A DNA stretch of 64,000 nucleotides from Glycocaulis alkaliphilus (GTDB lineage Bacteria; Pseudomonadota; Alphaproteobacteria; Caulobacterales; Maricaulaceae), in NCBI RefSeq assembly GCF_004000605.1, contig NZ_CP018911.1, positions 1,550,001-1,614,000 of the forward strand. The letters are read 5' to 3'. Position numbers and translations under genes: made by a program. A model generated the notes under the pieces. That model was not told the DNA's origin. It worked only from the letters and a program-made list of their open reading frames with translations, and did not search any database. Below, piece by piece: positions 1-64,000 of the stretch (positions are counted from its first letter, which is position 1; each line of letters starts with the position of its first letter).

Positions 1-788
1 CGGCCCCATTCAGCTTCCATCTCGTCGAGGCTGGCCTTGCTGACCGGATTTCCAGCCGCGTCCATACGCGCCTCCACCGCGCGGAAGCGGCGTTCAAACT
101 TGGTGTTGGCGTCACGCAAAGCTTCTTCGGGGTCAACATCAAGTTTCCGCGCCAAATTGGCGCAGACAAACAATAAATCGCCAACTTCTTCCTTGATGTT
201 GGCGGTGTCTTTCGCCGCGATGGCCTCGCGCAGCTCGCGTGCTTCTTCCTCGAACTTGTCGAATACGCGCTCCGCATCGGGCCAGTCAAAGCCGACGCGG
301 GCGGCCCGCTTGGTGAGTTTTAGTGCTCTAACAAGGGCGGGCAGGGCAAGGGGAATGTCGGCAAGGGCGGAACTGTCCGGGTTTCGCGCCGCGCGCTCTT
401 CGGCTTTTTGCGCCTCCCAGGCGATTGTCTGGCCTTGCGCGTCGCGCGTATCACCATCGCCGAACACGTGCGGGTGGCGGCGCTCCATCTTTTCGGCGAT
501 GGCGTCAGCGACATCATCAAACGCGAAATGCCCGGCCTCGGACGCCATCTGGCTGTGAAAGACGACCTGAAACAGCAGATCGCCCAGCTCGGACTTCAGA
601 TCCGCCATATCGCCGCGCGCGATGGCATCGGCAACTTCGTAGGCTTCTTCGATGGTGTAGGGTGCGATGGACGCGAAATCCTGCTCCACATCCCAGGGGC
701 AGCCGGTTTGCGGATCGCGCAGGCGCGCCATGATGGCGAGGAGGCGGTCCAGAGGGCGGGCGTCGGCGGTCATCTTGCGCGTCTCCAT
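1..788 (-). CDS. mazG: MazG nucleoside triphosphate pyrophosphohydrolase (3' end cut by window)
   Basis: The reverse strand reads a 262-codon open frame with no stop before the window edge. E. coli MazG is about 263 residues, so only a few C-terminal residues should be missing. The N-terminal repeat shows the CPWD motif (residues 30-33) followed by an acidic TIEEAYEVADAI helix, the metal-binding EExxE/D pattern of the all-alpha NTP-PPase fold. Family role: hydrolyses (d)NTPs to monophosphates and PPi, cleaning nucleotide pools and affecting the stringent response. The start at 788 has an AGGA-type ribosome site just upstream; an in-frame ATG at 773 is the alternative. Identity is confident from motif and length; the cellular role is taken from the family. 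Confidence 0.93.
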   Translation of the reverse strand, partial: METRKMTADARPLDRLLAIMARLRDPQTGCPWDVEQDFASIAPYTIEEAYEVADAIARGDMADLKSELGDLLFQVVFHSQMASEAGHFAFDDVADAIAEKMERRHPHVFGDGDTRDAQGQTIAWEAQKAEERAARNPDSSALADIPLALPALVRALKLTKRAARVGFDWPDAERVFDKFEEEARELREAIAAKDTANIKEEVGDLLFVCANLARKLDVDPEEALRDANTKFERRFRAVEARMDAAGNPVSKASLDEMEAEWG

Positions 789-838
789 CAGTCCTGTCTT
801 TCATGGGCTGATGTGCGCGAAAAATAAACCTGCGCGGC

Positions 839-1585
839 CTAGCCGATCGCATACATGCGCAGCGGCATCCAGACCGCCATGGCGATCATGATCAGGTTTT
901 CGGTCAGCGAGATGAAGCCCAGCGGTACTCGGCTATCGCCGCCCATGCAGGCGCATTTGAGCTCGCGCCGGTCGATATAAACCGCCTTGAAGACCGAAAT
1001 GGCCCCAATGGTACCGATGAAGAGCGCAACAGGCGAGGAGAGCCAGATCAGCGAACCGGCCAGCATGAGAACGCCCGCACCAGCCTCGGCAAACGGATAG
1101 ATGCGCCCATAGGGCACCCAGCGTTGCGCCAGCAGGTCGTAATTGAGAAACATCGTCGAGAAGGACTCGATATTGGTCAGCTTCTGCAGGCCGAGCAGCA
1201 CCATGGCGATGGCAATGAAATACTCCACCGTATGGAGGTGGAGGAGGGGGCCGCCCGCCTGCCACGCGACGGCCAGCGCCAGCAGGGCGGCCACCGAGAA
1301 CAGGGCGATGACGGGCGTGTAGCTGGTGCCTTTGCCGGTGGAGAGACCCAAATGCTCCCGCAGCGCCTCATATCCGCCAATGCGCTTTCCATCGATGAAG
1401 GTCTGCGGGGTGGTCTTCACGCCGTGCTCCGCCTTGAAGGCGTCGGTTTCCTCGCGGCTGGTGAGCAAATGGTCCTCTACCGTGAAGCCCTTGCTGCGCA
1501 GGAGGTGGCGGCTTTTTAGCCCGTAGGGGCAGGTATGATCCGGCATATCCATGCGGTAGAGAACGGCCGTTTTTCCAGTCATCAC
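839..1585 (-). CDS. glutaredoxin-MauE/DoxX-type membrane fusion protein
   Basis: 248 residues in two modules. Residues 1-80 are a glutaredoxin-like thioredoxin fold with active site CPYG (only the first Cys of the usual CPYC), plus the TTPQTFIDG cis-Pro loop and a GGYEAL segment typical of glutaredoxins. Residues about 90-245 hold four hydrophobic segments of the MauE/DoxX type, including a C-A-C-M-G motif near residue 215. MauE-like proteins handle disulfide or electron traffic in the membrane, so the fusion may pass thiol electrons from cytoplasmic glutathione to a membrane or periplasmic partner. That role is inference. It is a single gene between mazG and a methyltransferase gene, all on the minus strand. 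Confidence 0.82.
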   Translation of the reverse strand: MMTGKTAVLYRMDMPDHTCPYGLKSRHLLRSKGFTVEDHLLTSREETDAFKAEHGVKTTPQTFIDGKRIGGYEALREHLGLSTGKGTSYTPVIALFSVAALLALAVAWQAGGPLLHLHTVEYFIAIAMVLLGLQKLTNIESFSTMFLNYDLLAQRWVPYGRIYPFAEAGAGVLMLAGSLIWLSSPVALFIGTIGAISVFKAVYIDRRELKCACMGGDSRVPLGFISLTENLIMIAMAVWMPLRMYAIG

Positions 1586-1668
1586 AGTGTCCTTTCCGTG
1601 AAGGGCGGATTGGCGCGCACCCTCGACCTTACCATCATGGGAAGGTCAACGCGAAAGGCGAGGCAGGT

Positions 1669-2130
1669 TCAGATCCAGCGGCGCACGCGGGCGCAATAGG
1701 CAGTAAACGTATTACCGAACAGGGTCTGCAGCGCGCGTTCTTCGGGCTGTATCTGGAAGTGGTTGATATAAGCGACGAAGAAAGCAATGCCCACCAGCCC
1801 GCCTGGATGACCCAGAATGAGTGTCCAGCCGAGCAGCATGACCGCCATGCCCAGATACATGGGATTGCGGGTGCGCGTGTAAACGCCGTTCACAACAAGC
1901 GAAGTGGCCGCGCCGGGATCGATAGGGCTGAGCGTTGTACGCGCTTTCTGGAAGGCAAGAATGCCGGCTGCGGCTGTTGCCACGCCCAATGCCGCGACGA
2001 GCAAGCCAAGCGCTGCCTGACCGGGAAAGCTCATGCCCAGGCCCGGCGTCAAGGCCGTGAGGCCCCAGCCCAGCGTGCCTGAAACCAGCACGACAAGAGG
2101 GGGCGGAATTCGGGTTTCAAGCCATCTCAT
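1669..2130 (-). CDS. isoprenylcysteine methyltransferase-family membrane protein
   Basis: 153 residues with about four hydrophobic segments. The motif TRNPMYLGMAVMLLGW (residues about 95-110) and a late PEERALQTLFG stretch are the signature of the ICMT/PEMT-like small membrane methyltransferases. In that fold the R-N-P-x-Y-x-G loop and the later E-E pair bind S-adenosylmethionine. The bacterial substrate is generally unknown. I chose the start at 2130 (MRWLETRI), because the residues added by the upstream ATG at 2181 are polar and not family-like. Confidence 0.8.
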   Translation of the reverse strand: MRWLETRIPPPLVVLVSGTLGWGLTALTPGLGMSFPGQAALGLLVAALGVATAAAGILAFQKARTTLSPIDPGAATSLVVNGVYTRTRNPMYLGMAVMLLGWTLILGHPGGLVGIAFFVAYINHFQIQPEERALQTLFGNTFTAYCARVRRWI

Positions 2131-2241
2131 TGCGGGTACGCCTTTTCGTGCGGTGAGCCGTGGGAGAGGGCAGCTCGGCACGGTCTCGCTCTACGGCGCC
2201 AGTCTAGGCAAGGTTGAAACTTTAGCTAGAGTGCGAACACA

Positions 2242-2958
2242 ATGGTATCGCTCGCTCACCATCCGTCGTCCCGACGGCCGGCCCGGCCGCGATGGCGGGC
2301 GCGTACGAAAATGGCGGCCGTGCTGGCTGCCTTGGCCCTGCACGTGGTTCTGATGGCCGGGCTTGCTGGTGTGTGGCACAGCTCCACGCTGGAGACGATG
2401 CCTGCTCCGCAGATTGTCTTGTTGAGTCTGGTTTCGCCGCCTGCGGAGCCGGAATCCGTGCTCATCCCAGCCCCGGAAGCCATGCCTGAGCCGGTGCCCG
2501 AGGTCGAGGCGGACTCTGTCCAGGCGCGACCGGCCCCGGTTCCGGCTGCCCCAGCGGGGGCGGAGGATGTGGCGGAGCCGGCGGACATTCTCACGGCTGA
2601 TGGGGGGCAGGCGGGCTTTGCGCCCGATGCGCCGCGCCAGGGGGCCGCCGCGCGCAGCGTGGCGTGCGCAGTGGCCTCGGGCCAGCTGCGAGAGGCGATG
2701 GGGTGCGATGGCACCCGTGATGGTGCGTTTGAGAGTTTCACGGCGCACGCCGACGCCGATACCGTTGCCCGGATTGATCGGGCCTTCGCGATGACACCGG
2801 ATGATCCGGGGCCGAGGACCCCGACAGCAAACCTCGCCCCGATGGCGTTACCGGGTCAAACCTTCAGCCAGCATTCCCATTATGTGAGTGGCGCACATTC
2901 GGCATTTGGCCGGTTGCCGGTTTCCGAAAGAAACCGTGATCCGGGGTTCGGGGACTAG
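2242..2958 (+). CDS. hypothetical proline-rich membrane-anchored protein, TonB-N-terminus-like
   Basis: 238 residues. After a basic head (PSSRRPARPRWRARTK), residues about 24-45 form a single hydrophobic segment. A Pro/Ala/Glu-rich periplasmic-type stretch follows (residues 50-110), as in TonB-like energy transducers. The C-terminal half has two cysteines (VACAVASGQLREAMGC) but no recognisable TonB C-terminal beta domain. It is transcribed away from its neighbour and shares no operon. I do not recognise the family. The architecture suggests an inner-membrane-anchored periplasmic protein; the start could also be the internal ATG at 2311. Confidence 0.6.
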   Translation: MVSLAHHPSSRRPARPRWRARTKMAAVLAALALHVVLMAGLAGVWHSSTLETMPAPQIVLLSLVSPPAEPESVLIPAPEAMPEPVPEVEADSVQARPAPVPAAPAGAEDVAEPADILTADGGQAGFAPDAPRQGAAARSVACAVASGQLREAMGCDGTRDGAFESFTAHADADTVARIDRAFAMTPDDPGPRTPTANLAPMALPGQTFSQHSHYVSGAHSAFGRLPVSERNRDPGFGD

Positions 2959-3185
2959 GGTCAGGCCCGGAGGCTGGCTGCTTTGTAAGCGCCTGATCCT
3001 CTCATGCATGTTTGTCGCAAAGGAGGAACTCTCTCAATATGGTGCGTGCGCTGTGGCGGGCGAGGTGCCATTCTGTTGCCGTCGTTGAAATGCCAACTGA
3101 GTATCACGCCGGTGGCCCAGCCCCCTGATCCCGGGCCGCGACTCGCCGCTTCTGGTTTCAAGCCGCCGCAGCGGCCTGAACAGAA

Positions 3186-3221
3186 GGGCGTCAGCGTTAC
3201 TTCCTCGTACCGCTGACGCCC
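3186..3221 (-). terminator. hairpin terminator after TonB receptor gene
   Basis: Perfect 11-bp inverted repeat GGGCGTCAGCG / CGCTGACGCCC with a 14-nt loop, 12 nt downstream of the receptor stop at 3233. On the minus strand it is followed by a T-containing but not T-rich stretch, so it is a moderate intrinsic terminator. The 2959-3185 interval otherwise shows no convincing gene. Confidence 0.65.
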
Positions 3222-3232
3222 TGTCTGGGACC

Positions 3233-5401
3233 CTAGAAGCGCACGTTCATGGACACCCACAAACGGCGCGGTTCCTGCAAGTTGGCGTACTCGCTGGCAT
3301 AGGCCGTGGAGCCATTGGCCGCGACATAGGGCAGATAGCTCACAAAGTCCTGATCGAACAGATTATAGACCGTTGCATTGAGTGTTACCTGCTCGTTGAC
3401 ATGCCAGGCACCGCCCGCATGGGCTACGGTGTAGGCAGAGAAGCTGCCCAGCTGGTCCTGGACGATGCCGGACCCCCGATAGCGCTCCGAACGGTACTCG
3501 CCGCGCAGCCAGAAGTTCAGTGCGTCGCTGAAGCGCCAGTCGATACGGCCGTTGAGCATGTGGTCGGGCGTGTTGACCAGGGGCTCTCCAGCATTGGCGC
3601 CGCTCTTTTGTTCGCTATCGGTCCAGGTGTAATTGCCAGACGCCCTCACGGTGTCGGTAACATCCCAGCGGGCGTAGAGTTCGATGCCGCGTGTCTCGGC
3701 CTCGTCAATATTCACGTTCTGGGAAAACTCCGCCACCACCGGCCAGTATCCCACATCCGTGCAGCCTGACGGATTGGCGGGGAGGGCGGCATATTCCGCC
3801 TCGGTCAGCCCGAAGCTGCAATTGGCCAGCGGCGTACCCGATGCGATCTTGTTGTCGAACAGATTGTAAAAGACGGTCGCATTGACCTGCAGGTTTGACC
3901 GGTTGTCGAAATAGATTCCAGCTTCATAGGTGGTGGACGTTTCCGGCTGCAGGGTCGGCGTGCCGAGGGTCGGCCGCGTGCCCTGTGCGGTGAACCCGAC
4001 AATGCCTTCTGCGATCTGGTCGAGGCGCGGCGTCTTGAAGCCGCGGCTGACCCCGCCGCGCAGCGTGACCATGTCGGTGGCGTTCCAAACCAGATAGGCG
4101 CGCGGGCTGAAATGGTCGCCGAAAACATTGTGGTTGTCATGGCGTGCGCCGACAGTCAGGCGCAGCGTATCCATGATGCGCCACTCATTCTCGCCAAATA
4201 CGGCCCATTGCTCATGCGTGAACGGCTCAGGGGCTACCCCGTCCACCATTTCTGCATCCCAGTACTGACCGCCGATGGTGAGGGTATGCGCGCCAAACGC
4301 CCGGCTATAGCGGGTATTGAAGATCGTGTTGGTCGCTTCAAGATCGCGGGGATCGCCCTGGCGGCGGGACGTGCCGGGCACATCGTCGGGGAGTACCCGG
4401 CCGATCGTCTCGGTCACGTTACGGGTGATATCGCTGTCGAGTGTGCCGCCGAGCAGATTCCAGGTGTGAGCCAGGACAATCTGGTCGCGGTTGAATTCCT
4501 GGGTCGGGCCGTATCCCTGCACGCCCAGCGTTCCGAGCTGGCCGGTCGAGTTATCATATTCCTGACGGGTAAGATCATAGTCCAGCCACAGGCGATGGTC
4601 AGGATGCGGGGTCAGGTTCAAACGCCCGCCAAGCGACCAGATCTCCGCCTCGACCGGGCTTGGTCCGCGCTGGGATACGCCGAGCGGATTGCCATTCACG
4701 TCGGTGTAGGTGAGGTCAGCCGCTTCGCGATGATAATAGCGGCCGCGCAAGGCAAAGCTGAGCAGGCCGGGCCGGATTGCACCGTCGACATACCCGCTGG
4801 CCGAATAGGTGTTGCCGTATTCGTCGTCGCCTTGCAGCGTGGTGTCTACGGTGATCTCGCCCTGCAAGCCATCGCGCGGTTCGCGGGTGATGATATTGAT
4901 CACGCCGCCCATGGCGTCGGAGCCGTACAATGTGGACATCGGGCCGCGCACAACCTCGATACGTTCAATGGCCGATACGGGCGGAATGAAGCTTGATCCA
5001 GTTTCACCGAAGCCATTCGGCGTGACATTGCCGGCCGGGTTCTGGCGGCGGCCATCGACCAGCACCAGCGAGTAGTCGGAGGGCATGCCCCGCACCGAGA
5101 TGGACACGCCGCCAGTCTTGCCTTGTGAATTGCTGACATCAATGCCCTGAACGGTGGACAGCGCTTCGGCCAGCGACGATGTGCGCTGCTGCTCAAGCTC
5201 GACGCGCGGTATGAGCGTCACACTGGCAGGCGCATGTTCCAGAAACTGCTGGAAGCCGGAAGCTGTGACCACGATACGGTCAATCTCGTCGGCCGCATGA
5301 GGCTGGCCATCCCCGTCATTCTCCAGCTCATAGGCAAGGCCCGCGCCTGTTAGCCCCAACGCGCCCGCCAGAATGGTTCCCGTCAAAAGTACCGTTCGCA
5401 T
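3233..5401 (-). CDS. TonB-dependent outer-membrane receptor (FepA/CirA type)
   Basis: 722 residues from the ATG at 5401. A signal peptide (MRTVLLTGTILAGALGLTGAGLA) is followed by a plug domain (VSVRGMPSDYSLVLVDGRRQN, IERIEVVRGPMSTLYGSDAMGGVINII) and a beta barrel ending in the aromatic C-terminus VSMNVRF. It belongs to the siderophore/ferric-complex receptor group. The longer start at 5491 is rejected because it would run through the Fur-like palindrome just upstream. The gene lies downstream of the flavoreductase/ApbE/PepSY genes on the same strand, which suggests that the imported ferric complex is reduced by the neighbouring system. The exact ligand cannot be told from sequence. Confidence 0.92.
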   Translation of the reverse strand: MRTVLLTGTILAGALGLTGAGLAYELENDGDGQPHAADEIDRIVVTASGFQQFLEHAPASVTLIPRVELEQQRTSSLAEALSTVQGIDVSNSQGKTGGVSISVRGMPSDYSLVLVDGRRQNPAGNVTPNGFGETGSSFIPPVSAIERIEVVRGPMSTLYGSDAMGGVINIITREPRDGLQGEITVDTTLQGDDEYGNTYSASGYVDGAIRPGLLSFALRGRYYHREAADLTYTDVNGNPLGVSQRGPSPVEAEIWSLGGRLNLTPHPDHRLWLDYDLTRQEYDNSTGQLGTLGVQGYGPTQEFNRDQIVLAHTWNLLGGTLDSDITRNVTETIGRVLPDDVPGTSRRQGDPRDLEATNTIFNTRYSRAFGAHTLTIGGQYWDAEMVDGVAPEPFTHEQWAVFGENEWRIMDTLRLTVGARHDNHNVFGDHFSPRAYLVWNATDMVTLRGGVSRGFKTPRLDQIAEGIVGFTAQGTRPTLGTPTLQPETSTTYEAGIYFDNRSNLQVNATVFYNLFDNKIASGTPLANCSFGLTEAEYAALPANPSGCTDVGYWPVVAEFSQNVNIDEAETRGIELYARWDVTDTVRASGNYTWTDSEQKSGANAGEPLVNTPDHMLNGRIDWRFSDALNFWLRGEYRSERYRGSGIVQDQLGSFSAYTVAHAGGAWHVNEQVTLNATVYNLFDQDFVSYLPYVAANGSTAYASEYANLQEPRRLWVSMNVRF

Positions 5402-5463
5402 TGTCCCGTCCCTCATTTGCGATTGCGAATAACTTGCACCCGATAACGCCCGAGAGGAGGTGA

Positions 5464-5490
5464 TGCAAATGCGAATTGTTCTTATTTGCA
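5464..5490 (-). promoter_or_regulatory. Fur-box-like palindrome upstream of TonB receptor
   Basis: Arms TGCAAAT (5464-5470) and ATTTGCA (5484-5490) flank a core. The 19-mer AATGCGAATTGTTCTTATT at 5468-5486 matches the classic Fur-box form AATGAGAATCATTCTCATT at about 15-16 of 19 positions. It sits about 65 nt upstream of the receptor ATG. It probably gives iron repression of the receptor; Fur binding itself is inference. Confidence 0.7.
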
Positions 5491-5545
5491 TAAAATTTAC
5501 AGTAGTGACTTAAAAGGCAGGCAATAGCGGCGTACAGGGTGGGAG

Positions 5546-7039
5546 CTAGTAAACGTCCCGCCTGTAGCGCCCATTGCGCCGGAGCGCCTCCAACTGCCGG
5601 CGCCCGCATATGCGGGAGAGCACCCCATGAACGCCTTCGCCCAGCGTGTGGCGCGAACCACATACGTAGATCGCGGCGCCACTGCGCAGCCATGCCCGGA
5701 CACGGCTCGCCTGCTCCAGCAGCACATCCTGTACATAGCGCGGTCCTTGCGATTCCCGCGAGAAGGCCAGATCAACCCGTGCAAGCGCGCCGCCAGCCTG
5801 CCATCGCTCAAGCCACGGCACGTGTAACGGATCGCTCTGCGCGCCGCGCTCACCGAAGATGAGCCAGGAGGGTGTGCGGCCGGTCTGCATACCCTCGCGT
5901 ATGTGTGCCGCGAGGCCTGCAAGGCCGGTACCCGCGCCGATCAGGATAAGCGGGCGGCCGTCAGACGGGCCATGAAACGCCGGATTGCTCCGGATCCGTA
6001 ACGGGACCGGCGCGCCCGGGCGCGCATGCCGGCACAGCCAGCCCGAGCCGAGTCCGGGCTGGCCATCCGGGGTGCGTGCTTCTCGTACAAGCAATTCCAG
6101 ATCCAGCTGGCCGGGGAGCGAGGCAATCGAGTACTCCCGGCACGGCAAGGGCGGTAATCGGGCGGACAGCGCATCCTCATCCAGGCCACGCAAGCCGGCC
6201 AGACTGTCGCGATCAGGCAGGACGCGGCTTGCCAGCAGCGCGGCGAGTTCCCGCCCGCCTCCGAGCACATCAACCGCCTCATCAACCCTGTCCGGCGCGT
6301 TGCGTGGCTTGATGACGGCGATGTCCCCCGCTTTCCATGATGGCATGGCCCCGTCTGGCGGTGAGAGGTGTACCCGCCAGGCAGGCAGCCCAAGTCCTTG
6401 CGGGTTCAGGCACTCCCGCCGGGCAAGCTGCCAATCGTCAAACGCGGCTGGCGCGTGTGCGTCCCTCCCGTCTGCGCCGAGCGCGGCCAGATGACCGTGC
6501 CAACGGGTGATGCCGGCCTCGTCATCCCCGTCCAGTTCCACAGGTGGGAACAGGGGTGACGCGCCGTTCTGTGTGAGCCAGGCTGCCAGTCTGCGGCCGA
6601 AGGCGCAAAAGGCGCTGTATCGCCGGTCGCCCAGCGCCAGCAGGGCAAATTTCACCCCCGTCAGAACGGATGGCGCGGACATGATGCCTGTCTCAAATGC
6701 CGCCGCGTTATCGGGCGCGTCACCGTCTCCCGTGGTGGACACGATAAAGACCGCGCGGCGGGCAGCCGTGACATCGGCGGCTGATAGCGCCTCCAGTGGC
6801 GCCAGACGCACGGCACGTCCAGATTGTCTGAAGGCTTCCGCCGCGTGCCAGGCATGTGCCTGAGCGGTGCCGGTCTGGCTTGCAAAGGCGATCAGAACCG
6901 TATCCTGGGTGGACGCGCCCGCCCCGAATGCCTCCACGCGCTGGCGTGTCCGGCGCTCGCGCCAGTAATGACCGGCATATATGGCGCCAGAAAAGGCCAG
7001 CCATGAGGCCCCCACACCCAGAGCAGCGCCGACACTCAT
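5546..7039 (-). CDS. membrane-anchored sulfite-reductase-type flavoprotein (FMN/FAD diflavin reductase)
   Basis: 497 residues. An N-terminal hydrophobic anchor (residues 4-25) is followed by a flavodoxin-like FMN domain (IAFASQTGTAQAHAWHAAEA, then VSTTGDGDAPDNAAAF), an FAD-binding region with RxYS-like CREYSIAS and GSGWLCRH, and an NADP-binding region with GAGTGLAGLAAHI and a late VYVCGS-like YVCGSRHTLGEGV. This is the layout of CysJ/P450-reductase-type electron donors. It overlaps apbE by 4 nt (ATGA), so the two are translationally coupled. In this gene set it probably passes NADPH electrons to a membrane ferric or flavin reductase chain with the PepSY protein. That role is inferred from context. 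Confidence 0.85.
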   Translation of the reverse strand: MSVGAALGVGASWLAFSGAIYAGHYWRERRTRQRVEAFGAGASTQDTVLIAFASQTGTAQAHAWHAAEAFRQSGRAVRLAPLEALSAADVTAARRAVFIVSTTGDGDAPDNAAAFETGIMSAPSVLTGVKFALLALGDRRYSAFCAFGRRLAAWLTQNGASPLFPPVELDGDDEAGITRWHGHLAALGADGRDAHAPAAFDDWQLARRECLNPQGLGLPAWRVHLSPPDGAMPSWKAGDIAVIKPRNAPDRVDEAVDVLGGGRELAALLASRVLPDRDSLAGLRGLDEDALSARLPPLPCREYSIASLPGQLDLELLVREARTPDGQPGLGSGWLCRHARPGAPVPLRIRSNPAFHGPSDGRPLILIGAGTGLAGLAAHIREGMQTGRTPSWLIFGERGAQSDPLHVPWLERWQAGGALARVDLAFSRESQGPRYVQDVLLEQASRVRAWLRSGAAIYVCGSRHTLGEGVHGVLSRICGRRQLEALRRNGRYRRDVY

Positions 7040-8043
7040 TGCAGAAGCGCCTCAAAGGCCGGGCTCAGACACTCCTTAAGGCCGGCCGGTGTACGCACGA
7101 CAAACCGGGCGGCAATCGTCCGGCTGCGGGCATAAGTCATCGCAGCATCAGGCGGCATCGCCCCAAACGCCGTTGCCAGCGCATCGGCCATCATGCAGCT
7201 TGTATGGATGACCGAAATACCTGCCATGCCGTGCATGGACGGTCTTTTGGCGGCCGGATCGAATGTGTGCGCGTAGCGCGTGCCGGCGTGCTCGAAGAAG
7301 CGCTGGTAATCTCCCGAGCTTGCAACGCTGACCCCGTGCAGGGCAGCGAGCACCGGCGTGGTGTTGCACCCCGGCGGATCGTCCAGCTTCACCCACCAGG
7401 GCAGGCCGTCAGGCTTGACGCCCTGACCGCGCAGTTCGCCGCCAATCTCCAGCAGAAAACTGGAAACGCCGAGCTCATCCAGCAGGCTTGCGCCCCGGTC
7501 TACGGCATACCCTTTCGCAATGCCGCACAGATCAAGCTTCACACGGCCCGGCTGGATGGCAACGCCCGTGTCAGGATGGAAGACGATGTCCTGCCAGCCG
7601 GATGTGGCTGCTGACGCGCGCATCGCATTTTTGCCGGGTGGCTTTGATACCGGTCCGGGCGGCCCGAAACCCCAAAGATCGCTGAGGGCCCCGAGAGCGG
7701 GGTCAAAAGCTCCGCCGGTTCCGTGTGCCAGACGCAGGGCCGCATCCAGTACCTCGGCAAATTCCGGCGAAAGCACAAACGCCGTACCGGCTGGCGCGGT
7801 GTTGAAGCGCGCCAGCTCGGACTCCGGCTCCCAGGGGCTCATCTGTGCGATGATCGCGCTGAACACCGCTTCCAGCCCACTGCGCACAGTGTCCAGTGCC
7901 AGCCCCGCCGGGCGGACCAGAGAAAGGGACCATGAGGTTCCCATCGTGTCACCGGCAAGCTGCTCCACTCCCGATTGCGCATCAGGCGGCGTTAGCCGGT
8001 CAGGATCCAGCCAGCCGGGTATGAGGACACGATAGTCAACCAT
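7036..8043 (-). CDS. apbE: FAD:protein FMN transferase
   Basis: 335 residues with the ApbE pattern: GDTMGTSWSL near residue 31, a WEPESELARFN block, the LCGIAKGYAVDRG core, LLEIGGELRGQG, VASSGDYQRFF and HTFDPAAKRP, then the Mg/FAD site in SCMMADALATAF. ApbE covalently attaches FMN to Thr/Ser of extracytoplasmic proteins. No clear lipobox or signal peptide is visible at the N-terminus. The partner to be flavinylated is not obvious; the PepSY or DUF2271 neighbours are candidates by context, since ApbE, DUF4198, DUF2271 and PepSY genes commonly travel with TonB receptors. Confidence 0.92.
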   Translation of the reverse strand: MVDYRVLIPGWLDPDRLTPPDAQSGVEQLAGDTMGTSWSLSLVRPAGLALDTVRSGLEAVFSAIIAQMSPWEPESELARFNTAPAGTAFVLSPEFAEVLDAALRLAHGTGGAFDPALGALSDLWGFGPPGPVSKPPGKNAMRASAATSGWQDIVFHPDTGVAIQPGRVKLDLCGIAKGYAVDRGASLLDELGVSSFLLEIGGELRGQGVKPDGLPWWVKLDDPPGCNTTPVLAALHGVSVASSGDYQRFFEHAGTRYAHTFDPAAKRPSMHGMAGISVIHTSCMMADALATAFGAMPPDAAMTYARSRTIAARFVVRTPAGLKECLSPAFEALLQ

Positions 8044-8052
8044 TGCGGTGGT

Positions 8053-8874
8053 CTATTGAGGCAGAACTTCAAGCGTTGCGACGTAGGTCGCGCGGCGGTT
8101 TGTTGCGCCTTCAAAGGATGGGTTGTCGTCGTTTACCGATGCCTCCAGCCAGTACATGCCTGCTTCCGGCCAGATCACGGTGAAGATGCCTTGCGCATCC
8201 GTGCTGACAGTCCAGTCGCCGACCTGATCGCGATAGCGCGAACCGCCCGGAACAATCTCGACCTCGATACCGGCCGCCGGCTGACCTTCGAGCACGAGCT
8301 GGAATTGTGCTGATTCTCCGGCAAACAGATCGTTGGGGTGGGTCACCGGCACCAGTTCCAGACCTGAGCCCTGGGCTGACAGCGCGCCTGTATCCGGCGC
8401 GCCGCGCGTCGTGAATGCTTCAACACGGCGGGCCAGTTCGGTGACCTGCAGGTTGTCGGCACCGGCTGGAATCTCGGCGGCGAAACGTTCTGGCGTACCG
8501 CGCCAGCGCTGGCGCTCTCCATTGATCGTGTAGCTGGCAAACAGGCCAGAGCTGGCAATGGCAACCCGGTAGGTTCCCGGTTCCGTCAGCTGGATGTCGA
8601 ACGTGCTGCGGTAACGGCCTGTCGCCGCGTTTTGCGCGTCGACGGGGGCTCCCCCCGGTCCGGTTACTACAAGGCCTTCCAGGCGCAGCGGATGATGCTC
8701 GAAATAGAACAGATCATTCGAGATCGCCGCATCGATCGTGACCCACGGGTCTTCACCCGAGAGAACCGTTGCAGACGGGTAAAGCCACATACGGTGCGCC
8801 TCGGCAGCCGTGGTCAGAGTGGCCATCAGGGCCAGGCCTGCCGCTGTGGCGGTGAACGAACGAAACAGGGTCAT
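8053..8874 (-). CDS. DUF4198 periplasmic protein
   Basis: 273 residues with a cleavable signal peptide ending near TTAAEAH. It begins HRMWLYPSATVLSGEDPWVTIDAAISNDLF, the typical DUF4198 opening, and shows Ig-like beta sandwiches (GIFTVIWPEAGMYWLEASV). DUF4198 relatives sit beside TonB receptors and metal-uptake genes and are thought to act as periplasmic metal-binding or accessory proteins. It lies 9 nt upstream of apbE in the same direction. Confidence 0.85.
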   Translation of the reverse strand: MTLFRSFTATAAGLALMATLTTAAEAHRMWLYPSATVLSGEDPWVTIDAAISNDLFYFEHHPLRLEGLVVTGPGGAPVDAQNAATGRYRSTFDIQLTEPGTYRVAIASSGLFASYTINGERQRWRGTPERFAAEIPAGADNLQVTELARRVEAFTTRGAPDTGALSAQGSGLELVPVTHPNDLFAGESAQFQLVLEGQPAAGIEVEIVPGGSRYRDQVGDWTVSTDAQGIFTVIWPEAGMYWLEASVNDDNPSFEGATNRRATYVATLEVLPQ

Positions 8875-8897
8875 GACGGTCTAAGTCTCCTTGCTAA

Positions 8898-9410
8898 TCA
8901 CGGATTGAGGTGGATCACGACGGCGCCAAGCTCGTGGCTGCCGGTGGTTTCGAGGGTCTGGCCTGCCTCAGGCGGCCACTGGAATGGAATGCGGACCAGT
9001 TCGCGTCCGCCGACTTCCCGGGCGGCTTCGACGACCAGCCGGTATTCGCCGGGAACCAGAGCGCTGAGCGCCGGGTGACTGGCTTCGTAGGCGGTGGCGT
9101 GGCGCCCAGGCGGCCGTGTTGCGCCACTTATGCCGTCCGCAGGCATCTCCATTGCCCGGCCCGCCCGGCGCCACCATTGACGCATGTCTTTGAGCCAGGT
9201 CGTTCCTTCGCCATTGCGCAGGGCCACGTCGTACCAGACCGACAGTGTGGCAACGGCCGTCTGGTCGGGTTGCTCGATCCATACCGCCACATAGGGGCGG
9301 TGATACTCGGCGACATTCAGCCGCGGAATCTCGACCTCTACCCTTAGCTCGCCAGCAAGGGCAGGGCCCGTCAGTGCTCCGGTCAGGGCGGCAGGCAACA
9401 GCAATCGCAT
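8898..9410 (-). CDS. DUF2271 periplasmic protein
   Basis: 170 residues: signal peptide (MRLLLPAALTGALTGPALA), then LRVEVEIPRL, RPYVAVWIEQPD and the late GEYRLVVEAAREVGGRELVRIPFQWP typical of DUF2271. A WLKDMRQWWRR segment is also characteristic. Function is unknown in the family. The constant company of PepSY, DUF4198 and ApbE genes points to a role in extracytoplasmic flavin/iron redox. The gap to the DUF4198 gene is 23 nt. Confidence 0.85.
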   Translation of the reverse strand: MRLLLPAALTGALTGPALAGELRVEVEIPRLNVAEYHRPYVAVWIEQPDQTAVATLSVWYDVALRNGEGTTWLKDMRQWWRRAGRAMEMPADGISGATRPPGRHATAYEASHPALSALVPGEYRLVVEAAREVGGRELVRIPFQWPPEAGQTLETTGSHELGAVVIHLNP

Positions 9411-9422
9411 GGATTTACCTCG

Positions 9423-10040
9423 TCAGTGAACAAACAGAAGGATGAGAATGAGCGGGGCAGCCAGCCCCAGACTGACCACAGGCCAGGTGCTAGGCCGGCC
9501 GCGCGCGTGAAATTGCAGTAGCAGCAGCCCTGTCAGACAGAAGACGATGCAGGCAACGGCAAAAATGTCGATGAACCAGCTCCAGGCAGTGCCGGTATTG
9601 CGCCCCTTGTGAAGGTCGTTGAGGAAGGCGATCCAGCCCCGATGAGTCTGCTCCAGCAGCACCTCGCCTGTTTCGACATCAATGCTGAGCCAGCCATCTC
9701 CGCCTGGACGGGGCAGGGACAGATAGATGTCCACATCGCTCCATTCGGCCTGCCGGTTGCCCGTCCGCACCCCCAGCTCATCGTGCAAGCGGGCCGCTAC
9801 AGCCTCTGGAAGCGGCGCCTCGCCCTCGAACCCGGTCTGCAGCGTCTGAAGCGTGTCATTCTCCAGGACCATGCCTGTCTCTACCGTGACCGCGCGCGCC
9901 TCAATATCGGCGGCATGGTTGAGTGTGATGCCGGTTACGGCGAACAGAATCATCCCGACCAGGCAAAGCGCGGAGCTGATCCAGTGCCAGAGGTGCAACT
10001 GGCGTAACCAGAATGCTCGCGATTTCGGGGGGGCGGACAT
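9423..10040 (-). CDS. PepSY-associated transmembrane protein (first gene of iron-redox cluster)
   Basis: 205 residues with an N-terminal membrane segment (LHLWHWISSALCLVGMILFAVTGITLNH), a PepSY-like periplasmic domain (WLSIDVETGEVLLEQTHRGWIAFLNDLHKG) and two C-terminal membrane segments. Membrane-facing histidines (HLWH, LNH, DLHKG) resemble haem-ligating positions in PepSY-TM ferric reductases. It heads a six-gene minus-strand series (PepSY, DUF2271, DUF4198, ApbE, flavoreductase, receptor) with short gaps, except before the receptor, which has its own Fur-like site. Confidence 0.85.
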   Translation of the reverse strand: MSAPPKSRAFWLRQLHLWHWISSALCLVGMILFAVTGITLNHAADIEARAVTVETGMVLENDTLQTLQTGFEGEAPLPEAVAARLHDELGVRTGNRQAEWSDVDIYLSLPRPGGDGWLSIDVETGEVLLEQTHRGWIAFLNDLHKGRNTGTAWSWFIDIFAVACIVFCLTGLLLLQFHARGRPSTWPVVSLGLAAPLILILLFVH

Positions 10041-10173
10041 GGGCTGACATTTCCGGTACGTAACGGAGATAATGTTCCGCTATCGCGCCGCACTGGGTTG
10101 CGATGCGCGGCCATTGGCCAGGCTCATAGACGCGAGTGCGGCTATCGAACCACGGTGGACGGGGGTGCTAAGG

Positions 10174-10542
10174 CTATTCGGGCAGCACCGTGCGAACGCC
10201 GTCGACAAACACCGCGCCTTGCGTACGCACTGTCTCGTCATCCCACTGCTCAGACGCGAGATGCACCTCTTCCAGCACATCTGCCAGCCGCGCGATTTCC
10301 GCCGACAGGCGCTCAACCGCGTTTTCGAGCGTGTAGCTAAGCTCGTGAATGTCCATCATCGCTTCCTGATCGACATCACCAGACAGGCGCGCCTCTAGCA
10401 GCGCGGTATGGCTGCGCAGATTGGCTACCGCTTCCTCAAGCGTTTCGGACGCGAGCCCTTCAAAATGGCCATCGTCATCGCCATGGGCGGCGGGAGACAA
10501 CACCAGAGCGGCGCAGAACGCCGCAACAACAAGAGATTTCAT
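10174..10542 (-). CDS. small secreted protein, DUF6746-like
   Basis: 122 residues from the ATG at 10542: signal peptide (MKSLVVAAFCAALVLSPAAHG), then an all-helical body with HFEGLASETLEEAVANL, MMDIHELSYTLENAVERL and a late VLEEVHLASE. This pattern resembles the small periplasmic DUF6746 family. The long upstream extension of this frame (to 10857) is arginine- and cysteine-rich and is not credible as protein. It stands alone and no function is known. Confidence 0.7.
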   Translation of the reverse strand: MKSLVVAAFCAALVLSPAAHGDDDGHFEGLASETLEEAVANLRSHTALLEARLSGDVDQEAMMDIHELSYTLENAVERLSAEIARLADVLEEVHLASEQWDDETVRTQGAVFVDGVRTVLPE

Positions 10543-10635
10543 GAGTCGCCCTCCTAATACTGCAACTAAGTCGCAACTGCATCGCACGGCCGTGCCTTGA
10601 TTACAAGTCCGGGGAGACAGCGGCAGGCAAGAAAG

Positions 10636-10788
10636 GACGGCATTGTCTCGATTTTCTGCCATCTTTCGCAGAATGATCGTCCGGGTCTTTACGCCTCGGC
10701 TGCGCGTGCGCTCAAGCCCGGCGGCGTTTTTCTTCTGGAGGCGTATCATCCTGACCAGATTGGCTTGGGGACCGGCGGGCCGGGTGCC
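10636..10788 (+). pseudogene. remnant of a class I SAM-dependent methyltransferase
   Basis: A 51-codon stretch reads DGIVSIFCHL, RALKPGGVFLLEAYHP and QIGLGTGGP. This is the motif III to post-motif region of small Tellurite/TehB-like or type-11/12 methyltransferases. There is no SAM-binding motif I upstream, and the frame degenerates right after GTGGP, so only an internal fragment survives. The surrounding non-genic interval 10543-10959 shows nothing else. Confidence 0.65.
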
Positions 10789-10959
10789 ACGGTTGATCGC
10801 GGGCGCTTTGCTGCATGCCCGGCCACAACCGCCAAAGGCGGAATACATTGGCGTCAACGTGATGATTGCTGGTCAGATGTGGACCCTAAGCTTGATACAA
10901 TGGTGCGGGTTCTGGGTTGCCGTGTGGCGGTAGATACTCACGCGGCCGTATTGGACCAA

Positions 10960-11586
10960 TCAGGAGGACGCTGTGCCTGTTCGAACACTGCGCATGAGGC
11001 TCGCAAGTGAGGGAGCTTCGGGGTCGAGGGCGTCCAGAATTTCGGCGAACTGGGCGTCACTTTCGTCCTGGCCGAGCTTGAACACCGGGCGGGCTGCACG
11101 TATGGGCGCGGTGAACCCGACGACACCACGTGACAGACGCGCATACCGCTCACCCATCTCTTCTGGCGACCAGCCATTGGGACGTCCGGATTCCATTGCG
11201 CCGATCAGATCACGCAGCAGGGCGTCGATCTCGCCTGGGTCCTCGGTCAGGGTGACATCGCATTCAAAGGCGGCACTGGCATAGTTCCAGGTCGGCGCCT
11301 GGCTGCGGTCAGACAGCCAGGACGCGGAAACATAGGCGTGTGGCCCCATGAAGAGAAACAGGGCGCGCGGGTTGGCGCGCAACCGCTCGAGATGAGGATT
11401 GGAGCGGGCAAAATGCCCGGCCAGTGCCACGAGACGGCCTTGCGCATCCAGGCGGGGGCGGATGGGCAGGGGCGTAGCGGAAAATCCGCCCTGGGCGCTG
11501 ACGATCCAGGCGAACGGGCTCTGTTCGACCAGCTCGATTAGCGCCAGATCTGAATCCGGGCAGTATTTTTCAGGCGCGGGGTCCAT
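10960..11586 (-). CDS. PaiB-family FMN-binding protein
   Basis: 208 residues from the ATG at 11584-11586. It shows the PaiB layout: FAWIVSAQGGFSATPLPI, GHFARSNPHLERL, ALFLFMGPHAYVSASWL, PTWNYASAAFECDV and a C-terminal VVGFTAPIRAARPVFKLGQ. Family members bind FMN in a split-barrel fold and include negative regulators of sporulation and protease genes in Bacillus. It overlaps the 3' end of the upstream amidase gene by 17 nt, so the two are probably co-transcribed. Confidence 0.88.
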   Translation of the reverse strand: MDPAPEKYCPDSDLALIELVEQSPFAWIVSAQGGFSATPLPIRPRLDAQGRLVALAGHFARSNPHLERLRANPRALFLFMGPHAYVSASWLSDRSQAPTWNYASAAFECDVTLTEDPGEIDALLRDLIGAMESGRPNGWSPEEMGERYARLSRGVVGFTAPIRAARPVFKLGQDESDAQFAEILDALDPEAPSLASLMRSVRTGTASS

Positions 11587-12997
11587 CAGGAATCCTTTTT
11601 CCAAGGGCCGATACAGGAGGCCAGCGATCTGCCCATGGGCACGCGGCTTCCAGCTCGAAAGCCAGTTCCAGAAGACGGTTTTCGGCACCGCGAGGCCCGG
11701 CCAGCATGACCCCGACCGGCAACCCGCCCCGGTTCCAGTGAAGAGGCAGGCTTATCGCAGGCGTACCGGCGAGGTTCTGAAGCGGGGTATAGCCCAGCCA
11801 GCCGAACATCCGCTCCATGAGCAGGTCAGGATCCAGATCTGGCGCCATATCTCCGATCAGAGGTGGCGGGCTGGCGAGCGTGGGCGTTAGCCAGACGTCA
11901 AAGTGGTCCGCGAACGCGGATAGCTGAGCCGGCAAAGCGGCGATCTGAGCATATGCCTGTTCAAGGTCTTCAGGAGAAAGGGCCTCGGCCATGCGCCCGA
12001 GGGCCCGCGTCCAGGGCTCGAGCACCCTGGCGGGCTCCTGACCGCGCGCCCGGACCGCGTCCACACAGTCAGCGCCCAGATGCATCCACAGCACGCGTTC
12101 GGCGCGTTCTGCGGCGGGGCCATGGACGGGCAGTTCTGCGGCCTCGACATGATGGCCCAGAGCGGCGAGCAGCTCGGCCGCTTCGGTCAATGCCTCCTGG
12201 CAATCAGGATGGGGTGCCCCGCCGGCCAGCGTGGGTTCGATCAGGGCGATCCGTAGGCGCCTGCGGCCGGGCCCGGCGGGCGCGGCCTCACGGCCGGGGC
12301 GGGCAAGAGCAAAACCTGCCGCTACATCGCGGACAGTACGGGCCATCAGGCTGTCGGCGACCAGCAGATCCTCAATCGGATGACGGGCGCGCACCCTTAC
12401 GGCGGCGCCCCGGCCGGGCTTGAGGCCGACAATGCCGCAGCATGAGGCCGGTATCCGGATCGAGCCCGCTCCGTCGCTACCGTGTGCCAGGGGTGTCATG
12501 CCAGAGGCTACGGCCGCAGCGGCGCCTCCGCTCGACCCTCCCGGCGAGAAACGTGCGTCCCACGGGTTACTGGTGACCGGTCCGATGTGTGGCTCGGTAA
12601 CACCCAGAAGCCCGAACTCGGGCATGGCGGTCTTGCCCAGGGGCACCAGCCCGGCCTCGTCCAGCCGGGTGGCATAAGGAAAGCCCTGCGCTGCGGCTGT
12701 GGGCGGCACACTTGCCGATCCCCCACGCCCGGGCATGCCGGGATATTGCAGGGAGTCCTTGAGCAGGCACGGGACGCCGGAGAGCGGGCCGGCGGGCAGC
12801 GGCGATCCGGCACGTGTCCGCGCCAGATCGTAGGCCTTCCAGCTTATTGCCTGCAGATCTGGGTCGAGAGCGTCAATCCGCATGATGGCGGCTTCAGTCA
12901 GCTCTAATGCCGACAGCTCGCGTCGGCGGACCAGCTCCGCCTGGGCCATGCCGTCAAGTCCGCCAAGGGACATGGCATCCGAAATCTTCACGTTCAT
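11570..12997 (-). CDS. amidase-signature-family amidase
   Basis: 475 residues from the ATG at 12997. The amidase-signature catalytic triad is visible: Lys in SGVPCLLKDS, cis-Ser and Ser nucleophile in PWDARFSPGGSSGGAAAAVASG, then GSDGAGSIRIPASCCGIVGLKP. Family members hydrolyse aliphatic or aryl amides, or act as GatA-like subunits; no gatB or gatC lies nearby, so a catabolic amidase is likelier. It sits downstream of a TonB receptor with a terminator between them. A longer start at 13120 would run through that hairpin and is rejected. Confidence 0.9.
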   Translation of the reverse strand: MNVKISDAMSLGGLDGMAQAELVRRRELSALELTEAAIMRIDALDPDLQAISWKAYDLARTRAGSPLPAGPLSGVPCLLKDSLQYPGMPGRGGSASVPPTAAAQGFPYATRLDEAGLVPLGKTAMPEFGLLGVTEPHIGPVTSNPWDARFSPGGSSGGAAAAVASGMTPLAHGSDGAGSIRIPASCCGIVGLKPGRGAAVRVRARHPIEDLLVADSLMARTVRDVAAGFALARPGREAAPAGPGRRRLRIALIEPTLAGGAPHPDCQEALTEAAELLAALGHHVEAAELPVHGPAAERAERVLWMHLGADCVDAVRARGQEPARVLEPWTRALGRMAEALSPEDLEQAYAQIAALPAQLSAFADHFDVWLTPTLASPPPLIGDMAPDLDPDLLMERMFGWLGYTPLQNLAGTPAISLPLHWNRGGLPVGVMLAGPRGAENRLLELAFELEAACPWADRWPPVSALGKRIPDGPRA

Positions 12998-13011
12998 GCT
13001 TTCCGTCAAAC

Positions 13012-13037
13012 GCAAGGCGCCCGTCAGGGCGCCTTGC
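13012..13037 (-). terminator. intrinsic terminator between TonB receptor and amidase genes
   Basis: Perfect 11-bp stem GCAAGGCGCCC / GGGCGCCTTGC with a GTCA-type 4-nt loop, 24 nt after the receptor stop codon on the minus strand. It is followed there by GTTTGA rather than a long T run. It probably reduces read-through into the amidase gene. Confidence 0.75.
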
Positions 13038-13061
13038 TGATGAAGGGTATCGATAAGGGTT

Positions 13062-15299
13062 TCAGTAGCGCCAGCGCGCCGTGATTCCGATGGTCCGGGG
13101 CCGGACGATACCCTGGCCAATCCCGTTCACTTCCGAGACCGTGCGGGTGACCCCACGCTCGTCAAAGATGTTGGTGCCGAACAGCGAGATGTCAGCATTT
13201 CCGAACGTGCCGGTCAGGCGCAGATCAACCAGATCATAGCCCCCCTGAAGGCGAGGCGTCGCCCCTGGAATGGCGGAGTTCAGATCGCTGATACCTTCCG
13301 AAAGATGGACGTGTGAGGCGCTGAACACCGGATCGAACGGCGCATAAAAGCGATAGGTCGCGGTATTGGTGATCGACCAGTCCGACGAACCTGGCAGGCG
13401 TGCGCCTTCCGGAGCCGTGCCAGCCCAGAGAATGAAGAGCGGTTCTTCCAGCCGCGCCTCCTGGAAGGTGACGGAACTGGACAGGTCGAGCTGGTCGGTG
13501 GGCCGCCATGAAGCGCTCAGCTCGATGCCGCGGCTTGAAGCCGCCCCGCCATTGGTCGCGTAGTTGAAGAAATCCGGGGTCTGCAGCCTGAGCTGGATAT
13601 CCGTCCAGTCAACGTAGAAAACGGTGGCGTCGAGCTGAAGATCACCATTGAGCCAGTTGCTGCGAACACCGATCTCGTAATTGGTCAGCTTGTCACTCGA
13701 TGACCCTGAAGGGATCGGATGCGCGCTGAGGCCGGGCACGTTGGGCGTACCGAAACGGAAACCCTCCGAGATCAGGCCATAGACCATGAGGTTCTCATTG
13801 GGCGTGTAGCTGAGCGAGAGTGTCGGCGAGAAGCCTTCCTCAGTGTTAGAGGCTTGCTGGATGATGGGATCGCCGGGATAGGTCGAAAAACCAACCTGGG
13901 TGCTGACGGTATCCACTTCCGTGCGGAACAGCCTCCCGCCCGCCGTCAGCCTCCATTGAGGCGTAAGATGGAACGTTGCCTCGCCAAAGAGGGCGGTTTC
14001 CCGGCCGGATACGGTGGAATAGAACGCGTTGAAGATTTCGCCGTCCGGCGCGATCACGGCCCCGGCTCCAGGCCCATACAGGCTGGACTGGTCAAACTGA
14101 CCGGCAGCGCCAACCGAGCCGATCTGCTCGTAAAGTTGCTTTTCCGTGTCAAACACCATCGCGCCGACTAGCCACTCGAAGCGTTGCCCCGAGGGAGACG
14201 CAAGGCGTAGCTCAAGGCTGGTGCCTTCGCTTTCACCACCGGAATTGATGTAGAGCGGGTTGGTGAGATTGAGGTCAAGATCCGCATTGTACAGGGCCCG
14301 GATCGGGGTGTAATCGAACCGCCAGTCCTGGCTCTTCTCGTGATACGCGGCCAGAGCGGTAAAGCTGGCCCAGCCGAAATCATGGTCCAGGCGCGCGCTG
14401 TGGATCACCACTTCAGTGTCGGTGAACTCTGGGGTGGCCGTATTCCGCTGCAGATCGCCGACAGACGGTATCTGATAGGCGTTGTCCGCGCTATCGATGG
14501 TCTGGAACATGCTCATCCAGCTTAGCGTCGTGTCGGCAGATGGCGTGAACACCAGCGAGAGACGCCCGCCACCTACCGTGAGGTCGTTCGCTCCGCCTGT
14601 ACCTACGTTCTCGATATAGCCCGGATCGTCGCGGTAGAGCAAAACTGCGCGCGCCGCGAACCGGTGTTCGACAATCGGCAGGTTCACCATGGCTCTGGCG
14701 GTGTAGCCAAGATTGGCGTTGCGGGTCTGGCTTAGCGTGGTCTCCAGAGCGGCCTCGAAACCGCTCGCATCGGCGGTGTTGGCAACATAGTTCACTGCTC
14801 CGCCCATTGACGCAGAGCCGAAGAGGGACCCTTGAGGACCGCGCAACACTTCCACCCGGTTCAGGTCGAAAGCATCAATGTCAGGCACGGCAATGGTCCA
14901 GCCCGGCTCGGTCAGCGGGATCTCGTTGAGGAAATACCCGGTGGTCGCCTGGCCCTGCACATTGCCCGAGCTGGTGGCGATGCCGCGCACTACCACGTGA
15001 GAGACGCCGGGCTGGTAGTTATTGAACACCACGCCGGGGGCTCGCTGGATATAATCGGCAAGAGACTGCGCCCCGAGATCGGCAAGCGCTTCACCGCCGA
15101 ACGCGGACACGGAGCCAGCGATGTCGCGGGGATCTTCCTCGCGCCGGGTCGCCGTCACGATGATCACCTCGGCCGCACGGCCCTGGCGGGCCTCCCTCTC
15201 TCCGTCCTGTCCGGCCGGCTCTTGCGCGAAGGCCTGGGACGTAAGTGCGCTCACTCCTGTCAAGAGTATCGCTCTGAATGCCATTTTGCGTGCCATCAT
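13062..15299 (-). CDS. TonB-dependent receptor (FecA/BtuB-like, sphingomonad type)
   Basis: 745 residues: signal peptide (AILLTGVSALTSQAFA), then a TonB-box-like stretch (AEVIIVTATRREE), the plug domain (SLADYIQRAPGVVFNNYQPG, VVVRGIA, NRVEVLRGPQGSLFGSASMGGAVNYV) and a barrel ending ITARWRY. Such receptors import varied substrates. Company with an amidase, a PaiB-like gene, an esterase and an S9 peptidase suggests uptake of an organic nutrient such as a peptide or amide, not iron. No Fur-like site was seen upstream. Confidence 0.9.
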   Translation of the reverse strand: MMARKMAFRAILLTGVSALTSQAFAQEPAGQDGEREARQGRAAEVIIVTATRREEDPRDIAGSVSAFGGEALADLGAQSLADYIQRAPGVVFNNYQPGVSHVVVRGIATSSGNVQGQATTGYFLNEIPLTEPGWTIAVPDIDAFDLNRVEVLRGPQGSLFGSASMGGAVNYVANTADASGFEAALETTLSQTRNANLGYTARAMVNLPIVEHRFAARAVLLYRDDPGYIENVGTGGANDLTVGGGRLSLVFTPSADTTLSWMSMFQTIDSADNAYQIPSVGDLQRNTATPEFTDTEVVIHSARLDHDFGWASFTALAAYHEKSQDWRFDYTPIRALYNADLDLNLTNPLYINSGGESEGTSLELRLASPSGQRFEWLVGAMVFDTEKQLYEQIGSVGAAGQFDQSSLYGPGAGAVIAPDGEIFNAFYSTVSGRETALFGEATFHLTPQWRLTAGGRLFRTEVDTVSTQVGFSTYPGDPIIQQASNTEEGFSPTLSLSYTPNENLMVYGLISEGFRFGTPNVPGLSAHPIPSGSSSDKLTNYEIGVRSNWLNGDLQLDATVFYVDWTDIQLRLQTPDFFNYATNGGAASSRGIELSASWRPTDQLDLSSSVTFQEARLEEPLFILWAGTAPEGARLPGSSDWSITNTATYRFYAPFDPVFSASHVHLSEGISDLNSAIPGATPRLQGGYDLVDLRLTGTFGNADISLFGTNIFDERGVTRTVSEVNGIGQGIVRPRTIGITARWRY

Positions 15300-15387
15300 C
15301 TCCCCTTCCTGATTGGGTCCCCCGGTGTGCCCGGTTGTGACAAGGCTATGACGGCGGAAGGGGCGCCCACACGCCGCGAAGGGACAT

Positions 15388-16395
15388 TCACTGTCGCGAT
15401 TGGGCCAAGCCGGCAGTCAGCTCGGCTTTTAGCCAGTCCGCGCCGTCCTGTAACGCCTTTGCTGCCAGAGGAGATATCTCCACTGCTTCGAGAAAACTGT
15501 GTGTGGCTCCCTTATAGATCTGGGCTCTCACTCGAACACCAGACGCTTCCATACGGCGCGCCAATTCGAGGCTTTGTCCAGTCAACACGTCACATTCGGG
15601 GATGGTGAGAAAGGCCGGCGGCAGGCCCTCAAGCGCCGCCTTAGCCGGAACGGCGAGCGGGTTTCCGGCATCGGCAGGGCCGCGCAGATAGTTTTCCCAG
15701 AACCTGTCCATCTCAGCTGACGTTAGCATCGAGTCCGGGCCACCGAAACGGCTCTCCCACTCTGGCGCGATTACGTTATCGAAAGCCCCATAGTGCAGGT
15801 GGAGCGCTTTCAGGAGGCCTGTTTCCCCCCGGTCGCGCAACATCACGGCACTGGCCAGTGCCATGTTCGCACCGGCAGAGTCTCCACCTGCCGCTATCCG
15901 GTCAGGGTCGGCTCCCAACTCATGGGCGTGCGCCCGTATCCAGACAATAGCGGCAGCGATCTGCTCCAGCGCCACCGGAAAGCGGGCCTCCGGAGACAGC
16001 GCATAGTCTACACCGGCGACGATGACGCCCGCCCGGCTCGCATACTCCCGCATCAGCCGGTCATGTGTGTCCAGGCTGAACATCACCCAGCCTCCGCCGT
16101 GGGCGTAGACCAGGACCGGCTTGGGCTGTGTGGACGGGCAGGGATCATGCAGCCGCACCCGGACCTCGCCATGCGGTGTAGGTACTTTCACCTCGAAAGT
16201 GCGTGCCATCTCCGGCCCGCCTGCCGTCCAGGGAGCGCGCACGAATTCCGCGACGGCGCGCGCTTCGGCAGGGGTGCAGTCCGCAATCGGCCGCTGGCTC
16301 GCATAGGACTGTGCAATACGGGCCATGAAGCGTTCGATGTCCGGGTCGAGCGCCGTGCCCGATATGCCAGCTTGTGTGCTGATGGAATGCGCCAT
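15388..16395 (-). CDS. alpha/beta hydrolase, hormone-sensitive-lipase type
   Basis: 335 residues from the ATG at 16395. It carries the HSL oxyanion motif in VYAHGGGWVMFS, the nucleophile in AAGGDSAGANMALASAV (GDSAG), a downstream Asp in TIPECDVLTGQ and a catalytic His in YKGATHSFLE. Such enzymes hydrolyse short-chain esters or act as carboxylesterases. It is divergent from an AraC-family regulator gene, 106 bp away, which probably controls it. Confidence 0.9.
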   Translation of the reverse strand: MAHSISTQAGISGTALDPDIERFMARIAQSYASQRPIADCTPAEARAVAEFVRAPWTAGGPEMARTFEVKVPTPHGEVRVRLHDPCPSTQPKPVLVYAHGGGWVMFSLDTHDRLMREYASRAGVIVAGVDYALSPEARFPVALEQIAAAIVWIRAHAHELGADPDRIAAGGDSAGANMALASAVMLRDRGETGLLKALHLHYGAFDNVIAPEWESRFGGPDSMLTSAEMDRFWENYLRGPADAGNPLAVPAKAALEGLPPAFLTIPECDVLTGQSLELARRMEASGVRVRAQIYKGATHSFLEAVEISPLAAKALQDGADWLKAELTAGLAQSRQ

Positions 16396-16501
16396 GCCGT
16401 CTCCCTGTGGCGGCAGAGTGCCGCATCTAGATGTTCTTTTTTGGCTTTTTAGAGCGCGTTCCGCACACCCGCTATCGCAATTGGATACCTGATCATCTAA
16501 A

Positions 16502-17290
16502 ATGGGCCACATGGAGCGCAGTACACGTGGAGATGATTACCAGCATGTCAGCCGGCCGGTGGCCGCGCTGCTGGACGAGTATCCCGATCACTTCCTTGAT
16601 CCCTTCCACTCGCATGAGCGCGCGCAGCTGATTTATGCCAGCGCCGGAGTCATGTCGGTCATGACCGACGAAGCAAGTTTCACCATTCCGCCGCAACGCG
16701 CCGTCTGGATGCCTGCCGGCGTGCGCCATCAGGCGCTGTGCCGGGGGCCGGTTTCCCTGCGCACGCTCTATGTCGAGCCAGGCGCGGATCTGCGTCTGCC
16801 CAAACGATGCATGGTGCTGGAGATCTCGCCCCTGCTGCGGGCTCTGATCCTTGAAGCCTGCGAGTTGCCGGTGGAGTATGATCTTGATGGGCGCGATGCG
16901 CGGCTGATCCGTCTCATGCTGGACGAGATCGCACGGGCCGTGGAGCATCCGCCTGGAGCACTTCGCGTCCCCATGCCGACGGACAAGCGTCTGATGCGGG
17001 TATGTACGGCAATCATGGATGACCCGTCCGCCGATTTCGATCTCGATGCTCTGGCGCGTCTGGCGGGCATGGGCCGGAGAACCTTCACCCGCGCTTTCCG
17101 GCGTGAAACGGGGCTGAGCGTCGCAGATTGGCGCCAGCAGGCGCGTCTGGCTGCGGCGCTCTCGCTGCTGTCATTGGGGTTGCCGGTGACCACCGTGGCC
17201 TTCGACGTGGGTTATAACAGCCCTAGTGCCTTCACAGCCATGTTCCAGAAGGCGTTCGGCATGCCCCCCAGCCAGTATTTCCGGACTTAA
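16502..17290 (+). CDS. AraC-family transcriptional regulator
   Basis: 262 residues. The N-terminal cupin-like sensor contains FHSHERAQLIYASAGVMSV and FTIPPQRAVWMPAGVRHQA. The C-terminal double HTH contains LDALARLAGMGRRTFTRAFRRETG and VTTVAFDVGYNSPSAFTAMFQKAFG. The start MGHMERST is at 16502; MERST at 16511 is equally possible. The gene is divergent from the esterase gene and convergent with the S9 peptidase gene, overlapping its stop by 4 nt. Confidence 0.92.
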   Translation: MGHMERSTRGDDYQHVSRPVAALLDEYPDHFLDPFHSHERAQLIYASAGVMSVMTDEASFTIPPQRAVWMPAGVRHQALCRGPVSLRTLYVEPGADLRLPKRCMVLEISPLLRALILEACELPVEYDLDGRDARLIRLMLDEIARAVEHPPGALRVPMPTDKRLMRVCTAIMDDPSADFDLDALARLAGMGRRTFTRAFRRETGLSVADWRQQARLAAALSLLSLGLPVTTVAFDVGYNSPSAFTAMFQKAFGMPPSQYFRT

Positions 17291-19461
17291 GCCCGCCCGG
17301 CGGCGAAGTCGGCAAAGGCCCAGAACAGCGCCATCTGCGCGTGCCGGTCAGAAACACCGCCGCTGGTCTGATGGCCGGCGGCCATATGCGTCATGAACAG
17401 TACCGGATTGTCCGATGTGGTGGCCTCTCTGAGCGCCGCGGTCCATTTTGCGGGCTCCCAGTAGCTGACCCGAGGGTCGCGCACGCCTGCGGTGGCCAGA
17501 ATGGCCGGGTAGGGCTGTGGCCGCACGTTCTCATAAGGCGATATGGCGGCGATCCAGTCATAAGCGTCCGGGTCTGCGAGCGGGTCGCCCCAGTCCGGGC
17601 GGAAGAGCGGGACCAGAGGGTGATCGGCATCACTCATCGTGTTGAGCATGTCCACGAAGGGCACTTGGGCGATGATACCCGCATAGAGGCCCGGCGCGCG
17701 ATTGACGGCGCCGCCCACAAGAAGCCCGCCCGCCGAGAGGCCATAGCCCACAATTCCACCGGCTCTTGCGAGACCTTGATCGAGCAGATGCTCGGCGCAG
17801 GCGTTGAAATCAATGAAACTGTTGACCTTTTTCTCTCTCCGGCCATCCAGAAACCAGCGGCGGCCTTGTTCCGATCCACCGCGGACATGCGCGATGGCGT
17901 AGATCCATCCCTGATCGACAAGAGCGATGGCCTCAGGGGAGAAATTGGCTTCGGTGCTTACCCCATAAGCGCCATACCCGTAGAGCAGGACCGGCTTGGG
18001 GCCAGTGCCGTCAGGCGTTCGGCGGCGCAGAACGGTGAGGGGAATCTGTGCGCCGTCCGGGGAGGGGGCGTTCAGCCTCAGAACCTCGTAATCATCGCGG
18101 CGGAAACCGCCACCAATCCGCTGACGTGCCAGTTCGTGCGTCTCACCGCTGCTCATGTCGCAGCTTATCCAGCCTGCCGGCTCGCGCGGTGACTGGTGGA
18201 TCAGCCGCAGACGCGAACCTGAATGCTCCTGAACCCCATCGAAGGCCAGCCCATACGCGTCATCATCAAAACCGGTCACGTGTTCGGCGCCGTTCAGATC
18301 CCGCGTGACGATTTCCAGCCGTCCGTTCCGGCGCTGCCGGCGGGCTAGGTGCCCGGCGAAGGGACGAATGTCGAGAATGTGCGTGCCGGGCTGATGCACG
18401 ACCAGCACACGCCAGTTTTCGCGGCCTGGTGCCTCGCGCGGCGCGGTGACGATCTGACCGTCGATAGCCTGATCAGCGTCTGTCAGGATGACCAGAGTGC
18501 CGCCCCAATCCTCGACTTCATAGCGAAGGCCGGGTGTGCGTGGCTCGACTAGCACAGGCTCATCCTCGATCCTGTTGGCGGCAATCAGCCGCCATTCATC
18601 CAGAACGGGCCCAGAGATACGGATCGCGATATGCGCACCCGACGCGGCCCGGCGTACCGAGAGGAATAGCGCCTCATCGGTCTCTTCATAGACCAGCGTA
18701 TCGGCTCCGGTGCTGTCACCGAGCTTGTCCAGCGGCGTGCGATAGACGCGCGTGGGCCGTCCGCGCGCATTCCGGCGTGTCCAGAACACGAAGCGTGAGC
18801 ACGGTGAGACCGCCACGCCCTCCCACCCGAAGGCTTCGGCATTGGGCTGTTCAACCGTCTCGCCGGTCTGCAGATCGTGGGCGCATATCCGGTAGGCGTC
18901 TCCGCCTTCGGTATCTTCAGCCCAGACGAAGTAGCGATGGTCAGGGCTGTGCTGTTCGGCGACCGGCCGGTAATAGGCGCGGCGGCGCGCCCGGTCACCC
19001 GGCGCGAAAACGATCTCCTCGGAGCCGTGCGGCAGGGTGCGGACGTGTTCGGGGTGATCCGCTCCCAGCGGGTGTCTTACGCGATAGGCAAAGCCGCCGG
19101 TTTCGAGGGCGGGTGCCTCTGTCGGCTCGCTCTGCAGCGCGCTCATCCGCGCAGCGTAGACCCCGCGCCGTTCGGTCAGCGGTTCCAGCACCGCTTCAGC
19201 GTAAGCGTTCTCCGCTTCCAGATGTGCAATGATTTCGGCGTCCAGCAGCGCTGGATCAAAACGCGCCTCGTCCCAGTTCTCCGCCCGCAGCCAGGCGTAA
19301 TTGTCGATCCGGACGCGGCCAAGTTGTTCGATCCGGACCGGACGGCGTGCAGCGCGAGGCGGGGTAGGGGCATGGACACCCGCTGACGCAGCGGGCTGGC
19401 CCGGCAACCAGGCGAGAAAGGCGCCAAGCGACGCGGATATCAATAGCTCTCTGCGGTTCAT
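17287..19461 (-). CDS. S9 family peptidase, oligopeptidase B (PtrB)-like
   Basis: 724 residues from the ATG at 19461. A signal-like N-terminus (MNRRELLISASLGAFLAWLPG) is followed by a seven-bladed propeller and the alpha/beta hydrolase domain. The Ser nucleophile is in GYGLSAGGLLVGGAV, with Asp in GVRDPRVSYWEPAKW and His in MAAGHQTSGG, as in protease II and prolyl oligopeptidase. A DRGGSEQGRRW-like block (HVRGGSEQGRRWFLDG) precedes the nucleophile. It probably degrades small peptides in the periplasm; export is inferred from the leader. Confidence 0.92.
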   Translation of the reverse strand: MNRRELLISASLGAFLAWLPGQPAASAGVHAPTPPRAARRPVRIEQLGRVRIDNYAWLRAENWDEARFDPALLDAEIIAHLEAENAYAEAVLEPLTERRGVYAARMSALQSEPTEAPALETGGFAYRVRHPLGADHPEHVRTLPHGSEEIVFAPGDRARRRAYYRPVAEQHSPDHRYFVWAEDTEGGDAYRICAHDLQTGETVEQPNAEAFGWEGVAVSPCSRFVFWTRRNARGRPTRVYRTPLDKLGDSTGADTLVYEETDEALFLSVRRAASGAHIAIRISGPVLDEWRLIAANRIEDEPVLVEPRTPGLRYEVEDWGGTLVILTDADQAIDGQIVTAPREAPGRENWRVLVVHQPGTHILDIRPFAGHLARRQRRNGRLEIVTRDLNGAEHVTGFDDDAYGLAFDGVQEHSGSRLRLIHQSPREPAGWISCDMSSGETHELARQRIGGGFRRDDYEVLRLNAPSPDGAQIPLTVLRRRTPDGTGPKPVLLYGYGAYGVSTEANFSPEAIALVDQGWIYAIAHVRGGSEQGRRWFLDGRREKKVNSFIDFNACAEHLLDQGLARAGGIVGYGLSAGGLLVGGAVNRAPGLYAGIIAQVPFVDMLNTMSDADHPLVPLFRPDWGDPLADPDAYDWIAAISPYENVRPQPYPAILATAGVRDPRVSYWEPAKWTAALREATTSDNPVLFMTHMAAGHQTSGGVSDRHAQMALFWAFADFAAGRA

Positions 19462-19562
19462 TGCTGGCTCCCTGTCCCACATAGCCTAACGCTCCACAGC
19501 GGGCGCGGCGATCCGCAGCGGGCCACGGATCGTCTGGATCGGGCCACGCGCGCCTGGAGATG

Positions 19563-21185
19563 TCAGATGCTGGCGTCAGGCTCAATGGAGGGGTAGCGCC
19601 AGTCAGCGGGCGGGATGAAGTTCTCCTTGATCGTGCGGGGGGACACCCAGCGCGTGAGGTTCCAGAGCGAGCCGGCCTTGTCGTTGGTACCTGACGCACG
19701 CGCGCCTCCGAAGGGCTGCTGGCCCACTACCGCGCCCGTAGACTTGTCATTCAGATAGAGATTGCCGGCGGCATAGCGCAGTTTCGCCTGAGCGTGCTCG
19801 AGTACGGCGCTGTCCTGCGCAAAGATGGCACCGGTGAGTGCATATTCGCTGGTTTGGTCGATGTCGCCAAGGATCTCGTCAAAGCGCGCATCCTCGTAAA
19901 CGAAGGCGGTGATGATCGGGCCAAACAATTCCTCACGCATCAGCGGCGAGTTCTGATCCTGCGTTTCGATCAGGGTCGGGGGCGTGAAATAGCCCTCGCA
20001 GTCATCGGGTTCACCCTGGGTCAGAACGGTGTGACTTGAGTCCCTGCGCGCGCGGGCAATGGCCTCGGCGTGGCGGGACCAGGCGCGCCGGTCGATCACC
20101 GCACCCATGAAGCAGCTGAAATCGCGCACATCGCCAACACGGATCTGGGCGATCTCGTCCACCAGCCGGTCGCGGAGCGTTGGCCAGAGTGAGCGGGGGC
20201 AGTAGAGGCGCGACGTCGCCGAGCATTTCTGGCCCTGATACTCGTATCCGCCCCGGATGACGCCGATTGCGAGCGCGTCCACATCCGCGCTGGCATGGGC
20301 CAGGGTGAAATTTTTCCCGCCTGTTTCGCCAACCAGCCGGGGCATGTTGCGATAAGAGCCAGCCGCGATCTCTCGGCGCAGATGGTCGAACACGCCCGTC
20401 GAGCCGGTAAAATGAATGCCCGCCAGGCCGGAATCGTCCAGCACGATGCGCGTTACCATTTCGGCGTCGCCATAGACCAGGTTGATGACGCCATCGGGCA
20501 GACCTGCTTCCTGCAGCACGGCCATGATGTAGTGCGCGGACAGCTTGGCGTTAGGCGAGGGCTTCCACACGACAGGCACCCCCATCATGGCAGGCGCGCA
20601 GGGCAGGTTGGCGGCTATTGCCGTGAAGTTGAACGGTGTAACGGCGTAAACGAAGCCTTCGAGAGGGCGGTAATCCACCCTGTTCCATTCACGAGGGGCA
20701 GAAATGGGTTGCTCTGCGTAAAGACGCGTCATGAAGTGCGCGTTGAAGCGCAGGAAATCGGCAAACTCGGCGGCCGAGTCGATCTCCGCCTGGTGTACTG
20801 TTTTGGACTGGCCGAGCATGGTTGCGGCGTTGAGGCGATACCGCCAGGGTCCGGCGACAAGGTCAGCCGCTTTCAAGAATATGCGGGCACGGGCCTCCCA
20901 GCCTGTTTGTGACCAGTCGTGGGCAGCGCGCTTTGCGGCGTCGATAGCAGCTTTGACATCCGCCGCCCCGGCGAGATGCGCATCGGCCAGGACGTGTGCA
21001 TGGAGGTGCGGCATCACCGCCGTTTCCAGATTGCCGGTGGTGATCGCCTTGCCGCCGATGATGCTTGGCAAGCTGGCACGGTTACCAGACATGGTGGTGA
21101 GCGCGGCTTTGAGGCGCGCGCGTTCGGTGGAGCCCGGCGCGTAGGCGCGGACGATCTCGTTGGCGGGGAGGGGCAGGGTTGTCAT
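19563..21185 (-). CDS. L-glutamate gamma-semialdehyde (1-pyrroline-5-carboxylate) dehydrogenase
   Basis: 540 residues of the ALDH4-type P5C dehydrogenase. Seen: AVTPFNFTAIAANLPCAPAM (Asn of the oxyanion hole), GIHFTGSTGVF (NAD fold), VGETGGKNF (general-base Glu) and EYQGQKCSATSRLY (catalytic Cys). The length and N-terminal domain fit monofunctional PruA/RocA. It oxidises P5C from proline or ornithine to glutamate. No PutA-type proline dehydrogenase gene is adjacent, so one must lie elsewhere. Confidence 0.92.
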   Translation of the reverse strand: MTTLPLPANEIVRAYAPGSTERARLKAALTTMSGNRASLPSIIGGKAITTGNLETAVMPHLHAHVLADAHLAGAADVKAAIDAAKRAAHDWSQTGWEARARIFLKAADLVAGPWRYRLNAATMLGQSKTVHQAEIDSAAEFADFLRFNAHFMTRLYAEQPISAPREWNRVDYRPLEGFVYAVTPFNFTAIAANLPCAPAMMGVPVVWKPSPNAKLSAHYIMAVLQEAGLPDGVINLVYGDAEMVTRIVLDDSGLAGIHFTGSTGVFDHLRREIAAGSYRNMPRLVGETGGKNFTLAHASADVDALAIGVIRGGYEYQGQKCSATSRLYCPRSLWPTLRDRLVDEIAQIRVGDVRDFSCFMGAVIDRRAWSRHAEAIARARRDSSHTVLTQGEPDDCEGYFTPPTLIETQDQNSPLMREELFGPIITAFVYEDARFDEILGDIDQTSEYALTGAIFAQDSAVLEHAQAKLRYAAGNLYLNDKSTGAVVGQQPFGGARASGTNDKAGSLWNLTRWVSPRTIKENFIPPADWRYPSIEPDASI

Positions 21186-21485
21186 GCCGGCAAACTATCT
21201 GACCGCTGCCGCGCAGAATGTCGTTCCTGGGTCAAACGAGCGCGTCTTCAGGCCAGCCGGCGCGCCGTAGCGTCAGCCCTTCGCGCAACGCCCCGTCATC
21301 GATCTGGATGGTCTGCTATGAGAAGTGAACGGCCAGGTTTTCCCGCAAGACACGCGAGGAGGCTAGCGTGCAAGATTTCTATGCGGCACAGATGCCGGAT
21401 TACTACTTTACGCCCACACCAATTAGTCGCATAATAAATATTATGAGAAATATAATCTGGCTTGGGACAGGCTCCAAAGGCGATC
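21186..21485. other. 300-bp intergenic region without a convincing gene
   Basis: The stretch becomes AT-rich near its right side and holds a short inverted repeat, CATAATA-AA-TATTATG (21430-21445), that could be a promoter element or operator for the minus-strand P5C dehydrogenase gene. Otherwise I see nothing that supports a gene or RNA. Confidence 0.4.
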
Positions 21486-22346
21486 TTACGTCGAGTCTGC
21501 GGCCAGGATCTCGCCCGTAATCTCGTTCAACACGAGCTTCAGCCCGTCATAGCCCGGCCGGACGCCATCGGGGCAACGTGCGAGCACCGTGCGGTAATCC
21601 ATGTCGATATGCATATTGGTGAGCACGGTGCTGGCAACGCCGGCGCGCGTCGCCCAGCCGAGCGTCTGGTCCAGATGCGAGTGAGACGGATGTGGCTTCT
21701 CGCGTAAAGCGTCCGCTATCCAGAGGCTTATGCCGGAAATCGCATCAAAGGCGCTGTTCGGCATCTCCTTGACGTCTGGCGTGTACGCGACAGGGCCGAT
21801 ACGCACACCGCTGCATGGCACAGACCCGTGATCGACGGTAAAGAAGCGCCCTTCTATGCGCCCGCCTGCCCCGTCTACCGAGAATCCGCCATCTTCCGGC
21901 AGAACCACGGGCTCCAGTATGGGGGGGTAGCCGGAGCCCGCTGGCGTCTCGAAGATATAGCCAAAGCGTGCAAACAGCGCTTCATATGTAAAATCAGCCA
22001 TATAGGCCAAAAGTCTCGCGCGGCGCCGATAGACGATGGCGCGCAGATCATCAATGCCGTGCGACTGGTCGGCATGGTCGTGGGTGAAGGCCACGCCATC
22101 AAGATCATGCACGCGCTCGCGCAGCATCTGAAACCGGAAATCCGGTGATGTATCAATGATAAGCCGGGTAATCTGCGCGTCGTTTGCCAGCGCAGACAGG
22201 CTTGCCGCGCGTTCGATCAACAAGGAGCAGCGTGTGCGGTAATTCTTCGGCTCCGCCGGATCGCAATCGCCCCAGTCGCCATCAACACGCGGAACACCGC
22301 CCGATGAGCCGCACCCCAGCAATGTGATGCGCAGGAGACCGCTCAT
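21486..22346 (-). CDS. MBL-fold metal-dependent hydrolase (PhnP-like phosphodiesterase family)
   Basis: 286 residues. It opens with LLGCGSSGGVPR, the N-terminal signature of PhnP/RNase Z-like beta-lactamase-fold enzymes. Metal ligands are in FTHDHADQSHGIDDLR, with further ligands in the TVDHGS and TNMHIDMDY regions. Family members cleave cyclic phosphodiesters, among other substrates. Its start overlaps the tatD stop by 4 nt (22343-22346), so it belongs to the tmk-holB-tatD operon. Confidence 0.9.
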   Translation of the reverse strand: MSGLLRITLLGCGSSGGVPRVDGDWGDCDPAEPKNYRTRCSLLIERAASLSALANDAQITRLIIDTSPDFRFQMLRERVHDLDGVAFTHDHADQSHGIDDLRAIVYRRRARLLAYMADFTYEALFARFGYIFETPAGSGYPPILEPVVLPEDGGFSVDGAGGRIEGRFFTVDHGSVPCSGVRIGPVAYTPDVKEMPNSAFDAISGISLWIADALREKPHPSHSHLDQTLGWATRAGVASTVLTNMHIDMDYRTVLARCPDGVRPGYDGLKLVLNEITGEILAADST

Positions 22347-23131
22347 GGCGAGACCGTGATACGGTCGAACAGGGTCAGGCAGTTTGCGGTCGTACGCTGC
22401 GCGGTTTCTTCCGCCGTCCAGCCCCGGATTTCTGCCAGTTTATCAGCGACATGCGGGAGAAAGCTCGGCTCGTTTTTCTGCCCGCGATACGGCACAGGCG
22501 CCAGATACGGGCAGTCGGTTTCGATGATAACGCGGTCGGCTGGGATGATATCGCGGAAGATCGCACGGACATCGTCGGCCTTCTTGAAGGTGATGATGCC
22601 GGAAGCAGAGAACCACAGACCCAGCGCGCTTGCCCGCCGTGCCAACTCTTCCCCGCCGGTATAGCAATGCAGGAGAGCCTTGAACGGCCCCTTCCCCATC
22701 TCCTCCTCCAGCAGATCAGCCATCTGCTGATCGGCCTCACGGCAATGCAGGATGACGGGAAGCCCGGTACGCCGTGCCGCTTCGATGTGGGCCCGCAGGC
22801 TCGCCATCTGCTGGTCGAGCGGGCTGTAATTATAGTGCAGATCAAGGCCCGTCTCGCCAAACGCCACGAGTTTTGGATGGCCACCAGCCATGGAGATCAA
22901 CTCGTCAGCGCTGATGTCCGGCCGGTTCTTGGCGTGATGCGGGTGCGCGCCCAGCGTACACCAGACATCCGGCTGCGCTTCGGCGATGGCCTTGACCTGA
23001 TCGAATTCGCCGAGACGGCAGCAGATCGCGATGACGGGCGATACCCCAGCCGCGCGCGCGCGCTCCAGCACCGCGTCCAGGTCATCGCTGTAGGTCTCGC
23101 CGCGCAGATTGGCGTGTGAATCGATGAGCAT
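22343..23131 (-). CDS. TatD-family metal-dependent deoxyribonuclease
   Basis: 262 residues. It begins MLIDSHANLRG (metal HxH-type site, here SHAN instead of the more common DHC/SHCH), with GAHPHHA, VAFGETGLDLHYNYSP, PVILHCREA, LHCYTGG and ETDCPYLAPVPYRG all matching TatD. The family has 3'-5' exonuclease activity and roles in DNA repair and quality control. It sits between holB and the MBL gene in the same operon. Confidence 0.92.
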   Translation of the reverse strand: MLIDSHANLRGETYSDDLDAVLERARAAGVSPVIAICCRLGEFDQVKAIAEAQPDVWCTLGAHPHHAKNRPDISADELISMAGGHPKLVAFGETGLDLHYNYSPLDQQMASLRAHIEAARRTGLPVILHCREADQQMADLLEEEMGKGPFKALLHCYTGGEELARRASALGLWFSASGIITFKKADDVRAIFRDIIPADRVIIETDCPYLAPVPYRGQKNEPSFLPHVADKLAEIRGWTAEETAQRTTANCLTLFDRITVSP

Positions 23132-23152
23132 GGGTGAAAGTCCCGTCCTACG

Positions 23153-24196
23153 TCAGGCGGCAGACTGCCGGGCGGCATCTTCCAGCAATGAAAATGCGGC
23201 CAGCAGGCTTTGCCGCGGGTCGAGATAGAGCGTTTCAGCCTCCCGGGCGAGGCTGGTAATGCGCCGCGAGGCATCAGCCCACTGCCCGGCCTGCGCCGAA
23301 TCGCCCTTGCTGGCCGCGTCTCTTGCCCGCCGTGCGGATTCCCCGGCCATCATGTCGAACAGGACAGCGCGGGCCTGATGGCTGTCCGTGCCGGTCGCTT
23401 TACTGATGAGCCGTTCGGCGCCGCTCTGGTCGATCCGGCCTGACGGACTGAAGGCCGCTGTCAGGTCACGCTGCATGCCAGCCAGGCCGCTGACATGGAA
23501 GGCAAGCGCCCTGCCCGGCGCGCCTTTGGCAAGTCTTGCCAGCAAGGCGGCTTCCTCGCCGGGTACGGAATGCCGCTCTTCAAGCCAGTCGGCGCAGTGT
23601 GCTTCTGGCCCCGCGCGTAAGTGCAGACGGCGGCAGCGCGAGCGCACGGTCGTGGGCAGACGGCCCGGTGATGTGACCACAAGGATCAGGATTCCGCGTT
23701 CGGGCGGTTCTTCAAGACTTTTCAGCAAGCCATTGGCAGCATTGCGGTTCATCTCGTCCGCGCTATCGATGACGGCCACGCGCCAGCCGCCCTCTGCCGC
23801 ACGGCGGGAGAAGAAGGCGGGAATCCGGCGGGCTTCCTCGATCGTGATCTCGCCCTTCAGCCGTTTGCGCTGCTCATCATACGGGCGGCGCACCAGCAAG
23901 AGATCGGGATGGGACAGCGCCTCCATGCGCTGGTTCACCGGATCTCCCGGCGCATGAGCCAGAGGCGCGGATGGATCAGGTTTCACGCCCAGCAGACGCC
24001 GCGCCATGCGCCAGGCCAGTGTTGCCTTCCCGACGCCCTTGGGGCCGGTGATCATCCAGGCGTGATGCATCCGGCCAGAGCGGATGGCAGAGGCGGCGGC
24101 CGCTTCCGCGTGTTCATGCCCGAGAAGGCTGTGGACATGGCGTGGATGCGGCAGGCCGGGCTCTGCATCGGCTTCTGGCAGGGCATCATCGCTCAT
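23153..24196 (-). CDS. holB: DNA polymerase III subunit delta'
   Basis: 347 residues from the ATG at 24196, which overlaps the tmk stop in ATGA form. It has a clamp-loader AAA+ fold: GHEHAEAAAASAIRSGRMHHAWMITGPKGVGKATL split by a basic loop, VIDSADEMNRNAANGLLKSLEEPP, and a VTSPGRLPTTVRSRCRRLHL sensor block (S-R-C of delta'). It loads the sliding clamp with DnaX. The coupled order tmk-holB-tatD is common in Proteobacteria. Confidence 0.93.
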   Translation of the reverse strand: MSDDALPEADAEPGLPHPRHVHSLLGHEHAEAAAASAIRSGRMHHAWMITGPKGVGKATLAWRMARRLLGVKPDPSAPLAHAPGDPVNQRMEALSHPDLLLVRRPYDEQRKRLKGEITIEEARRIPAFFSRRAAEGGWRVAVIDSADEMNRNAANGLLKSLEEPPERGILILVVTSPGRLPTTVRSRCRRLHLRAGPEAHCADWLEERHSVPGEEAALLARLAKGAPGRALAFHVSGLAGMQRDLTAAFSPSGRIDQSGAERLISKATGTDSHQARAVLFDMMAGESARRARDAASKGDSAQAGQWADASRRITSLAREAETLYLDPRQSLLAAFSLLEDAARQSAA

Positions 24197-24828
24197 TGCG
24201 GCCACCCAAGGCGTTGCTGGATGATGCCCAGCGCCGCGTCGAGCACGTCTGCCGGCGGCTGGCCCGCATCGATAACGGCGCACCGCTCCGGTTCCGCCGA
24301 TGCGATGTCCAGAAAGCCCTGCCTGAGCCGCTGGTGGAAGGTCAGCCCCTTGCCTTCAAAGCGCTGTTCGTTATCGCCTCGTGACCCGGCACGGCGTAAA
24401 CCGGTCTCGGGATCCAGATCGAGCACCAGTGTCAGGTCCGGCGCAAAATCGGCGAGCGTCAGGCGGCGAAGCGGATCCAGCGTGGCCCGGTCAATGCCGC
24501 CCGCGGCGCCCTGATAGGCCGTAGTGGAGTCGAAAAAACGGTCAGATATGACCCATTTCCCGGCTGTCAGCGCGGGTTTGATACGGCGCTCCACATGGTC
24601 ATAGCGCGCGGCGTAAAGCAGCAGCGCCTCACTCATGGGCTGCCAGCGGTCCGCAGCACCTTCTACCAGCAGCTTGCGGATGCCTTCAGCGCCGGGCGTG
24701 CCGCCCGGTTCACGGGTGCGCTCAACGCTGATGCCGCGCTGGACGAGAGCCGCTTCCAGCTCCGCGGCGAGCGTGGATTTGCCCGTCCCTTCCCCGCCTT
24801 CCAGCGTAATGAACCGTCCCGGCTTCAT
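24193..24828 (-). CDS. tmk: thymidylate kinase
   Basis: 211 residues. P-loop LEGGEGTGKST (residues 9-19), DRX-type motif in WVISDRFFDSTTAYQGAAGG, TREPGGTPGAE and a lid region EQRFEGKGLTFHQRL. It phosphorylates dTMP to dTDP. Eight bases separate it from the upstream dac gene; downstream it is coupled to holB by an ATGA overlap. Confidence 0.95.
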   Translation of the reverse strand: MKPGRFITLEGGEGTGKSTLAAELEAALVQRGISVERTREPGGTPGAEGIRKLLVEGAADRWQPMSEALLLYAARYDHVERRIKPALTAGKWVISDRFFDSTTAYQGAAGGIDRATLDPLRRLTLADFAPDLTLVLDLDPETGLRRAGSRGDNEQRFEGKGLTFHQRLRQGFLDIASAEPERCAVIDAGQPPADVLDAALGIIQQRLGWPQ

Positions 24829-24836
24829 GCCGCACG

Positions 24837-25982
24837 TCAGCCGGCAACCAGATTGACCAGCGCGCTCATCGCGCGTGACACCATGCCCTGCCGGCGCACA
24901 TCGCTGGCGGCTTCCAGCGGGTATTCGCGCGTGCGGCCATCGGGCATCGTGATCACAAGGCGCGCCACTTCATCACCTTCGGCAACTGGCGCGGTCAGCG
25001 GGCCGTCATAGACGATCTCGGCGCGCATCCGGTCGCGCTCACGCCGGTGCATTGCCGCGCGAATGGGCGCGGTTGTACGCAAGGAGACGTTACGGGCGGT
25101 GCCCATATAAACGTCTGCCGCACCGATCTCTGCGCCTGCCTCAGCAAGGTCGACCATGACAAAGTCGGAGAAGGCAGCCCGCATCAGGCGTTCGGCCTCG
25201 TTGGCGCGTTCACGCATGGACTGGGTACCGTTAAAGACGATAATACGGCGTTCTCCGTTACGCTCTGCGGACGCAGTCAGGCCATAGCCTGCCTCGCTGG
25301 TATGGCCTGTTTTCAGGCCGTCTGCGCCTTCAAAAACACCCAGCAACGGATTGCGATTGGCCTGGCGGATGCCGTTATAGGTGAAGGTGGTTTCACTATA
25401 AAATTCATAGTATTGCGGGTAGTTTCTAATAATGTGCGCCGCCAGGCGGGCCAGGTCTTCTGCCGAGATGACATGGCCCTCCGCCGGCAGGCCGGTGGAG
25501 TTGCGGAAGCTGGCCGTTTCCAGACCGATTTCGCGCGCACGGCGCGTCATCATGTCGGAAAAGGCCTCCTCGCTGCCGCCAATCGCCTCGGCGACCACGA
25601 TGCAGGCATCATTCCCGGACTGGACGATGATACCCCGCAAGAGATCGTCCACTCGCGCGCGGCTATTCACCTCAAGAAACATGGTGGAGCCACCCGAAGC
25701 CGCCCCGCCCTCGCGCCAGGCGCGTACGCTGACAGGCAGTTCGTCGTCGAGTGACAGCGTGCCCGCTTCGAGCGCCTCGAACACCATGAGCGCGGTCATC
25801 AGCTTGCTCATCGAGGAGGGCGGCATGGGTTCGCTGCCGTCTTTCGAGAACAGGACTTCTCCGGTCTCATAATCCATGATGACGGCATGGCTGGCCGATG
25901 TCTGGAAGGCAGGTTCCTGCGCACTGGCAAGACCGCCAAAAACGAGAAACAGACCGGCAAGTGCGGCAACGAGACGGACCAT
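24837..25982 (-). CDS. D-alanyl-D-alanine carboxypeptidase (penicillin-binding protein 5/6 type)
   Basis: 381 residues with a signal peptide (VAALAGLFLVFGGLASA). Active-site motifs are SMSK (residues 57-60), SGN in IIVQSGNDACIV and KTG in DGLKTGHTSEAGYG, followed by a C-terminal PBP5-type domain and amphipathic tail. It trims D-Ala from peptidoglycan pentapeptides at the cytoplasmic membrane. It is next to rlpA, another wall-acting gene, which suggests an envelope-maintenance cluster. Confidence 0.94.
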   Translation of the reverse strand: MVRLVAALAGLFLVFGGLASAQEPAFQTSASHAVIMDYETGEVLFSKDGSEPMPPSSMSKLMTALMVFEALEAGTLSLDDELPVSVRAWREGGAASGGSTMFLEVNSRARVDDLLRGIIVQSGNDACIVVAEAIGGSEEAFSDMMTRRAREIGLETASFRNSTGLPAEGHVISAEDLARLAAHIIRNYPQYYEFYSETTFTYNGIRQANRNPLLGVFEGADGLKTGHTSEAGYGLTASAERNGERRIIVFNGTQSMRERANEAERLMRAAFSDFVMVDLAEAGAEIGAADVYMGTARNVSLRTTAPIRAAMHRRERDRMRAEIVYDGPLTAPVAEGDEVARLVITMPDGRTREYPLEAASDVRRQGMVSRAMSALVNLVAG

Positions 25983-26077
25983 GGCGGCTCTCCAGCATCA
26001 GCAGATAAACAGGGACATTCCATAAAACCGTGCGCCGGGCCTGCAGTCCAGACGGGCGAACAGGTTCAAGAGGCGGT

Positions 26078-26638
26078 TCAGTTGCCGCCGCCGCGTGCGC
26101 TGGCGGTATTGCGCCGGGGAAGAAAGCCTGAAACGGCGGCCCGGTCTTGCGGATCGGCGGGCCCGAACGCCTCCACCCTCACCTCCGCCAGACCGTCTTC
26201 AATAAGGCCAAGTATCCGGGCGGCGGCCCGGCTGAGATCCACGATCCGTCCCTCGACGAAGGGGCCGCGATCATTGATGCGGACAACCACGCTCTGGCCG
26301 TTGTCGAGGCGCGTGACACGGGCAAGGCTGCGCATGGGCAACTCTGGATGCGCCGCCGTCAGCGCATGCATGTCATATACTTCCCCACTTGCCGTCAGGC
26401 GCCCGTGAAAGCGATCACCATACCAGGATGCCAGACCTGTTTCGCTTTGGCGTGCGGGCTGGGTCAGGGGATCAGGCGCAACGCTCCCCGCGGCTGCCAC
26501 GATGTGGACCGGACTGGCCGCAGGCAGGACAGTAGCTGACACGTCTCCGGTATCAGTGGTTTGCGAACACGCTGTCACCAGCAGGCCTGCAATAGCGGCC
26601 ATAACACCTGTAAAGCGATTGCGCGTTGACAAGATCAT
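26078..26638 (-). CDS. rlpA: RlpA-family septal ring lytic transglycosylase/lipoprotein
   Basis: 186 residues. Lipoprotein-like N-terminus with lipobox ALLVTAC. The double-psi beta-barrel is seen in [35 protein letters not shown] and [27 protein letters not shown], where the Asp of NDRGPF is catalytic in RlpA. No C-terminal SPOR domain is present, so this is a short form. It lies 95 nt upstream of dac on the same strand. Confidence 0.92.
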
Positions 26639-26736
26639 CGGCCATCCTTGCGCCCTGCCCGCCCGGAGGCTGTGTCACTAGCAGGCACAGCGCGGCCGGG
26701 CAATCGGCCAGATGATCCAGTGCGCGCTGTATGGGG

Positions 26737-27231
26737 TCAGGCGGAAATGCCGGCGGCCTGCTCTCTGGCTTGCCGCCTTTCCTTGCCGGAGAACTCGACA
26801 TCCTTGTGACGGCGGCGGTCCGGTCCGGTGTAGTTTTTCGAACGTACAAACGGGCGCGGCGCGTTGATGATCTCGGCGATCCGGTTCCACAGATCGCGCG
26901 CGGTAACCGGCTTGACGCATACTTCGGTGACGCCCGCATCGCGCGCCGAGATGACACGCGATCGCTCGGTAAAGCCGGTAATCATGATGATGGGGATCAT
27001 CTGCTGGTTATGGTCGCGCCCGGTCCTGATCAGACGGGTGAGCTCGATACCGTCCAGGATCGGCATGTTGTAGTCCAGCAGGACGAAATCGTAGGAGCGC
27101 GTGCGGATCAGCTCCAGCGCTTCCACGGCGCCGCGCACCTCGTCCACATTACGAATACCGAAACTGTTGAGAACGGTTCGCAGGATCGAGGTCATGTGCG
27201 TGTTGTCGTCCACAACCAGGACACGCAACAC
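26737..27231 (-). CDS. single-domain response regulator with basic tail
   Basis: 164 residues using a GTG start at 27231 (TTG at 27228 is possible); AGAAGG precedes it. CheY-like receiver: VLVVDDNTHMTSILRTVL (acidic pair), phospho-Asp in YDFVLLDYNMPILDG, Thr in IIMITGF and Lys in EVCVKPVTA. A 40-residue Arg/Lys-rich tail (YTGPDRRRHKD, KERRQAREQ) follows; such tails are common in small alphaproteobacterial regulators without an output domain. The much longer open frame upstream is not credible because it lies antisense across a divergent gene. Confidence 0.88.
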   Translation of the reverse strand: MLRVLVVDDNTHMTSILRTVLNSFGIRNVDEVRGAVEALELIRTRSYDFVLLDYNMPILDGIELTRLIRTGRDHNQQMIPIIMITGFTERSRVISARDAGVTEVCVKPVTARDLWNRIAEIINAPRPFVRSKNYTGPDRRRHKDVEFSGKERRQAREQAAGISA

Positions 27232-27409
27232 TTCAAGCCTTCTGCGCTCTCCCGCACTATTATCCGGCAACGCCCCACACTCCGGTCGATCTCCAGTCAA
27301 GCTAGGAGGGCAGTGCTGAACAAACGGTTGCTGACCTGACCAGCTCGCGTTTGCGTTGGGGGGCGGAATGCGGCCATGATGCCGCCTGAACTTGGAAAAA
27401 GGACGCGAC

Positions 27410-27979
27410 ATGAGACGATTTGCCTTGCTTGCAGGCGCTGGAATGACCCTGGGCCTCGCCGCTCCGGCAGTGGCTGAAGACAACTTCTGGGACCGGCTGA
27501 ACGCGCTGTGCGGACAGGCGTTTGAGGGCGGGCTGGTGCGCGCGCCGGAGGGCGATACCAGCTTTGAGGGGCAAGCCCTGTTCATGCATGTGCGCGCCTG
27601 CGAGGAGAATCGAATCCGCATCCCGTTCGTGGTGGGTGATGATCTGTCGCGCACCTGGGTGCTGACGCGACACGATGATGGCCGTATCGAGCTGCGCCAC
27701 GACCATCGCCATGATGATGGCAGCGATGATGAGGTGACCATGTATGGCGGTTTCTCGCCCAGCGAAGGCGGGCCGCACGGACGGATATTCCCGGCTGATG
27801 ACCAGACCAACACCGTCATCCCCGGCTCATGGCCGAATGTGTGGATGATGGAGGTCCATCCCGGCGAGCGTTTTGTCTATTTCGTCCAGCGCCTCGGCAC
27901 CGAGCGCGCCTTCCGCGTGGAGTTCGACCTGTCAGAGCCGGTGGATGCGCCCCCTGCCCCATGGGGTTGGGAGGACTAG
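27410..27979 (+). CDS. secreted protein of unknown function
   Basis: 189 residues from the ATG at 27410: signal peptide (MRRFALLAGAGMTLGLAAPAVA), two Cys (ALCGQAF, VRACEEN), a histidine- and aspartate-rich patch (RHDDGRIELRHDHRHDDG) and an acidic C-terminus. It probably works in the periplasm, and the His/Asp patch may bind metal. I do not recognise a family. It is the last chromosomal gene before the tRNA-Ser insertion site. Confidence 0.75.
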   Translation: MRRFALLAGAGMTLGLAAPAVAEDNFWDRLNALCGQAFEGGLVRAPEGDTSFEGQALFMHVRACEENRIRIPFVVGDDLSRTWVLTRHDDGRIELRHDHRHDDGSDDEVTMYGGFSPSEGGPHGRIFPADDQTNTVIPGSWPNVWMMEVHPGERFVYFVQRLGTERAFRVEFDLSEPVDAPPAPWGWED

Positions 27980-27989
27980 GTGCCCGCCC

Positions 27990-28016
27990 CTGCCCTGCCG
28001 CCCGCGGGCGGGGCAG
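27990..28016 (+). terminator. GC-rich hairpin after the secreted-protein gene
   Basis: A CTGCC/GGCAG stem encloses the perfect 14-bp palindrome CCGCCCGCGGGCGG, 11 nt after the stop at 27979. There is no T run, so termination is only a possibility. It also marks the short space before the tRNA gene. Confidence 0.45.
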
Positions 28017-28064
28017 ATGCGGCGCCCACAACGCAGCGGGCAATTACGCTTGCGGGACGGCGCG

Positions 28065-29795
28065 TTAAGCGGCTAAACGATGCGCGTCGGAGGGGTGGCC
28101 GAGTGGTTTAAGGCACCGGTCTTGAAAACCGGCGTGCGGGAAACCGTACCGTGGGTTCGAATCCCACCCCCTCCGCCATTTCGGTATAAAACTGGGCACG
28201 CCGTTCGCCGCCGATTCTGCGCTATTTGCGGCGGCTAGGGTTCTCAGAAGCTCGTTCTTCGATCCCATGATGCGCACTTCGCGCTCGTCGACCTCGACGC
28301 GCTGAGCTAACGCGCGCAGATGATCGCGCCGATAGCCGCCGCCCTCCAACCGCATTTTCTCGCGGGCCGCTGCGGCGAATCTCTCGATCATTTCCGGCGT
28401 GACGGCCTGATGAGTGGCGCTGTCGAGCATGGCTTCGGCGCGTTCCGCGTCGGTTTTCGCCTGATCACGAAGGACTTTCAGACCGGCGATGCGCTCTTTC
28501 AGCGCCGGATCGTCGAGGTCGGCGACGCCGATCTCGATGGCGTCGTAAAGGCGTTTCAGCCGCAGCTCCGATTCCGTTGCCCGCCGGTTCAGTTCGGCGA
28601 TGTGCTCACGGCGGCGCTCAGCGCGCTCTTGCCGTCGGTCGAGCACATCGACGAGAACCTCTTCCAGCCGATCAGACGTCAGCAGACGCTCCTCCAGATG
28701 CTGAGCAACCAGCGTATCGAGCTTATCCATCGGGATTGTCCGGCCCTTGCAGCCAGTCTCGCCCTGACGCGCCTTGATCGAGCAGGCGTAGTAGCGGTAA
28801 CGCCCGCTCTTGCCAGTGCGGATGGTCATGGCGCCGCCGCACTTGCCGCAAAAGCAGATCCCCGTCAGCAAGGTTGGTCCTGTCACTACGCGTGGCGGCG
28901 CGACCTTGGGATTGCGCGCCTGCATCAGCTTCTGCACGGCGTCGAAGGTCTTGCGGTCTATGATCGGCGGAACCGGAACCGTCACCAGGTCTTCCGGCTT
29001 GGTCGGCTCCTTGTTCTTGCGATGCTTGCCCCATTGATGCTCGCCGATATAGGTCCGCCGGGTCAGGATGCGATGAACCTGTCCGATGCCCCAGCGGCCG
29101 CCGTCTCGCGTGAAGATGCCCCTGCCATTGAGATGCGTGGCGATCGCTTTGACGCCCATGGCCCCGCGCGTTCCGTCCCCTTCCAGGGCGAGGCGATAGA
29201 TCAGCCGGATCGTGTCGGCGTGCAGCGGATCGATCTCCAGTTTCTTCTTGGTCTTGGCGCCGCGCTGTTCGGCCGCGACCACGCGATAGCCGACGGGCGG
29301 GCGCGAGCCGTTCCAGAAGCCCTGGCGGGCGTTTTCCTTGAGCGCGCGCAGGACGTGCTTGGCGTTCTCCTTGGACTGATATTCATCGAACAGCGCCATG
29401 ATCTGGCGCATCATGACGTGCATGGGATCGTCGCCCATCTCCTGGGTGATGGAGACGAGCTTGACGCCGTTCTTGGCGAGCTTCCGGACGTAGAACTCCA
29501 GCTCGAAATGGTCGCGGAAGAAACGGCTGAATGAGTGGACGACCACGATGTCGAAGGCTGAGGGCTTGGACGTACCCGCCTCGATCATGCGCTGGAATTC
29601 GGGGCGCTTGTCGTTCGTTGCTGACGCTCCTGGCTCCACATAGGTCTCGACGAGTTCGTAGCCGCGCGCCTCGCACCACGCTTCGCCCTGGCGTTTCTGG
29701 TCAGGGATCGAGACGTCATGCTCGGCCTGCCGCGTCGTCGAGACGCGCAGGTAAAGCGCGGCGCGGAGCTTCACGGCGTTTTGCGGTGCGTTCAT
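28065..29795 (-). CDS. large serine recombinase (resolvase/DUF4368-type) integrase
   Basis: 576 residues from the ATG at 29795, which overlaps the tumA stop as ATGA. Resolvase domain: LYLRVSTTRQAEHDVSIPDQ (catalytic Ser in RVST), VHSFSRFFRD and MRQIMALFDEYQSKENAKH. A recombinase domain (GYRVV, GRWGIGQVHRILTRRTYIGE), a zinc-ribbon stretch (GICFCGKCGGAMTIRTGKSGRYRYYAC) and a coiled coil follow. It should integrate and excise the element at tRNA-Ser. Oddly, the last 30-odd residues (RRGWDSNPRYGF and after) are the antisense of the tRNA gene, so the C-terminus depends on the integration site. Confidence 0.93.
   Translation of the reverse strand: MNAPQNAVKLRAALYLRVSTTRQAEHDVSIPDQKRQGEAWCEARGYELVETYVEPGASATNDKRPEFQRMIEAGTSKPSAFDIVVVHSFSRFFRDHFELEFYVRKLAKNGVKLVSITQEMGDDPMHVMMRQIMALFDEYQSKENAKHVLRALKENARQGFWNGSRPPVGYRVVAAEQRGAKTKKKLEIDPLHADTIRLIYRLALEGDGTRGAMGVKAIATHLNGRGIFTRDGGRWGIGQVHRILTRRTYIGEHQWGKHRKNKEPTKPEDLVTVPVPPIIDRKTFDAVQKLMQARNPKVAPPRVVTGPTLLTGICFCGKCGGAMTIRTGKSGRYRYYACSIKARQGETGCKGRTIPMDKLDTLVAQHLEERLLTSDRLEEVLVDVLDRRQERAERRREHIAELNRRATESELRLKRLYDAIEIGVADLDDPALKERIAGLKVLRDQAKTDAERAEAMLDSATHQAVTPEMIERFAAAAREKMRLEGGGYRRDHLRALAQRVEVDEREVRIMGSKNELLRTLAAANSAESAANGVPSFIPKWRRGWDSNPRYGFPHAGFQDRCLKPLGHPSDAHRLAA
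28089..28178 (+). tRNA. tRNA-Ser (anticodon UGA), ICE insertion target
   Basis: Acceptor stem GGAGGGG (28089-28095) pairs with CCCCTCC (28168-28174), followed by G and an encoded CCA (28176-28178). The anticodon loop CTTGAAA in GGTCTTGAAAACCGG gives UGA. A long variable arm lies between it and the T-arm GTGGG-TTCGAAT-CCCAC (28151-28167), as in serine tRNAs. The recombinase gene at 28065-29795 runs antisense through the whole tRNA, so the element is inserted directly at its 3' end. Confidence 0.97.
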
Positions 29796-30184
29796 GATGC
29801 GCCTCCCGCTGCCTTTCGCCATTCCTCGCCGGTCAACGTCAGATCAAGCGAAACACGGTCGTAGAGGACTCGCGGACGCCGCCGGCGCCCTTCCGGTTCC
29901 ATCTCGACCAAACCGTATTCGGCCATCTTCTTCAGCGTTCGCGACAAGTTCGATTTGGCGCGCCCAGTCATCTCCGCCAACTCGTCAAGCGAAGCCGGTG
30001 CGCGTTCGGCGATGGTCCGCAACAGTTCGCGATTACCGGCTGACAGCACCTGGGCAAAGGACTCGGTCGATGTGAACCATACCTTCGGATCGTCCGGCCC
30101 CGGCTTTTGCTCGCCGCGGGCGATCCGCATGGTGCGGGCCTTCATCTCCTCATAATCGGCGATGCCGATCTTCAACGTCGTCAT
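29792..30184 (-). CDS. TumA-like antitoxin / HVO_A0114-type winged-helix DNA-binding protein
   Basis: 130 residues with the winged-helix block LLRTIAERAPASLDELAEMTGRAKSNLSRTLKKMAEYGLVEM and a C-terminal wing (RVLYDRVSLDLTL). It matches the HVO_A0114 DNA-binding group that is paired with TumE-family toxins. It overlaps tumE (4 nt, upstream) and the recombinase gene (ATGA, downstream), so antitoxin and integrase are translationally coupled. It probably neutralises TumE and represses the shared operon; that role comes from the family. Confidence 0.82.
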   Translation of the reverse strand: MTTLKIGIADYEEMKARTMRIARGEQKPGPDDPKVWFTSTESFAQVLSAGNRELLRTIAERAPASLDELAEMTGRAKSNLSRTLKKMAEYGLVEMEPEGRRRRPRVLYDRVSLDLTLTGEEWRKAAGGAS

Positions 30185-30540
30185 TGCAGTACGCCTCGCT
30201 CCTTTAACACTGCATCCACCGTCTCCCAGAAATCGACGATCAGGCTCGCGGCATCCTGATAGTCATAGGGACGCACGGTCCGGAGCCGGTGGCGGTGATC
30301 CTGCGGTTCTCCGCGTTTGCGGCGGCCGACAGGATGAGCATTGTCGAAGCCGACAAGCCGCTCGCCGTCAGGTCCGTGCAGCGTCAGCGAATAGTCGAGC
30401 CCATGGGGCTTCTCCGGGCTAACGGGCACGCGCGTAACGACGAACTTCACCCAATGCCTGCCCGCAGGGTCGATGACGAGCACCTGGCCATCGAGATCGA
30501 GCAAGGCGTCAAGGCTCGGATCGTATGTCTCCTCTGTCAT
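30181..30540 (-). CDS. TumE-family (DUF6516) toxin
   Basis: 119 residues. Seen: GLDYSLTLHGPDGERLVGFDNAHPV, then HRHRLRTVRPYDYQDAASLIVDFWETVDAVLKERG. The GYDNAH-type core and the late D-F-W-E helix are features of the TumE/DUF6516 family found in toxin-antitoxin pairs on mobile elements. It has ATGA overlaps with both the gene upstream and tumA downstream. It would act as an addiction or stabilisation unit for the ICE. Confidence 0.78.
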   Translation of the reverse strand: MTEETYDPSLDALLDLDGQVLVIDPAGRHWVKFVVTRVPVSPEKPHGLDYSLTLHGPDGERLVGFDNAHPVGRRKRGEPQDHRHRLRTVRPYDYQDAASLIVDFWETVDAVLKERGVLQ

Positions 30541-30815
30541 ATTAGGTTATCTTTAGATGATAACTTTGTCAAGGAGCCAACCGAACCCAAGGGGCCGAAC
30601 AAATCGTCGAACAGATCACCGAACCAGGCCTCAAACACATCCACTTCGGACGAAGTGACCGGCACGCGCTTCAGCCACTCATCGGTGACGCGCCAGTCGG
30701 TCAACTCTGGTTCGGGACGTCCACGCGGCTTCGGTTCCGGAATCTGCGCGTAGTCGTAAAGATCAATTTTTGCCGCGCGCGAACGCTGCCGGCGTTTGGG
30801 TACGGAATTGGACAT
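30537..30815 (-). CDS. conserved ICE protein of unknown function, first gene of TA-integrase operon
   Basis: 92 residues from the ATG at 30815. A basic N-terminus (PKRRQRSRAAKI) leads to ELTDWRVTDEWLKRVPVTSSEVDVFEAWFGDLFDDLFGP, an amphipathic acidic/aromatic stretch. Its stop overlaps the tumE start (ATGA). I do not recognise the family. The position suggests a third toxin-antitoxin partner or an excision accessory. Confidence 0.6.
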   Translation of the reverse strand: MSNSVPKRRQRSRAAKIDLYDYAQIPEPKPRGRPEPELTDWRVTDEWLKRVPVTSSEVDVFEAWFGDLFDDLFGPLGSVGSLTKLSSKDNLI

Positions 30816-30974
30816 GAAGCGACTGTGCCGCCCCGTAGTACGCGGAGAAATGCTCCGCATCCGGGTGAAGCGTCAATGGCGGCGAAGACAGGTGTTCGGC
30901 GGTGCTGCGCCAAATGCCTGGCCAATCAAGACGAACATGTTCCCCGATAAAGAGTAAGAGTTCGGCGGCTTTCG

Positions 30975-31013
30975 CCGTGACGGGTTTGGAGGTCGAGAGA
31001 GAGGCTCTCGGCC
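30975..31013 (+). promoter_or_regulatory. structured 39-nt leader element, copy 1 (before DUF932 gene)
   Basis: This 39-mer recurs at 32298-32336 with a single substitution. It folds as a 9-bp stem GGTCGAGAG / CTCTCGGCC with loop AGAGG. Its 3' end lies 22 nt before the DUF932 start, the same spacing as at the parB copy. The one difference (C versus T in the 3' arm) keeps pairing as G-C or G-U, which suggests RNA structure is conserved. Confidence 0.65.
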
Positions 31014-31035
31014 GACCTGTCGCGGAGATTGACCC

Positions 31036-32232
31036 ATGACCAACCTTGAAACCCTGGACGGCCGGCGCGACGCGAGCGGCGGCTACAAAGTCGATATCTC
31101 GCGCGGAGAGCGGATCGGCCGCGTCTCCTCGGAATGGTTTTCCCGGCCGAATGACGAGCGCTATCTGTCCCTGTCGGAGCTCTACGCGTCGGTGAAGGGC
31201 CGCGCCGAGCGCAGCCGCACGCGGACAGTCGAGAGCGCGGCGATCCGCGTTGAAGCCCATCGCGACGATCCGGAAAACCTGGCGCTCATCCTGCCCGACG
31301 CCGAGGCGCCGGTCGCGCCGACCCATTGGAGCTTCGGCCAGCTCGCCAGCCTAGTCAGCGCGCCGGCGGCCTATCTGCGCCAGCTCCCGGCGCCGCTTGC
31401 GGGCATCAACCTGCAATACGGGCTCACCTCGCACCGAGCCGAGCAGATCAAGACGCTGGAAACCGAAGACGGGCGCACGGAACTGCGCGCCGTCACCGGC
31501 CCGGATTATGGCCGCATCTACGACCACGAACTCGTGGCGGCCGTGCAGAAGATCGCGGGGAACGGAACTGGCGATACGCGCTGGAAAGTGCCCGGCACGC
31601 TCGACTGGTCGAGCGGCGTCTACAATCCGATGGTCGACATCACCAAGGACACGACCACGCTCTACGCCTCCGACCGAGACGTCTTCCTCTTCCTGGTCGA
31701 CGACATGAACCCGATCGAGGCGGGCAAGCTGTCCGACGGATCTCCCGATCTCTATTTCCGGGGCTTCTATTGCTGGAATTCTGAAGTCGGCGCGAAGACG
31801 CTCGGCATCGCCAGTTTCTATCTGCGCGCCGTCTGCCAGAACCGCAATCTCTGGGGCGTTGAGGACTTCCAGGAAATTAGCATCCGACATTCCAAATACG
31901 CCGCCAATCGCTTCGCGCACGAGGCGGCGCCGGCGCTGACCCGCTTCGCTGACTCCTCGCCGCGACCCTTCGTCGAAGGCATTCGAGCAGCGCGCGAGCG
32001 CATCGTCGCCCACAGCGACGATGACCGCACCGACTTCCTCCGCAAACGGGGCTTCTCCAAGGCGGAGACGGCCAGAATCGTCGAGACAGTCCTCGCCGAA
32101 GAAGGTCGGCCGCCGGAGTCCGTATTCGATTTCGTGCAGGGCATCACCGCCGTCGCCCGGTCGAAGCCGCAGCAGGACACCCGGCTCGAAATGGAGGGCA
32201 AGGCGAAGAAGCTCCTCGAGCGCGCGGCGTAG
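31036..32232 (+). CDS. DUF932 plasmid/ICE protein
   Basis: 398 residues of the DUF932 family, found on plasmids and ICEs next to parB-like genes. Recognisable blocks are GLTSHRAEQIKTLETEDGR, RAVTGPDYGRIYDHELV, YASDRDVFLFLVDDM, FYCWNSEVGAKTLGIASF and VCQNRNLWGVEDFQEISIRH. Its biochemical role is unknown, though it is suspected in element replication or establishment. The gene is divergent from the TA-integrase operon and is followed by parB in the same direction. Confidence 0.88.
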   Translation: MTNLETLDGRRDASGGYKVDISRGERIGRVSSEWFSRPNDERYLSLSELYASVKGRAERSRTRTVESAAIRVEAHRDDPENLALILPDAEAPVAPTHWSFGQLASLVSAPAAYLRQLPAPLAGINLQYGLTSHRAEQIKTLETEDGRTELRAVTGPDYGRIYDHELVAAVQKIAGNGTGDTRWKVPGTLDWSSGVYNPMVDITKDTTTLYASDRDVFLFLVDDMNPIEAGKLSDGSPDLYFRGFYCWNSEVGAKTLGIASFYLRAVCQNRNLWGVEDFQEISIRHSKYAANRFAHEAAPALTRFADSSPRPFVEGIRAARERIVAHSDDDRTDFLRKRGFSKAETARIVETVLAEEGRPPESVFDFVQGITAVARSKPQQDTRLEMEGKAKKLLERAA

Positions 32233-32292
32233 CTGCGGCCGGCGCTCCGCCTTTCCGGTCCGTCGCTTCCTCAAGAGGAAGAGGCGGGCCGG

Positions 32293-32354
32293 GTTCTCCG
32301 TGACGGGTTTGGAGGTCGAGAGAGAGGCTTTCGGCCAGCCCGCCCACGGAGAAC
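32293..32354 (+). promoter_or_regulatory. structured leader of parB, with 39-nt element copy 2 and SD-sequestering stem
   Basis: The 39-nt element lies at 32298-32336. A perfect 10-bp inverted repeat GTTCTCCGTG (32293-32302) / CACGGAGAAC (32345-32354) buries the GGAG ribosome site. A second repeat GGCGGGC (32283-32289) / GCCCGCC (32338-32344) crosses it, so the two stems exclude each other or form a pseudoknot. This could switch parB translation. Confidence 0.62.
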
Positions 32355-32358
32355 TGAC

Positions 32359-34416
32359 ATGACCAAGTCTCAGAAAATCACCCTCAGCGCCTCGCGCGAC
32401 ATCCCCTTCAACAAGCTGGTGCTCAGCCAGTCCAATGTCCGCCGCGTCAAGGCCGGCGTCTCGATCGACGAGCTCGCCGAAGACATCGCCCGGCGCACGC
32501 TTCTGTCCTCGATCACCGTCCGGCCGGTGCTGGATGAGGACGGCGCTGAAACCGGCATGTTCGAGATCCCGGCCGGCGGACGCCGCTACCGGGCGCTCGA
32601 ACTGCTGGTCAAGCAGAAGCGTCTGAACCGCACGGCGCCCGTGCCCTGCATCGTGCGCACGGACGGCCTCGCCGAAGAAGACAGTCTCGCCGAGAATGTT
32701 CAGCGTGCGCCGCTTCATCCGCTCGACCAGTTCCGCGCCTTCCAGGCGATGCGCGAGAAAGGCAAGAGCGAGGAAGAGATCGCGGCGGCCTTCTTCGTCT
32801 CGGCGAACGTCGTCAAGCAGCGGCTCAAGCTCGCCGCTATCGCGCCATCGCTTCTCCACGCCTATGCCGAGGAGGAACTGACCCTCGACCAACTCATGGC
32901 CTTCACGGTCAATCCCGACCATGAGCGCCAGGAACAGGTCTGGGAGTCGATCAAACGGACTTATGCGAAACAGCCCTATGAAATCCGCCGCATGCTGACC
33001 GAAGGCGCCGTGCGCGCCTCCGACCGGCGGGCGCAGTTCGTCGGGCTCGACGCCTATGAGGTGGCCGGCGGCGCCATCCTTCGCGATCTCTTCCAATCCG
33101 ACGACGGCGGATGGCTCCATGACGCTGGCCTGCTTGCGAAACTCGTCGATGAAAAGCTCGAAACCCATGCGGAAGCGATCCGCGCCGAGGGCTGGAAATG
33201 GATCGAGATCGGCACGGACTTTCCCTACGGCCATACCTACGGTCTGCGCCGGATCATCGGCGAGACCGAGCCGATGAGCGAGGACGAGATCGCGAACTTC
33301 CACGCACTGAAAGCCGAATACGATCAGCTTGAGGACGATTACGCCGACGCCGAGGAGTTCCCGGAAGATATCGACACCCGGCTCGGCGAGATCGAAACGG
33401 CGATGGAAGCCTTGCAGGAGCGTCCCGTCCGCTTCGAGCCGGATGAAATCGCCGTGGCCGGCGTCTTCGTCAGCATCGGCCATGACGGCCGCCTGCGTGT
33501 CGAGCGCGGCTATGTCCGCCCCGAGGATGAACCTTCCGTCGAATCCGACGGACAGGACGAGGTCGATGGGATCGACGCGTCTGACGAGGAGGACGTCGAC
33601 GACGCTACGCCCCCTGATGCCAGCGACGAGGCGGAAGAGGAAGACGATGGCCTGAAGCCTCTCTCCGACCGCCTCGTCATGGAATTGACGGCGCATCGCA
33701 CGCTCGCTCTGCGCGACGCGCTTGCCAACGATCCGCAGACGGCGTTCCTCGCCGCCTTGCACGCGATGGCGCTGCGGCTCTTCTACCACTATCCGCTGGA
33801 TAGCTGCGTCGAGATCACCCCGCACAGCGCCGGTTTCGGCGCCCAGGCGCCGGGCCTTGGCGACACGGCTTACGCGCTCAGCATCGACGATCGCACGACG
33901 AGCTGGCTAGGGGCGCTGCCGAAAGCGCCTGAGGATCTGTGGGAGGCGCTGGTCGGGTTCGACAACGATAGCCGCGAGGCGCTGTTCGCGCATTGCGTCG
34001 CCATGACCGTCAACGCCGTCCAGGAACCGTACAACCGCCGTCCGCGGGCGCTCGCCCATGCCGATGTGCTGGCGGCGACGCTCGGGCTCGACATGGCGGC
34101 GACGGGCTGGGCGCCGACGGGCGAGAGCTATCTCGCTCGCGTCACCAAGGCCCGCATTCTGGAGGCCGTGCGCGAAGCGAAGGGCGAGAATGCATCCGAC
34201 CGCATCGCCGGCCTCAAGAAACCGGACATGGTCGCGGCTGCCGAAGAGCTTCTCGAAGGAACCGGTTGGTTGCCCGAAGTGCTGCGCATGCCGGCTCTTC
34301 CCGACAGCGAAGCGCAATCGGCGGATAACGGCGGCGAACCGGCCATGGGCGATTACGCCGTCATCACCGATGATGAACCTGTCACCGGCAACGCCTTCGC
34401 CACTGCGGCCGAGTGA
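32359..34416 (+). CDS. ParB/RepB/Spo0J-family large partition-like protein
   Basis: 685 residues. The N-terminal ParB nuclease-like block includes LVLSQSNVRRVKAGVSIDELAEDI, EIPAGGRRYRALELLV and SLAENVQRAPLHPLDQFRAF, followed by an HTH (KSEEEIAAAFFVSANVVKQRLKLA). A central acidic region (about residues 390-440) and a long C-terminal domain follow. Large ParB-like proteins of this kind are typical of Mesorhizobium- and Sphingomonas-type ICEs and plasmids. No parA lies next to it, so partition in the strict sense is not certain. Confidence 0.9.
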   Translation: MTKSQKITLSASRDIPFNKLVLSQSNVRRVKAGVSIDELAEDIARRTLLSSITVRPVLDEDGAETGMFEIPAGGRRYRALELLVKQKRLNRTAPVPCIVRTDGLAEEDSLAENVQRAPLHPLDQFRAFQAMREKGKSEEEIAAAFFVSANVVKQRLKLAAIAPSLLHAYAEEELTLDQLMAFTVNPDHERQEQVWESIKRTYAKQPYEIRRMLTEGAVRASDRRAQFVGLDAYEVAGGAILRDLFQSDDGGWLHDAGLLAKLVDEKLETHAEAIRAEGWKWIEIGTDFPYGHTYGLRRIIGETEPMSEDEIANFHALKAEYDQLEDDYADAEEFPEDIDTRLGEIETAMEALQERPVRFEPDEIAVAGVFVSIGHDGRLRVERGYVRPEDEPSVESDGQDEVDGIDASDEEDVDDATPPDASDEAEEEDDGLKPLSDRLVMELTAHRTLALRDALANDPQTAFLAALHAMALRLFYHYPLDSCVEITPHSAGFGAQAPGLGDTAYALSIDDRTTSWLGALPKAPEDLWEALVGFDNDSREALFAHCVAMTVNAVQEPYNRRPRALAHADVLAATLGLDMAATGWAPTGESYLARVTKARILEAVREAKGENASDRIAGLKKPDMVAAAEELLEGTGWLPEVLRMPALPDSEAQSADNGGEPAMGDYAVITDDEPVTGNAFATAAE

Positions 34417-34456
34417 CCGGGAGCCAAGCCCCCCAACGGCTCCCGCAGCCGCCCCT

Positions 34457-34491
34457 GGAGCCCGCCCAATGTGGCGGGCTCCTTCTTTTTT
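34457..34491 (+). terminator. intrinsic terminator after parB
   Basis: Perfect 10-bp stem GGAGCCCGCC / GGCGGGCTCC with a 6-nt loop CAATGT, followed directly by TTCTTTTTT. This is a strong rho-independent terminator and ends the parB transcript before the Toprim gene. Confidence 0.93.
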
Positions 34492-34512
34492 GCTCTCACC
34501 ATGGAGGCGCAA

Positions 34513-35553
34513 ATGAACAGCGCAGCATCCGAAATCGCACGACGGCTCGGCCGCGAGGCGGAGGCCGTCTGCCGCCATTACCTCTCCAACGGTCGCAAGC
34601 AGGGCCGCTACTGGATCGTCGGCGACATCGAGAACACGCCCGGACGCAGTCTTTATGTTCGCCTGACGGGACCAGCCCACGGTCCGGGCGCTGCCGGCAA
34701 ATGGGCAGACGCCGCCACAGGCGAACATGGCGACCTGCTAGACCTCATTGCCGCTGCGCATCATTTGCAATCCTTCGGCGAGACGCTCGATGAGGCGCGA
34801 CGATTCCTGAGCTTGCCACGCCCCGAACCGCCACAACGTGAGCGTCAATCCGCGCCCACCGGATCGCCGGAGGCTGCACGGCGCCTCTTCGCCATGGGAA
34901 GACCGGTCGGTGGAACGCTCGCCGAGCGCTATCTTCGTCGACGCGGTCTTTCCGGGCTTGGCGACGCGCCAGCGCTGCGATTTCATCCGTGCTGCTACTA
35001 TTGGCGAGAAGGTCAGCCCAAGGACACCCCACCGGAGACCTGGCCTGCATTGCTCGCCAAGGTCACGGACGTGAACGGCAATCTCACCGGCGTTCACCGC
35101 ACATGGCTCGATCCGGCGACGGCTCGCAAGGCGCCCCTCGATCCATCACGCAAGGCGATGGGGAACCTGCTCGGCCATGGCGTGCGGATCGGAACTGCGA
35201 GCGACATCCTCGCTGCTGGCGAAGGGCTGGAAAGCACGCTCTCCGTGCGCATGGCGTTGCCCAACATGCCCGTCATATCCGCGTTATCGGCCAATCATCT
35301 CGCCGCGCTGATCCTGCCGACCGGGCTTCAGCGTCTCTACATCGCTGCCGACGCCGACGAAGCAGGCGACATGGCCACCGCCAATCTGATCAAACGCGCA
35401 GGAGCCGTCGGTATCGAAACGATCCGGCTTATTTCTCTTGGCGGCGACTTCAACGAAGACCTCCGCAAGCTCGGACGGGACGACCTAAGGACGCATCTGG
35501 GTCAGCAACTGGCCACGGCCGATTTCTCACGGCTGCTTTCCGACGAACACTGA
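34513..35553 (+). CDS. Toprim-domain protein (DUF7146 primase/helicase-like)
   Basis: 346 residues from the ATG at 34513, which has GGAGG 5 nt upstream. The N-terminal DUF7146 block includes YLSNGRKQGRYWIVGDIENTPGRS, then a primase-like region (GTLAERYLRRRGL, LRFHPCCYYW). The C-terminal Toprim fold shows ILAAGEGLESTLSVRM and LYIAADADEAGDMATANLI (D-x-D). It is probably a primase that supports ICE replication after conjugation. An upstream in-frame start at 34471 falls inside the terminator and is rejected. Confidence 0.9.
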   Translation: MNSAASEIARRLGREAEAVCRHYLSNGRKQGRYWIVGDIENTPGRSLYVRLTGPAHGPGAAGKWADAATGEHGDLLDLIAAAHHLQSFGETLDEARRFLSLPRPEPPQRERQSAPTGSPEAARRLFAMGRPVGGTLAERYLRRRGLSGLGDAPALRFHPCCYYWREGQPKDTPPETWPALLAKVTDVNGNLTGVHRTWLDPATARKAPLDPSRKAMGNLLGHGVRIGTASDILAAGEGLESTLSVRMALPNMPVISALSANHLAALILPTGLQRLYIAADADEAGDMATANLIKRAGAVGIETIRLISLGGDFNEDLRKLGRDDLRTHLGQQLATADFSRLLSDEH

Positions 35554-35725
35554 GCGGCTGAGCAGGCCCGTCATTAGTCTGGTCGCTATCGTCAGATCAC
35601 CTCCTAATTGGAGAGCCTCGCCTTCGGCCTTCCGAGAGGAGCGAGACGGAGCGGAGACTGGCCGGGCCGGCAACGGCTGCGGCGACGCTCTTTTCCGCCG
35701 CCGGGCGTGAAAGCCCGACTTTGCA

Positions 35726-35800
35726 TCGCGAAACAAAAGAGCGCCGCCTTCGCCGTCCTCCGCCTCTGGCTCCGGCCGCCGTGACCGGCGGTGCAGTCCC
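35726..35800 (+). repeat. diverged ~75-nt leader repeat, copy A (before DUF2493 gene)
   Basis: Shares ordered blocks with 37794-37870: TCGCGAAACAA, CGCCGTCCTCCGC (CGCTGTCCTCCGC in copy B), GGCTCCGG (CGCTCCGG) and GGCGGTGCAGTCCC (GGCGGTCGTCCC). Both copies lie in otherwise non-coding leaders of ICE genes. This suggests a shared regulatory leader or a duplicated segment. Confidence 0.5.
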
Positions 35801-35831
35801 AGCCAGCCCCCGCTTTCCCGTCGCTCGGGAA

Positions 35832-35850
35832 GGCCGCGAGAGGCGCGGCC
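35832..35850 (+). promoter_or_regulatory. leader hairpin with AGAGG loop (before DUF2493 gene)
   Basis: Perfect stem GGCCGCG / CGCGGCC with loop AGAGG, ending 23 nt before the ATG at 35874. The loop and spacing match the hairpins before DUF932 and parB although the stem sequence differs. A second small hairpin (TTCCCG / CGGGAA) lies just upstream. Confidence 0.55.
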
Positions 35851-35873
35851 CATGCCGAACAGGAGACGATCCC

Positions 35874-36812
35874 ATGACCGCCGAGACCACCGAACCAATG
35901 GCCAGCTCCGCAACCGCGGCCGTACTCGAAGAATTGCAGCTTTACGGCTATCGGCCTTTCGCCGACGAACCCGACCCGAGACCCTTGCCCGATGCCGACG
36001 CCCTCCAGGGTGCGATAGCCGATATCTTCGACGCACTCGCCGCCACGCTGGAAGACACGCGTCTCGAACCGGATGTCGAAGACCTGCTCTGGTCCGTGAC
36101 CAACCTGTTTCATCGCACAGCAGCCCGCGTCGACCGCGACCTCGACGACAACGAGCAGGCCCAGAAACGCTCGCAGCGCGAACAGGACGGGTCGGAAATT
36201 CGCTCGGTCGAACTTGAAGCCCTGACGGCGCAAGGAACCACGCTGATCGAGCGGCGCAACGCTTACGAGCTCATGCGCGATATCGCCGCCGACCACTTCG
36301 AGACCCATATCGGTCAGACCTGGCGACCGCACTCGGGATCACGGATCAGTCACCGGACGCTGACGGCGGCCATGATCGACAGCCGCGACTATCTCTCGGC
36401 GAAGCGGCGCGCGGAGATCGAACCCCTCCTGCCAAGCGGACCACGGGTTGCGTTCTCCGGCGGACTGGACGTCACCGACCATCGGGCGATCTGGGATGCG
36501 CTGGACCGTGTGAAGGCCAAGCACGCCGACATGGTGCTCCTGCATGGCGGATCGCCCAAAGGCGCCGAGAAGATCGCCGCGTGCTGGGCCGATAACCGCA
36601 AATGCCAGCAAATCGTCTTCAAGCCGGACTGGAAGCGCCACGGCAAGGCGGCGCCGTTCAAGCGCAACGACGCGCTTCTTGAGGCGATGCCCATCGGCCT
36701 CATCCTCTTTCCGGGGTCGGGAATTACGGACAATCTGGCAGACAAGGCCAAAAAGCTCGGCGTCCCGCTCTTCGATTTCAGGCCGAAGAACAACAAAGCG
36801 CAGGCAGCGTGA
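35874..36812 (+). CDS. DUF2493 (YspA/cpYpsA-like SLOG fold) protein
   Basis: 312 residues from the ATG at 35874. The N-terminal half is helical and acidic. The C-terminal SLOG-like nucleotide-binding region shows RVAFSGGLDVTDHRAIWDAL, MVLLHGGSPKGAEKIAACWA, FKPDWKRHGKAAPFKRND and ILFPGSGITDNLADKAKKLG. SLOG proteins bind nucleotides or nucleotide-derived ligands. This family is a regular passenger of ICE and plasmid backbones with unknown function. An earlier start would read through the leader hairpins. Confidence 0.88.
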   Translation: MTAETTEPMASSATAAVLEELQLYGYRPFADEPDPRPLPDADALQGAIADIFDALAATLEDTRLEPDVEDLLWSVTNLFHRTAARVDRDLDDNEQAQKRSQREQDGSEIRSVELEALTAQGTTLIERRNAYELMRDIAADHFETHIGQTWRPHSGSRISHRTLTAAMIDSRDYLSAKRRAEIEPLLPSGPRVAFSGGLDVTDHRAIWDALDRVKAKHADMVLLHGGSPKGAEKIAACWADNRKCQQIVFKPDWKRHGKAAPFKRNDALLEAMPIGLILFPGSGITDNLADKAKKLGVPLFDFRPKNNKAQAA

Positions 36813-36933
36813 TGCCTGAGATGCATCACCTGATGCGCGCGCCGGAAGGTTTCGGCGTGCGCTGCTTTGCGCTATACTTCGAAAAGCGCCGTGGCGGTTG
36901 GTGGAGGCGCTCCATCCATGAAGGAGACCGCCC

Positions 36934-37377
36934 ATGTTTCTGTCCGCATTGCTGAGCGTTGTCGGCCTCGGCTTTCTCTGCTGGCTGTTATTCAGCCTGG
37001 CCGTCTATGCGCTTCCGTTCTTCGTCGCCGTTACTGTCGGCTACTATGCGTTTGAAAACGGCGCGGGGCCGATCGGCGCCATCGCTGTCGCACTATTCGC
37101 CGGCGCAGTCGCTCTTATCCTCGGGCAAGTCGCGTTCGCCACGATACGGTCACCGACCATCCGCCTGGCGATCGGCGCGCTCTATGCCTTGCCGGCCGGG
37201 TTGGCCGGTTTTCACGCGGTCAAGGGTCTCTCTGAGACCGGCGGCGCGGGCGAGACGTGGACCCTCATCTTCGCAAGCATCGGTGCAATCATCGTCGGCG
37301 CGACAGCATGGGTGCGCATCGCATCCCTTGCAGGACCAGAGACGCAGTCCGGCGGTGTCAATTCGCATCATGCTTGA
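36934..37377 (+). CDS. small ICE membrane protein of unknown function
   Basis: 147 residues with four to five predicted membrane helices (MFLSALLSVVGLGFLCWLLF, IAVALFAGAVALILGQVAF, LAIGALYALPAGLAGFHAV, IFASIGAIIVGATAWV). AAGGAG sits just before the ATG. It lies between the DUF2493 and DUF736 genes. I do not recognise it; surface/entry exclusion is one option for a small membrane protein in this position. Confidence 0.65.
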   Translation: MFLSALLSVVGLGFLCWLLFSLAVYALPFFVAVTVGYYAFENGAGPIGAIAVALFAGAVALILGQVAFATIRSPTIRLAIGALYALPAGLAGFHAVKGLSETGGAGETWTLIFASIGAIIVGATAWVRIASLAGPETQSGGVNSHHA

Positions 37378-37934
37378 TACGCAGCCACAGACGGCTAAAT
37401 CGCTCACGTCAATGGGGATTCACTCCACGGTTAAGGTTCAGATAAGTGGAAACCGGGATCGTGCTTGACACGTTCCGCAGCCACTTTCGTGCGTTGAAGG
37501 AACATGCCCAATCCGGCCCTTGGCGCGCAAGGTCAGAATGGAGCGGTCTCGTTCAAATCTATCCGGCGTGGTTTTAACTTTTTCTCTGAAACGATGTCGA
37601 TCGCTCATCGCCTACGCTCGTTGCCGGCGTTTTTCGACTGTCGCGCTGGCCGGTGACGAACTTCTCCTGAGCCTCATCACCCACGCCCGACACGGCCTCT
37701 CATGGACTGATCTGGCCGGTATCGGCTGACGCCTCGACCGCCTTGGCCGCAACGGCGGAGCCGAACTTTCTTCCCCTGGGCTACGCCCATTCCTCGCGAA
37801 ACAAGAAACTCCGTCTCCGCTGTCCTCCGCATACGCTCCGGGTCCTCCGGACTGCGTCGGCGGTCGTCCCGGCCTTGTCGATCTCCATCGAGGCCGCGAC
37901 GGGCGCGGGCTCGAAAGCCAAAAGGAGAACTGAC
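37378..37934. other. 557-bp low-coding region with a possible small ORF and leader repeat copy B
   Basis: A GTG-initiated frame at 37446-37577 would encode 43 residues that look protein-like (GIVLDTFRSHFRALKEHAQS, QIYPAWF), but it has no clear ribosome site. A second, unrelated frame ending at 37729 contains LAGDELLLSLITHARHGLSW and may be a gene remnant. The diverged leader repeat copy B occupies 37794-37870, upstream of the DUF736 gene. No RNA gene is evident. Confidence 0.4.
37794..37870 (+). repeat. diverged ~75-nt leader repeat, copy B (before DUF736 gene)
   Basis: Partner of 35726-35800 with the same order of blocks (TCGCGAAACAA, GTCCTCCGC, GCTCCGG, GGCGGT...GTCCC). It ends 64 nt before the DUF736 ATG. 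The DUF736 ribosome site context GGAGAACTGACATG is identical to that of parB. Confidence 0.5.
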
Positions 37935-38267
37935 ATGGCCACCATCGGAACCTTCAAGAAGTCCGCCAACGAGTACGTCGGCGAAATCGTCACCCTCAGC
38001 GTTCAAGCGAAGAATGTAAGGATCATCCCGGAAGAGGATCGCGCGAACGACAACGCACCCAGCCACCGCGTCTTCGTCGGCCGAGTCGAGATCGGCGCCG
38101 CCTGGTCCAAGCGCTCGAATGAGGGCCGCGACTATCTGAGCCTCAAGCTCGACGATCCGAGTTTCACCGCTCCGATCTACGCCAACCTCTTCGACGACAC
38201 CGTCATCGAAGGCGAAGAGAGCTACAGCCTTATCTGGTCGCGGTCACGCCGCCAGAGCGGCGATTGA
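37935..38267 (+). CDS. DUF736 family ICE protein (copy 1)
   Basis: 110 residues. The family pattern MATIGTFKKSANEYVGEIVTL, RVFVGRVEIGAAWSKRSNEGRDYLSLKLDDPSF, IYANLF and YSLIWSR is clear. DUF736 proteins are small and single-domain and occur almost only on plasmids and ICEs beside conjugation genes; function unknown. A second DUF736 paralogue lies at 41465-41812. The ATG at 37935 has AAGGAG 8 nt upstream. Confidence 0.92.
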   Translation: MATIGTFKKSANEYVGEIVTLSVQAKNVRIIPEEDRANDNAPSHRVFVGRVEIGAAWSKRSNEGRDYLSLKLDDPSFTAPIYANLFDDTVIEGEESYSLIWSRSRRQSGD

Positions 38268-38276
38268 CGCCCCGAC

Positions 38277-38305
38277 AGCCCCGCCCGGTCTTCCCAGGCG
38301 GGGCT
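38277..38305. terminator. bidirectional hairpin between DUF736 and XRE genes
   Basis: Perfect 9-bp stem AGCCCCGCC / GGCGGGGCT with an 11-nt loop in the 42-bp gap between convergent genes. There is no T run on either strand, so it is probably a moderate bidirectional terminator. Confidence 0.6.
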
Positions 38306-38309
38306 GCCA

Positions 38310-38537
38310 TCATGCCTCTCGGCTTTTCCGCTGATCGTCCAAGAGTTCGGCCGGTTTGACGTCAAGTGCCTCGGCCACGTGCCAGAGGGTGATGATAGTG
38401 ACGTTCTGCTGCCCGCGTTCCATCGCGCTTATATGAGCGCGGTCAACGCCCATCCTATCCGCCAGAGCGGCCTGGCTGAGGCCGGCTTTTTCCCTAAAAT
38501 ACTGAAGGTTCGCGCCAAATACTTCCCGAATATCCAT
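38310..38537 (-). CDS. XRE-family repressor, QseC-like
   Basis: 75 residues, essentially one HTH_3 domain: FGANLQYFREKAGLSQAALADRMGVDRAHISAMERGQQNVTIITLWHVAEALDVKP. Size, divergent pairing with a DUF2285 gene and location in an ICEMlSymR7A-like backbone match QseC, which represses itself or its divergent anti-activator gene qseM. Palindromic elements lie just upstream at 38545-38588. The homology to QseC proper is inferred from context and size; any small XRE repressor could look like this. Confidence 0.8.
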   Translation of the reverse strand: MDIREVFGANLQYFREKAGLSQAALADRMGVDRAHISAMERGQQNVTIITLWHVAEALDVKPAELLDDQRKSREA

Positions 38538-38544
38538 CCGCCAG

Positions 38545-38588
38545 TAAAATGCGGATCGCGTATTTTAATGCGACGCACTATAATACGC
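38545..38588. promoter_or_regulatory. candidate operator between qseC-like and qseM-like genes
   Basis: Imperfect palindrome TAAAAT...ATTTTA (38545-38567, 16 of 23 positions symmetric), followed by an overlapping repeat GCGTATT (38558-38564) / AATACGC (38582-38588). It sits directly upstream of the XRE gene in the divergent region. It probably binds the XRE protein. Confidence 0.55.
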
Positions 38589-38707
38589 GGCGAACGACGC
38601 GGCCGCCACGAAGCTGCAACCAACCCGGCGACGTTTGCGCCGCCTGCGCTTGCTAGGTTATGGTTTCCAGTTCATTAATAATATGGGCCAACTTGCAAGG
38701 ATTTCGC

Positions 38708-38983
38708 ATGCCCTCGAGACAGCACAGGATCGCCGACGCGCCACCGAACGATGCGGCTGTGACGGTCTATGATCGCAATCACCTGAAGCTCTATATGCGC
38801 CTGCTCGATGCAAGTGAGGCCGGTGCAACGCTTGAAGATGTGGCGTCGCTCTTGCTCGGTATCGACGCCAACAAGGAGCCGGAACGTGCGCGCCAGGTCC
38901 ACGACAGTCATCTATCCCGCGCTCGTTGGATGACCGAACAAGGCTACCGAGATCTTCTCAAGAATGGTCTTCCCGCAGGTTGA
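38708..38983 (+). CDS. DUF2285 protein, QseM-like anti-activator
   Basis: 91 residues, single DUF2285 domain: LKLYMRLLDASEAGATLEDVASLLLG, then ARQVHDSHLSRARWMTEQGYRDLLK. In ICEMlSymR7A, the small DUF2285 protein QseM is divergent from qseC and binds and inhibits TraR and the excision activator FseA. The next gene here carries a homologous C-terminal domain (GYRNLLK). The ribosome context AGGATTTCGC before the ATG is the same as at the fseA-like gene. The anti-activator role is inferred from synteny. Confidence 0.8.
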   Translation: MPSRQHRIADAPPNDAAVTVYDRNHLKLYMRLLDASEAGATLEDVASLLLGIDANKEPERARQVHDSHLSRARWMTEQGYRDLLKNGLPAG

Positions 38984-39112
38984 TCGGCGTGCGGGCACCA
39001 TGCGTAAAAGACGACGCCAGTGGCCACACAGCGCAACCGCTGGTATAAAGCGTAATATCCCGACTGACTGACGCAATTCCATGCGCCAGTTTGCGATTGG
39101 GAGGATTTCGCA

Positions 39113-39827
39113 ATGCCGTCAGATTGGCGCGACGACAAGCAGTATGATCACTTCGATGATCTCGGTGTCTCCGGGCTCGCTTGGGAATGCCTTCGTCGGA
39201 ACTCGCGCTATCGTGATGACTACGAGCTAATGCGGGAGGGCGGCGGCGCTCCAGCAGACTGGGGGTTACGATTTCGCTGTAAACCCACAGCTCAACGCAC
39301 TCAGCGCTCCGATTTTCTGGCTTCCAACCGCAGCACCCGCCGTCGTTCAACTGATCGATGCTCTTCCGGACGTGGGCTTGACCTCTGCCAATCCAGCCGC
39401 GCGCATCGCATATCAGAAGATCGACGACGACGGGATTTCTTGGGTTCGGCTTAAAAACGGCGTTAATCTCGTTGGTAATTTGCTCAGTGATCGCCCCGTT
39501 GGCCTGCTACTTCCGCTAGATGACGACTGGGCAGTTCGGCTAGCCGCCGCTGATCGCCTATATCACCAACTTGTGGAGCGCGACCTGCATCCGCCTATCA
39601 CGCGACAGCGACGCGAACGCCTGAAACGAGCCCTGCGAACAATCGACGGCCGCCAGCGCGGGGCCAGTTATCGCGCCGTCGCCACAGTCTTTTTTGGAGC
39701 CGCCCGCGTGTCCGCTGAGCCATGGAAGACCAGTTCGCTAAAGGCTCAAATCGCCCGCCTTGCTGCCTACGGACGAATGATGATCGATCATGGGTACAGG
39801 AATTTGCTGAAAGGGCAATCTCGGTAG
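39113..39827 (+). CDS. FseA-like excision activator, split by a +1 frameshift (DUF6499 + DUF2285)
   Basis: Two frames make one protein. Frame 1 (39113 on) gives DUF6499: MPSDWRDDKQYDHFDDLGVSGLAWECLRRN to ADWGLRF, then loses meaning and stops at 39454. The +1 frame, open from 39231, continues the family: NPQLNALSAPIFWLP, VGLLLPLDDDWAVRLAAADRLYHQLV, then DUF2285 (RALRTIDGRQRGASYRAVATVFFG, HGYRNLLK) to 39827. The switch lies near TTT-C at 39272-39275. In ICEMlSymR7A, msi172-msi171 are joined by programmed +1 ribosomal frameshifting to make FseA. Here it could be the same, or an inactivating mutation or sequencing error. Confidence 0.82.
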
Positions 39828-40088
39828 GGGCAGGAAAATTGATCAGTAAATATGCTTCTCACGTCCATAATGCGCGCCTACTGGGCGATCTTATTACCGT
39901 GTCCTACACCTTAAGATTTCTAACACCAAACGATACCTCTTCACACTCCGTTCTCATGCCCCCCAAAGGGGAGTGACGTTTTCGCCGCGCGCTGATCGTC
40001 ATCCCTCCCGGCGCGCATCTTACGCTTTTCTCGTCTCCGACAGTCCCGCGCTTCCCGAAGCGGGATGGCCTAACCGGAGACGCGACCC
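39828..40088. promoter_or_regulatory. leader of rdfS-like gene with SD-sequestering stem
   Basis: From 39828 to about 40031 I see only a short CACTCC...GGAGTG / CCCC-GGGG hairpin near 39943-39976. At 40032-40082 an 8-bp repeat CGTCTCCG (40032-40039) / CGGAGACG (40075-40082) encloses a second stem (TCCCGC / GCGGGA at 40044-40065). It covers the GGAG ribosome site of the HTH gene at 40089. It may hold down translation of the excisionase-like gene. Confidence 0.55.
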
Positions 40089-40373
40089 ATGCCCGATCCC
40101 AATGCCGGACTTCCCCCACGCTATTTGAGAACGCCGGAAGCGGCCCATTTTCTCGGCCTTTCGGGGCGGACGCTCGAAAAACACCGGACCTATGGCACGG
40201 GGCCACGCTACTCGAAGATCGGCGGGCGCGTCGTCTACGCGATCGAGGATCTGCAAGCCTGGGTCAGCCGGGGAGAGAAGAACTCGACCTCGGACGACAC
40301 GGGCGACGAGGTGTTGCCCGCCAAGCGGCATGCAGCGATCTCGCCCGCCTATGCACGGAAGGCCCGCTCATGA
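40089..40373 (+). CDS. small helix-turn-helix protein, RdfS-like recombination directionality factor
   Basis: 94 residues with a MerR/AlpA-type HTH: YLRTPEAAHFLGLSGRTLEKHRTYGTGPRYSKIGGRVVYAIEDLQAWV. In ICEMlSymR7A the homologous small HTH gene rdfS encodes the excisionase and sits upstream of traF and the relaxase rlxS; here it leads DUF2840-traF-...-relaxase in the same way. It overlaps the DUF2840 gene (ATGA at 40370-40373). The excisionase role is inferred. If true, it would work with a serine recombinase, unlike RdfS with the tyrosine recombinase IntS. Confidence 0.78.
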   Translation: MPDPNAGLPPRYLRTPEAAHFLGLSGRTLEKHRTYGTGPRYSKIGGRVVYAIEDLQAWVSRGEKNSTSDDTGDEVLPAKRHAAISPAYARKARS

Positions 40374-40876
40374 GCGGCGGGGCCACTGTCGAACTCGTCT
40401 GGATCGAGAAGCAGATCGAGCACTGGATTCGCTTCGGCCGGATCGTGCGGACAACGATCCAGAGCCGCAGTGGCAGCACCGTCGCTTTCGATCCCGGCGC
40501 CGTCTTCGCCTTCGTCCGCTGGCAGGCGAACGACTTCGGGACTACGGAAAGCCGGATCGACATCCTGCGTGCGCCCCGACCGGGTGAGTCCTATGCGACC
40601 GTGCCGCAGGTGACACCCGGCGGCGATAGCCTGCTGCGCCAGTCCGGCTGGCTCAAGGTCGAACGGGTTCTTCAGTTCGCCGATGCGATCGAAGCGCTCG
40701 GCATCGACCCGGCCGACGCCGCGCCGGACTATTGGCGCCACGTTCACAACAGGCTGTCAGCAGGCCTGGAGCCGCGAGGCTACACAGCCGCTCAACATCG
40801 CGCCTGGCTCCTGCGCCAAGCCTGTCCACCCGATCCACTGACATTGCGAGCCGCGTCGGCGGGGAGCGTGTCATGA
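40370..40876 (+). CDS. DUF2840 ICE protein
   Basis: 168 residues: TVELVWIEKQIEHWIRFGR, FVRWQANDFGTTESRIDILRA, VTPGGDSLLRQSGWLKVERVLQ and the late WRHVHNRLSAGLEPRGYTAAQHRAWLLRQ, matching the DUF2840 family found between rdfS-like and traF genes of ICEs. Function is unknown. It is coupled to both neighbours by ATGA overlaps. Confidence 0.88.
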   Translation: MSGGATVELVWIEKQIEHWIRFGRIVRTTIQSRSGSTVAFDPGAVFAFVRWQANDFGTTESRIDILRAPRPGESYATVPQVTPGGDSLLRQSGWLKVERVLQFADAIEALGIDPADAAPDYWRHVHNRLSAGLEPRGYTAAQHRAWLLRQACPPDPLTLRAASAGSVS

Positions 40877-41451
40877 CCCGGTTCGGATACGTCATGACGA
40901 CCTATTTCTCGGTGCTCGCGATCGGCGGACTGGCCTTCGTTCATGTGAGCCCCAAGCTGATCTGGAACGCGTCCGCAAGCGCGCCCATCGGGCTATACGC
41001 CGTTGCGTCGGACGACGATCTTGCCGTAGGCGATCTGGTCGTCGTCGATCCGCCGGAATCGCTTGCGACCTATCTCGCCGAGCGCGGCTATCTGCCCGAG
41101 GGCGTACCGCTCCTCAAGCACGTCGCTGCGCTTCCCGGACAACGTGTCTGCCGCGATGGCGCCGCTGTCGCTGTCGACGACATCCCCCTGGCGCAGGCCC
41201 AGCCGAGCGACCGCTTCGGACGCGACCTGCCCGTTTGGCAGGGCTGCCACTTCGTCGCCAAGACGGAACTCTTCCTCCTGAATCCAAGCCATCCCGACAG
41301 TCTCGACGGTCGCTATTTCGGCGCACTCCCGGCAGACGCCGTGATCGGGCGCGCCGTTCCGATCCTCACCGATGAAGACGGCGACGGCCACTATGTCTGG
41401 CGCGCCGATCACGACGCCGACGCTCTCGAAAATTCTTCCGACCGCAAATGA
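40873..41451 (+). CDS. traF: TraF-type S26 signal peptidase
   Basis: 192 residues from the ATG at 40873. A membrane anchor (FGYVMTTYFSVLAIGGLAFVHV) is followed by a serine in NASASAPIGLY and a lysine in LLKHVAALPGQRVC, the S/K dyad of the signal-peptidase I/TraF fold, then NPSHPDSLDGRYFGALP. TraF of RP4 processes TrbC pilin into its cyclic form. Here it probably matures the trbC product at 48121. Confidence 0.9.
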   Translation: MTRFGYVMTTYFSVLAIGGLAFVHVSPKLIWNASASAPIGLYAVASDDDLAVGDLVVVDPPESLATYLAERGYLPEGVPLLKHVAALPGQRVCRDGAAVAVDDIPLAQAQPSDRFGRDLPVWQGCHFVAKTELFLLNPSHPDSLDGRYFGALPADAVIGRAVPILTDEDGDGHYVWRADHDADALENSSDRK

Positions 41452-41464
41452 AAGGAACTGCCCC

Positions 41465-41812
41465 ATGGCTCAGATCGGTCAATTCACCCGCACAGAAACC
41501 GGCTTCACCGGACGCCTTCACACGCTCATTCTCTACCGAGAACTCACCCTCGTCCCGGCAACATCGTCGGACAGCGAAAACGCGCCCGACTATCGCATCC
41601 ATCACGGCGATCACGACGGACCGGAGATCGGCGCCGGCTGGAAACGCACCGGCGAGAAGGCTGGTGAATACATCTCTTTGCAGATCGACGACCCGACCTT
41701 CGCATTTCCGATCCGCGCCAATCTCTTCAAGACCGACGCCGAGGACGGACATTGGGCGCTCTATTGGAACCGCCCCGCAAAGCGCCCCGAGAAACGCGAT
41801 GAGCGCGGCTAG
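41465..41812 (+). CDS. DUF736 family ICE protein (copy 2)
   Basis: 115 residues, paralogue of the gene at 37935: MAQIGQFTRTETGFTGRLHTL, APDYRIHHGDHDGPEIGAGWKR, EYISLQIDDPTFAFPIRANLF, WALYWNRP. It overlaps the following transglycosylase gene by 14 nt if that gene starts at 41799. Function unknown. Confidence 0.9.
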   Translation: MAQIGQFTRTETGFTGRLHTLILYRELTLVPATSSDSENAPDYRIHHGDHDGPEIGAGWKRTGEKAGEYISLQIDDPTFAFPIRANLFKTDAEDGHWALYWNRPAKRPEKRDERG

Positions 41813-42518
41813 ACCGTCTCGGCGCTGCGCTATTATGGCGAAGTTCCTCCTCTGCGGTCTGCTCTCCGGCGTGGTTGTCTCTCACGCCGTATCAGCAGAG
41901 ACCGCGTCCTCCAGGACGGAACAAGGCGGCAATTCCTATGCTGCCTATATCGCCGAAGCTGCGCAGCGCTTCGGCTTCCCGGCGCGTTGGATCCTCGCTG
42001 TCATGCGCAGGGAAAGCGCCGGCGACGTGCGCGCCGTCAGCGAAAAAGGCGCGATGGGGCTGATGCAGATCATGCCCGATACCTGGGATGAGCTGCGCGC
42101 GCGTTACGGTCTGGGGCGCGACCCGTTCGATCCTCGCGACAACATTCTGGCGGGCGCCGCTTATCTCCGTGAACTGCATGACCGCTTCGGATCGCCGGGC
42201 TTCCTCGCCGCCTACAATGCGGGACCGACACGCTATGCCGAGCATCTAGCTACAGGCCGACCGTTGCCCCGAGAAACCCGCGATTATGTTGCGGCGTTGG
42301 CGCCGCTCCTCGGCGCGTCGGTTGCAGCAGAACGGCGAGAACCGAGCGCAATTCTGACCGTGGACTGGCGCGCGGCGCCGCTCTTTTCCGCTCGTACCGA
42401 CCGACAAACGCCTGCTGATGAAACGCATCTGAGCAGTGGCGCAGGCACTTTTCCTTCACACACATCCGGCGCATCGGACGGTCTGTTCCCGCCAACTGGA
42501 AACGGGGATCGGCGATGA
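41799..42518 (+). CDS. conjugal-transfer lytic transglycosylase
   Basis: 239 residues from the ATG at 41799 (ATG at 41835 is the alternative). A basic head and signal peptide (MAKFLLCGLLSGVVVSHAVS) are followed by an SLT domain: Glu in LAVMRRESAGD, GAMGLMQIMPDTW, NILAGAAYLRELHDRFG and AYNAGPTRYAEHL. VirB1-like enzymes open peptidoglycan for the type IV secretion channel. The C-terminal 80 residues are low complexity. Confidence 0.9.
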   Translation: MSAARPSRRCAIMAKFLLCGLLSGVVVSHAVSAETASSRTEQGGNSYAAYIAEAAQRFGFPARWILAVMRRESAGDVRAVSEKGAMGLMQIMPDTWDELRARYGLGRDPFDPRDNILAGAAYLRELHDRFGSPGFLAAYNAGPTRYAEHLATGRPLPRETRDYVAALAPLLGASVAAERREPSAILTVDWRAAPLFSARTDRQTPADETHLSSGAGTFPSHTSGASDGLFPPTGNGDRR

Positions 42519-42765
42519 TCCCGCTGATCGCACTCTCGCGCGGTCCGTCGCGCGATGGCGTGTTTCCGGGAGGGAGGACGGGGACGGAAGGCGCAACAAC
42601 AACGGGAGGGCGAGATAAAAGGCGCGGCACGGATACGCGCTATGTCGTTGTTGTTGTTGGGTATTTCGCCCGCTGCGGTCATGGGCACAGTGCCGCCCCA
42701 CGGCTCAACCCACTGTTTTTATGCGGGTTTCACCGTGCCGCGCGCTTTCAAGCGGGCGCTTTGTC
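42519..42765 (+). other. candidate oriT region upstream of relaxase gene
   Basis: Non-coding stretch with nested inverted repeats: CAACAACAACG (42594-42604) / CGTTGTTGTTG (42646-42656) and GCGCGGCACGG (42622-42632) / CCGTGCCGCGC (42733-42743), both perfect. It lies immediately upstream of a VirD2/RlxS-type relaxase gene, as oriT often does. I cannot point to the nic site. Confidence 0.55.
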
Positions 42766-44523
42766 ATGAGCGACCGCGATAATGACATGCGCATCCGGCC
42801 CGGCCGCATCCGCAACAAGGGGACAAGCGCCCGGAAGGCGCAAAGCTTTGTCGGCCAGGTAATGGGCGCCGCCCGCAAGGCCGGACACACCGGATACAAG
42901 CTGAACGGTTCGAAAGGACGCGGGCGCGGATCGCAATTCGGCCGGGGCCGTTTCGCCGGCGCAGCGCGCGGACTGTCACGCACCCAGCGGCGCGTCGTCA
43001 TCAAAGCGCGCGTCGTCCGTCATCGTGGCGCACGTTTCCGTTCCGCCCCGCTCGCCAAACACATCGCCTATCTGAAGCGTGAAGGCGTGACCCGTGACGG
43101 GCGTGATGCGGGCATGTTCAACGCCGAAGCAGACAGCGTCGATGATCGCGCTTTCGCAGAGCGATGCGAAGAGGACCGGCATCATTTCCGCTTCATCGTC
43201 TCGCCTGAAGACGCCGACCGCCTCGAAGACCTGCGCGCCTACACACGCGACCTGATGAGCCAGGCCGAGCGCGATCTCGGCACGAAGCTTGACTGGATCG
43301 GCGTCGATCATTGGAACACCGACAATCCGCACATCCATGTTCTCGTGCGGGGCCGAGCCGATAACGGCAAGGACCTCGTCATCGCCCGCGACTATATCAG
43401 CCGAGGGTTCCGCAGCCGCGCCGAGCAACTGGTCGAACTGGAGCTCGGGCCGCGCGCCGAGCAGGAGATCGCATCCGAACTTCAGGCGGAGGTGAAAGCC
43501 GAACGCTGGACGGGTCTTGACCGCGCGCTCCAGGGGCTCGCCGATGACGGTGCCGGGGTTGCTGATCTGCGTCCCGGCTCCCCGGAACCGCGCGATCCGG
43601 AGCTGCGCAAACTCCTTATTGGTCGCGCCCAGACGCTGGAAGGGCTCGGCCTCGCCGACAGGCTCGCCCCGGCGGTTTGGTCTCTGAAACCGGGCGCACA
43701 GGAAACGCTGCGCGATCTCGCCGAGCGTGGCGACATCATCAAGACCATGCACCGCGCCATGTCCGGCGGACCAGGGCGCGCACAAACGGACTTCGCGATT
43801 GAGGACACACCGACTGCCCCAGTACTTGGACGGTTGGTCGAGCGCGGGCTGCATGACGAGTTGCGCGGCGAGGCCTATGCCGTGATCGACGCCGTGGACG
43901 GCAGCGTCCATCATCTGCGCTTCAACGATCTCGACGCCACGGGCGACACGCCCGAAGGCGGGATTGTCGAGACGCGGGTCTGGCGCTCGGACAATGGCGG
44001 CCGTCAGCGCATGGCCCTTGTCGGCCGCTCCGACCTCAACCTCGAAACCCAAATCGGCGCGAGTGGTGCGACCTGGCTCGATCGGCTGCAACTCGCCAAG
44101 ACCCAGGCGCCGCTCAGCATGGGCGGCTTCGGCGCCGAAGTTCGCGAAGCGCTCGACCGGCGCGCCGATCATCTCGTCGCCGAGGGGCTCGCGACCAGAA
44201 ATGGTCGGCGCGTCACCTTCGCCCGCGACCTCCTGAAGACGCTGCGCGAACGAGAGCTCGACGCTGCGGCGGCGCGTGTCGAAACCGAGACAGGCTTGCT
44301 TCGCAGAAATTCTGCAGAAGGCGATCGCATCTCGGGAACCTATCGCCGGCGTCTCGATCTCGCCTCAGGCCGTTTCGCCATGGTCGATAGCGGCCTCGGC
44401 TTCGAACTCGTCCCGTGGAAACCCCAGCTCGAACGCCATCTCGGCCAGACCGTGACGGGAACGATGACGCCGGGTGGTGGGATCGACTGGAGCCTCGGCC
44501 GCAAGCGCGGGCTTGGCATCTGA
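42766..44523 (+). CDS. VirD2/RlxS-type relaxase with DUF3363 domain
   Basis: 585 residues from the ATG at 42766. A very basic N-terminal 60 residues leads to the relaxase core: HIAYLKREGVTRDGRDA, HHFRFIVSPEDADRL, LDWIGVDHWNTDNPHIHVLVRG (HxH metal site near residue 188), followed by a DUF3363 domain. It should nick oriT and lead the transferred strand. RlxS of ICEMlSymR7A belongs to the same kind. It is followed by traG after 23 nt. Confidence 0.92.
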   Translation: MSDRDNDMRIRPGRIRNKGTSARKAQSFVGQVMGAARKAGHTGYKLNGSKGRGRGSQFGRGRFAGAARGLSRTQRRVVIKARVVRHRGARFRSAPLAKHIAYLKREGVTRDGRDAGMFNAEADSVDDRAFAERCEEDRHHFRFIVSPEDADRLEDLRAYTRDLMSQAERDLGTKLDWIGVDHWNTDNPHIHVLVRGRADNGKDLVIARDYISRGFRSRAEQLVELELGPRAEQEIASELQAEVKAERWTGLDRALQGLADDGAGVADLRPGSPEPRDPELRKLLIGRAQTLEGLGLADRLAPAVWSLKPGAQETLRDLAERGDIIKTMHRAMSGGPGRAQTDFAIEDTPTAPVLGRLVERGLHDELRGEAYAVIDAVDGSVHHLRFNDLDATGDTPEGGIVETRVWRSDNGGRQRMALVGRSDLNLETQIGASGATWLDRLQLAKTQAPLSMGGFGAEVREALDRRADHLVAEGLATRNGRRVTFARDLLKTLRERELDAAAARVETETGLLRRNSAEGDRISGTYRRRLDLASGRFAMVDSGLGFELVPWKPQLERHLGQTVTGTMTPGGGIDWSLGRKRGLGI

Positions 44524-44546
44524 GCATCACCCCGGAAGGAAAAGAC

Positions 44547-46556
44547 ATGCCGATCAAGACACAGCCAACACAGGCCACCAAAATCCTCTGGGGCCAGATC
44601 ATCATCGTCTCGCTCGTTGTGGTCGGTTTCATCTGGACCGCAACACAGTGGACCGCATGGCGGCTCGGCTTTCAGCCTCAGCTCGGCGCGCCGACGACGG
44701 ACATTCTCGGATGGCCGATCTATCCGCCCTGGAGCTTCTTCGTCTGGTGGTATTTCTACGACGCCTATGCGCCGCGTGTGTTCGTCGAAGGCGCGATCAT
44801 TGCCGGCAGCGGCGGGATCGCCGCGATCGGTGTCGCGATTTTCCTCTCCGTCCTCCGGGCTCGCGAGGCGCGCGACGTAACCACCTACGGCTCAGCCCGA
44901 TGGGCGGAGCGGAAGGACGTTGAATCGTCCGGGTTGCTTGCCGCGGACGGCGTCGTGCTTGGCCGCTTCGAGAACCACTACCTCCGGCATGACGGCCCGG
45001 AGCATGTGCTCTGCTTCGCGCCAACCCGCTCGGGCAAGGGCGTCGGCCTCGTCGTCCCGAGTCTCCTGACCTGGCCGGGCTCGGCCATCGTCCATGACAT
45101 CAAGGGAGAGAATTGGCTGCTCACCGCCGGGTGGCGGGCGCGGTTCACCCGCACCATCCTGTTCGATCCGACCGACGCGAAGAGCGCGGCCTACAATCCA
45201 CTGCTCGAAGTCCGGCGCGGCGACAGCGAAGTACGCGACGTCCAGAACGTCGCCGACATCCTCGTCGATCCGGAAGGTCTGCTCGAACGCCGGAACCATT
45301 GGGAGAAGACTAGCCATTCGCTGCTCGTCGGCGCGATCCTCCATGTCCTCTACGCCGAGGCGGACAAGACGCTCGCCGGCGTCGCCGCCTTCCTCTCTGA
45401 TCCGGGCCGGCCGATCGAGGCGACGCTCGCGGCGATGATGCGCACACCGCATCTTGGCGACCGGCCGCATCCGGTCGTGGCGCAGGTGGCGCGCGAACTC
45501 CTCAACAAGTCGGAAAACGAACGCTCCGGTGTTCTGTCTACGGCGATGAGTTTTCTGGGCCTCTATCGCGATCCCGTCGTCGCCAGGGTCACGAGCCGCT
45601 GCGACTGGCGGATCAAGGATCTGGTCTCTGGCGCGCGGCCGACCACGCTCTATCTCGTCGTGCCGCCCTCCGACATCAGCCGCACAAAGCCGCTCGTCCG
45701 GCTTGTGCTGAACCAGATCGGACGTAGGCTGACAGAAGAGTTGAACGCCAATCGCAAGCGCCATCGCCTGTTGCTGATGCTCGACGAATTTCCGGCGCTC
45801 GGGCGGCTCGACTTCTTCGAAAGCCAGCTCGCGTTCATGGCGGGCTATGGATTGAAGGCCTTCCTCATCGCGCAGTCCCTCAATCAGATCGAGAAAGCCT
45901 ATGGCCAGAACAACGCCATCCTCGACAACTGCCATGTCCGGGTGAGCTTCGCGACCAATGACGAACGTACTGCCAAGCGCGTGTCCGATGCCCTCGGCAC
46001 GGCGACCGAGATGCGGGCAATGAAGAACTATGCCGGGCACAGATTGTCGCCCTGGCTTGGCCATCTCATGGTCTCCCGGCAGGAGACCGCGCGGCCTTTG
46101 CTGACTCCCGGCGAGATCATGCAATTACCGCCGGATGATGAAATCGTGCTCGTCTCCGGCGCGCCGCCGGTCCGGGGCAAAAAGGCGCGCTACTATACCG
46201 ACCCACAGCTCAAGACACGCATCCTGTCACCGCCCAAACTGATGGCCGAACCGACCGTATCGAAAGAGTTGCAGGCAGATGATTGGAGTGACCGCGCACC
46301 CGTCGCCGCGCCAAAGCCAAGGAAGAGGGCCTCCAGCGATGCGGGCGAAGATGCAGACGGCGGCATTCGCCGTGAGCCGGAACTGCCCGAGCATGAAGAC
46401 ATCGCGCCGGAGCCGGCACCATCTGCGCGAGAAGAGTTCGCGGGTCTCGATGATGAAACGGATGATGACGCTCAGCGGGCTCGCCAGATGCAGGGCCGAT
46501 TCCGCAGCATCGCCCGGCAGGCCTCGCTTGATCCCGATGACGGCATCGAACTTTGA
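44547..46556 (+). CDS. traG: TraG/VirD4-type coupling protein ATPase
   Basis: 669 residues from the ATG at 44547. N-terminal membrane segments (ILWGQIIIVSLVVVGFIW and IIAGSGGIAAIGVAIFLSVL). Walker A CFAPTRSGKGVGLVVPSLL (about residue 160), Walker B LLLMLDEFPALGRL (about 410), then FLIAQSLNQIEKAYG and HVRVSFATNDERTAKRVSDALG. It couples the relaxosome to the trb secretion channel. The C-terminal 80 residues are acidic and disordered. Confidence 0.95.
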   Translation: MPIKTQPTQATKILWGQIIIVSLVVVGFIWTATQWTAWRLGFQPQLGAPTTDILGWPIYPPWSFFVWWYFYDAYAPRVFVEGAIIAGSGGIAAIGVAIFLSVLRAREARDVTTYGSARWAERKDVESSGLLAADGVVLGRFENHYLRHDGPEHVLCFAPTRSGKGVGLVVPSLLTWPGSAIVHDIKGENWLLTAGWRARFTRTILFDPTDAKSAAYNPLLEVRRGDSEVRDVQNVADILVDPEGLLERRNHWEKTSHSLLVGAILHVLYAEADKTLAGVAAFLSDPGRPIEATLAAMMRTPHLGDRPHPVVAQVARELLNKSENERSGVLSTAMSFLGLYRDPVVARVTSRCDWRIKDLVSGARPTTLYLVVPPSDISRTKPLVRLVLNQIGRRLTEELNANRKRHRLLLMLDEFPALGRLDFFESQLAFMAGYGLKAFLIAQSLNQIEKAYGQNNAILDNCHVRVSFATNDERTAKRVSDALGTATEMRAMKNYAGHRLSPWLGHLMVSRQETARPLLTPGEIMQLPPDDEIVLVSGAPPVRGKKARYYTDPQLKTRILSPPKLMAEPTVSKELQADDWSDRAPVAAPKPRKRASSDAGEDADGGIRREPELPEHEDIAPEPAPSAREEFAGLDDETDDDAQRARQMQGRFRSIARQASLDPDDGIEL

Positions 46557-46564
46557 GGCCCGCC

Positions 46565-46978
46565 ATGAAGAAAGATCGGCTCAATGTGTATTTCGATCCA
46601 GCTTTATCAGCGGAGCTCGACACGCTGGCGGCGCGGCGCAAAGTTTCGAAATCCCAGATCGTGGAAGCGGCGCTTGCCTCCTACCTTTCCCCCGACGCTG
46701 CGGATCAGCGCGAGGCTGCGATTACGCGACGTCTCGACCGGCTGACCCGCGCCGTCGAACGGCTCGAACGCGACGTGACGATCGGCAACGATGCGATAGC
46801 CTTGTTCATCCGGTTCTGGCTCACGACGACTCCGCCATTGCCAGATACGATGCGCGATGCCGCGCAGGCGAAAGGCCGCGAGCGGTATGAAGGCTTTGTA
46901 GAAACGCTCGGTCGGCGGCTCGCAAAGGGTAACACCTTCGCCAAAGAAGTGTCGCAAGATTTCACACCGAAAGAGTAA
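46565..46978 (+). CDS. CopG-type ribbon-helix-helix protein
   Basis: 137 residues from the ATG at 46565. The ribbon-helix-helix opening is KKDRLNVYFDPALSAELDTLAARRKVSKSQIVEAALASYL, followed by a coiled coil (RRLDRLTRAVERLERDV) and a hydrophobic stretch. It is placed between traG and trbB, as in many such trb operons, and may autoregulate the trb promoter at the palindrome 47054-47068. Confidence 0.88.
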   Translation: MKKDRLNVYFDPALSAELDTLAARRKVSKSQIVEAALASYLSPDAADQREAAITRRLDRLTRAVERLERDVTIGNDAIALFIRFWLTTTPPLPDTMRDAAQAKGRERYEGFVETLGRRLAKGNTFAKEVSQDFTPKE

Positions 46979-47053
46979 ATCTACAGCCTGTTTCCCAGGT
47001 ATTTTGAAGTGAACTGTTTCGACCGTTTTTCGCTTTCTCCTGCCGTTGCGCGC

Positions 47054-47068
47054 CGTAGTACTACTACG
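47054..47068. promoter_or_regulatory. perfect palindrome upstream of trb operon
   Basis: Inverted repeat CGTAGTA-C-TACTACG in the 162-bp gap between copG-like and trbB, about 73 nt before the trbB start. Candidate operator for the CopG-type protein or another ICE regulator. The rest of the gap shows no gene. Confidence 0.55.
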
Positions 47069-47140
47069 CCTTCAAGGCTGTTGCCGATCAGCCTTTAAAG
47101 GTCTTCTTGATCGACCCCGTAATCCAATGCGGGGCCGCCA

Positions 47141-48124
47141 ATGACCGTCCATACATTCAAATCCGAAGCGCTCGCCCGTGGCGCGCGCATGCTCAGAACC
47201 GCTCTGGGGGCCGACGTCGCCGCATGGCTCGAAGACCCTGCGGTTGTCGAGGTGATGCTCAATCCGGATGGCCGCCTCTGGGTCGACCGCCTGAGCGAAG
47301 GCCTCGCCGACACCGGCGAAGAGCTTTCCGTCGCTGACGGCGAACGCATCGTCCGTCTGGTTGCGCACCATGTCGGCGCAGAGGTTCATGCTGGCGCTCC
47401 GCGTGTGTCCGCGGAGCTGCCGGGAACAAGGGAGCGGTTCGAGGGGCTTCTGCCGCCTGTGGTCGCCGCCCCGGTCTTCGCGATCCGCAAGCCGGCCGTC
47501 GCGGTCTTCACACTCGAAGACTATGTCCGCGCCGAGATCATGCCAGACGATGCGGCGGCGGCATTGTGCGACGCCATCACATCCCGCGCCAACATCCTTG
47601 TCGCTGGCGGCACCTCGACCGGCAAGACCACGCTCACCAATGCATTGCTGGCGGAAGTCGCCAAATCCTCCGACCGCGTCGTTCTGATCGAGGACACACG
47701 CGAGCTCCAATGCCTGACGCCGAACCTTGTCGCTCTGCGGACCAAGGATGGCGTCGCGTCGCTTTCCGATCTCGTTCGCTCCTCGCTGCGCCTGCGGCCT
47801 GACCGCATCCCCATCGGCGAGGTGCGCGGGGCTGAGGCGCTCGATCTCCTCAAAGCCTGGGGCACCGGCCATCCCGGCGGCATCGGCACCATCCATGCCG
47901 GTTCAGCGCTCGGCGCGCTGCGCCGCCTCGAACAGCTCATCCAGGAAGCCGTCATCACCGTGCCCCGCGCGATGATCGCCGAGACAATCGACCTGATCGC
48001 CGTCCTCTCGGGGCGCGGATCGGCGCGCCGACTTTCCGAACTCGCCCGCGTCGAGGGCCTCGATGCGACCGGGGACTACCAGATCCAACCGCTTCTTCAC
48101 CCCAGGACAGGAGACCATCCATGA
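47141..48124 (+). CDS. trbB: P-type conjugative transfer ATPase TrbB (VirB11-like)
   Basis: 327 residues. VirB11 layout: [22 protein letters not shown], Walker [19 protein letters not shown] (about residue 155), Asp-box [13 protein letters not shown], and the His box [26 protein letters not shown]. Cytoplasmic traffic ATPase that powers mating-pair formation. The stop overlaps trbC in ATGA form. Confidence 0.95.
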
Positions 48125-48450
48125 CCAAAACCACAATTCTCTATCCGCGCTGGCCGCTTTACGCGACGGCGCTCGCGTTCAGCCTTTTGCTCGTCGCGCC
48201 CGCCCATGCGGCGGGCTCGGGCATGCCCTGGGAGGCGCCGCTCCAGTCAATCCTGGAATCCATTGAAGGGCCGGTCGCCAAGATCGTCGCGGTGATCATC
48301 ATCATCGTCACAGGACTGACGCTCGCCTTCGGCGACACCTCCGGCGGTTTTCGCCGCCTCGTGCAGATCGTCTTCGGCCTCTCCATCGCCTTCGCGGCGT
48401 CGAGCTTCTTCCTGTCATTCTTCTCGTTCGGCGGCGGAGCGCTGATCTGA
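48121..48450 (+). CDS. trbC: TrbC/VirB2 pilin
   Basis: 109 residues: signal peptide ending in APAHA, then MPWEAPLQSILESIEGPVAKIVAVIIIIVTGLTLAF and a second hydrophobic helix (GLSIAFAASSFFLSFFSF). This is the TrbC/VirB2 prepilin layout. TraF (40873) would be its processing peptidase. Overlaps trbB (ATGA) and trbD (TGATG). Confidence 0.93.
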   Translation: MTKTTILYPRWPLYATALAFSLLLVAPAHAAGSGMPWEAPLQSILESIEGPVAKIVAVIIIIVTGLTLAFGDTSGGFRRLVQIVFGLSIAFAASSFFLSFFSFGGGALI

Positions 48451-48719
48451 TGCGCGAGCTGGCCGACATTCCGGGCTTTTACGCGCCCGTCCACCGCGCC
48501 CTGGTCGAACCGATCCTGCTCGGCGGCGCGCCCCGCACGGTCGCCATCGCCAACGGCACGCTCGCAGCAGCCGTCGGACTTGGCCTTAGGCTCTGGGTGG
48601 TCGGGATCGCACTCTGGCTTGTCGGCCATCTCCTCGCGGTCTGGGCCGCAAAACGTGATGCCCAGATCGTCGATGTTGCGCGCCGGCATCTTCGTTTCCC
48701 AACCTGGTTCGGAGTCTGA
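48450..48719 (+). CDS. trbD: TrbD/VirB3 mating-channel protein
   Basis: 89 residues: PGFYAPVHRALVEPILLGGAPRTVAIANG, then hydrophobic GLGLRLWVVGIALWLVGHLLAVW and a short tail (VARRHLRFP), as in VirB3/TrbD. An inner-membrane component next to the VirB4-type ATPase. The start overlaps the trbC stop. Confidence 0.93.
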   Translation: MRELADIPGFYAPVHRALVEPILLGGAPRTVAIANGTLAAAVGLGLRLWVVGIALWLVGHLLAVWAAKRDAQIVDVARRHLRFPTWFGV

Positions 48720-48722
48720 GCG

Positions 48723-51182
48723 ATGATGCGCCTCGCCGAATATCGCTCGACCGCCTCGCTATTGGCAGATTTTCTTCCGTGGGCGGCGCTCGTCGCGGAG
48801 GGCGTCATCCTCAACAAGGATGGCAGTCTGCAACGCACCGCACGGTTTCGGGGGCCTGACCTCGACTCCGCGACACCGTCAGAACTCGTCGCCGTGTCCA
48901 GCCGGCTCAACAACGCCCTTCGCCGGCTCGGATCGGGCTGGGCGGTGTTCGTCGAAGCGCAGCGGGCGCCGGCGCGCGACTATCCGCTCTCACATTTTCC
49001 CGATGCCGTTTCCGCCCTCGTGGACGCGGAACGACGCGCCCAGTTTGAAGATGCGTCCAGACATTTCGAAAGCAGCTACTTCCTGACTTTCGTCTGGATG
49101 CCGCCGCTCGACGATACGAGCCGCGCGGGACGATGGCTCTATGAGGACGCGCCCGACAGCAGCCTCAACCCGCGAGAGCATGTCGAGAGTTTTATGGCGC
49201 GAACGGATCGCCTGCTCGATCTCCTCGACGGCTTCATGCCGGAGGCCGCCTGGCTCTCAGACGAAGAGACACTGACCTTTCTGCATTCGACCGTGTCGAC
49301 GCGTCGTCAACGCCTGCGCTTGCCCGAAACGCCGATGCATCTCGATGCGCTCCTGGCCGATAGCGCGCTTGTCGGCGGGTTGGCGCCGAGTTTGGGCGGG
49401 GCGCATCTGCGCAGCCTCTCCATCATCGGATTCCCCACGGCCACATGGCCGGGACTGCTGGATGAGCTCAATAGCCAACCCTTCGAATATCGCTGGGTCA
49501 CGCGCGCTATCTGCCTCGACAAGACCGACGCGACCAAACTGCTGACGCGCATCCGCCGGCAATGGTTCGCCAAGCGCAAATCCATCGCCGCGATCCTGAA
49601 AGAGGTGATGACCAATGAGGCGTCGACGCTGCTCGATAGCGACGCGGCGAACAAGGCCGCCGACGCCGATGAAGCCTTGCAAGAGCTCGGCGCCGACATA
49701 GCGGGCGCCGCCTACATCACCGCTACGCTGACCGTCTGGGATGAGGACGAAGCCGTCGCGGACGCCAAGCTAAAGGCGGCGGAAAAAGTCATTCAGGGTC
49801 GTGACTTCACCTGCATGCCCGAGACTTTGAACGCCATCGAGGCGTGGCTCGGCTCGTTGCCCGGCCATCTCTACGCCAATGTCCGTCAACCGCCGGTCTC
49901 CACGCTCAATCTCGTCCACATGATCCCGATATCGGCAGTCTGGGCAGGACCGGCGCGCAATGATCATCTGGACGGACCTCCACTCTTTTACGCGGAGACG
50001 GAAGGCTCGACTCCGTTCCGCTTTTCACCCCATGTCGGCGATGTCGGGCACACGCTGGTCGTCGGTCCGACCGGGTCGGGCAAATCCGTGTTGCTGGCGT
50101 TGATGGCGCTGCAATTTCGTCGCTATGCGGGCGCGCAGATCTTCGCCTTCGACTTCGGCGGCTCGATCCGCTGTGCGACCGTCGCCTGTGGTGGCGACTG
50201 GCAGGATCTCGCCGGCGCGCTTTCGGATGACGAAGCCGCCGTCCAGCTTCAGCCGCTGCGCAACATCGACGATATCGGCGAACGCGCCTGGGCGCAGGAC
50301 TGGCTGTCCGGCCTGATCGCGCGAGAAGGCGTCACCATCGATCCGGTCGCGCGGGATCATCTCTGGTCGGCGCTGACCTCGCTCGCCTCGGCGCCTGTCG
50401 CAGAACGAACGCTCACGGGGCTATCCGTCCTGTTGCAGTCGACCGAACTCAAACAGGCGCTCACGCCATTCTGTCTTGGCGGCCCCTTCGGGCGTTTGCT
50501 CGACGCCGAAACAGAAGAACTCGGAACAGCCGATTTCCAGGCCTTCGAGACCGAAGGGCTGATCGGATCGGCCGCGACGCCGGCCGTGCTCGCCTATCTG
50601 TTCCACCGGATCGAGGATCGCCTCGATGGACGTCCGAGCCTCATCATCGTCGATGAAGGCTGGCTCGCGCTCGATGACGGGACATTTGGCGGCCAGCTCC
50701 GCGAATGGCTTAAGACTCTAAGGAAGAAGAACGCCTCCGTCCTCTTCGCCACGCAATCGCTCGCCGACATCGACAATTCCGCGATTGCGCCCGCCATCAT
50801 CGAGAGCTGTCCAACGCGCATCTTCCTGCCGAACGAGCGTGCCTTCGAGCCGCAGATCGCCGACATCTACCGCCGCTTCGGCCTCAATGAACGCCAGATC
50901 GAGATCGTCGCGCGGGCCATGCCGAAGCGGGACTATTACTGCCAGTCGCGCCGCGGCAATCGGCTCTTCTCGCTCGGTCTCGGCGAGGTCGCGCTCGCCT
51001 TCACGGCCGCATCGTCGAAGACCGATCACGCCGCCATCACCGACATCCTCTCCGAACACGGACGAGACGGCTTCGCCGCAGCCTGGCTCGCCCGTCGCGG
51101 TCTCGATTGGGCCGTCGAACTGCTCGGCCAAACACCTGATCCGATCCCATCCCCTCAAACCACGGAGACTACTCATGCGTAA
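48723..51182 (+). CDS. trbE: TrbE/VirB4 conjugal transfer ATPase
   Basis: 819 residues. N-terminal CagE/TrbE domain, Walker A VVGPTGSGKSVLLALMALQF (about residue 447), Walker B LIIVDEGWLALDD, then LRKKNASVLFATQSLADIDNSAIAPAIIESCPTRIFLP split over a conserved region, and ARAMPKRDYYCQSRRG. The largest ATPase of the channel. It overlaps trbJ by 8 nt. Confidence 0.95.
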   Translation: MMRLAEYRSTASLLADFLPWAALVAEGVILNKDGSLQRTARFRGPDLDSATPSELVAVSSRLNNALRRLGSGWAVFVEAQRAPARDYPLSHFPDAVSALVDAERRAQFEDASRHFESSYFLTFVWMPPLDDTSRAGRWLYEDAPDSSLNPREHVESFMARTDRLLDLLDGFMPEAAWLSDEETLTFLHSTVSTRRQRLRLPETPMHLDALLADSALVGGLAPSLGGAHLRSLSIIGFPTATWPGLLDELNSQPFEYRWVTRAICLDKTDATKLLTRIRRQWFAKRKSIAAILKEVMTNEASTLLDSDAANKAADADEALQELGADIAGAAYITATLTVWDEDEAVADAKLKAAEKVIQGRDFTCMPETLNAIEAWLGSLPGHLYANVRQPPVSTLNLVHMIPISAVWAGPARNDHLDGPPLFYAETEGSTPFRFSPHVGDVGHTLVVGPTGSGKSVLLALMALQFRRYAGAQIFAFDFGGSIRCATVACGGDWQDLAGALSDDEAAVQLQPLRNIDDIGERAWAQDWLSGLIAREGVTIDPVARDHLWSALTSLASAPVAERTLTGLSVLLQSTELKQALTPFCLGGPFGRLLDAETEELGTADFQAFETEGLIGSAATPAVLAYLFHRIEDRLDGRPSLIIVDEGWLALDDGTFGGQLREWLKTLRKKNASVLFATQSLADIDNSAIAPAIIESCPTRIFLPNERAFEPQIADIYRRFGLNERQIEIVARAMPKRDYYCQSRRGNRLFSLGLGEVALAFTAASSKTDHAAITDILSEHGRDGFAAAWLARRGLDWAVELLGQTPDPIPSPQTTETTHA

Positions 51183-51915
51183 GAAACTCGCCGCCCTCAT
51201 GCTGACCGGAGCCATCGCTTTGGCGCCGATGCAACCGGCCTATGCGCTATTCGGCGTCGGCGACGTCGTCATCGATCCGACCAACCTCGCGCAAAATATT
51301 CTCACCGCCGCACGCACCCTCGAAATGATCAACAATCAGATCACGCAGCTTCAGAACGAGGCGCAGATGTTGATCAACCAGGGACGCAACCTCGCAAACC
51401 TGCCGCACTCATCGCTGGCGCGTCTGCGGTCGATCATGCAGCAGACGGAAGATCTGCTGGGCGAAGCGCAGCGCGTTGGATACGTCGTCTCCGAAATCGA
51501 ACGCGTCTTCTCAGAACAATATGGAGACGCCGCAGCAACCGGCGATTTCGCCGCCATGAACGCCAATGCCGAGGCGCGCTGGCGGACCTCGGTTGCAGGC
51601 TATGAAGACGCGTTGAAGGTCCAGGCCGGCGTCGTCGGCAATATTGAAGCGACGCGCACGGAATTGAGCACTCTCGTCTCGCAAAGCCAGGGTGCGGTCG
51701 GCACCTTGCAGGCGGCGCAGGCCGGCAATCAACTTCTCGCCCTGCAAAGCCAGCAGATGACGGACCTAACCGCCGCCATCACCGCGCAGAACCGCGCGGA
51801 CGCGCTGGACGCGGCTCGGCGCGCGTCCGCTAAAGCGCAGGGGCGCGAGAACCTCAATCGCTTCCTCGACTACGGGACCGGCTACACGCCAACCGCCGTC
51901 AGCATGTTCCGGTAA
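51175..51915 (+). CDS. trbJ: TrbJ (VirB5-like) conjugal transfer protein
   Basis: 246 residues from the ATG at 51175. Signal peptide (LAALMLTGAIALAPMQPAYA), then FGVGDVVIDPTNLAQNILTAARTLEMINNQITQL and a long coiled helical body typical of TrbJ/VirB5. The C-terminus FLDYGTGYTPTAVSMF is conserved in the family. A minor pilus or periplasmic component. Confidence 0.93.
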   Translation: MRKKLAALMLTGAIALAPMQPAYALFGVGDVVIDPTNLAQNILTAARTLEMINNQITQLQNEAQMLINQGRNLANLPHSSLARLRSIMQQTEDLLGEAQRVGYVVSEIERVFSEQYGDAAATGDFAAMNANAEARWRTSVAGYEDALKVQAGVVGNIEATRTELSTLVSQSQGAVGTLQAAQAGNQLLALQSQQMTDLTAAITAQNRADALDAARRASAKAQGRENLNRFLDYGTGYTPTAVSMFR

Positions 51916-51920
51916 TACCC

Positions 51921-52193
51921 GTGCGCAATTCTCCCGACCAAATCATCAGGCCCGTCGCCATCGCCTTGGGCGGGCTCGCTGCGCTCTTCGCCGCGGTTGA
52001 GCTGGCGAATACGGTCACTCCGGAAACGCCATCGGTTCCTCCCGTGACCAACAATCCTTTGCAGGCGGAACTTTCTCGCTGCCGAACGGTGACGCCGGAA
52101 GAGCTGGAAATCGACACGATGTGTCGCGCCGCCTGGGCAGAGCAACGCCGCCGATTTCTCGGGCTTCCCGGCGACGATCCCGAGAAGGAGTAG
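51921..52193 (+). CDS. TrbK-alt entry-exclusion-type protein
   Basis: 90 residues with a GTG start at 51921. One membrane helix (VAIALGGLAALFAAVELA) and a two-Cys pattern (LSRCRTVTPEELEIDTMCRAAWAEQRRRF) typical of the TrbK-alt family between trbJ and trbL. It is thought to block redundant transfer into cells that already carry the element. Confidence 0.88.
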   Translation: MRNSPDQIIRPVAIALGGLAALFAAVELANTVTPETPSVPPVTNNPLQAELSRCRTVTPEELEIDTMCRAAWAEQRRRFLGLPGDDPEKE

Positions 52194-52196
52194 GAT

Positions 52197-53483
52197 ATGG
52201 GCGGTGTTGGCGTCATTGACCGGTTCCTGCAGGTCTTCACCTCCTACATCGACAGCGGCTTCGGCCTGCTCGGCGGCGACGTCGCCTTCCTGGCAACGAC
52301 CCTGATCGTCATCGACGTGACGCTCGCTGCGCTCTTCTGGGCCTGGGGCGCCGACGACGACATCCTCGCCCGGCTCATCAAGAAAACGCTCTTCGTCGGC
52401 GTCTTCGCCTACATCATCGGCAACTGGAACGCGCTCGCCCGCATCGTTTTCGAAAGCTTCGCCGGGCTTGGCCTCATCGCTTCGGGCGGCAGCCTTAGCC
52501 CCGGCGAGCTGCTTCAGCCCGGCCGCATCGCAGAGATCGGCCTTGATGCGGGCCGTCCGATTCTCGCGTCGATTTCCGATCTGATGGGCTTTGTCTCCTT
52601 CTTCGAGAATTTCCTCCAGATCATCATCCTGCTTTTCGCCTGGCTGGTCGTTCTCCTGTCCTTCTTCATTCTGGCGATCCAGCTCTTCGTCACGCTGATC
52701 GAGTTCAAGCTCGCCACGCTGGCCGGCTTCATCCTCGTACCCTTCGGCCTGTTCAACAAAACCGCCTTCATGGCTGAACGCGTGTTGGGGCTGGTGATCT
52801 CGTCCGGGGTCAAGGTCCTGGTGCTCGCCGTGATCGTCGGCATCGGCTCGACCATCTTTGGCGAGTTCACCGCGGGGTTCACGGGTGAGCCGACCATTGA
52901 AGACGCCATGGCAATCGTTCTCGCCGCGCTTTCCATGCTCGCGCTCGGCATCTTCGGTCCGGGCATCGCCAACGGCATCGTTTCGGGCGGCCCGCAACTC
53001 GGCGCAGGCGCTGCGGTTGGCGCAGGTCTCGCCGCCGGCGGGCTTGCTGTCGGCGGGGTCGCTGGCGCCCGGATGGCCGTCGGAACAGTCGGCGCCGGAG
53101 CGCGCGGCGCGGCGGCAGTCGCTGGTGGCGCCTCGACCGCCTACAGCATGGGAAACGCTGCCGCTGGCGGCGGCGCCTCCGGTGTCGCCGCCGGTCTCTC
53201 TAGCGTTGGAAAAGCGGGCGTCAGCGCCGCAACGAACCCGCTTCGCCGTTCCATGAGCGAAAGCTACCGCTCAGGTTCGCGCGCAGCCTTCGAAGCGACC
53301 GGCGGCAAGTTCAGTAACAGCCCCGACGTCTCGCCCTCAGCCAGTGGCGTACCGCCAGCCTGGGCGCGGCGCATGAAACAACAGCAAACCCTTCACCACG
53401 GCGCCGCCGTCGCAGCTCATGCCGTTCGCTCTGGCGACCATGGTGGCGGCGGGACCGCCGTCAGCCTTTCGGAGAAATCATGA
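52197..53483 (+). CDS. trbL: TrbL (VirB6-like) conjugal transfer protein
   Basis: 428 residues. It opens with GVIDRFLQVFTSYIDSGFGLLGGDV, followed by five to six membrane helices (FVTLIEFKLATLAGFILVPFGLF, FGPGIANGIVSGG) and a Gly/Ala-rich then polar C-terminal tail ending in a His-rich stretch. Polytopic inner-membrane channel protein. Overlaps trbF by 4 nt. Confidence 0.94.
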   Translation: MGGVGVIDRFLQVFTSYIDSGFGLLGGDVAFLATTLIVIDVTLAALFWAWGADDDILARLIKKTLFVGVFAYIIGNWNALARIVFESFAGLGLIASGGSLSPGELLQPGRIAEIGLDAGRPILASISDLMGFVSFFENFLQIIILLFAWLVVLLSFFILAIQLFVTLIEFKLATLAGFILVPFGLFNKTAFMAERVLGLVISSGVKVLVLAVIVGIGSTIFGEFTAGFTGEPTIEDAMAIVLAALSMLALGIFGPGIANGIVSGGPQLGAGAAVGAGLAAGGLAVGGVAGARMAVGTVGAGARGAAAVAGGASTAYSMGNAAAGGGASGVAAGLSSVGKAGVSAATNPLRRSMSESYRSGSRAAFEATGGKFSNSPDVSPSASGVPPAWARRMKQQQTLHHGAAVAAHAVRSGDHGGGGTAVSLSEKS

Positions 53484-54166
53484 TGTTCCGTCGTCCAAGC
53501 GTTCGCTATTCCAAGACCCCAGAGCCCGTCACGCCCTATCAGAAAGCCGCACAGGTCTGGGACGAACGCATCGGGTCCGCCCGCGTGCAAGCCAGGAACT
53601 GGCGACTGATGGCGTTCGGCTCTTTGCTGCTCTCAGGCGGGCTCAGCGCCGCGCTTGTCTGGCAGTCCACACAAGGGACGATCACGCCCTATGTTGTCGA
53701 GGTGGACAGGCTTGGCGCGGCGCAAGCCGTGACGCCTGCCACCGCCGACTTCCGACCGACCGATCCGCAGATCGCTTACCACCTCTCGCGCTTCATCGAG
53801 AATGTGCGCCAAATCCCGGCCGATCCGATCGTGCTGCGCCAGAACTGGCTGCACGCTTACGACTTCACGACCGACAAGGGCGCGCTGGCGCTCAACGACT
53901 ACGCCCGGGTGAACGATCCCTTCGCCAAGGTCGGCGACACGCAGATCTCGGTCGAAGTCTCCAGCGTTATCCGCGCCTCCGAGAGCAGCTTCCGCATCGC
54001 CTGGATCGAGCGCCGCTACGCCAACGGACAACTCGCCGCAACGGAACGTTGGACCGCCATTCTCACCATCGTTCTGCAACAGCCGCGCGATGCCGAGCGC
54101 CTGCGCAAAAACCCGCTCGGCATCTTTGTCAACGCCATCAACTGGTCCCGGGAGTCCGCCCAATGA
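53480..54166 (+). CDS. trbF: TrbF (VirB8-like) conjugal transfer protein
   Basis: 228 residues: TPYQKAAQVWDERIGSARVQARNWR, one membrane helix (LMAFGSLLLSGGLSAALVW), and a periplasmic domain (TPYVVEVDRLG, WLHAYDFTTDKGALALNDYA) of the VirB8/TrbF NTF2-like fold. It nucleates the channel. Overlaps trbG as ATGA. Confidence 0.95.
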   Translation: MMFRRPSVRYSKTPEPVTPYQKAAQVWDERIGSARVQARNWRLMAFGSLLLSGGLSAALVWQSTQGTITPYVVEVDRLGAAQAVTPATADFRPTDPQIAYHLSRFIENVRQIPADPIVLRQNWLHAYDFTTDKGALALNDYARVNDPFAKVGDTQISVEVSSVIRASESSFRIAWIERRYANGQLAATERWTAILTIVLQQPRDAERLRKNPLGIFVNAINWSRESAQ

Positions 54167-55200
54167 TAAAGACACTTCGCCTGAACAAAGCCTCCATGAC
54201 GGTCCTCCTCGCCGCGACCACTCTCTCGGGATGCGCGACCTTCAAACCGCCGGAGATCGCTTACGACACCCCTCCGATCGAAGCGAAGCTTCTTCCGGAA
54301 CCGGAGAGTCCGGTGCGGATCGTCGAGCGCACCAGCCCACTGCCGCTGCCTGGTCAACTCAAGCCGATCAATGGGGGAGACCGAGCGCCGGAATCTGCCG
54401 GTCCCGCTGAGCGGGTGAACGAGGCGAACGCCGCCGCCCGGATGGAGCCGGTACGAGACGGCTTCATCAACGCCGTACAACTCTATCCCTACACCGAGGG
54501 CGCGCTCTATCAGGTCTACGCATCGCCGGGGCAGATCACCGATATCGCCCTGCAGCCCGGAGAGAGCCTTGTTGGCTCCGGACCGATCGCGGCCGGCGAC
54601 ACGGCGCGCTGGATCATCGGCAACACCCAGAGCGGTTCAGGGGATGATCAGCGCATCCATATTCTGGTCAAACCGACGCGGCCTGATCTTCAGACCAACC
54701 TCGTCATCAATACGGATCGGCGGACTTATCATCTCGAACTGAGAGCGAACCCGTCCGCCTACATGGCGTCCGTCTCGTGGACCTATGCCGAGGATGCCTT
54801 GATCGCGCTCAGGCGGCGCAACGCCGAGGCGGAAGCAGCCTTGCCGATCGGACGTGACGTGGTCCTCGACTCCTTGCGCTTCCGCTATCGGATCGAGGGC
54901 GACCGCGCGCCCTGGCGGCCGCTTCGCGCTTTCGATGATGGGCGGCAGGTCTTCATCGAGTTCCCGCGCGGGATCGGACAGGGGGAAATGCCGCCGCTCT
55001 TCGTTATCGGTCCGGAAGGCGAAGGCCAGCTCGTCAACTATCGCATCGCCCGCAACTACATGATCGTCGATCGGCTCTTCGCCGCCGCCGAACTGCGTCT
55101 CGGCGACAGGCAGAAACGCGTGCGGATCGTCCGCACCGACGGGGTGAGCCGCAACGCCCCTACCGCGTCACGCCCCGGCGCCGTGGGGCCACGCAAATGA
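54163..55200 (+). CDS. trbG: TrbG (VirB9-like) conjugal transfer lipoprotein
   Basis: 345 residues from the ATG at 54163. Lipobox in LLAATTLSGCATF, then the VirB9 signature blocks YTEGALYQVYASPGQITDIALQPGE, WIIGNTQSGSG, HILVKPTRPDLQTNLVINTDRRTYHLEL and FVIGPEGEGQLVNYRIARNYMIVDRLF. Outer part of the channel. Overlaps trbI as ATGA. Confidence 0.95.
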   Translation: MIKTLRLNKASMTVLLAATTLSGCATFKPPEIAYDTPPIEAKLLPEPESPVRIVERTSPLPLPGQLKPINGGDRAPESAGPAERVNEANAAARMEPVRDGFINAVQLYPYTEGALYQVYASPGQITDIALQPGESLVGSGPIAAGDTARWIIGNTQSGSGDDQRIHILVKPTRPDLQTNLVINTDRRTYHLELRANPSAYMASVSWTYAEDALIALRRRNAEAEAALPIGRDVVLDSLRFRYRIEGDRAPWRPLRAFDDGRQVFIEFPRGIGQGEMPPLFVIGPEGEGQLVNYRIARNYMIVDRLFAAAELRLGDRQKRVRIVRTDGVSRNAPTASRPGAVGPRK

Positions 55201-56375
55201 GCGACGATAGAGAATCCCGTGAGGACAAAGAGATTGCCGCCTCTTTGCGGCTGCGCGCCGATCCGCCAACGGTCATGCGTCTCTCGCGCCGCACGCTGAC
55301 GGTGCTTGGCGCGGTCGGAGGCCTCGGTCTCGGTGCCATCCTGATTGTGGCTCTGCAAGATCGCAAACCGGCCGATGGACCGCCGGAACTCTATTCGACC
55401 GAGCGAATCCAGGCAGCCGAAGGTCTGTCGCGCCTTCCGACCGACTACACAAACATACCCCAACTTGGGCCGCCACTGCCCGGGGAGCTCGGGCGGCCGA
55501 TCCTGTCAGCTCAACAACGCGGTCAGCCCGTGCCGGCGGTCGTCGCTGCGCCTGCCGTCGATCCTGACGAACAGCGCCGGTCGCAGGAGTTGGAGGCAGC
55601 CCGGCTCAGCCGACTTTTCGCTGAAGCCACGACCACCATCGATGACCAGCCTCAAACTTCGTCGGCGGTCGGTCCTTTACAATCCGGCGCCGGATCCTTC
55701 TTTCCCGCGAGCGTAACAAGCGCAGCACCAGATGCCACGGACAGACGGGAAGCCTTCCTTGACGAACCCATTGATCGACGCACGACAAGCAACGACCGGC
55801 TCACCGATCCGCCAAGCCCCTATGTGGTCCAGGCCGGTGCGGTCATTCCGGCGGCGCTGGTCACGGGTCTGCGCTCGGACCTTCCCGGTCAGATCACCGC
55901 GCAGGTGACATCCAATGTCTATGACAGCCCGACCGGTCGCTTCCTGCTGATCCCGCAAGGCGCGCGCCTCATCGGTGAATACGATAGCCGCGTCGCTTTC
56001 GGCCAAAGCCGCGTGCTGCTGGCCTGGACACGGCTGATTCTGCCCAATGGGCGCTCTATCGTTCTCGAACGCCAGCCCGGCGCCGACGAGGCCGGCTATG
56101 CCGGCCTCGAAGACGGCGTCAACAACCACTGGGGACGGCTGTTCATGGCGGCCGGGCTCGCCACTGTCCTGAATATCGGTGTGGAGCTTGGCGCCGATGA
56201 TGACGACGACATCGCCCGCGCCATTCGCGAAGGAACGCAGGACACGATCGGCCGCGCCGGTGAGGAGGTTGTTCGTCGTCAGCTTTCCATCCCGCCGACC
56301 TTGACCATTCGCCCCGGATTCCCAGTGCGCGTGATGGTCACGCGCGACCTCATCCTCGAACCCTATCGGAATTGA
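55197..56375 (+). CDS. trbI: TrbI (VirB10-like) conjugal transfer protein
   Basis: 392 residues. One membrane helix (VLGAVGGLGLGAILIVAL), a Pro-rich linker and the VirB10 C-terminal domain: YVVQAGAVIPAALVTGLRSDLPGQITAQVTSNVYDSPTGRFLLIPQGARLIGEYDS in pieces, and IRPGFPVRVMVTRDLIL. It spans the envelope and transmits ATPase energy to the outer channel. Confidence 0.95.
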   Translation: MSDDRESREDKEIAASLRLRADPPTVMRLSRRTLTVLGAVGGLGLGAILIVALQDRKPADGPPELYSTERIQAAEGLSRLPTDYTNIPQLGPPLPGELGRPILSAQQRGQPVPAVVAAPAVDPDEQRRSQELEAARLSRLFAEATTTIDDQPQTSSAVGPLQSGAGSFFPASVTSAAPDATDRREAFLDEPIDRRTTSNDRLTDPPSPYVVQAGAVIPAALVTGLRSDLPGQITAQVTSNVYDSPTGRFLLIPQGARLIGEYDSRVAFGQSRVLLAWTRLILPNGRSIVLERQPGADEAGYAGLEDGVNNHWGRLFMAAGLATVLNIGVELGADDDDDIARAIREGTQDTIGRAGEEVVRRQLSIPPTLTIRPGFPVRVMVTRDLILEPYRN

Positions 56376-56378
56376 CCC

Positions 56379-56639
56379 ATGACCAAATTGAAACTCGGCG
56401 CCATCCCAGACGATAAACCTGTCAAATTGAGTATTGAACTTCCCGCCGATGTGCATCGCGATCTTGTTGCCTATGCTGACGTGCTGGCCCGTGAGACCGG
56501 ACAGAAGAACGAAGCCGCAAAGCTTATCGCACCTATGTTGGCGCGGTTCATGGCGACAGATCGTGGTTTCTCGAAATCTCGAAAAAGTGGCCGGTCGCCT
56601 TACTCCCCCCGGTCAACGTCGGAACCACAAATCACCTGA
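56379..56639 (+). CDS. DUF2274 protein, 3' end altered
   Basis: 86 residues. The DUF2274 core KLKLGAIPDDKPVKLSIELPADVHRDLVAYADVLARETG leads to LIAPMLARFMATDRGF, as usual at the end of trb operons. The last 20 residues (SKSRKSGRSPYSP onward) depart from the family, and the coding signal ends close to insertion-sequence debris, so the 3' end was probably rewritten there. Confidence 0.85.
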   Translation: MTKLKLGAIPDDKPVKLSIELPADVHRDLVAYADVLARETGQKNEAAKLIAPMLARFMATDRGFSKSRKSGRSPYSPRSTSEPQIT

Positions 56640-56685
56640 TGTCCGAAGCTTCATCATCACGGCCATCCAGGCATCGAGCGTTCAA

Positions 56686-57010
56686 TCACCAAAAAAGCTT
56701 CGCCTTCCGGTGGCTACCGCCTGTGAGGAACCTGGCGGGAGGGCTGGATCGCCAGCTGTCAATGTCCTGTTGAGTATAGCTGTCTTTGTGGGAAGAAAGC
56801 AGGGTGGCAGTCGTCGCGATGCGCACAGTTGCCTCCGCCTTGCGCAATTTCGATATGATTTCTTCAGGCCGAAATCGCTTTACCTCCATGAATGCAGCCA
56901 GGTGATTCTTTGTTCGTGGCCGCGTCCAAAAGGATCGGGTCAGTGCGCGCATTCTGATGCATGTCCATGTGGTGTTCCTCCGGCGAAGTTGACGTGTCGG
57001 AACATCAGTC
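56686..57010 (-). mobile_element. insertion-sequence debris (IS481-like and IS3-like fragments)
   Basis: On the minus strand a transposase start MDMHQNAR (from 56968, with GGAGG upstream) resembles IS481-family openings. About 80 nt on, MEVKRFRPEEIISKLRKAEATV (from 56889) is the N-terminus of an IS3-family OrfA; both break off at once. Around them (56640-57156) no intact gene remains. The scar lies exactly between the conserved trb operon and the alk cargo. Confidence 0.6.
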
Positions 57011-57156
57011 TCCTTCGGCATCGCCCAATGGACAACCTATTGAAAATTCAAATCCAGGCGCAAAGAACGAGGTGTGGAATCTGTCCAATACTCTGGATGC
57101 GGCTTCGAAGCAGAAAAAGTGGCCGAACTCGCCCCAAAATCAGACCTGATTGTGGA

Positions 57157-58338
57157 TTATTGAGTGTCAACTGGAATGCGCGGAGAAATCGCTCTCGCAA
57201 GGGCGCTCTGACGATTGGGAAGGTTTACGATCTCGGCTGCGATAAGACGTTCGCCGCATTTCAGATGCGTTTCCAAAGTTGGTGGATGCTGAGAAGCATC
57301 GCTGCGAACCAGATCGTAACCGGACGATATTCCGACCGCCTGAACCTTCATGTCTTTGAGATCGGACCAGAACCGTGGGGGAACTGGGGTAGGACGTTCT
57401 TTGTTGCAAATGGCCGCTGCCGCAATCTGGGCCTGCGTGGTTGCATTGTGAATGGTTTCGATACGCAGTTTTCCGGATGCGAATTCGTTTTCACCGCGGG
57501 CACAATCTCCGATTGCAAATATTTCGGAGTCAGATGTCCGCATGTCCTGATCGACGCAGATACCATTGTCACATTCCAGGCCCGCGGCTTCGGCAAGCGC
57601 AATATTGGGTGTTGCACCAATCCCCGCCAACACGAGATCGGTCTTTATTTGGGATCCATCGCCAAGATGGATCGAGGAAACGCGGCGATCAGCGGCGCCG
57701 AACCTCTCAATCTTCTGATTGAAGAGAAACTGAACACCGGCATCTTTCAGCTTCTGAGTAACGAAATTGGTTGTTGCGGGTGAGGCAACGCGGGCCATGG
57801 CGCGAGCGGCGGCCTCGACAACAGTGACGGTTCTCCCAAGATTGACCGCGGCAGAGGCCACTTCGAGCCCGATAACACCGGCGCCAATGATTGCAACGTC
57901 GCGACAGCCAGGATCGCTCAAGGCTTGGCGAAGCCTTGCCGAATCGCCCAGGTCTCTCAGATAGTGGATCCCTTTCAGGTTCGCGCCCTTCGCATTAAGA
58001 CGACGCGGCGATGCCCCTGTGGCAAGGATCAAGGTATTGAATTTCATCGTCTTCCCGTCCGCAAAGTGGATTCTACGCTTATTCCTATCAATCTTGACGA
58101 CCTTGCGCGCCCGCATCAGGTCGATGCGATTGTCTTCGTAGAATGAAAGAGGACGTATCAGAGTTGGCTGCGGTCTATCCGGTCCCTGCAGCCACGCCTT
58201 GGACAGAGGCGGGCGCTGATAAGGCAGCGACACCTCATCGCCAATAAGTTTTATCGCACCTTCGTAGCCATTCATGCGCAAGGTTGCGGCAGCATTTGTT
58301 CCGGCCGCTCCATTGCCGATAATCACAGTTGTGTTCAT
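57157..58338 (-). CDS. alkT: rubredoxin-NAD(+) reductase, AlkT-like
   Basis: 393 residues. FAD motif VIIGNGAAGTNAAATLR, NAD motif VAIIGAGVIGLEVASAAVNLG, then EIFAIGDCARGENEF. It is of the rubredoxin/ferredoxin-reductase type and near the 385 residues of GPo1 AlkT. It feeds NADH electrons to rubredoxin. Its place next to alkS and beside alkB/alkG supports AlkT rather than a dioxygenase ferredoxin reductase. It lies 30 nt downstream of alkS. Confidence 0.9.
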   Translation of the reverse strand: MNTTVIIGNGAAGTNAAATLRMNGYEGAIKLIGDEVSLPYQRPPLSKAWLQGPDRPQPTLIRPLSFYEDNRIDLMRARKVVKIDRNKRRIHFADGKTMKFNTLILATGASPRRLNAKGANLKGIHYLRDLGDSARLRQALSDPGCRDVAIIGAGVIGLEVASAAVNLGRTVTVVEAAARAMARVASPATTNFVTQKLKDAGVQFLFNQKIERFGAADRRVSSIHLGDGSQIKTDLVLAGIGATPNIALAEAAGLECDNGICVDQDMRTSDSEIFAIGDCARGENEFASGKLRIETIHNATTQAQIAAAAICNKERPTPVPPRFWSDLKDMKVQAVGISSGYDLVRSDASQHPPTLETHLKCGERLIAAEIVNLPNRQSALARAISPRIPVDTQ

Positions 58339-58368
58339 GTTTCTTTCCTCCCCGGGTTTACCGATTGT

Positions 58369-60984
58369 TTAGATGAGGCTAAGCGAGCGCGCAGCCATTA
58401 CTGCCTCGGTGCGATTGGCGACGTTTAGACCACGCAAAATTTTTCTGAAATGCCACTTCACGGTGTCTTCCGTGACATGCATGCGCACTGCAATTTCCTT
58501 GTTGCTCAGCCCAAGTGCGGCATGTTGCAGGACGATTACCTGCTTCTGACTTATGGGGGCCGATCTATATGCAAAGGGGCGTTCAGTAATCTGCACATCA
58601 TGCGCAGGTACTTTGGTCCTGGCGACCTGAGTTGTCCGTTGATCCAAGAACGCTTTCGCCGCTGGACTGATGACACGCAGAAAATGCCGCCTGTTTATCA
58701 AGGACCTGAAAGCGCCCAGTTGTTGTGCCTTCAGATCGGCATCGGCGATTCTTTTCAGCGCCTGCTTTTTTTCGCCCATCAGATAAATTGCAGTCGCAAG
58801 CGTATATTGCGCCCTGATTTCTCCGCGTTGGTCTCGGACGGCGGAAAAGTTGGAAAGGGCTTTTCGAGCGTGCATCTCGGCCAGGCCCAGTTTGCCGTCT
58901 CGCAGAAATCTTGAGGCTTCTAGCAAGGCGATTTCCGCCTGGATGGCGCGATTCTGGTTTGGCAGAAACAGCAGGTCTTCGTCGGACGGAAGCGGCTCGG
59001 TCGAGAGCGGAGTGCTGGTTCGGGTTCCCATAGCAAAGACTTCGGAGCCCAATCGCACCAGAATGCCCAGCCGCTTCAGACCGCGATCCTTTGCCATCAG
59101 GCGGCAACGTTCAAGCAACAAGAACGCCTGCAATGTGTCACCCTGGCGAATATAGATCTCGGCCGCGCTTCGGACGGTGTTCCACACCACATCCGTCACC
59201 CCGAATTCCAGCGCAAAATCCAGAGCCTCTTGCACAAGACGCTCATCGGGTGTGATCGACTCTTCTTCTGTTTGGACCTGAAGCTCGAAGGCCGCGAGCA
59301 TTCCTTTGATAAAGGGTGTGCGCTCATGGGCGACGTTTTCGTTTTTCTGTGCGCGACGAATCTCGCTGCGCGCGCCATAGATGTCGCCATTGAGCAGCTT
59401 AGCCAGAATCCCAGCAGCAGCAAGCCAGCCAAACGCATAACGGTGACGGACCGCGCCGCTCACGACCGTGGCGGAGGCTATTTGATCTGAAAGGGCAGCA
59501 AACTGCCTGCCGGAAGCGGCGATGAATGCTCTGCACGTCTGTGCCGCGGCATGGCCGACAGGATTGGCCGACCCATAGGTATCAACCCAGGCCGCGCATC
59601 TTTCATCGCTTTCTTTCAATTCATCGTGGGTGGCAAGACCGATGGCATGCACCAGTTTCCCCCAGCCATTCGAATCTTCCTCCTCCGAAGGTGCGGAAAC
59701 CCTCTGGTCGTTCAGCCTGGAAAGCACATCCTGTGCTTCCTGTGCGCGTTGACTGAAGTACAGCACCCAAGCATATCCGATAGCCAAGGATGGCATCTGA
59801 AGCAGTTTGGCTCTGGGAATGCCCGTGAACCAGATCGTCAAGGCCTCAATCTCTCCTTGTCTCAGGGCTAGATCGAACAGAGCTTGATCAGTTAGCCGTT
59901 TGGCCCAGTTGTGATCGTGTGCGCGAAGAGCAACATCCACGACCAAACGGTACTCTTTTTTTCGCCAATGCCAGAATGCGATACGTTTTAGGAAATACGA
60001 CCGACGCGATCCATTTGCTTCGATGAAACGATTGCGCAGGTACTCTTTCAGGGCCCGGTTCATTTCATAGCATTTTGGTTTTTCAACGCTGGATATCAAA
60101 AGCCCGTGGCGCGATGCTAGTTCTGCCAATTTGCAACTGGAATCGTTAATCTTGAACACATAATCGCTGCAGTCTGCCGTGATTTCCTCCAGCCAACTGG
60201 CGTTAATCAGGTGATCGAGGAGCGGCCGCGTAATCTGTGCCAGTACGTCGGTTTCGAAGTATGCCTGAACCTCTGAAAGGTCAGCGATCGCGTCGCCTGA
60301 TGCTTTCGATTTGCCAGCCAGTGCGCATAGAAGCGGCCAACCAGCCGTCTTGTTGTATATCTTCGTCGCCCGGTCGGCTTCCAACGGTAGAATTGAACAT
60401 GTCTCGTCAAGAGTGAAGCTTAACTCTCTTGGACCGATCGTAACCACATGCGAAACTACCGACAGGGTGACCAACGTGCCCGGTTGGTGCCCGCTTACTA
60501 CCAGTCGAACGGCTTCTGGCGTTTCCAGGGTGATCGTTTTCAGAAATCTCTGTGTGGCGGCAGAGTCAGAAACGCCGTCCAAGCAAATCATGACGGGTCT
60601 TTTCCAATCGAAAAGAAGGCGCAGTGCGATGATCTCTGGGCCGCGATCACCGGACGTGACGGGAAGGTCCGGTGGCGAAAGCATTGCGACAATCGCGGTT
60701 GCAATAAGGTCCGCTTCAGAGACGCTCTCTGGCCAGAACGACGACAGGTCCAGATAGATACAATCGTCTCCTCGGTCGGCAGCCGATTGGGCGCACAAGG
60801 CGATCTGCACTGATTTGCCGAAGCCGCGAGGTGCCTGATAAAGGAGGCATTTCGCGCCGGGGTGTCCCGCAATATCCAGTCTGTCACGTCTCAGGCAGCC
60901 CTGAGTCAATTTCTTTTGACGGACATTCATGCGTTCCAGAAAATCGTAGATGTCGTTCGGGATTGCGCTGGAGGTCTTAATCAT
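58369..60984 (-). CDS. alkS: AlkS-like MalT/LuxR-family transcriptional activator
   Basis: 871 residues from the ATG at 60984, which follows an AGGGAGG ribosome site; AlkS of Pseudomonas putida GPo1 is of similar length. N-terminal P-loop LLYQAPRGFGKSVQIALC, a long TPR-like middle and a C-terminal LuxR HTH (LSNKEIAVRMHVTEDTVKWHFRKILRGLNVANRTEAV). It probably senses alkanes and activates the divergent alkB promoter, likely through the palindrome at 61051-61070. Confidence 0.9.
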   Translation of the reverse strand: MIKTSSAIPNDIYDFLERMNVRQKKLTQGCLRRDRLDIAGHPGAKCLLYQAPRGFGKSVQIALCAQSAADRGDDCIYLDLSSFWPESVSEADLIATAIVAMLSPPDLPVTSGDRGPEIIALRLLFDWKRPVMICLDGVSDSAATQRFLKTITLETPEAVRLVVSGHQPGTLVTLSVVSHVVTIGPRELSFTLDETCSILPLEADRATKIYNKTAGWPLLCALAGKSKASGDAIADLSEVQAYFETDVLAQITRPLLDHLINASWLEEITADCSDYVFKINDSSCKLAELASRHGLLISSVEKPKCYEMNRALKEYLRNRFIEANGSRRSYFLKRIAFWHWRKKEYRLVVDVALRAHDHNWAKRLTDQALFDLALRQGEIEALTIWFTGIPRAKLLQMPSLAIGYAWVLYFSQRAQEAQDVLSRLNDQRVSAPSEEEDSNGWGKLVHAIGLATHDELKESDERCAAWVDTYGSANPVGHAAAQTCRAFIAASGRQFAALSDQIASATVVSGAVRHRYAFGWLAAAGILAKLLNGDIYGARSEIRRAQKNENVAHERTPFIKGMLAAFELQVQTEEESITPDERLVQEALDFALEFGVTDVVWNTVRSAAEIYIRQGDTLQAFLLLERCRLMAKDRGLKRLGILVRLGSEVFAMGTRTSTPLSTEPLPSDEDLLFLPNQNRAIQAEIALLEASRFLRDGKLGLAEMHARKALSNFSAVRDQRGEIRAQYTLATAIYLMGEKKQALKRIADADLKAQQLGAFRSLINRRHFLRVISPAAKAFLDQRTTQVARTKVPAHDVQITERPFAYRSAPISQKQVIVLQHAALGLSNKEIAVRMHVTEDTVKWHFRKILRGLNVANRTEAVMAARSLSLI

Positions 60985-61050
60985 CCCTCCCTCCCTGAAA
61001 GTGATGTATCGTAGGCGTGCCGACATCTTACCTAGCGCACAAAAACTCTA

Positions 61051-61070
61051 AACTACACGAACGTGTAGTT
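61051..61070. promoter_or_regulatory. perfect palindrome in alkS/alkB divergent promoter region
   Basis: AACTACACG-AA-CGTGTAGTT, 9-bp arms with a 2-nt spacer, 66 nt before the alkS start and 125 nt before the alkB start. It is by far the most regular dyad in the interval and is the likely operator for AlkS or another regulator. Confidence 0.7.
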
Positions 61071-61194
61071 GTGGGGTGACCTGATTGAGAGGCAGCTTAA
61101 TTCCAAGCGGCAAGAAGCAGCAAGTACGAAAAGGAGATGCTCTTCTGGCCAATACAGAAACTTACAACAGCCTTTTCCTTGGGAGGAGTAGACT

Positions 61195-62406
61195 ATGAGC
61201 GATCTAAGCCAAGCGTCCACGGCGCAAGCTGGCGCCGATGAAGTATACGTTGATAAGAAACGGTATTTTTGGATTTTGTCCGTATTCTGGCCGGCAACGC
61301 CGCTAATCGGACTGTATCTGGTCTCGGTAACCGGCTGGAGCATCTGGTACGGGACTGTGCTGATTTTATGGTATCTGGCGGTTCCGATGCTGGACGCTAT
61401 GTTTGGCGAGGATTTTTCCAATCCCCCCGAATCGGCCGTACCTGATCTTGAAAGAGACCGATATTATCGCGTGCTTACTTATCTGACGGTGCCCATGCAT
61501 TATGCGGCTTTGATCGGGTCTTGCTGGTGGGTCGCAACCCATTCTCTGAATGCGCTCGAATTCGTCGCGCTGGCACTGTCGCTGGGGGTCGTCAACGGTT
61601 TGGCGCTGAACACCGGCCATGAACTCGGTCACAAGAAGGAAGCTTTTGATCGCTGGATGGCAAAACTGGTGCTGGCAGTGGTGGGCTATGGCCACTTCTT
61701 CATCGAACATAACAAAGGGCACCACCGTGACGTGGCCACCCCGAAAGACCCGGCAACCTCGCGTATGGGCGAAAACATCTATTCTTTCGCAACCCGCGAA
61801 ATCCCCGGGGCTTTCAAACGCGCTTGGGAGCTAGAAGAGGTGCGCCTTGAGCGGAGTGGTAAGAGCGTCTGGAGCCTGGATAACGAAATTCTTCAGCCGC
61901 TGATCATTACCGTCGTTCTTTACGCCGGGCTGCTGGCATTCTTCGGGCCCATCATGCTTGTGTTCCTGCCCATTCAGATGGCGTACGGATGGTGGCAGCT
62001 GACTTCGGCCAACTATATCGAGCATTATGGCTTGCTGCGCGAAAAACTGCCCAACGGCAAGTATGAGCATCAGAAGCCGCACCATTCGTGGAACTCGAAC
62101 CATATCATGTCCAACCTGATCCTGTTCCACCTGCAGCGGCACTCGGACCACCACGCGCACCCGACGCGGTCCTATCAATCCCTGCGGGACTTCAAGGATC
62201 TGCCTGCGCTTCCTTCGGGCTATCCCGGGATGTTCTTTGCCGCGCTGATCCCCTCCTGGTTCCGGTCGATCATGGATCATCGTGTCCTGGACTGGGCCAA
62301 AGGCGATCTGAACAAGATCCAGATCGAACCCGGTATGCGCGACTACTATGACCGCAAATTCGGGTCGGTCGCACCTGCGCAGCCTGCCGCAATGCCCGCC
62401 GAATAA
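61195..62406 (+). CDS. alkB: alkane 1-monooxygenase
   Basis: 403 residues. Membrane-bound di-iron hydroxylase with all histidine boxes: HELGH starting at His142, EHNKGHHRDVATP around His172, and LQRHSDHHAHPTRSYQ from His316, each offset by four residues from GPo1 AlkB (401 residues). Several membrane helices precede them. GGGAGGAG lies before the ATG. It oxidises terminal methyl groups of medium-chain alkanes using electrons from AlkG/AlkT. Confidence 0.96.
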   Translation: MSDLSQASTAQAGADEVYVDKKRYFWILSVFWPATPLIGLYLVSVTGWSIWYGTVLILWYLAVPMLDAMFGEDFSNPPESAVPDLERDRYYRVLTYLTVPMHYAALIGSCWWVATHSLNALEFVALALSLGVVNGLALNTGHELGHKKEAFDRWMAKLVLAVVGYGHFFIEHNKGHHRDVATPKDPATSRMGENIYSFATREIPGAFKRAWELEEVRLERSGKSVWSLDNEILQPLIITVVLYAGLLAFFGPIMLVFLPIQMAYGWWQLTSANYIEHYGLLREKLPNGKYEHQKPHHSWNSNHIMSNLILFHLQRHSDHHAHPTRSYQSLRDFKDLPALPSGYPGMFFAALIPSWFRSIMDHRVLDWAKGDLNKIQIEPGMRDYYDRKFGSVAPAQPAAMPAE

Positions 62407-62436
62407 AACCCAAGGCTTGGCATCTCAGACAAAGGC

Positions 62437-62457
62437 GTTGGCCCCGATGGGGCCAAC
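62437..62457 (+). promoter_or_regulatory. 9-bp hairpin between alkB and alkG
   Basis: Perfect stem GTTGGCCCC / GGGGCCAAC with a 3-nt loop GAT, 30 nt after the alkB stop. No T run follows, so it is more likely an mRNA-stabilising or processing stem than a terminator. The rest of 62407-62580 shows no gene. Confidence 0.6.
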
Positions 62458-62580
62458 CCTGACCTGACAAACAGCCCCTTGCTCGCACTCGAAGACGGGG
62501 CCGCAGACACAACCGACAGAAAATCTGGGACGACGCATGTGCTTGCCTGTCAACTCATGTGTGTAAGGGAGGAATGAACA

Positions 62581-63054
62581 ATGGCCAAATATCAATGCCC
62601 GGATTGCGGATACACCTACGATGAAATCCAGGGCCACCCGCATGAAGGTTTCCCGCCGGGAACGCCGTGGTCGCAAGTGCCCGAAGACTTTGCGTGCCCC
62701 GATTGCGCGGTCCGCGACAAAGAGGACTTTTTGCTGATCGGAGAAGCCGCAGCGCCTACACCAACCCCGGCACCGGCACCGACATCCGCTCCGGCCCCGG
62801 CACCCGCACCCGTGGCGGTTGCCGCTCCTGCCGCCGCACCGCCGCCTGCTCCGGTGGCACAGGCGGCCCCCGCCGCCGGAACCGCCTACCGGAAATGGCT
62901 TTGCATCACATGCGGTCATATCTACGACGAAGCCCTTGGCGACGAACACGAAGGTTTTCCGCCGGGAACTTTGTTCAGCCAGATCCCCGATGATTGGTGC
63001 TGCCCGGACTGTGGTGCCACGAAAGAGGACTATGTCCTCTACGAAGAAAAATAA
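62581..63054 (+). CDS. alkG: two-domain rubredoxin
   Basis: 157 residues. Two rubredoxin domains joined by an Ala/Pro linker (about residues 58-98). Domain 1 has Cys6/Cys9 and Cys39/Cys42, ending [12 protein letters not shown] with an extra Arg, as in AlkG1-type rubredoxins. Domain 2 ends [11 protein letters not shown], the AlkG2 type that passes electrons to AlkB. This is the GPo1 AlkG layout (172 residues there). GGAGG precedes the ATG. Confidence 0.95.
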
Positions 63055-63064
63055 GAGCGTGAAC

Positions 63065-64000
63065 ATGAATCAGGTTGCCTCATTTCCCGCCAAAACAGCC
63101 GGTGCCGATGACATCCGAGCGGCGTTTGACACCCAGATTCGAGCACAACTTGCCCGGCGGGCGGTCTTTGACCGCAAGGCACGTATCGCACAGCTGGACC
63201 GCCTGGCAGAGGCCGTCAAACGGAACGAGGACAAAATCATCGCGGCTTGCGCGGCTGATTTTCGCAAACCCGCCGAAGAAGTGAAACTGACCGAGATCTT
63301 TCCTGTGCTTCAGGAAATCCGGCACACCAAACACCATCTGAAGTCGTGGATGCGCCCCAAACGGGCGCGCGCCACTTTGGGGGTGTTTGGCACCAAGGCA
63401 CGGGTTCGCCCCGAGGCCAAGGGTGTATGCCTGATCATCGCGCCCTGGAATTATCCGGTGAATCTTTCGCTCGGGCCGCTGGTTTCGGCAATCGCGGCCG
63501 GCAACAGCGCCATTATCAAGCCGTCCGAAATGACACCGAATGCGGCCCAGGTCATCACCGACATCGTGGAAGAGGCGTTCACACCGGATCTGGTCAAGGT
63601 CATCGAAGGCGATGCCTTGGTTTCCCAGGAGCTTCTGTCACTGCCCTTCGACCACATATTCTTCACGGGCAGCCCGGCGATCGGCAAGGTCGTGATGGAG
63701 GCGGCGGCAAAAAGCCTGACATCGGTCACTCTGGAACTTGGTGGCAAGTCGCCCACTATCGTCGGGCCCAACGCCAATATCAAAAAGGCCGCGCGAAACA
63801 TCGTCTGGGGCAAGTTCTCAAACAACGGTCAGACCTGTATCGCCCCCGATCATGTGTATGTGCACCGCGATGTATCGGCCGCGTTCAAGACCGCGCTTCA
63901 GGCCGAGATCGGTCGGGTCTATGGGAAAACGCCCGAGGCACAAAAAGCAACGCCCGACTATTGCCGGATCGTGAACGATAGGCATTTTGACCGGCTGCGC
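63065..64000 (+). CDS. alkH: aldehyde dehydrogenase, AlkH-like (3' end cut by window)
   Basis: 312 codons seen from the ATG at 63065. Class 3-type [29 protein letters not shown] in pieces, [22 protein letters not shown] (catalytic Glu) and [12 protein letters not shown] (catalytic Cys). It probably oxidises the fatty aldehydes made from alkanols. Directly downstream of alkG, as in alkBFGHJKL operons. The remaining C-terminus lies beyond the window. Confidence 0.93.

Follow-up and report, generated by a model that had tools for sequence, protein, structure and literature searches.

Background

The slip site of FseA was reportedly defined in a 2015 PNAS paper. FseA is encoded by msi172 and msi171 of ICEMlSymR7A in Mesorhizobium japonicum R7A, and its two halves are joined by +1 frameshifting (PMC10359603). 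Jowsey et al. 2023 give 4709 FseA homologues, about 61% with a conserved +1 site, and describe a UGGGGG beside this site that they suggest may stall translation for QseM binding (PMC10359603). Mesorhizobium elements have the gene order rdfS-traF-msi107-rlxS (PMC5882170, PMC11963761), and the RdfS protein of R7A works with the tyrosine-type integrase IntS (PMC11963761). A further relative, RovC of Yersinia, is described as a type VI secretion activator (PMC10359603).

FseA-type +1 frameshifting has thus already been published as widespread, so the locus reported here adds to a known class. It lies in Glycocaulis alkaliphilus, in a stretch of 64,000 nucleotides (contig NZ_CP018911.1, positions 1,550,001 to 1,614,000) that we call the window. 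Two of its open reading frames very probably form one gene for an FseA-type transcription activator, whose full-length product would arise only via +1 programmed ribosomal frameshifting.

Results

A probable single gene in two reading frames

The frame-0 ORF (39113-39454, 113 aa) matches PF20109 (DUF6499, E 8.6e-16) in Pfam, and the +1 frame, which is open from 39231 and has its stop at 39825-39827, matches PF10074 (DUF2285, E 2.3e-29). These matches bear out the initial annotation, which had described two intact halves of an FseA-like protein in different frames; its limits for the overlap, 39231 for the +1 frame and 39454 for frame 0, were confirmed. The precedent that it named, msi172/msi171, was also well chosen, being of the same family with the same shift (PMC10359603).

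When the TTTC at 39272-39275 is taken as one Phe step, the two frames yield a stop-free joined protein of 237 aa (P0001) with the junction sequence ...PADWGLRF-AVNPQLNALSAPIFW... The codons of the proposed signal encode W, G, L, R and F, and past the slip the predicted product goes F-A-V-N-P in the +1 frame. The first standard start codon of that frame in the window is a GTG at 39372, 32 codons past the slip.

P0001 is alignable over its full length with 13 joined relatives. The junction residues W50, G51, L52 and F54 are invariant in all 14 proteins, as are D178 and W204 in the DUF2285 domain. In our reading, the latter two correspond to D210 and W235 of FseA; they were equated by position, with FseA itself outside the alignment. 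The AWEFLRRN-like motif by which the family is recognized is present in the DUF6499 domain as AWECLRRN (residues 23-30, 39179-39202). Cys here replaces Phe, and Cys, Trp and Phe are all seen at this position among the 14 aligned relatives. The Phe in R7A (Phe34) is reported to be used for QseM binding and FseA folding (PMC10359603). The features of the locus and its surroundings are collected in Table 1.

Table 1 Coordinates of the fseA-like gene, its proposed signals and neighbouring genes within the window
Feature	Position	Strand	Basis
Large serine recombinase, C-terminal codons antisense through the tRNA-Ser gene	28065-29822	-	
tRNA-Ser (TGA)	28089-28178	+	
Divergent Cro/CI-type HTH gene, upstream of the QseM-like gene	38310-38537	-	HTH_3 E 1.2e-15
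QseM-like lone DUF2285 protein, 89 aa from ATG 38714, ends 129 bp before fseA	38714-38983	+	7uqt, PF10074
fseA-like gene, frame-0 part, DUF6499 through slip codon TTT	39113-39274	+	PF20109, dN/dS
Proposed +1 signal TGG GGG TTA CGA TTT C	39260-39275	+	Conservation in +1 class, synonymous codon bias
Frame-0 tail for ribosomes that would not slip, no protein-level selection	39275-39454	+	dN/dS
fseA-like gene, +1 part, middle region and DUF2285	39276-39827	+	PF10074, RovC match, dN/dS
Candidate FseA box TGACGT-N16-TCGTCA	39974-40001	+	Position, conservation; 87 bp before RdfS-like ATG
RdfS-like winged-helix protein	40089-40373	+	PDB 8dgl, HTH_17
DUF2840, S26 peptidase (TraF-like), DUF736, transglycosylase, RlxS-like relaxase, TraG-like coupling protein	40370-46556	+	Profile matches
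RlxS-like relaxase	42721-44523	+	NF041267 E 8.3e-169, 563 bits, below model cut-off 850
TraG-like coupling protein	44415-46556	+	
Mating-pore genes: TrbB-like ATPase, TrbE-like, TrbL, CagX (TrbG-like), TrbI	47141-56375	+	

Conservation and selection

When named genomes were scanned for relatives of the joined protein, 11 loci were found, and all 11 have the identical +1 break at the same codon. Six are 99.1-99.96% identical to the window across 6.7 kb; their records are named uncultured Hyphomonadaceae, Hyphomonas, Henriciella and Oceanicaulis, and several are metagenome bins. The remaining five have 67-74% identity in the best protein segment.

Substitution rates were calculated for six relatives (L008, L009, L011, L012, L154 and L156). 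Ahead of the slip, dN/dS in frame 0 is 0.07-0.21, and past the slip it is 0.12-0.17 in the +1 frame. In the overlap past the slip, where both frames are open, dN/dS is 0.13-0.30 in the +1 frame versus 1.56-2.01 in frame 0. Therefore, the frame under purifying selection switches at the slip site, and it does so in all six comparisons. Positions 39276-39371, which lie ahead of the GTG at 39372, also follow the +1 pattern: differences at codon positions 1, 2 and 3 number 27, 20 and 67 across four relatives. Selection on the +1 frame thus acts already ahead of the first standard start.

A sequencing or assembly error of a single extra base would be enough to create such a break. However, the identical site occurs in separate assemblies, with 0 differences across the 715 bp of the fseA-like gene for L002 and L007. 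Given this agreement and the pattern of selection, we rejected an error, to which we assign virtually no probability. An interrupted reading frame is likewise what a one-frame gene would show if it had been broken by an indel and were decaying. The initial annotation had regarded random disruptions in relatives as a sign of error or of a pseudogene; instead, the relatives are broken at the identical codon, and purifying selection acts on both halves. The break persists in relatives down to 67% protein identity and, family-wide, in 130 of 174 classified rows (see below). A pseudogene was therefore rejected, as separate genomes keep the break while both halves are selected, and its chance is negligible.

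Another possibility is that the DUF2285 half is a separate protein with its own start, which would make a frameshift needless. The GTG at 39372 is an in-frame start, and the homologous genes rihF1b and rihF1a of Azorhizobium caulinodans are described, in the portion of their report that we draw on, as each having a start and a stop of its own, with neither a frameshift nor traR (PMC9601964). Moreover, a possible +1-frame start (ATG, GTG or TTG) precedes the slip in 45 of the 86 +1 genes of the thinned family set described below (ATG in 22), so internal starts could still be used across the family. In the window, however, the 32 codons that lead from the slip to the first start are selected in the +1 frame, the overlap has a +1 dN/dS of 0.13-0.30, the selected frame switches at TTT-C, and all 14 aligned joined proteins share the junction residues W, G, L and F. 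Two separate proteins are therefore very unlikely.

The regulatory stretch containing fseA is more diverged than its flanks when L008-L012 are compared with 36.1-42.8 kb of the window. Identity is about 74-81% in the fseA stretch (below detection in L008) and about 86-97% in the transfer genes and other flanks. This unevenness looks as if regulatory cassettes had been exchanged by recombination.

The proposed slip site across the family

Genome searches with PF20109 (a count of 1445 genomes, in overlapping groups) together with the joined-protein scan gave 173 loci, 172 of which have a DUF6499 match in a model of our own. Classified by domain frames, the 174 rows comprise 130 with DUF2285 in the +1 frame, 37 with it in the same frame, 1 with it in the +2 frame (L065) and 6 whose second domain is unclassifiable. 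With L001, a copy of the window, left out of the site counts, there are 129 +1 loci. A TGG-GG anchor occurs in 125 of these and defines 112 distinct 75-nt site windows, that of the locus under study included; 4 +1 loci and 12 one-frame loci lack this anchor and are not counted.

TTT is present in all 112 anchored +1 site windows; counted from TGG, it is the fifth codon in 110 and the sixth in 2. The following base is C in 109 windows and T in the other 3. Among 25 one-frame site windows, none has TTT at the fifth codon, where 9 have TTC. At the sixth codon, TTT is present in 4, and in two of these (L166 and L173) the next base is C. An in-frame TTT-C one codon further on is thus found in 2 of the 25 one-frame windows, so the letters alone are no proof of slipping. 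The initial annotation, which had placed a +1 shift near TTT-C at 39272-39275, is correct as far as sequence goes, both in the switch of selection (6/6) and in the TTT of the anchored windows (112/112).

Some individual loci depart from these patterns. L173 is one-frame and has the in-frame TTT-C plus GGG, whereas L166 is one-frame with TTT-C; both are possible intermediates or could reflect chance. L065 (genome G738) has TTTC at the site and DUF2285 in the third frame, perhaps owing to a further indel.

Thinning at 80% identity left 86 +1 genes and 23 anchored one-frame genes. In the counts that follow, related genes are taken as independent. The +1 genes have a strong synonymous bias at the site. 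Gly is spelled GGG in 66/86 of them, compared with 169/1369 (12%) elsewhere in the same genes and 4/23 in one-frame genes. For Leu, TTA or TTG is used in 53/77 (elsewhere 280/2481, 11%; one-frame 3/22), and for Arg, CGA is used in 48/55 (elsewhere 279/2630, 11%; one-frame 0/5). TTT occurs at the site in 86/86 and elsewhere in 159/579, but TTT was required for entry into the thinned set, so the unfiltered count of 112 windows is the fair one. Control positions lack this bias: the LRR motif uses CGA for its two Arg in 14/151 and TTA or TTG for its Leu in 12/76, and a Gly of DUF2285 uses GGG in 7/47. Pairing with the anti-Shine-Dalgarno sequence at the site falls into the gene's top 2% of codon positions in 65 of 86 +1 genes and in 4 of 23 one-frame genes. 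The family signal can be written GGGGG-UUR-CGA-UUU-C.

Within the +1 class, GGG and CGA are not significantly linked (p 0.13). In the tree's other half, the +1 members keep UUU and have CGA in 0/10 and GGG in 5/10, which speaks against a general need for CGA. The A-site codon is CGC in 39 and CCC in 33 of the 86 genes; this restriction is no independent evidence, since it is largely set by Ala or Pro in the +1 protein. In a quick tree of 120 proteins, the two frame states need 7 changes, 3 of which are forced by starred branches. The one-frame pair L159 and L170 is nested in a mainly +1 group, on unstarred branches. L159 retains the peptide WGLRFA, but spells it TGG GGC CTG CGT TTC GCC.

Proposed slip mechanism

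The genome has 41 tRNA matches, all of which could be typed. These include one tRNA-Phe gene (GAA) for both UUU and UUC, and tRNA-Arg genes with the anticodons ACG, CCG, CCT and TCT but none with TCG, so CGA can be read only by the ACG tRNA-Arg. This tRNA reads CGA through inosine, in an I-A pair. The GGGGG ends 6 nt ahead of TTT and 3 nt ahead of CGA, and the spacer to CGA is UUR in the window and in the consensus. The A-site codon in the window is CGC and not a stop. We also looked for a 3′ RNA stimulator, but folding in the 60 nt past the slip is, if anything, weaker than in the remainder of the gene (mean z +0.77, sd 1.25, n=86).

We propose that the Shine-Dalgarno-like GGGGG holds the ribosome over the site, where CGA would pair weakly with the inosine-containing ACG-anticodon tRNA-Arg. 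The single tRNA-Phe (GAA) would then shift in the P site from UUU to the better-matched UUC, and translation would continue in the +1 frame. Ribosomes that do not slip would make the DUF6499 protein with a meaningless tail. Re-pairing of the P-site tRNA-Phe from UUU to UUC is the simplest such step, and we infer it on that ground. The paper on influenza PA-X anticipated that some UUU_C sites would form a class in which the A- and E-site codons are restricted, and links weaker E-site pairing to more +1 shifting in RF2 (PMC3498833).

The same protein would result if the ribosome slipped a codon earlier: CGA would occupy the P site, its weak pairing would allow UUC rather than UUU to enter the A site, and the Arg tRNA would not re-pair, as in Ty3. 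The 3-nt spacer (UUR) between GGGGG and CGA, found in the window and in the consensus, equals the distance at which the slippery CTTT of prfB follows its own SD-like GGGGG (PMC12421855). CGA is among the few substitutes for the Ty3 P-site codon (PMC5009743), and it fills 48 of the 55 Arg positions. By contrast, the ten +1 members from the tree's other half all keep UUU but have no CGA, the GGG and CGA preferences are not significantly linked (p 0.13), and re-pairing of tRNA-Phe is both simple and the favoured model for the UUU_C of PA-X (PMC3498833). We therefore consider the earlier slip unlikely, though with a chance that deserves weight, and prefer the re-pairing of tRNA-Phe.

A shift of frame would also result if slippage were transcriptional rather than ribosomal. 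Such slippage usually involves homopolymers of about eight or more (PMC3711429), but at the site only five G and three T form runs. In addition, the signals at the level of codons (CGA, TTR and GGG) suggest translation. Transcriptional slippage is thus extremely improbable.

A more specific reading of the ribosomal slip can be offered tentatively, with rather less than even confidence. The site could be a composite +1 site of its own kind, made of a GGGGG that pairs with the anti-Shine-Dalgarno sequence and stands at the prfB distance from a CGA read only by an inosine tRNA, followed by UUU_C, without a stop. Weak pairing of CGA in the P site, or one step later in the E site, would replace the stop codon as the cause of slippage. 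If this is true, the transfer frequency of the family's conjugative elements would vary with how abundant, or how modified, tRNA-Arg(ICG) is, and the circuit of the element studied here would lack quorum sensing.

Regulatory neighbours

The QseM-like protein matches QseM (PDB 7uqt, E 1.4e-19) and PF10074 (E 8.6e-10). The Cro/CI-type HTH gene stands in the place of QseC, and its role is suggested by this position. The RdfS-like protein matches RdfS (PDB 8dgl, E 5.1e-10) and heads a traF-rlxS-type operon.

Long-enough flanks were available for 81 +1 loci and 31 one-frame loci. Of these, 54 of the +1 loci and none of the one-frame loci have a QseM-like gene immediately upstream in the same orientation. 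If the definition is relaxed to a short DUF2285 ORF anywhere in the flanks, the numbers become 61/83 and 7/31. Because there are few independent contrasts between an upstream qseM-like gene and the frameshift (3 on starred branches, 7 in total; sign test p=1), no correlated evolution is claimed. Some one-frame loci have a QseM-like ORF on the opposite strand.

The published FseA box consists of two inverted hexamers 16 bp apart (PMC10359603), and the candidate box has the same geometry, which is what we compared, rather than the letters. Its arms match in 5 of 6 pairs, and sequence conservation with relatives starts there. The arms TGACG and CGTCA are exact in L008 and L011, and the left arm is TAACG in L012. 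The Agrobacterium plasmid pAtK224b has TGACGA-N16-TCGTCA, likewise 87 bp from rdfS. In a 261-nt stretch, 3 repeats of box size with 5 of 6 pairs were seen versus 2.11 expected by chance. With short flanks, TGACG-N16..19-CGTCA occurs in 5 of 87 other +1 loci (1.34 expected), in two of them inside the gene, and in 0 of 34 one-frame loci (0.64 expected). Such repeats are thus common by chance, so the evidence for the box is its position and conservation.

If the circuit works as in ICEMlSymR7A, the full-length protein, the rarer product, would attach as a dimer to the candidate box and activate rdfS-traF-rlxS. Transfer, and perhaps excision, would thereby begin in only a small number of cells. 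Leakage would be prevented by the QseM-like protein, through its binding to the DUF6499 domain.

Transfer genes, recombinase and quorum sensing

The overlap of the serine recombinase with the tRNA-Ser gene suggests that the element sits against this tRNA gene. A search for exact repeats of at least 15 nt shared by the recombinase/tRNA-Ser stretch and the remainder of the window found none, and we therefore do not set the ends of the element. No tyrosine integrase was found among the 47 reading frames of the window given to Pfam, a subset of its ORFs, and the only integrase-like protein among these 47 is the serine recombinase. The initial annotation had supposed that a low-frequency slip gates ICE excision. 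That claim is weakened, because the only such protein found is a serine recombinase, whereas RdfS of R7A partners the tyrosine-type IntS. Gating of transfer-gene expression is better supported than gating of excision.

The TraR quorum-sensing input of the FseA/QseM/RdfS circuit was not found in this genome: there is no TraR-type autoinducer-binding domain (PF03472) in its 3.02 Mb, and the E. coli control was positive. Without TraR, the QseM-like protein would, by analogy, act on the FseA-like protein alone.

The plasmid pAtK224b (L175) has a closely similar gene order and an identical slip site. In its record, the fseA-like gene between 5858 and 6761 is unannotated, although its neighbours are annotated.

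Discussion

The signal GGGGG-UUR-CGA-UUU-C, with its CGA preference and prfB spacing, is possibly less explored than the frameshift itself. The CGA preference and its spacing are absent from Jowsey et al. 2023, as far as the portion of that paper used here extends (PMC10359603), and we claim no priority for them. The text of the GeneTack survey mentions neither DUF2285 nor Mesorhizobium nor the word conjugal. Relative to R7A, the circuit is an apparent variant, in that no TraR was found.

Through this locus, a proven case of translationally gated gene transfer would gain a counterpart in an element that is found nearly unchanged in records named Hyphomonadaceae, Hyphomonas, Henriciella and Oceanicaulis, apparently without a layer of quorum sensing. 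Such genes can escape annotation, as the blank in the pAtK224b record illustrates. Comparing frameshifted with single-frame relatives isolates a likely cis signal, and the mechanism can be tested by codon changes that leave the protein unaltered.

Comparison with known systems

RovC of Yersinia, whose gene is in one frame, resembles the joined protein in sequence (6xz5, E 7.4e-9, best stretch residues 166-232). The locus is most like FseA of R7A, which has its DUF6499 and DUF2285 halves in frames 0 and +1, a UGGGGG beside the site, and the partners QseM, RdfS, TraF and RlxS (PMC10359603, PMC5882170, PMC11963761). The order of the Glycocaulis genes also resembles the Mesorhizobium order rdfS-traF-msi107-rlxS. 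By contrast with R7A, no TraR-type domain was found in this genome, the only integrase-like protein found is a serine recombinase rather than a tyrosine integrase, the qseM-like gene is immediately upstream of fseA, and the frameshift is predicted from sequence.

The rihF1b/rihF1a genes of ICEAc in A. caulinodans are a homologous two-ORF module, also with no traR, but differ in that their authors state no frameshift in the part of the report cited (PMC9601964). Beyond the family, prfB (RF2) shares the SD-like GGGGG upstream of a slippery codon (PMC12421855). The prfB spacing is 3 nt, whereas here the GGGGG lies 6 nt from TTT (3 nt from CGA), and CGC follows rather than a stop. PA-X of influenza shares a UUU followed by C, with one tRNA-Phe re-paired from UUU to UUC (PMC3498833), but it is made by eukaryotic ribosomes, has no SD-like element and has another E-site codon.
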